A stretch of DNA of 16,465 nucleotides from Desulfofustis sp. (GTDB taxonomy: Bacteria > Desulfobacterota > Desulfobulbia > Desulfobulbales > Desulfocapsaceae): NCBI GenBank assembly GCA_030604345.1, contig JAUVWB010000006.1, positions 1 through 16,465 on the forward strand. The letters run 5' to 3'. Below are positions 1 through 16,465 of the stretch, piece after piece. The notes below the pieces were generated by a model that was given only the letters and a program-made list of their open reading frames with translations, ran no database searches and was not told the DNA's origin. The position numbers and the translations under genes are program-made. The first letter of the stretch is position 1, and each line of letters opens with the position of its first letter.

Positions 1-637
1 GGTGGTTGACCACCAGCAGTCGTGCATTGCCGGCCTTGCGCCGCAGGCGATTGATGAAACAGTCGCCGGATTCAGGACATTCCCCGCCCAAGCATTGATG
101 GGACAGTGCCGAGATTCGCGGCCACAGCGGCGACCGGTCGGTCAGCCAGGCAAGCTCGGCCCGATCACCGGTGTCAGTGGTCTCAAGCCATTTTTCGATC
201 CGCTCCCCATCCTGATCTTCGAGCAGCGACTGTTGCGGATGACTGCGAAACTGATACCATCGATGAAGGCAGAGATAGTTCTGCCTGCCTTTCACGCAGA
301 GGGCGCCGATATCATGACCGATGATGCGGGACAGCAGCGGGATTTCCTTGTCCACCAGCTGATCCTGCAAGTTGATGGTGGCGGTGGAGACAACCACTCG
401 TTTTCCGGAAAAGACTGCCGGCACCAGGTAGGCCAAACTCTTGCCGACCCCGGTTTCCGCTTCCACCACCAAGACCTGGGCATAGTCGGCCTGTCCGGCG
501 GTTCCCCGAGGCCGAACCTGAAGCAAGGCCTCCACCGCTGCCGCCATCCGCACCTGATCGGCGCGCGACTCATAACCGGCAAGGCGTTGCGCCAAAGGTC
601 CGTCTGCTGAAAAGAACGCCTGTACCGATTGTTCCAT
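1..637 (-). CDS. dinG: DinG/XPD-family ATP-dependent DNA helicase with Fe-S cluster, N-terminal part
   Basis: The gene reads leftward from ATG at 637-635 and runs off the window, so only 212 residues are visible and no stop is seen. An R-x-D-Q motif sits near residues 26-28. A Walker A motif, AETGVGKS (residues 60-67), is followed by STATINLQDQL, the usual segment after motif I in DinG/YoaA proteins. Four cysteines (C123, C182, C187, C193) have the spacing of the 4Fe-4S ligands of the XPD/DinG superfamily 2 helicases. LLVVNH (207-212) is the conserved segment that follows the iron-sulfur domain. Family members unwind DNA in the 5'-3' direction and act on R-loops, D-loops or damaged forks in the cytoplasm. 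The symbol dinG is used loosely, because a YoaA-like paralogue cannot be excluded from the N-terminus alone. The gene is divergent from the histidine kinase at 863. Confidence 0.9.
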   Translation of the reverse strand, partial: MEQSVQAFFSADGPLAQRLAGYESRADQVRMAAAVEALLQVRPRGTAGQADYAQVLVVEAETGVGKSLAYLVPAVFSGKRVVVSTATINLQDQLVDKEIPLLSRIIGHDIGALCVKGRQNYLCLHRWYQFRSHPQQSLLEDQDGERIEKWLETTDTGDRAELAWLTDRSPLWPRISALSHQCLGGECPESGDCFINRLRRKAGNARLLVVNH

Positions 638-702
638 ATCTGTGTCCGAAAGAAGCTATGGGATCGAAGTCACGGTTCGACCCGACCCCGCCGAGCTACC
701 AG

Positions 703-731
703 TTTATACGATTTTTATTTTTATTTTTCAA
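703..731 (-). promoter_or_regulatory. Sigma70-type promoter of the dinG-like helicase gene
   Basis: On the minus strand TTGAAA (726-731) and TATAAA (703-708) are separated by exactly 17 bp of an almost pure A/T spacer. Both hexamers match the sigma70 consensus at five of six positions. Transcription would start near 695 and give a leader of about 60 nt before the ATG at 637. The spacing and the A-tract character make this one of the two best promoter candidates in the window. Confidence 0.7.
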
Positions 732-862
732 CCAAACCGGTACACTGAACGCAGCTGGATGGGCAAGAATCACGGCGGGGGCGACGGCGGCCATCCCCTG
801 ATTCCCTGCTTATCCGAGCACGCCTTCCTAAAACCTGCCATCATTTTTCGGTATATGCTTCC

Positions 863-2695
863 ATGGTTGAGCTGTTGCCACCCGTAGGACAGGATACCGC
901 GACTTCCCCAGAACGACTTGTCGATGACAACGAGACAATTGTTATCGTTGACGATTCCCCCGAAATAGCCGTGCTGCTCAGGGCTTATCTGAGCAAACAC
1001 AACCTGCCGTCGCGAGCCGCCGCCTCGGCCGCCGAGCTGTTTCACATCATCGATGAACAGAAGGTCGCCCTGGTGCTGCTCGATATCGGCCTGCCCGATC
1101 GAGGCGGCAACGAGATCCTCAGCGAGTTGGTACATCACGATCCCGATCTGGGTATCATCATGGTCACCGGAACCACCGACCTGGAGACGGCCCTCCATTG
1201 CCTGCGTCTCGGTGCCGACGACTATCTGACCAAACCGGTCAATATCGAGCAGTTTCACTATACCGTAGCCAAGACCCTGCGAAAGCGGCGGTTGGCCATC
1301 GACAACCGCCGCTTTCAGGAAAAGCTGCAGCTTACCAACCTGCGCACCCAGTTTCTGCATCAGCTCAACCGGAAGATGAACTCCGCCTATCTCATCGCCC
1401 GGGAGCTCCAAGGCGTTCTCCAGACCATTCTCATCGGCATCACCTCCGAGGAAGGGCTGCGCTTCAACCGGGCCTTCCTGGCCCTGTTCGATAAAGCGGA
1501 AACCATGTTGCAGGGAGAACTGGCGATCGGGCCCGGCAGCAGGGAAGATGCGGCCGAGGTATGGAACGAAATCAAACGCAAGAATCTGAAGCTGCAGGAT
1601 CTTTTTTCGACGGTGTTTGCCGACTCGTTCAAAAAGGATGTCATCGTCAACGAGATTGTCCGCTCACTGGTGGTACCGGCCTCATTCGTCCAGCATCCGT
1701 TGATGCACGCCTGCCGTCATCGGAGTTCGATCCTGGTCAGGCAGGGCCAAGCGGACATAGCGATCCCCCACGAGTTGATCGAGACCCTCGGAGAAGACAG
1801 TTTCGTCATCGTCCCGCTCTTTTCTCCAAGCAAGGCGCTTGGGGTCATCATAGCGGACAACTTCGTCACCCGGCAATCGATCAACCAGGCCGACATTGAA
1901 GCATTGGAGATCTTCGCCGGACAGGCAAGCCTGGCCATTGAGCACTCGCGGCTCTACACCGATATGCAATCCAAGATCGACGAGTTGGAGCTGGTTACCC
2001 AGGAACTGGAAAAGAGCAAGGACCTGCTCATCGAAGCGGAGCGTTATTCGGCCCTTGGCCATATGTCTGCTCAGCTGGTGCACACGTTGCGCAACCCGAT
2101 CACCTCCATCGGTGGTACCGCCCGGCTCCTCAGCAAACGAATACCGGATGAGGAAAACAAGAAATTTCTCGACGTGCTGGTCAAGGAAACCAGTAAACTC
2201 GAGGCGACCCTTACCGACCTGTTCAGCTTTGTCGGCAGAAACGAGCTGGTCAAATCGCCGCAGACTCTCTTTTCTCTGATCCGTAGAAGTGTGATGATCT
2301 TTTACGGAGCGATGAAGAAGAGCTCCATCATCTATGACATCGACCTGCAAGGGGAGGACCCGATCCTGCATATTGACAGCGAGAAAATCAGACAGGTATT
2401 CGTTCACCTCATCAAAAACAGCATCGAGGCGATGCCCGACGGTGGAATACTGGAAGTCCGCTGCTGGCAGGAGAACAACTCGGTACTGATTGCCATCCGT
2501 GACACCGGTATAGGCGTCGACGTGCACAATCTACACCGGGTCACCGACCCGTTCTATACCACCAAGACCTATGGTACCGGCTTGGGACTTACGTTAGTCG
2601 AACAAATCCTCGAACAGCATGGCGCCGACTTTTCTCTGACACCGAGCAAGCCAACCGGGATGACAGCTCTGATCCGGTTCAAAAAGGACCACTAA
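863..2695 (+). CDS. Hybrid histidine kinase: REC-GAF-HisKA-HATPase
   Basis: This 610-residue cytoplasmic signalling protein has no membrane segment. Residues 26-140 form a receiver domain with acidic pocket D30/D31, phospho-acceptor D74 (LLDIGLPD), T102 and K124 (LTKP). Residues about 165-365 resemble a GAF-type sensor region, ending in the typical IEALEIFAGQASLAIEHSRL. A coiled coil (366-395) leads to a HisKA domain with H407 in VHTLRNP, an H-box like those of NtrB/ZraS-type kinases. The ATPase domain shows the N-box N519, G1 motif RDTGIG (546-551) and G2 motif GTGLGL (571-576), so all catalytic elements are present. The receiver comes first, the reverse of classical hybrid kinases, so it probably takes input from an upstream kinase or gates the C-terminal kinase. 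No partner regulator lies nearby. No clear ribosome-binding site precedes ATG 863, and I see no better in-frame start. Confidence 0.93.
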   Translation: MVELLPPVGQDTATSPERLVDDNETIVIVDDSPEIAVLLRAYLSKHNLPSRAAASAAELFHIIDEQKVALVLLDIGLPDRGGNEILSELVHHDPDLGIIMVTGTTDLETALHCLRLGADDYLTKPVNIEQFHYTVAKTLRKRRLAIDNRRFQEKLQLTNLRTQFLHQLNRKMNSAYLIARELQGVLQTILIGITSEEGLRFNRAFLALFDKAETMLQGELAIGPGSREDAAEVWNEIKRKNLKLQDLFSTVFADSFKKDVIVNEIVRSLVVPASFVQHPLMHACRHRSSILVRQGQADIAIPHELIETLGEDSFVIVPLFSPSKALGVIIADNFVTRQSINQADIEALEIFAGQASLAIEHSRLYTDMQSKIDELELVTQELEKSKDLLIEAERYSALGHMSAQLVHTLRNPITSIGGTARLLSKRIPDEENKKFLDVLVKETSKLEATLTDLFSFVGRNELVKSPQTLFSLIRRSVMIFYGAMKKSSIIYDIDLQGEDPILHIDSEKIRQVFVHLIKNSIEAMPDGGILEVRCWQENNSVLIAIRDTGIGVDVHNLHRVTDPFYTTKTYGTGLGLTLVEQILEQHGADFSLTPSKPTGMTALIRFKKDH

Positions 2696-2700
2696 CCCTT

Positions 2701-4104
2701 TCAGCCGTCCCGTTGCCAGGAGGCAAGCACCGCCGACAAGGAAACTGTCGCCGCGCAGAGCAACGTGGCCTGAAACGAGTCCATGAAGACAGGGCTTTGC
2801 TCCGGTCGGTAGTCATACAACTCGCCTCCCCCGGAAAACCAGCCGAACCAGGCGGCAAAAACGATGCCGGCAAAGGCCGCTCCGCAAAGCATTCCCAGGT
2901 TCCGAGACGTGGCCAGCAGGCCGGCAGTGACGCCGGCATCGTCATCTTTAATCCGGGCCAGCAGAGAGGCGGTATTCGGGGCCAGAAACATCGATTGCCC
3001 CATCCCCAACAGCACCAGCTTCCCGCACATCACCACGAGCGGCGTATCCGCCTTGGTCATGGCCAGCAGGAGCAGGCTGACAAAACAGACCAACAACCCC
3101 CCGGTGGTCAGATGACGACCGCCGAACCGATCGTAAAGCGCCCCCGATGCCGGAGAAACGACAAACAGGCTCAGCGGAACAGCCATCATCACCAAGCCGA
3201 TCAGATCCGCCGACAACCCACGCACATAGTCCAGATAGAAGGGCAACAGCACCAACACGACAAAAAGCGAGCCAAACGATACGGCGGCGGTGAACAGGCC
3301 GATATGATAATAACTTTTGGCAAAAAGATGGAGCGGCAAGAGCGCCGGTGTACGCACCCGCTCCGACCAGACAAACAAGGCAGCCACCACCAGCAACCAC
3401 AGCGCGCCGCCAAGACCGAACCGCCAATTGCACTCGGGCAGAAAATGAGCGTAGAGAATCAACGACACGACCAGGACCACCCATAATACTGCTCCGGTAA
3501 AATCAAAGCGTGGATTGGCCGCCGCGCCTTTCGACAGGTCAACTCCTTTGATCAGCCGGTAACCGAAAACGAGGATGGCCATGCGGATCGGGACCGTAAC
3601 CAAAAAGATCCTCCGCCAGGAATAGGCAGTGATGAGCATACCGCTGACGACCGGCCCGGTCATCAGCCCCGCCGAAGTCGCTATGCCGACCAATCCGAGG
3701 CCGCGGCCGAGTTCCCGGCGAGGGAATGCGTCCCGGATGATTCCCGGCCCGGAGGCCACCATCATCGCGGCACCGAGTCCTTGAAAAAACCGGACACTCA
3801 CCAGGACCCAGAGGTGTGGCGCCAGCGAGCAGCAGATCGAGGCCACGGTAAAGACCCCGATGCCGATCAGGTAGACGGTATCCTTGCCGAGACGATCGGA
3901 GGCCATCCCCCAGAACAACAAAGTGACGGTGATGGTCAGCAGATAGATGAGCACCACCCACTGCACAGCAACGAGCGGTGCGGAAAACGTGCGCATGATC
4001 GAGGGCAGGGCCACATTGATCATGCTGCTGTCCATGGTGCTGAGAAATACGCCGCCCCCACCGAGCAGCAACATCCGCCATTTCACGTCTGCCTCTTGGC
4101 TCAT
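2701..4104 (-). CDS. MFS efflux transporter, DHA2 (EmrB/QacA-like) family
   Basis: This is an inner-membrane, proton-driven exporter of 467 residues. The start at 4104 is chosen because the reading frame further upstream (to 4308) encodes an Arg-rich, non-membrane stretch unlike any transporter. From 4104 the protein begins MSQEADVKWRM and enters TM1 at once. DSSMINVALPSI at the end of TM1 is the DHA2 signature (usual form LD-x-TIVNVALP-x-I). GMASDRLGKDTVYLIG matches MFS motif A between TM2 and TM3. GPVVSGMLITAYSWRRIF matches motif C of antiporters in TM5. The length and continuing hydrophobic segments suggest 12-14 helices. The substrate cannot be told; drugs, dyes or metabolites are typical. 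The stop is five bases from the stop of the convergent kinase gene, leaving no room for a terminator. No strong ribosome-binding site is visible. Confidence 0.92.
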   Translation of the reverse strand: MSQEADVKWRMLLLGGGGVFLSTMDSSMINVALPSIMRTFSAPLVAVQWVVLIYLLTITVTLLFWGMASDRLGKDTVYLIGIGVFTVASICCSLAPHLWVLVSVRFFQGLGAAMMVASGPGIIRDAFPRRELGRGLGLVGIATSAGLMTGPVVSGMLITAYSWRRIFLVTVPIRMAILVFGYRLIKGVDLSKGAAANPRFDFTGAVLWVVLVVSLILYAHFLPECNWRFGLGGALWLLVVAALFVWSERVRTPALLPLHLFAKSYYHIGLFTAAVSFGSLFVVLVLLPFYLDYVRGLSADLIGLVMMAVPLSLFVVSPASGALYDRFGGRHLTTGGLLVCFVSLLLLAMTKADTPLVVMCGKLVLLGMGQSMFLAPNTASLLARIKDDDAGVTAGLLATSRNLGMLCGAAFAGIVFAAWFGWFSGGGELYDYRPEQSPVFMDSFQATLLCAATVSLSAVLASWQRDG

Positions 4105-4159
4105 CTGGGAATCTTGAAAAATTGCCGTTTGGCCCAAGCTTATCGCTGAGCAATCACAT

Positions 4160-4165
4160 ATTATC
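4160..4165 (-). promoter_or_regulatory. Possible -10 element for the MFS transporter gene
   Basis: GATAAT on the minus strand lies about 55 bp upstream of the transporter start and differs from the -10 consensus at one position. It is preceded by TTGCTAG, and no good -35 is found at 16-18 bp. A weak or activator-dependent promoter is possible. Confidence 0.3.
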
Positions 4166-4313
4166 CTAGCAATATCATGTACATGCCTGCGGCAAAATGT
4201 TCGTGCGCGCCTCGATCTTGAACGTAATTTCTCATTTCTCAGGTTCCCCCTCTGTCTTGCCACAATCGTTCCATGACCGGGCCATCCGTCCACCTTCAGA
4301 CTAATCAACGGGA

Positions 4314-4346
4314 GTCACAACGAACCGTGACGATGATCACCGTGAC
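4314..4346. promoter_or_regulatory. Cluster of GTGAC-type half sites
   Basis: GTCAC (4314-4318) and GTGAC (4327-4331) form an inverted repeat with an 8-bp gap. CCGTGAC occurs twice as a direct repeat (4325-4331 and 4340-4346), 15 bp apart. The arrangement could be an operator for a divergently acting regulator, but no promoter overlaps it closely. Confidence 0.2.
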
Positions 4347-4610
4347 CGAAAAGGCTGGCCGGTTTTCCCTCCGGCTGCTACGCGGCGATCTGCCGATTGT
4401 AGGCTGAATCCGGCGGAGGCGCAATGCAAGACAGGCCCCACCGATCCATTTGTCTCCAAGAGGTTTGACCGACGGTCACACACGATCTGTCCGGAAAAGC
4501 AGCGGGGCATTTCATGCCACAGGCGGTCAAGCGCCCCGATATCGGCAGTGCACCGACTGGTTTTCGCACGAGGGTTGAGGTTAAAGTTTGTTTCATTTGG
4601 GTAAGGGTTG

Positions 4611-4619
4611 TGTTATAAA
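4611..4619 (+). promoter_or_regulatory. Extended -10 promoter for the VTC/CotH operon
   Basis: TGTTATAAA contains a TG dinucleotide one base before TATAAA, the extended -10 form that does not need a good -35. The best -35-like match, TTCATT, is poor. Transcription would begin near 4626 and give a leader of about 150 nt. It is the only convincing promoter upstream of the four-gene operon. Confidence 0.5.
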
Positions 4620-4783
4620 ATGTGGCTCGGGTGGGCTTCGCACCTCTGGTGTACACCGATTTGAAACCGAGTTCACCGGATGTCTGGAAGGCAAGATACG
4701 GTATCAATGCCTTGCCGCCTCGGTCCCAGCCGTCCACCACTGCAACGCAACCCACCAGATAATCCAATTCTTTCGTGTTGTTT

Positions 4784-5470
4784 ATGAGCACCGCCCCATC
4801 ATCGGCTGAATACGAAATAAAGTACGTACTCGCCAACGAGCGCGCCCGCTCCCTCCGCCACTACCTTGCCAAGAGATATTGCGCAGACGGTGACTACGCC
4901 GCCGGCTACATCTCCAGCATTTATTTTGATACGGCCGATCTCTCGCTTCTGGACGAAAAACTCAACAGCGATTACCTCAAAATAAAGGTACGGCTGCGCT
5001 GGTATGGCTCTACCCCGGCATCTCCCCCTGCCCCACCTTTTTTCCTCGAGGTGAAACGAAAAATCGGCAGCACCCGCAAGAAGACCAGAAAGAGTTTCGT
5101 GAACGGTATTGAGACGCTTCTTCAGCCACTCCATCACCCGGACTTTTTCAGGTTCACCACCATCCTCGGCGAAGCCGGAGAATATTCAGGCAAACCGCTG
5201 TTTCCCGTGCTGCAGATCAGTTACTTCCGGACGCGCTATATCGACCCTTGCTCAGGCACCCGTTTTGCGGTCGATAGCGACATCCATGTCCCACGAATCA
5301 ACCGCCGATTTGTTGCCAGGTGCAACGGACAACCGCTGTCCACAGCAGTCTTCGAGTGTAAAGGCCACTCGCCTCTGCTCCCCGATTGGCTCACCCACAT
5401 CAACGCGCTGGCCGATTGCAGGAAAGACGCATTCTCCAAGTATGCCGCCTGCCTTTTGACAACAGCCTGA
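4784..5470 (+). CDS. VTC-domain protein (polyphosphate polymerase-like, CYTH fold)
   Basis: The product is 228 residues from ATG 4784; an in-frame ATG at 4775 would add three. YEIKYVL near the N-terminus is the E-x-K-Y motif of VTC/CYTH tunnel enzymes. SIYFDTADLSLLDEKL, then KIKVRLRWYG, then FLEVKRKIGSTRKKTRKSF supply the basic and acidic residues that line the tunnel, and FECKGHS near 192-198 is a later strand. In yeast Vtc4 this domain makes polyphosphate from ATP; bacterial single-domain versions are usually called polyphosphate polymerase domain proteins, and their reaction is mostly unproven. The protein has no signal peptide or membrane segment, so it should act in the cytoplasm, perhaps docked on the DUF4956 protein encoded next. 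It is the first gene of the operon. No strong ribosome-binding site is seen before either ATG. Confidence 0.88.
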   Translation: MSTAPSSAEYEIKYVLANERARSLRHYLAKRYCADGDYAAGYISSIYFDTADLSLLDEKLNSDYLKIKVRLRWYGSTPASPPAPPFFLEVKRKIGSTRKKTRKSFVNGIETLLQPLHHPDFFRFTTILGEAGEYSGKPLFPVLQISYFRTRYIDPCSGTRFAVDSDIHVPRINRRFVARCNGQPLSTAVFECKGHSPLLPDWLTHINALADCRKDAFSKYAACLLTTA

Positions 5471-5495
5471 AAGATTCCTTTTAACAGTGAACACC

Positions 5496-6206
5496 ATGGA
5501 CCCACAACGCATCGATTGGTACTCGGTTCTCTCCGGTTTTGGCAGTAAGAGCATGAACGAAATCGGCTTTATACCATTTTTGGGGATCATGGGCATTTCC
5601 CTGTTGTCCTCCCTTTTCATCGCGCTGCTCTACGTCCGCTTTTTCCAACCCCGCTCGACGGGGAGCCTTATTTATCGCGCCTTTCCGCTGCTGGGCATTT
5701 CGATTACCGCCATTTTCATCGCCATCCAGTTTTCGCTCCCCCTCTCGCTCGGCCTGCTCGGGGCCCTGTCCATTGTCCGTTTCCGTACGCCGATCAAGGA
5801 GCCGGAAGAGATCGGCTTCATTATGCTGGTTGTGGCCACCTCTCTGTGCGCCGCCACTTTTAACATTCTTTTTCTGTGCATCATCCTCGGAGTTGCAGTC
5901 ATCGCGCTGTTGATCATGCGTTTCGGGCGCCCTTATCTGATGGTCAATGATAACAGTGGTATGGTCATTCTTGAAATCCCGTCACCGCTGTATCATGAAC
6001 GCAACCGGGAGTTGTTCGACACGCTGAGTACCCATATTCCCTCCGGTCGCCTGGACAGCGTTGCGGAAAACGACGGGCAAGCGGTCATTTCCTATAATTT
6101 CCAAAAGGTCAAACAAAGCAGCCTTCTCGACCTCAAGGCCCTGTTCAACAACCACTATCCATCCGCAACTCTGAACATCTTTTACAACAACAATCAAGCA
6201 TTGTGA
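5496..6206 (+). CDS. DUF4956 family membrane protein
   Basis: The product is 236 residues from ATG 5496; a GTG at 5487 in the same frame would add three. The N-terminal two thirds are very hydrophobic, with about four membrane segments (roughly residues 25-47, 58-78, 80-92 and 108-140). LGALSIVRFRTPIKEPEE between them is the hallmark of DUF4956 proteins. After the last helix a soluble C-terminal domain of about 80 residues begins near MVNDNSGMVILEI. The family has no proven activity, but in many genomes it is encoded beside VTC-domain and CotH proteins, as here, and may anchor the VTC enzyme or move its product across the inner membrane; that role is inference. The gene starts 25 bases after the VTC stop. 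No clear ribosome-binding site is visible, so translation may be coupled. Confidence 0.88.
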   Translation: MDPQRIDWYSVLSGFGSKSMNEIGFIPFLGIMGISLLSSLFIALLYVRFFQPRSTGSLIYRAFPLLGISITAIFIAIQFSLPLSLGLLGALSIVRFRTPIKEPEEIGFIMLVVATSLCAATFNILFLCIILGVAVIALLIMRFGRPYLMVNDNSGMVILEIPSPLYHERNRELFDTLSTHIPSGRLDSVAENDGQAVISYNFQKVKQSSLLDLKALFNNHYPSATLNIFYNNNQAL

Positions 6207-6207
6207 C

Positions 6208-7050
6208 ATGGCGGCACGCACGCGACGAACATTCTTGCCAGGAGTCCGTGAGCTCGTTGCCCCGCTGCTGCTCGTGGCTGCTTTTCTTGGCCTCGCCCTC
6301 TTCTGTCAATATTTCACCGCCGGCCTGACCATTCACCTGGAGATAACCGCTGCCCAAGACGATATCCTGCAAGTCTATTGGCGCCATCAAGACGACTCTT
6401 TTCAAGGTGAAAGGTCGCTCCAAGCCACCCTACGAGGTGATGAACTCACGGTCTTCAGGGCCACCTTGCCCATGGCCGTCAACATCGACTACATACGACT
6501 CGACACCGGTCTAAAACCGGGCACGGCGATCCTATCGAAGGCCGAAGTTGCCTATGGATTCAACTCTCGACTCGATCTTCTCCAGTGGCTCCGCGACTTC
6601 GGCCCGGTCAGTACGTCGCAGGTACGGCTGCAGCAGCAGGACAACCACCTGGTGCTCCAATCGCAGGGAAACGATCCATTCATCGAAGTACCGACTCCCA
6701 TCAGAAAGCGCGATATCTTTACCTGGAACGCGCCATTGCTCGTTGCCGCCGGTATCGGGTTGCTTCTTTGCCTGCTTTTCCAGCAAGATCTGCTGAAGGG
6801 AGCCAAGAACCAGGGCTGGCTGCAGATTTCCCTCTCCGATGGAGCGCACCTGGTTGTTCCCGATTGTGCCGGAACCGACTACCGGGTTGGCCCTCACCTA
6901 TCCCGCCAGGTAAGCGGTCAAAAAGCCACCTATGGCATAAGGGTTGCCAACCTCGAGCCGGCTCTGGTAGCAGATCTGTTGCATCGTTTCAAGCAGGCTA
7001 ACGGCTCCGCCACCATCCGCTTTCAATACCAGCGGGCCGGAGACATATGA
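6208..7050 (+). CDS. Unrecognised two-pass inner-membrane protein of the VTC/CotH operon
   Basis: I do not recognise a family for this 280-residue protein. An Arg-rich N-terminus (MAARTRRTF) precedes TM1 (about 17-38), and a second helix lies at 173-192 (NAPLLVAAGIGLLLCLLF) followed by Lys residues. By the positive-inside rule both ends are cytoplasmic. The loop at 40-170 is then periplasmic and rich in alternating hydrophobic residues, suggesting a beta-sandwich. The cytoplasmic tail (195-280) is also predicted beta-rich and begins LLKGAKNQGWLQISLSDG. The ATG lies one base after the DUF4956 stop, and the stop TGA overlaps the CotH start (ATGA at 7047-7050). This gives four-gene translational coupling and implies the proteins are needed together. 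A bridging role between the cytoplasmic enzyme and a periplasmic kinase is speculation. Confidence 0.8.
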   Translation: MAARTRRTFLPGVRELVAPLLLVAAFLGLALFCQYFTAGLTIHLEITAAQDDILQVYWRHQDDSFQGERSLQATLRGDELTVFRATLPMAVNIDYIRLDTGLKPGTAILSKAEVAYGFNSRLDLLQWLRDFGPVSTSQVRLQQQDNHLVLQSQGNDPFIEVPTPIRKRDIFTWNAPLLVAAGIGLLLCLLFQQDLLKGAKNQGWLQISLSDGAHLVVPDCAGTDYRVGPHLSRQVSGQKATYGIRVANLEPALVADLLHRFKQANGSATIRFQYQRAGDI

Positions 7051-8816
7051 GGAACCGGATGCGTTTTCGCTGCTCCACCTCTGTTCTCCTGATTCTCATC
7101 GGCCTCCTTGTCGGGCTTGGTGCTCTGGCGCTGGAGAAGTTCGAGGGGTTTGCCCGACTGAAAAACGCGCTGCAGACCACCTCGGTCGGCTCCGGGATGA
7201 TGGATTATGGTACGCTGGGGAGCATTCTTAAACGGCTCCACCTGGTCGCGCCCGAGCCCACCAACTATGAACGATTTCCCGCTGCTCATCAGTCAGATGA
7301 AGAACTTGAAGTACATGTCTTTCAAAAGAAACGGCGGGTGGAGGAATATGCCTATGGTGCCACCACAGCCCATGAACGAGCTTTTCGCTCATCGGCGGTG
7401 ATTCACAACCTGCGGCCTGATTCAAGCCAATGGCCGATTATTTCTATCGTCGTCGACGATGACTTCCTGCACGACCCAGACACCGGCATCATGGTCAACA
7501 GGGAGCAAAAGGGTGGGGAGTGGGAGAGAATTGCCGAGGTGTCTTACGCCGAACAGGGCAAAGTGCTCTTCGAGACCCATGCGGGAATCCGAATGCACGG
7601 CGGAAAACGGTTGACCACGGGCGAATTCACTCCCGGCTTTCGCCTCTATTTCCGGAGAAAGTATGGGCTTGAACAGGTACCAAACGGACTCATCCTTCCT
7701 GACCTGCCGGTCCCGCTCCGCACGGTCGTGTTGCAGACCAGCGCCTGGCCACCCGGTTACCCGCTCAATAACCCCATCGCCTATGATATCGCCCGGCAGA
7801 TCGGCTGCGAGGCACCGGAAACTCGTCTGGTCTCCATTTATCTGAACGGGAAACCATACAGTCTCGGTTTTGCCACCGAACACCTGAGCCACCGCCAATG
7901 GGGGCAACGACTCGATGGCGCAGACTACTTCTTCGTCAAATACCGCAGCAAGAACTCAGAAAGAGACCTGGTGTCCTACCGCGAGAAACTCGGTACCGCC
8001 CTCGACGAAGGGGCCATCTTGAACATGGAGCAGGTGGCAGGGCGGATGGATCTTGACAACCTCACCGCTCAGATCCTGGCCTGGGCCTTCTGCGGTACCG
8101 GAGACTATTGCCAGGGCGTAGCGGTCGGCAGGCGCGACGATCCTGCCAGCCGGCTGTTTTATCTCACCTGGGACATGGACCACAGCTTCTGGGACGGTTC
8201 TGCCCGCACCTACGGATTCGATCGCCGCCATTGGCAACAACCCGCCTTGGAGGGTTTTCTCGAGCACAAGGACAAACGTCGGATCTGCTGGCGAACATAT
8301 ATCTTCAACCGCTTGTTTTACCATGACCCTGCCTATCGGGATCATTTCCTGCAACGGTTGAACGAAACCTTGAATCACCGGCTGTCACCTTCTTTCCTGC
8401 GCGAACGGCTCGATTATTATCGGCACATGCTCGCCACTTCCGGTCAGCCGCACGCTGATTATCGGGACATGCTGAGCAGCTTCTTCGAGAACCGCTCATC
8501 TTTCATCTATGCCGAATTGCATGATCTGTTCTCGATCCCGCCGCCCTCCTCCTGTTCAATTTCCTTTCCGGAAGGTCTGGCGGTTCTCATCGACGGGTAC
8601 GAATACCGGGCTCCCTATCAGGGGTTCTATTACCCCTCCAGCCCGGTTTCGGTCACCCTCCCTGATTCACTCCCCGATTCGCTGCGGGCCGTGTGGCGGG
8701 TCAATGGAGCGCAGGTGGAGCAACCACGGCTGCAGCTTCGGCTGGACGGCAACACCGCTATAGAACTGCTCGTAGTGCCGGCCTCGACACCAGAATCGCC
8801 GGCCTCCACGCAGTGA
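7047..8816 (+). CDS. CotH-family kinase, membrane-anchored
   Basis: The product is 589 residues. The N-terminus RNRMRFRCS followed by a hydrophobic helix (11-29) is a signal anchor, so the rest should lie outside the inner membrane. Residues 174-206 (ETHAGIRMHGG ... GFRLYFRRKYG) match the CotH pattern I-R-x-R/H-G-x ... K/R-x-S-Y-R-L. LVSIYLNGKPYSLGFATEHL (261-280) is the conserved strand with its glutamate. TAQILAWAFCGTGDY (340-354) and FYLTWDMDHSFW (371-382), with D376 and D378, form the metal-binding catalytic region. CotH proteins are atypical protein kinases, first described for a Bacillus spore coat protein; some relatives perform glutamylation. The C-terminal 60 residues look like a small Ig-like domain. 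The start overlaps the preceding stop by ATGA, with GGAG upstream. The C-terminal end may be frameshifted (see findings). Confidence 0.88.
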   Translation: MRNRMRFRCSTSVLLILIGLLVGLGALALEKFEGFARLKNALQTTSVGSGMMDYGTLGSILKRLHLVAPEPTNYERFPAAHQSDEELEVHVFQKKRRVEEYAYGATTAHERAFRSSAVIHNLRPDSSQWPIISIVVDDDFLHDPDTGIMVNREQKGGEWERIAEVSYAEQGKVLFETHAGIRMHGGKRLTTGEFTPGFRLYFRRKYGLEQVPNGLILPDLPVPLRTVVLQTSAWPPGYPLNNPIAYDIARQIGCEAPETRLVSIYLNGKPYSLGFATEHLSHRQWGQRLDGADYFFVKYRSKNSERDLVSYREKLGTALDEGAILNMEQVAGRMDLDNLTAQILAWAFCGTGDYCQGVAVGRRDDPASRLFYLTWDMDHSFWDGSARTYGFDRRHWQQPALEGFLEHKDKRRICWRTYIFNRLFYHDPAYRDHFLQRLNETLNHRLSPSFLRERLDYYRHMLATSGQPHADYRDMLSSFFENRSSFIYAELHDLFSIPPPSSCSISFPEGLAVLIDGYEYRAPYQGFYYPSSPVSVTLPDSLPDSLRAVWRVNGAQVEQPRLQLRLDGNTAIELLVVPASTPESPASTQ

Positions 8817-8881
8817 ACCGCGACGATGGTACCGCTCGTGCCCGCTTCCTTGAGTTGACCGAAGGCGACACGGTATCTATC

Positions 8882-8889
8882 GTATAGGT
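8882..8889. repeat. 8-bp target site duplication, left copy
   Basis: GTATAGGT directly precedes the first base of the IS and is repeated exactly at 10225-10232 after the last base. Eight base pairs is the duplication length expected of ISL3 elements. Confidence 0.95.
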
Positions 8890-8917
8890 GGCTCTTCGTC
8901 GTTTCAAGTGGATTTGA
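8890..8917 (+). repeat. Left terminal inverted repeat of the IS
   Basis: Begins GGCTCTTCGTCGTTTCAAGT and ends GGATTTGA. It matches the right end with four mismatches in 28 bases. The transposase stop (TGA, 8906-8904) lies within it. Confidence 0.9.
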
Positions 8918-10154
8918 GCAGATTACCGACCGGTGAGGCGATCAGGTAAATCATGCTGATAAATGTCTGTGGATTCCGATACCCTCTTGCCCGAGCTTTG
9001 GCTGCCTGGAAAATGCTGTTCAAGCCCTCCAGGCGAGCATTGCTGTGGCCCGACTGCCAGCGTGATTCAATCGCTTGGCGGTGCCTGATTACCGTCTCGA
9101 TTGCGGAGATGATCGGCTTTAACATCGGTGATCTCGTCAAACCGGTCTCTGCCATGCACAGCAGAAAATTGCTTAAGCGCCACTTGGCGGCCTGTGGAGT
9201 TGCTGCTCTTCGTACCCAGCGCAACCGCTCTTTTACCCGCCAGGCGATGGCCGTGAAAAAGTCCATCGACTCGAGTTCTGCCAGGGCCTGCCGTTCATTC
9301 TCGCTGAGGGTGGTGGATTCCTCGTTTTTCAAGACGGCCCACCGTGTTGCCTTTGGCAACCGCTTCTTCCTGGCCTCCAAGACACGGACTCTGTTAACCG
9401 CCTTGGTGAAGATTTGCACGACATGGAACCAATCGACCGTGATCTCTGCCGCAGAGAAATGCTTCTTGATACCGGATAGAAACGGCCTGGACATATCGCA
9501 CGTCACTTCCAGGATATTGTCGGCAGAGCCACCGTGCTCGGCGAGGAAACGCTTGAAGTGGCGAATCGTGTCCTGGCCTTTACCGGGGACGGCGAAAACG
9601 ACCGGATTCTTTTGCTGGTCCAGGTCGATGAACACGGTCACATAGTTGTGTCGTTTCTTTGCCGAGGTTTCATCAAGACCAATGGCTTTGAGTTCACTCA
9701 GATCTAGTTTTGCCAGGCTTTCCGAGACGTAATGAGACACGATGCGCCACAGCTTTTTATCAGGGATCTGGATGATCCGGGCCGCAGCCAGTACCGGCAT
9801 CTCGCGCACCAGCAAGAGTGCGGCTTGCTCGAACAGCAGGGTGAACTTGCTGCCCGTGCGCGCCCAGGGCACGGTGATTCTTTGGACCCCATGGTTGTTG
9901 CACATGATCCGCGGCACGTCGGCAGTGATATAACAGTGGTGCTGGAAGAAGTTGAGATGCCGCCAGGTCATTTCCTTGAAGTCATGGGCTTTGCACAATT
10001 CTCCGCACTCAGGGCAGGGAAACCTGCTCCCTCGTGGAGCGGCCAGGGTGATCCGCAGTTCATGGGGCGTGCACTCGGTGTTCAGCGTTTGACCGGTGAT
10101 TTCCCAGGGTTTCTCTACTCCAAGGCCTAATGCTATGATATCGTTACCGTTCAT
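8904..10154 (-). CDS. ISL3-family DDE transposase
   Basis: This 416-residue protein has the usual length for the family. An N-terminal zinc-binding-like region has CPECGELC and a later CNNHG (residues about 48-90), followed by a helix-turn-helix-like stretch ending in LWRIVSHYVSESL. The DDE catalytic domain shows AIGLDETSAKK (first Asp), VTCDMSRPFLSGI (second Asp, usual form D-M) and NARLEGLNSIFQAAKARARGYRN (Glu), the most conserved stretch of ISL3 transposases. An inserted helical region lies between the second Asp and the Glu. The start at 10154 is supported by GAGGAG, with a spacing that fits a strong ribosome-binding site. That site is itself part of the right-end palindrome. All catalytic residues are present and there is no frameshift, so the enzyme is probably active. 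Confidence 0.95.
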   Translation of the reverse strand: MNGNDIIALGLGVEKPWEITGQTLNTECTPHELRITLAAPRGSRFPCPECGELCKAHDFKEMTWRHLNFFQHHCYITADVPRIMCNNHGVQRITVPWARTGSKFTLLFEQAALLLVREMPVLAAARIIQIPDKKLWRIVSHYVSESLAKLDLSELKAIGLDETSAKKRHNYVTVFIDLDQQKNPVVFAVPGKGQDTIRHFKRFLAEHGGSADNILEVTCDMSRPFLSGIKKHFSAAEITVDWFHVVQIFTKAVNRVRVLEARKKRLPKATRWAVLKNEESTTLSENERQALAELESMDFFTAIAWRVKERLRWVRRAATPQAAKWRLSNFLLCMAETGLTRSPMLKPIISAIETVIRHRQAIESRWQSGHSNARLEGLNSIFQAAKARARGYRNPQTFISMIYLIASPVGNLLKST

Positions 10155-10160
10155 GCGTTT

Positions 10161-10222
10161 CTCCTCGCGATTTCGTGTGGATTTGATCTTATGATATCAA
10201 ATCCACACGAAATGACGAGGAG
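10161..10222. repeat. Long palindrome at the right IS end covering the transposase ribosome-binding site
   Basis: Two perfect 18-bp arms (10170-10187 and 10196-10213, core ATTTCGTGTGGATTTGAT) flank an 8-base loop. After a 2-base mismatch the pairing continues for 7 bp (CTCCTCG 10161-10167 with CGAGGAG 10216-10222). The outer arm is the terminal inverted repeat. The inner arm contains, on the minus strand, the GAGGAG that precedes the transposase ATG. Confidence 0.9.
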
Positions 10223-10224
10223 CC
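10197..10224 (-). repeat. Right terminal inverted repeat of the IS
   Basis: Read inward from 10224 it begins GGCTCCTCGTCATTTCGTGT and ends GGATTTGA. It pairs with the left end at 24 of 28 positions and is also the outer arm of the palindrome at 10161-10222. Confidence 0.9.
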
Positions 10225-10232
10225 GTATAGGT
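10225..10232. repeat. 8-bp target site duplication, right copy
   Basis: GTATAGGT, identical to 8882-8889. Its last two to three bases also form part of a small inverted repeat, GGTTAC/GTAACC (10230-10247), in the original target. Confidence 0.95.
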
Positions 10233-10325
10233 TACGTCTCAGTAACCCGCCAACGCCCGAGCAGAGCGAGACTTCTCCCGCTTTCTGAATAACCGGACGC
10301 AATCTACCAGCAAGGAGCCATCACC

Positions 10326-10838
10326 ATGAAACATCGCCTTATTGCACCTATGGTCCTTTTTTTCGTGTCAACGGGATTTTTGCTGTCGTGTCAACCCCTG
10401 TCCAGTTTCTACGTGGGCAAGCACTACGACCCCGCCACCACCATCCCGCTGGCGCTTCCGGGTCCCCAGGAAGGGACCTGGGAGAATTTCGAAATGAGTA
10501 TTTCCTACCGGTATCAGGCCGGCGAGGTATTCTCCGTTACCGGGACCGCTCTACTCGGCCGCCATTACCGTGATCTGTACCAATGGGTACAACAGATGGA
10601 TCTTTATCTGTTCCTGCTCGATGACAGGGCCCGGGTCCTGACAACCGAAAGAATCGTCCAACTGGCCGGGGTGGACGCCCAGTCAACCTTTCCTTTTGCA
10701 GTAGAGATGGCGCTGCCGTTACCGGCAGAAGCAAGCCAGATCGCGTTCGGCTACGACGTGCGCGTCTCCGGCAGTGATCCTGATCCTTCCGGTGGATCGG
10801 CCTGGTTTTACAAGTTGCCGTTAGCCAGTCGTCCCTGA
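10326..10838 (+). CDS. Small outer-membrane-type lipoprotein of unknown function
   Basis: The product is 170 residues. MKHRLIAPMVLFFVSTGFLLSC is a lipoprotein signal peptide with lipobox LLSC and Cys22. Residue +2 is Gln rather than Asp, so Lol-dependent transfer to the outer membrane is expected. The mature part is short and rich in predicted beta strands (for example SISYRYQAGEVFSVTGTALL) and ends in a tryptophan-containing FYKL segment; I recognise no family. AAGGAG lies 10 bases before the ATG at 10326, a good ribosome-binding site. Without the IS the gene would start about 166 bp after the CotH stop on the same strand. It could therefore have been the fifth gene of that operon, or a separate gene. 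It ends just before a strong hairpin terminator. Confidence 0.85.
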   Translation: MKHRLIAPMVLFFVSTGFLLSCQPLSSFYVGKHYDPATTIPLALPGPQEGTWENFEMSISYRYQAGEVFSVTGTALLGRHYRDLYQWVQQMDLYLFLLDDRARVLTTERIVQLAGVDAQSTFPFAVEMALPLPAEASQIAFGYDVRVSGSDPDPSGGSAWFYKLPLASRP

Positions 10839-10855
10839 AAAGTTCGGGGTAAAAA

Positions 10856-10883
10856 AAAGCCCGCTGCCGGAGCAGCGGGCTTT
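10856..10883 (-). terminator. Rho-independent terminator, mainly for the porin gene
   Basis: A perfect 12-bp stem (AAAGCCCGCTGC, 10856-10867, with 10872-10883) encloses the 4-base loop CGGA. On the minus strand it is followed by a run of eight T, ideal for ending the porin transcript 25 bp past its stop. On the plus strand only TTT follows, so it may also stop the lipoprotein transcript less efficiently. Confidence 0.92.
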
Positions 10884-10908
10884 GTGAAGATACTACTAAA
10901 AATCAGGA

Positions 10909-12132
10909 TTAGAAGGTCACGAAGAGACCAACACCGGCCTGGAAGTCATCGGCGTCTTCACCTTCGATCTCGGCGCTCAGGTACTGAACCTGTGCCTGCA
11001 GACTGGTGTTTGCCATAACTTCGTAGCTGGCACCGGCTGCCACGGCGATGGCGTCGGCATCAACGATATCATCGTCCTCTACGGTCAGGTAACCGACGGA
11101 AGCACCAACATTCAGGGCATCGCTCAGCTTGGCGAAGGCCTTCAGGGTAGCACCCATCACACCAGCGCCAGCGCCGGTCCAGTCAAACGGACGACCAAGC
11201 GCGATCTGCTCGTTATCCAATTTGGTGCCGACATCCCATACCGGGTCAAAACCGTCGAAGTCACCGGTGGCGCCGTTGCCCAGGTTAACATACTGGAATT
11301 CGTTATCATCAGCAGCCTGAGCATACCACAGAGCCGGCTGAATGGTGACGGTGTCGGTGACGGCCAGGTTGGCGGCCAACCAGCCCTGAATTCCGGTAGC
11401 ATCGGTGGTGGCGTCGTGATCGCCGGTGAAGAAGTTGACCTCACCGAGGATGGTAGCCATGCCGAGACCAGCGGAAGCGAAGGCGCCGAATGCATAGACA
11501 TCGCGATCAACAAAGGTGTCTCCACCGGTATAACCGGCAGCGAAGAACTCGGTTTTTACGTTCTCACCGAAGGACGGAGAAACGGAAACACCATACAGCA
11601 GGGCATCATCGGCGTCCTGGGCGGCAACGGCCGGAGTTGTCGCGGTGGCAACAACGGTGCCATCGTCATCAAGCATGAAGAAGGCTTTTACCGGAACAGC
11701 TCCTTTCACGTTGATCACGATACCGTTATCCTGGGCGTTCACCGCAGAAGTCGGGCTGAAGGCTGCATATACCAGACCAGCCTGGATATTGAACATGCCC
11801 TGGGTCAGATCGATATAAGCGCGGTCCCATTGCATGGAGTTGCCGTCGGCAGGAATACGGCCAGAACCGAAACCATCATAGCGACCCCATACCGCTTCCG
11901 TGGCATCCATACGGAAGACCACGTTGACATTCTCAGCGGCCTTGATTTTACCCATGATGCGCATACGCTGATCGGCATAAGCATCGTCACGACCGGACGT
12001 ATCCTCGTCTACCACCCAACCACGAACGCGCATTTCACCGCTCAGGCTAAGGCGTTCTTCAGCAATCGCCGGTACGGCTGCAAGACCAACCAGAACCGGC
12101 ACTGCAACAAGCGCTTTCATCATTTTTTTCAT
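10909..12132 (-). CDS. Outer-membrane beta-barrel porin
   Basis: The product is 407 residues. The start at 12132 is fixed by GGAGG (12144-12140) seven bases upstream and by the signal peptide MKKMMKALVAVPVLVGLAAV...AIA, cut before EE at residue 25. The mature protein begins RLSLSGEMRVRGW and has alternating amphipathic strands throughout, with few cysteines and many acidic loops (DEDTSGRDDAYADQ, VEDDDIVDADA). It ends in VGLFVTF, with the C-terminal Phe recognised by the Bam machinery. Strand patterns such as QMRIMGKIKAAENVNVVFRMDA resemble the major porins of sulfate-reducing deltaproteobacteria. It should form a diffusion channel; the substrate is unknown. A strong promoter, a structured leader and a strong terminator suggest a highly expressed single gene. 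Confidence 0.88.
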   Translation of the reverse strand: MKKMMKALVAVPVLVGLAAVPAIAEERLSLSGEMRVRGWVVDEDTSGRDDAYADQRMRIMGKIKAAENVNVVFRMDATEAVWGRYDGFGSGRIPADGNSMQWDRAYIDLTQGMFNIQAGLVYAAFSPTSAVNAQDNGIVINVKGAVPVKAFFMLDDDGTVVATATTPAVAAQDADDALLYGVSVSPSFGENVKTEFFAAGYTGGDTFVDRDVYAFGAFASAGLGMATILGEVNFFTGDHDATTDATGIQGWLAANLAVTDTVTIQPALWYAQAADDNEFQYVNLGNGATGDFDGFDPVWDVGTKLDNEQIALGRPFDWTGAGAGVMGATLKAFAKLSDALNVGASVGYLTVEDDDIVDADAIAVAAGASYEVMANTSLQAQVQYLSAEIEGEDADDFQAGVGLFVTF

Positions 12133-12165
12133 TGTTTTTCCTCCAAAACGGGGGGTTTTCGTTGC

Positions 12166-12181
12166 GCCCACCGCAGTGGGC
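12166..12181 (-). promoter_or_regulatory. Hairpin in the porin leader
   Basis: GCCCAC (12166-12171) and GTGGGC (12176-12181) form a perfect 6-bp stem with a 4-base loop. It lies about 20 bp upstream of the porin ribosome-binding site in the predicted mRNA leader of roughly 135 nt. It may stabilise the message or take part in post-transcriptional control. It is not followed by a T-run, so it is not a terminator, and I recognise no riboswitch class. Confidence 0.5.
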
Positions 12182-12272
12182 CTTACCAATCTTCTCTGTC
12201 TCCACTTCCCGGTTGGTGCGCCGCCTGCGCCGCCTGGACGCCTACAATGGAGGCCCGGAAATTACTAATGAA

Positions 12273-12301
12273 TCTATATACCCGACCCCCCACCATGTCA
12301 A
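12273..12301 (-). promoter_or_regulatory. Strong sigma70 promoter of the porin gene
   Basis: On the minus strand a perfect -35, TTGACA (12296-12301), is separated by exactly 17 bp from TATAGA (12273-12278), a four-of-six match. Transcription would start near 12266. The spacer is G-rich. Directly upstream of the -35 lies an A/T palindrome (12303-12327) in the position of an UP element. Confidence 0.8.
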
Positions 12302-12302
12302 G

Positions 12303-12327
12303 TTTTTTTTACCTTTAGTAAAAAAAA
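12303..12327. promoter_or_regulatory. A/T-only palindrome next to the porin -35: UP element or operator
   Basis: TTTTTTTTAC (12303-12312) and GTAAAAAAAA (12318-12327) are perfect 10-bp arms with a 5-base gap, ending one base from the -35. A-tracts here would bind the RNA polymerase alpha subunit; the perfect symmetry also fits a dimeric regulator or an H-NS-like or IHF-like protein. Confidence 0.5.
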
Positions 12328-12434
12328 TTATACTGGCAGGGTCGTTCCGTTTCCCACCGAAAAACAACCTGCTGCCCCATCGCATGAACGTCTCGGTACA
12401 CAAGAGGCCGATTCGACGTCATCGATTGCGGCCG

Positions 12435-14141
12435 CTATTGAACCATTTTCATCTCATAGGCCAGAATCCGGGTGTTGTCCCCGCCCGGTAAAAATCGGCG
12501 CCACAGGGCTTTCTCCGGCAGCTGCGCGACGTACAAACGGTTAAGCGCCGTCGCCCCATCCACCTCTGGACCGGCCTTCGGTTCAAAGACATAGTCGGCC
12601 ACATAGCCGGGAATATGATTGGTCCGCCATAATTCACGCAAGCCGCCCCCTTGCCAACTCAAGCAGGCCACCGAACCGCCGTCGAAAGTACGCATGTTCG
12701 GCAGGTACTTGCTGATGACGTCCACCTCGTTGGTGACCACAACGACCTCCGGCAACCCGTCGCCGGTGATATCTTTAACATCCAATCGTCCGGGAATATA
12801 AACAAGTTGAGGAATATCCTGCTCGCGGCCGCTGTCGAAGGTACCCGGCTCCTCGTCGTTGGCCAGCGGCGGCCCGAAATAGCTGAGACTGCCGCCATAA
12901 TTGGCGTTACTGACCCAGATTAGATTCTGGTCCTGGTCATAGAGGAGCAACCGTTGCTGACGGTCGACCAGGGCCGTTTCAATGGCGTTATCGCCGTTGA
13001 AATCGGCAAAAACGAAATCAAACAGATTGGTGCCGAGCGGCAGCGGAACCCGTCCGGTCCGTTCCAGGCGACCGGATTGTCGATCCAACTGCAGCTGATA
13101 GACACCGGGGGACAGATAGAGATCGGCGGCCTCGCTACTGGCTCGCTGACCGACCAGTACCATCCCTTTGCCCGGCCAGGACAACGGCCGGATGTACCAG
13201 TCCAGCCGCTCATGCACCGGCTGCAAAGAAGCTGAGCCATCCCAGGAAAAAATCGCCGAAGCTGCGGAACGCCCGATATTTCCCGAGACAAAAAGCAGCG
13301 ATGACGATTCTTCTTCCAAGCGTGCGATATTGATCACATGAATTTTCATGGTCACCGGTAATTCATACTCGGCTACCTGTTGAAATCGTTGTTCTGCAAA
13401 GTGAAAGACCAACAGCTTGTAGCGAGACGCCACCACCAGATCGGCAACACCGTCCCCGTCGAGATCCCCCAAGGCCATGGACTCCACGTCAATCGGCAAC
13501 GGCGAACTACGGCGCACCCCGCGCGACTGGAATCGTTCGTCCTGTTCACCGAAAAGCGTTGTACCGCTATACAGTCCCTTTTTATAATCACGTTCGGGGT
13601 GGGGGGTCTGAAAGGCATCCGCGGGCTTTACGGTGGCCTGATCTCCTGCAACCGGCGATTCGGCAACCGCTTTGAGGCGGATTCCGATATCGCCGGCCAA
13701 GGCCGTGACGGCCGGCAAGACGGCATCGATTTCACCCACCGTAAAACCGAGTTCCTGCGGTTGATCCGCCGTGCTCGCATAAAGCTTGAGATCAACACGA
13801 ATATCCGGACCACTGGAGATGATAGCCCCTTTTGCCAGCCAGTTCGCCTGATAGCGCTGCAACACCTGTCGATGGTCACCAGCCAGTACTTGCTTGCTGA
13901 TCAGCTCTTGCTCCGTGCCATCGAGGGCCGGAGCAATCACCGTGATCGCCTCCTGACGCGCCAACCGGCTGGTCAGCATCTGCCGAACCGCATCATCGAG
14001 ATAGTGCAACGGCCCGGCCTCGGTGGCGGTAAAAGGCAGCAACAGAACCGTCTGGGAATCTTGCCCTTCTTCAGCCTGGAGGAGCGACCAGGAGCAGATC
14101 ACGATGATCATGCTGATCAATCCTTGGAAAACCATTCTCAT
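12435..14141 (-). CDS. Exported protein with TolB-like N-terminus and FG-GAP repeats
   Basis: The product is 568 residues from ATG 14141, preceded by AGGTG; a second in-frame ATG at 14135 is possible. The signal peptide runs to about residue 23 (SWSLLQA|EE). Residues 31-160 begin VLLLPFTATEAGPLHYLDDAVRQMLTSRLA. This resembles the N-terminal domain of TolB-like or FlgO/CsgG-related periplasmic proteins, which open with VLPF followed by a helix of the form L-x-x-x-L. After a linker come FG-GAP/VCBS-type calcium-binding repeats: DLDGDGVADLVV (226-237), ADFNGDNAIETALV (379-392) and DITGDGLPEVVVV (458-470). A seven-bladed propeller is likely. The function is unknown; the architecture suggests a secreted or periplasmic scaffold. 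It is divergent from the small outer-membrane protein at 14408. No terminator follows it. Confidence 0.85.
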   Translation of the reverse strand: MRMVFQGLISMIIVICSWSLLQAEEGQDSQTVLLLPFTATEAGPLHYLDDAVRQMLTSRLARQEAITVIAPALDGTEQELISKQVLAGDHRQVLQRYQANWLAKGAIISSGPDIRVDLKLYASTADQPQELGFTVGEIDAVLPAVTALAGDIGIRLKAVAESPVAGDQATVKPADAFQTPHPERDYKKGLYSGTTLFGEQDERFQSRGVRRSSPLPIDVESMALGDLDGDGVADLVVASRYKLLVFHFAEQRFQQVAEYELPVTMKIHVINIARLEEESSSLLFVSGNIGRSAASAIFSWDGSASLQPVHERLDWYIRPLSWPGKGMVLVGQRASSEAADLYLSPGVYQLQLDRQSGRLERTGRVPLPLGTNLFDFVFADFNGDNAIETALVDRQQRLLLYDQDQNLIWVSNANYGGSLSYFGPPLANDEEPGTFDSGREQDIPQLVYIPGRLDVKDITGDGLPEVVVVTNEVDVISKYLPNMRTFDGGSVACLSWQGGGLRELWRTNHIPGYVADYVFEPKAGPEVDGATALNRLYVAQLPEKALWRRFLPGGDNTRILAYEMKMVQ

Positions 14142-14251
14142 AGTGCACCTGTAAAGGAAACGAGCTTTTAAGGATAGAGAGCCCACTAACGGGATAGCAT
14201 CGGAAAGAAAATGTGATGTTAATGCATCTCCTGCAGAACTGCAACAAAAGC

Positions 14252-14266
14252 CCCGGTCGCACCGGG
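14252..14266 (-). terminator. Terminator-like hairpin upstream of the FG-GAP gene
   Basis: CCCGGT (14252-14257) and ACCGGG (14261-14266) pair perfectly with a 3-base loop. On the minus strand the hairpin is followed by GGCTTTTG. No credible minus-strand gene ends here, so it may end a short unannotated transcript or act as an attenuator about 110 bp before the FG-GAP gene. Confidence 0.35.
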
Positions 14267-14341
14267 AGCAATCAATGAGAGTCTCGCGTGTCGGCACTCG
14301 GATCGGCAGGCCGTGCCTCGATCCTGCCGTCCATTTCCCCC

Positions 14342-14370
14342 TTGACTTTTCCCCGTCAACGTCTCATATA
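14342..14370 (+). promoter_or_regulatory. Promoter of the small outer-membrane protein gene
   Basis: TTGACT (14342-14347, five of six) and CATATA (14365-14370) are 17 bp apart; TATATA two bases later is an alternative -10. Transcription would start near 14378, about 30 nt before ATG 14408. Confidence 0.6.
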
Positions 14371-14407
14371 TAAGTTGTGTAAAAATTTTTGTACTCTCGT
14401 GACGCCC

Positions 14408-15001
14408 ATGTTCAGCCATACCGACATGAAACAGACCACTCTTTCACAACGTATGCATCCCTCGGTGATCATCCTGGCCGTGATGGCGGCGGCATTGCTT
14501 CTGCCTTCTCGCGCGTTTGCCGAGGAAGCGGCAGAAATCACTCCCTACAAGATCACCGGTTACCTGTTTGATTACCACGCCGTGACCGAATCTGCCGAAG
14601 GGTTGAGCCTCGCCACCGAGCGCTTTAAACCGTTGATGATCACCAGTAGCGCCACCGATCTGTTCGGCCCCGATCCTTTTACCGATCGCCTTCTGACGTC
14701 ATCGAGCAAATCAAGGCCGCCGCGCGGCTTTGCCGTGGCCGCTGAATATCTGGCCACCCCCGACCTCGCCTTCCACGGCGCGATCGGAGTCACCAAAGGC
14801 AACTGGGACGCCGACGCCGCCCTGGAGACCGAATCGAGCTGGGAGGCCAATATCGGTGTCGTCTATCGTCTTTTCAACTCCCTGTCTTACCAGGTACATT
14901 TCGGTTACATGGATACCGGCGACCTGTTCAAGGTTTCCGACACCTATTCGGAAATCGAGTCGATCATCATGGTCAGCAATCAGCTGACGCTCAGCTTCTG
15001 A
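14408..15001 (+). CDS. Small outer-membrane beta-barrel-like protein
   Basis: The product is 197 residues from ATG 14408. I prefer this to more upstream frame positions because the promoter lies at 14342-14370. ATG 14426 (MKQTTLSQ) is an equally possible start, and neither has a clear ribosome-binding site. A signal peptide (VIILAVMAAALLLPSRAFA|EE) ends near residue 37. The mature part has alternating strands (AVAAEYLATPDLAFHGAIGV, ANIGVVYRLFNSLSYQVHFGY) and ends in NQLTLSF, the terminal Phe typical of proteins inserted by Bam. The length would suit an 8-strand barrel. I recognise no specific family. It is convergent with the uracil-DNA glycosylase gene, whose stop lies 28 bp further on. Confidence 0.75.
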   Translation: MFSHTDMKQTTLSQRMHPSVIILAVMAAALLLPSRAFAEEAAEITPYKITGYLFDYHAVTESAEGLSLATERFKPLMITSSATDLFGPDPFTDRLLTSSSKSRPPRGFAVAAEYLATPDLAFHGAIGVTKGNWDADAALETESSWEANIGVVYRLFNSLSYQVHFGYMDTGDLFKVSDTYSEIESIIMVSNQLTLSF

Positions 15002-15029
15002 TTCCCGCCATCTTGTGCTTCCCCGATGC

Positions 15030-15833
15030 TCAGGCTTTGCGGCGCTGCAGGCCGAGTTTTTTCATCACGAGTTGGAGATCCTGCCAAGCCGCTGATTTCA
15101 TATCAGGATTCTGCAGAAGAAAGGTGGGATGGTAGGTTGGCACCACCACTAGCTGACTTTCATCTCCCAGTAGACCCGGCAACACCCGGCCGCGCAACAT
15201 GGAAAGCGGTCTTTCAATGCCCGTCAAAACCTGTGCGGCAAACGTTCCCATGGCACAAACAACTTCCGGCTGTAAGAGTTCCACCTGCCGCCGCACATAC
15301 CGAGAACAGGTTTTCGCCTGCTCGAGACTTGGGCGAACGGCAGCCGGACCACCGCATTTGATCAGGCTGGTCACATAGACGTGGTCTGGGGAAAGCCCAA
15401 GGGCAGTCTTCATCCGCTCCACCATGAGGTCTTCCTCCGCACCGAAAAGCGTCTCCGGTCCCGTGGCCGATCCGCTGGGGACGATCGGCCACTCCCCGAC
15501 GATCAACAATCGTGGCTGACTGCCACCGTCTCCGACAACCGGGCATACCCGCTGGGTATGCAACTGACACATCCGGCACGATGCAACCTCTTCTAGCAAC
15601 TGAGCCAAGGCCACTCGAGCCGATACTGGTTGTTTCTCCGTGTCAGCGACTTCAGGGGCCACTGATGATTCCGTACTGGCTGCGCTCTTTCGGACCACCG
15701 CCAGGCTTGCAGACAGACGTTTCACGGCGGAATCGATGTGCTGGGAACCACTATAGCCGTGCACGCCGCAACTCCGATGATACCTGACAATGGCGCGCAA
15801 CGCCCGAAGCGCCTGTCCCGAACTTTCAATCAT
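15030..15833 (-). CDS. Family 4-like uracil-DNA glycosylase, divergent
   Basis: The product is 267 residues. Four cysteines fit the 4Fe-4S ligands of family 4 enzymes: C86 and C89 (CRMC), C160 (LIKC) and C176, 15 residues later. VYVTSLIKCGGPA matches the usual VYITNVVKCRPP. TYHPTFLL (233-240, H235) matches the C-terminal HPS-x-LL motif. LIVGEWP (110-116) is the position of motif GEAPG, but the following E-D and PFVG-x-AG residues are replaced by a longer, different stretch (IVPSGSATGPETLFGAEEDL). Typical enzymes remove uracil from DNA in base excision repair. Residues 1-75 are an extra, low-complexity N-terminal region. The start overlaps the stop of the 99-residue gene upstream (ATGA), which supports it. 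Whether the altered motif is still catalytic cannot be told. Confidence 0.82.
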   Translation of the reverse strand: MIESSGQALRALRAIVRYHRSCGVHGYSGSQHIDSAVKRLSASLAVVRKSAASTESSVAPEVADTEKQPVSARVALAQLLEEVASCRMCQLHTQRVCPVVGDGGSQPRLLIVGEWPIVPSGSATGPETLFGAEEDLMVERMKTALGLSPDHVYVTSLIKCGGPAAVRPSLEQAKTCSRYVRRQVELLQPEVVCAMGTFAAQVLTGIERPLSMLRGRVLPGLLGDESQLVVVPTYHPTFLLQNPDMKSAAWQDLQLVMKKLGLQRRKA

Positions 15834-16129
15834 CCCAGCACCAGCCAGATATCGAGATTTTTAATCTTTTGCCTTGCCGCCATTTCTTTCGCTGCCGACT
15901 TCGTTTTACTCCGGCAAGCGTCATCGTCAAACGTCCGGGTCCAATCAGCAGCCGTCTTCCCTACCCATGGTTGGACGTCACCAGCAGCCATAAAACCCAT
16001 CTCCGAGGGACGAAAAGCTGGCCGCTCTTTTCTGCGGCTGCTGCGCTGCGGCCTCTTCACCCCGCCTGGTCTTCGTGATAGATCCTCCGACCGGGCCGAG
16101 TTGTTCTGGAAATCTGATTTATTGTTCAT
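15830..16129 (-). CDS. Small basic protein of unknown function, coupled to the glycosylase gene
   Basis: The product is 99 residues, rich in Arg and Lys (SRRPGGVKRPQRSSRRKERP), with a short central part MGFMAAGDVQPWVGKTAADW and a C-terminal helix ending IKNLDIWLVLG. I recognise no family. There is no signal peptide or membrane segment. Its TGA stop overlaps the glycosylase ATG by four bases, the sign of translational coupling and the main reason to believe the gene. No ribosome-binding site is visible before ATG 16129, so the true start may differ (an internal ATG codes for M44 or M47). The basic character would suit nucleic-acid binding, but that is a guess. Confidence 0.5.
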   Translation of the reverse strand: MNNKSDFQNNSARSEDLSRRPGGVKRPQRSSRRKERPAFRPSEMGFMAAGDVQPWVGKTAADWTRTFDDDACRSKTKSAAKEMAARQKIKNLDIWLVLG

Positions 16130-16418
16130 CCGGATAAAGCATCTTTTTTTGGGTTACCGGCACCTAACCTGACGAAGGGCATCGCCATGGACTTTACCCG
16201 CGCTAGTGTAATCGGAACCGCTGCAATCAGCGAACGATTTCCTTGACAAGAACCAAGAACCTTCCCCATACGGAGCGGCTGAACTCTTTACCTCTGCGAG
16301 TCTCGGTCTCCGACAAAAAAACAAAGCGCAACCTCCCCCTTTGTGGTATAGGGTAGAGACGTCCATATTGAGCATATACCCTGAACGGTTCATCACTCAC
16401 CTCAACCAGGTTGCTGGC
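16130..16418. other. Intergenic region before the HTH gene
   Basis: About 290 bp between the divergent glycosylase unit and the rightmost gene. TTGACA (16243-16248) on the plus strand is a perfect -35, but its -10 at 18 bp (CATACG) is poor. TTGTGG (16341-16346) and CATATT (16364-16369) with 17-bp spacing are a weak alternative nearer the gene. Arms GGTATA (16345-16350) and TATACC (16375-16380) are symmetric around it and could be an operator. An 80-codon minus-strand frame here (16396-16154) is not convincing. Confidence 0.35.
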
Positions 16419-16465
16419 ATGGAAAAGACAGAATTCAGTTCAATTCGCAGGAAACTCGGCAAGAC
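16419..16465 (+). CDS. Helix-turn-helix regulator, N-terminal fragment
   Basis: Only 15 codons are inside the window: MEKTEFSSIRRKLGK, then the first two bases of a Thr codon. This opening matches a group of small XRE/Cro-like proteins in deltaproteobacteria in which the segment leads directly into helix 1 of the helix-turn-helix. AGG sits eight bases before the ATG. The call rests on a very short stretch and on recalled family style, so it is tentative. Confidence 0.45.
   Translation, partial: MEKTEFSSIRRKLGK

Follow-up and report, generated by a model that had tools for sequence, protein, structure and literature searches.

The closest described gene set belongs to the Pel loci of Gram-positive bacteria, whose accessory genes comprise cotH, a polyphosphate polymerase gene, DUF4956 and DUF4832, as in SIR_1591-1594 of Streptococcus intermedius (PMC7112168, PMC12345266). 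In the available parts of these two papers, the VTC/DUF4956/CotH trio is treated as an accessory of Pel loci, and one of them states that it was not found outside the Gram-positive ones (PMC12345266). Protein phosphorylation has already been proposed for the set, with CotH regulating Pel synthesis in that way (PMC7112168). In S. intermedius, Pel rises when SIR_1592, taken here as the DUF4956 gene, is deleted and falls when the CotH homologue is deleted, aggregation being altered in both cases; no change is described for deletion of the VTC gene SIR_1593 in the available part of the source (PMC12345266). Two further points of reference are yeast Vtc4, in which R264, R266 and E426 were mutated together to inactivate the VTC complex (PMC9911596), and CotH of Bacillus subtilis, which is inactivated by changes at D228 and D251 (PMC7821199).

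Here, we analyzed a window, that is, a whole stretch of 16,465 nucleotides from Desulfofustis sp., which contains the following features.

4611..4619, plus strand: TGTTATAAA, extended -10 element proposed in the earlier note; not clearly above chance, unchanged in the related genome L095
4784..5470, plus strand: VTC-domain protein (ATG at 4784, stop at 5470), 228 aa; Pfam VTC 1.3e-20
5496..6206, plus strand: DUF4956 protein (ATG at 5496), 236 aa; Pfam 4e-14
6208..7050, plus strand: P3, two-pass protein, 280 aa; without Pfam match
7047..8816, plus strand: CotH-family kinase-like protein, 589 aa; Pfam CotH 2.5e-17

The earlier note on this DNA had described a four-gene plus-strand operon, which the ORF coordinates show to be real, with gaps of 25, 1 and -4 bases as claimed; an in-frame GTG at 5487, if used as the DUF4956 start, would reduce the first gap to 16. 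Its further view of the set as a candidate for an undescribed system fails, as the set is already in print as the accessory group of the Gram-positive Pel loci (PMC7112168, PMC12345266). Nor was the single extended -10 promoter confirmed. In the whole window, eight extended -10 sites with at most one mismatch were seen versus 4.3 expected, and 10 of 200 shuffles reached eight; the sigma-70 scan lists no site at 4611-4619. The proposed element is identical in the related genome L095, but the surrounding stretch is 89% identical anyway. No Rfam matches were obtained in the window and no NCBIfam matches for the four proteins. When aligned with this related genome, probably that of Desulfofustis limnaeus, the operon was about 92% identical over its length, with dN/dS values of 0.14 for VTC, 0.05 for DUF4956, 0.27 for P3 and 0.15 for CotH, and by these values all four genes look to be under selection.

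The proposed association of VTC, DUF4956 and CotH was borne out by genome co-occurrence and by locus order. In a set of 146 genomes from one order, the nine that have VTC are also the nine that have DUF4956, with a chance probability of 1.6e-14 if kinship is ignored, and CotH is present in eight of these nine, in seven cases near the module and in G002 about 9 kb from it on the other strand. In the ninth genome, G284, the CotH slot is occupied by a protein without CotH match which is related to the CotH/beta-helix protein of G283. Adjacency of the homologues, far from being rare, was the rule in the neighborhood survey: in all 42 fetched loci the VTC gene precedes a DUF4956 gene of the same strand, and a CotH gene follows on that strand in 36 of them by script, plus L018, where an over-extended ORF was missed by the script. 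This constant order of VTC and DUF4956, together with the alignment at about 92% and the dN/dS values, indicates that the operon is more than a chance arrangement. The distances within the VTC, DUF4956 and CotH families correlate (Mantel r of 0.79, 0.58 and 0.67, using 35 of the 43 rows), which shared ancestry alone could also produce. The trio, or the VTC/DUF4956 pair, was encountered in loci titled Desulfobacterota, Spirochaetes, Verrucomicrobia, Kiritimatiellae, Acidobacteria and others. Members also occur apart: DUF4956 was found without VTC match in 14 of the 22 positive genomes of the spirochaete phylum, VTC without DUF4956 in G328, and CotH with a hydrophobic N-terminus but without VTC in G168 and G178. 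As controls, Bacteroides ihuae was positive for VTC and DUF4956 and negative for CotH, B. subtilis was positive for CotH and negative for VTC and DUF4956, and Corynebacterium glutamicum was positive for all three.

The VTC protein scores 74.4 bits against a Pfam cut-off of 23, and a profile of 29 relatives matches yeast Vtc4 at 1.5e-9; searching the PDB with the single sequence gave weak matches only, so that the profile was needed. Residues were compared on alignments comprising 29 of 43 rows for VTC (A1), all 43 for DUF4956 (A2) and 28 of 40 for CotH (A3), the rows omitted from A1 and A3 being fragments or left out for brevity and including the most divergent CotH proteins (L029, L031, L038, L042). 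For a recount of key residues, every VTC and CotH ORF from the window and the 42 loci was used, giving 45 sequences of either family with fragments and second copies counted in, and this changed D353 of CotH from 28/28 to 38/41 and R160 of VTC from 27/29 to 35/44. The tunnel residues, whose loss had been named in the earlier note as an argument against its reading, are kept. The counterparts of Vtc4 R264, R266 and E426, which are R70, R72 and E191 by the numbering of the 8i6v rows of the profile alignment, are present in all 44 sequences (of 45) that cover them. We take Vtc4 K281, Y359, R361, S457 and K458 to be important tunnel residues as well, and their counterparts K91, Y147, R149, S218 and K219 are kept in every covering sequence (44 or 45 of 45). 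K13, presumably the counterpart of Vtc4 K200, lies outside the profile alignment with Vtc4. Vtc4 K455 and R373, which we regard as further tunnel positions, were not taken as defining: position 216 (K455) is S in 25, A in 13, R in 2, N in 2, E in 1 and K in 1 of 44 sequences, and position 160 (R373) is R in 35 of 44, among them the window protein. Hydropathy revealed no hydrophobic segment, and the protein is a probable cytosolic polyphosphate polymerase with a triphosphate tunnel metalloenzyme fold, as judged from its sequence.

The DUF4956 protein (Pfam score of 53.1 bits versus a cut-off of 30.6; AF2 model with pLDDT 83) consists of five predicted membrane helices and a C-terminal ACT/ferredoxin-like domain (151-235), which is probably cytosolic. 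Residues G56, S57, R61, F63, R95, F96, R97, P99 and the stretch from K101 to M110 are invariant in 43 of 43 sequences. Its profile matched no PDB chain, Vtc subunits included; the protein is the probable membrane partner of VTC.

P3 had been called an unknown membrane protein, of which the membrane part stands and the unknown part does not, and its decoding is what is new here. It is composed of a transmembrane segment (2-37), a putative CBM60-like sandwich (40-162) that is probably outside, a second transmembrane segment (174-191) and a domain (198-276) that is probably inside. Comparison of separate family profiles identified the latter as the DUF4956 C-terminal domain; an iterated P3 profile that matched DUF4956 ORFs was not relied on because of possible profile drift. 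The sandwich was recognized by a fold match from a seven-sequence alignment, while Foldseek with P3 returned nothing at E ≤0.001. In two relatives, the outer domain is fused to CotH. In the protein database, scoring of the 7997 candidates with the most words in common yielded eight P3 homologues, the window's own included, and in most loci P3 is not a separate gene. In L007, the AlgX-type protein next to the module did not match P3. With its two ends assigned by profile and fold comparison, P3 would seem to connect both faces of the membrane.

The CotH protein scores 63.8 bits (cut-off 23.8), and a profile of 28 relatives matches the CotH structure 5jd9 at 2.6e-12; phmmer with the single sequence found no match among PDB chains. 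It has an N-terminal hydrophobic segment (11-29), a kinase-like domain and a C-terminal region. D353 and D376 align to 5jd9 and are 23 residues apart, like D228 and D251 of B. subtilis CotH. D376 is kept in 41 of 41 covering sequences and D353 in 38 of 41, the exceptions being three divergent, minus-strand copies with N. With an N-terminal hydrophobic segment in 26 of 28 aligned proteins, CotH would probably be membrane-anchored or exported, and the inside/outside split postulated for the proteins of this operon is supported by hydropathy. Surface-type domains occur on some relatives (CHB_HEX_C_1 in 2/28, Fn3_assoc in 2/28, a beta-helix in L098). A gene set for twisted stalks includes CotH, and the available part of that source makes no mention of VTC or DUF4956 (PMC8250860).

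PelG, the sole Pel gene searched, was found in none of the 16 genomes with VTC and DUF4956, several of them drafts, and 14 window proteins scanned gave no match to DUF4832, Pel or glycan-synthesis domains. Occurrence in these 16 genomes without PelG, and of the trio or the VTC/DUF4956 pair in loci titled from several bacterial groups, suggests a function that probably extends beyond Pel. At least 6 of the 16 genomes, versus 1.6 expected, carry a GT2 gene no more than 10 kb from the module. The flank scan covered 149 proteins of 130-900 aa from loci with called DUF4956, leaving out L018, L027, L034 and L037. Beside the module in relatives lie GT1, MBOAT and AlgX (L007), sulfotransferase and GT1 (L009), and glycosyltransferase and carbamoyltransferase (L099); in several relatives the neighbors are unrelated. 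Envelope modification had been claimed for proteins, and with glycan genes near the module above expectation in some relatives, the outer target may instead be a surface glycan.

We tentatively favor, at a little under even confidence, a cell-envelope module that spans the membrane and transfers phosphate. Judging from the conserved active-site residues, the VTC domain would convert ATP to polyphosphate in the cytosol. DUF4956, always found with VTC in this order and probably its membrane partner, might pass the chain outward, the export of a polyanion being favored by the inner-negative membrane potential, or might act as a gate via its ACT-like domain. P3 would tie both faces through its DUF4956-C relative at one end and its carbohydrate-binding-type sandwich at the other, and CotH, either secreted or anchored so that the kinase-like domain is on the outer side, would phosphorylate a surface glycan, glycoprotein or protein. 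Counted in favor were the co-occurrence, gene order and distance correlations, the kept VTC active site and CotH aspartates, the P3/DUF4956 domain match, the P3/CotH fusions, the nearby GT2 and other glycan genes, the surface-type domains of CotH and the S. intermedius phenotypes. Counted against were DUF4956 without VTC, VTC without DUF4956, CotH without VTC (G168, G178), B. ihuae without CotH, the variable K455 and R373 positions, the D353N copies, the absence of glycan-synthesis domains from the 14 window proteins scanned, the unrelated neighbors, the CBM60-like match being a fold match from seven sequences, and the SIR_1593 deletion, for which no change is described. A more specific version, in which exported polyphosphate would replace ATP as the phosphoryl donor of CotH, with DUF4956 as exporter and with P3 lining up the components on the two sides, seems rather improbable, and G168 and G178, where CotH is apparently extracytoplasmic yet VTC is lacking, speak against it.

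Alternatively, VTC/DUF4956 might be a cytosolic sensor of phosphate or nucleotides with an ACT-like regulatory domain, controlling the outer CotH, via P3 where present, without any export of polyphosphate. Something close has been proposed (CotH regulating Pel by protein phosphorylation; PMC7112168), DUF4956 and P3 each have an ACT/ferredoxin-like domain, a protein that crosses the membrane twice and has a domain on either side fits a relay, and in S. intermedius the SIR_1592 and CotH deletions shift Pel in opposite directions with no described change for VTC. However, VTC active-site residues kept in 44 of 44 sequences would be needless for mere sensing, and a P3 relay cannot be general as P3 is mostly not a separate gene, so that we consider this explanation unlikely, if still a serious one. 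A further alternative would be that one promoter serves two separate functions, VTC/DUF4956 storing polyphosphate and CotH acting independently as an envelope kinase. It would accommodate the genomes that have DUF4956 but lack VTC, those that have VTC/DUF4956 but lack CotH and those that have CotH but lack VTC; it is quite improbable given that co-occurrence and adjacency persist across phyla and that P3 has one domain in common with DUF4956 and another in common with the CotH fusions. That CotH is here a glycan-binding scaffold or pseudokinase, as low similarity to characterized CotH, accessory binding-type domains in some relatives and N at position 353 in 3 of 41 sequences might suggest, is very doubtful, as counterparts of both aspartates whose change inactivates B. 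subtilis CotH are present in the window protein and in 38/41 and 41/41 covering sequences.

If the envelope module exports polyphosphate, bacteria would possess an equivalent of yeast VTC that is linked to modification of the envelope. If CotH in addition draws on this polyphosphate, one could test which phosphate donor serves on the outer side of the membrane, and such a donor would explain a kinase working where no ATP exists. P3, with an inner ACT-like and an outer glycan-type domain, provides a concrete physical hypothesis and a direct target for pull-down and structure work.

Compared with known systems, DUF4956 resembles MgtC/SapB in combining a multi-helix membrane part with an ACT-like domain at the C-terminus; 2lqj, the C-domain of MgtC, was at rank 6 in Foldseek, and SIR_1592 has been described as MgtC-like (PMC12345266). 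An hhalign comparison with 31 MgtC proteins of the same order was collinear over 190 columns and not significant (probability 2.9, E 0.016), as was that with a single MgtC sequence. The kinase core and both aspartates of the Bacillus spore-coat kinase CotH (5jd9) are found at the same spacing in the window CotH which, unlike the spore-coat kinase, is probably anchored or exported. As in the yeast Vtc1/Vtc3/Vtc4 complex, a TTM catalytic domain with counterparts of R264, R266 and E426 is encoded beside a membrane unit; in contrast to yeast, VTC of the window has no SPX match, the membrane unit is DUF4956 and a probably extracytoplasmic kinase-like protein is attached. Like the Gram-positive Pel accessory set, the window operon has the three families side by side, and it differs in adding a fourth gene, that for P3.

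The four plus-strand genes for VTC, DUF4956, P3 and CotH lie where the earlier note had placed them, with spacings of 25, 1 and -4 nt, and the identities proposed for VTC, DUF4956 and CotH were borne out by Pfam matches. The third protein, P3 (window 6208-7050), has no Pfam family in the Pfam scan and carries a CBM60-like domain, probably outside, and a DUF4956-C-like domain, probably inside. The single extended -10 promoter put forward for the operon is one among 8 comparable sites in the window (4.3 expected), and a single promoter is therefore an assumption. Locus L095, cut from genome G200, is collinear with the window, and positions 1-4106, 4583-8886 and 10246-16465 are 90-94% identical. 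Pairwise dN/dS values against L095 of 0.137 for VTC, 0.047 for DUF4956, 0.271 for P3 and 0.148 for CotH are as would be expected for genes maintained by selection, DUF4956 being held most tightly. Upstream of the operon, 4107-4582 is barely conserved in relation to L095, with both flanks more than 90% identical and 4381-4473 as the sole aligning stretch within it. Downstream of the operon, the following features were recorded:

8887-10245, ISL3-family element, directly downstream of the operon and missing in L095
8904-10154, minus strand, ISL3-family transposase
8890-8917 and 10197-10224, terminal repeats of the ISL3 element (28 nt, 86%)
10161-10222, inverted repeat (27 nt, 93%, 8-nt loop) within the insertion-element end
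10909-12189, minus strand, protein without Pfam match, porin-like by appearance
12435-14297, minus strand, FG-GAP repeat protein without full family assignment

A scan with the window DUF4956 protein provided 42 loci from genomes with titles such as Desulfobulbaceae, Desulfobacterales, Spirochaetes, Verrucomicrobia, Kiritimatiellae, Acidobacteria, Planctomycetota, Aminicenantes and Methylophaga, among others. Far from being rarely adjacent, a same-strand VTC gene is located upstream of DUF4956 in 42/42 loci of this sample, which is biased as it was picked by similarity to that protein. Same-strand CotH follows downstream of DUF4956 in 36/42 loci by script and also in L018, added because its CotH ORF was over-extended. 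CotH is encoded on the opposite strand at L002 and L041 and was not found at L030, L033 and L039, the first two of which end within 0.6 kb of DUF4956. In some loci (L024, L029, L019, L038, L042), either the VTC/DUF4956 pair or the CotH gene occurs a second time nearby. The C. perfringens NELoc-2 table lists for CP4_0460-0465 two VTC genes, each followed by a 222-226 aa 'tubulin/FtsZ' membrane protein, and then CotH (PMC2879425); judged by place and size, these membrane proteins are probably misnamed DUF4956 proteins.

Whole-genome surveys offer a less biased test of the co-occurrence claimed in the earlier note, and it held. The order of G002 was surveyed in 146 genomes, of which 9 carry DUF4956; VTC occurs in the identical 9, and CotH exceeds the cut-off in 10, of which 8 belong to these 9. 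In G002 itself, the CotH gene lies about 9 kb away on the opposite strand. In the ninth genome, G284, a gene lying between those for DUF4956 and VTC codes for a protein of 892 aa that has no CotH match at E 0.1 but is a relative of G283's CotH/beta-helix protein (BLASTP 5e-12, mainly beta-helix with a weaker N-terminal piece). Gene order varies, since this CotH/beta-helix-type gene lies between DUF4956 and VTC in G283 and G284 and the CotH gene lies upstream of VTC in G216 and G244. Across the phylum of G002 DUF4956 is rare (3/148 genomes). In the Spirochaete phylum (149 genomes), 8/9 genomes with VTC over the cut-off possess DUF4956, and 14/22 DUF4956 genomes show no VTC match. The sole VTC genome there without a DUF4956 match is G328 (locus L107). 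Ignoring kinship, the probability that VTC and DUF4956 would occupy identical genomes by chance is 1.6e-14; the corresponding values for CotH and for the Spirochaete overlap are 9.5e-11 and 3-5e-7.

A profile of 29 VTC relatives matched yeast Vtc4 at 1.5e-9. Along the 8i6v rows of the yeast Vtc4 alignment, window residues R70/R72, K91, Y147/R149, E191 and S218/K219 correspond to R264/R266, K281, Y359/R361, E426 and S457/K458, respectively. These tunnel residues have not been lost; the counterparts are kept in every covering sequence (44 or 45 of 45 sequences, from 42 loci and the window). The position of Vtc4 K455 is mostly S or A and that of R373 is R in 35/44. The yeast VTC complex is inactivated by the combination R264A/R266A/E426N (PMC9911596). 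Hydropathy indicated no hydrophobic segment in the VTC protein. A CotH profile matched the Bacillus CotH structure 5jd9 at 2.6e-12. D353 and D376 of the window CotH are spaced by 23; in B. subtilis CotH, D228 and D251, at which changes inactivate the kinase (PMC7821199), have the same spacing. D353 is kept in 28/28 sequences of the first alignment and in 38/41 covering sequences overall, and D376 in 41/41. Three divergent minus-strand copies (L038, L041, L042) have N at the D353 position; judged from this residue, these copies facing the module might be pseudokinase partners. An N-terminal hydrophobic segment precedes the CotH domain in 26/28 proteins and is present in all four CotH proteins checked away from the module (L103-L106). 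Two of the latter genomes, G168 and G178, are without VTC, which counts against a strict need of extracytoplasmic CotH for VTC.

The trio had been located in Gram-positive Pel loci, where regulation through protein phosphorylation has been proposed (PMC7112168). The sections available for S. intermedius report reduced aggregation and altered Pel on deleting SIR_1592, which has four TM segments and an ACT domain and which we take to be the DUF4956 protein, or the CotH homologue; they describe no change for the polyphosphate-polymerase gene and state that the authors did not detect this gene arrangement anywhere but in Pel loci (PMC12345266). In our analysis, PelG, the one Pel gene searched for, was absent from 16 genomes that carry VTC and DUF4956, several of them drafts, whereas the search was positive in the control Thermotoga maritima; a Pfam CotH match is present in 15 of these 16. 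GT2 occurs among proteins flanking the module in relatives (8/69 and 2/80) and within 10 kb of it in at least 6/16 genomes (1.6 expected, P = 0.004). Near the module, L007 also has the O-acetylation genes MBOAT and AlgX, L009 a sulfotransferase and L099 a carbamoyltransferase; at L001, L097 and the window, among others, the neighbours are unrelated.

The module is real and conserved. Put forward as a candidate for an undescribed system, it is in fact partly described, as the trio is known from the Pel loci, and P3 is a newly decoded fourth subunit; in the parts of the literature available we recognized neither a P3-type subunit nor a reaction for the set. VTC would synthesize polyphosphate, DUF4956 would export or control it, P3 may act as a bridge, and CotH would phosphorylate a surface polymer. 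In this reading the module carries the VTC principle over to the cell envelope, but it is not a yeast-type VTC complex.
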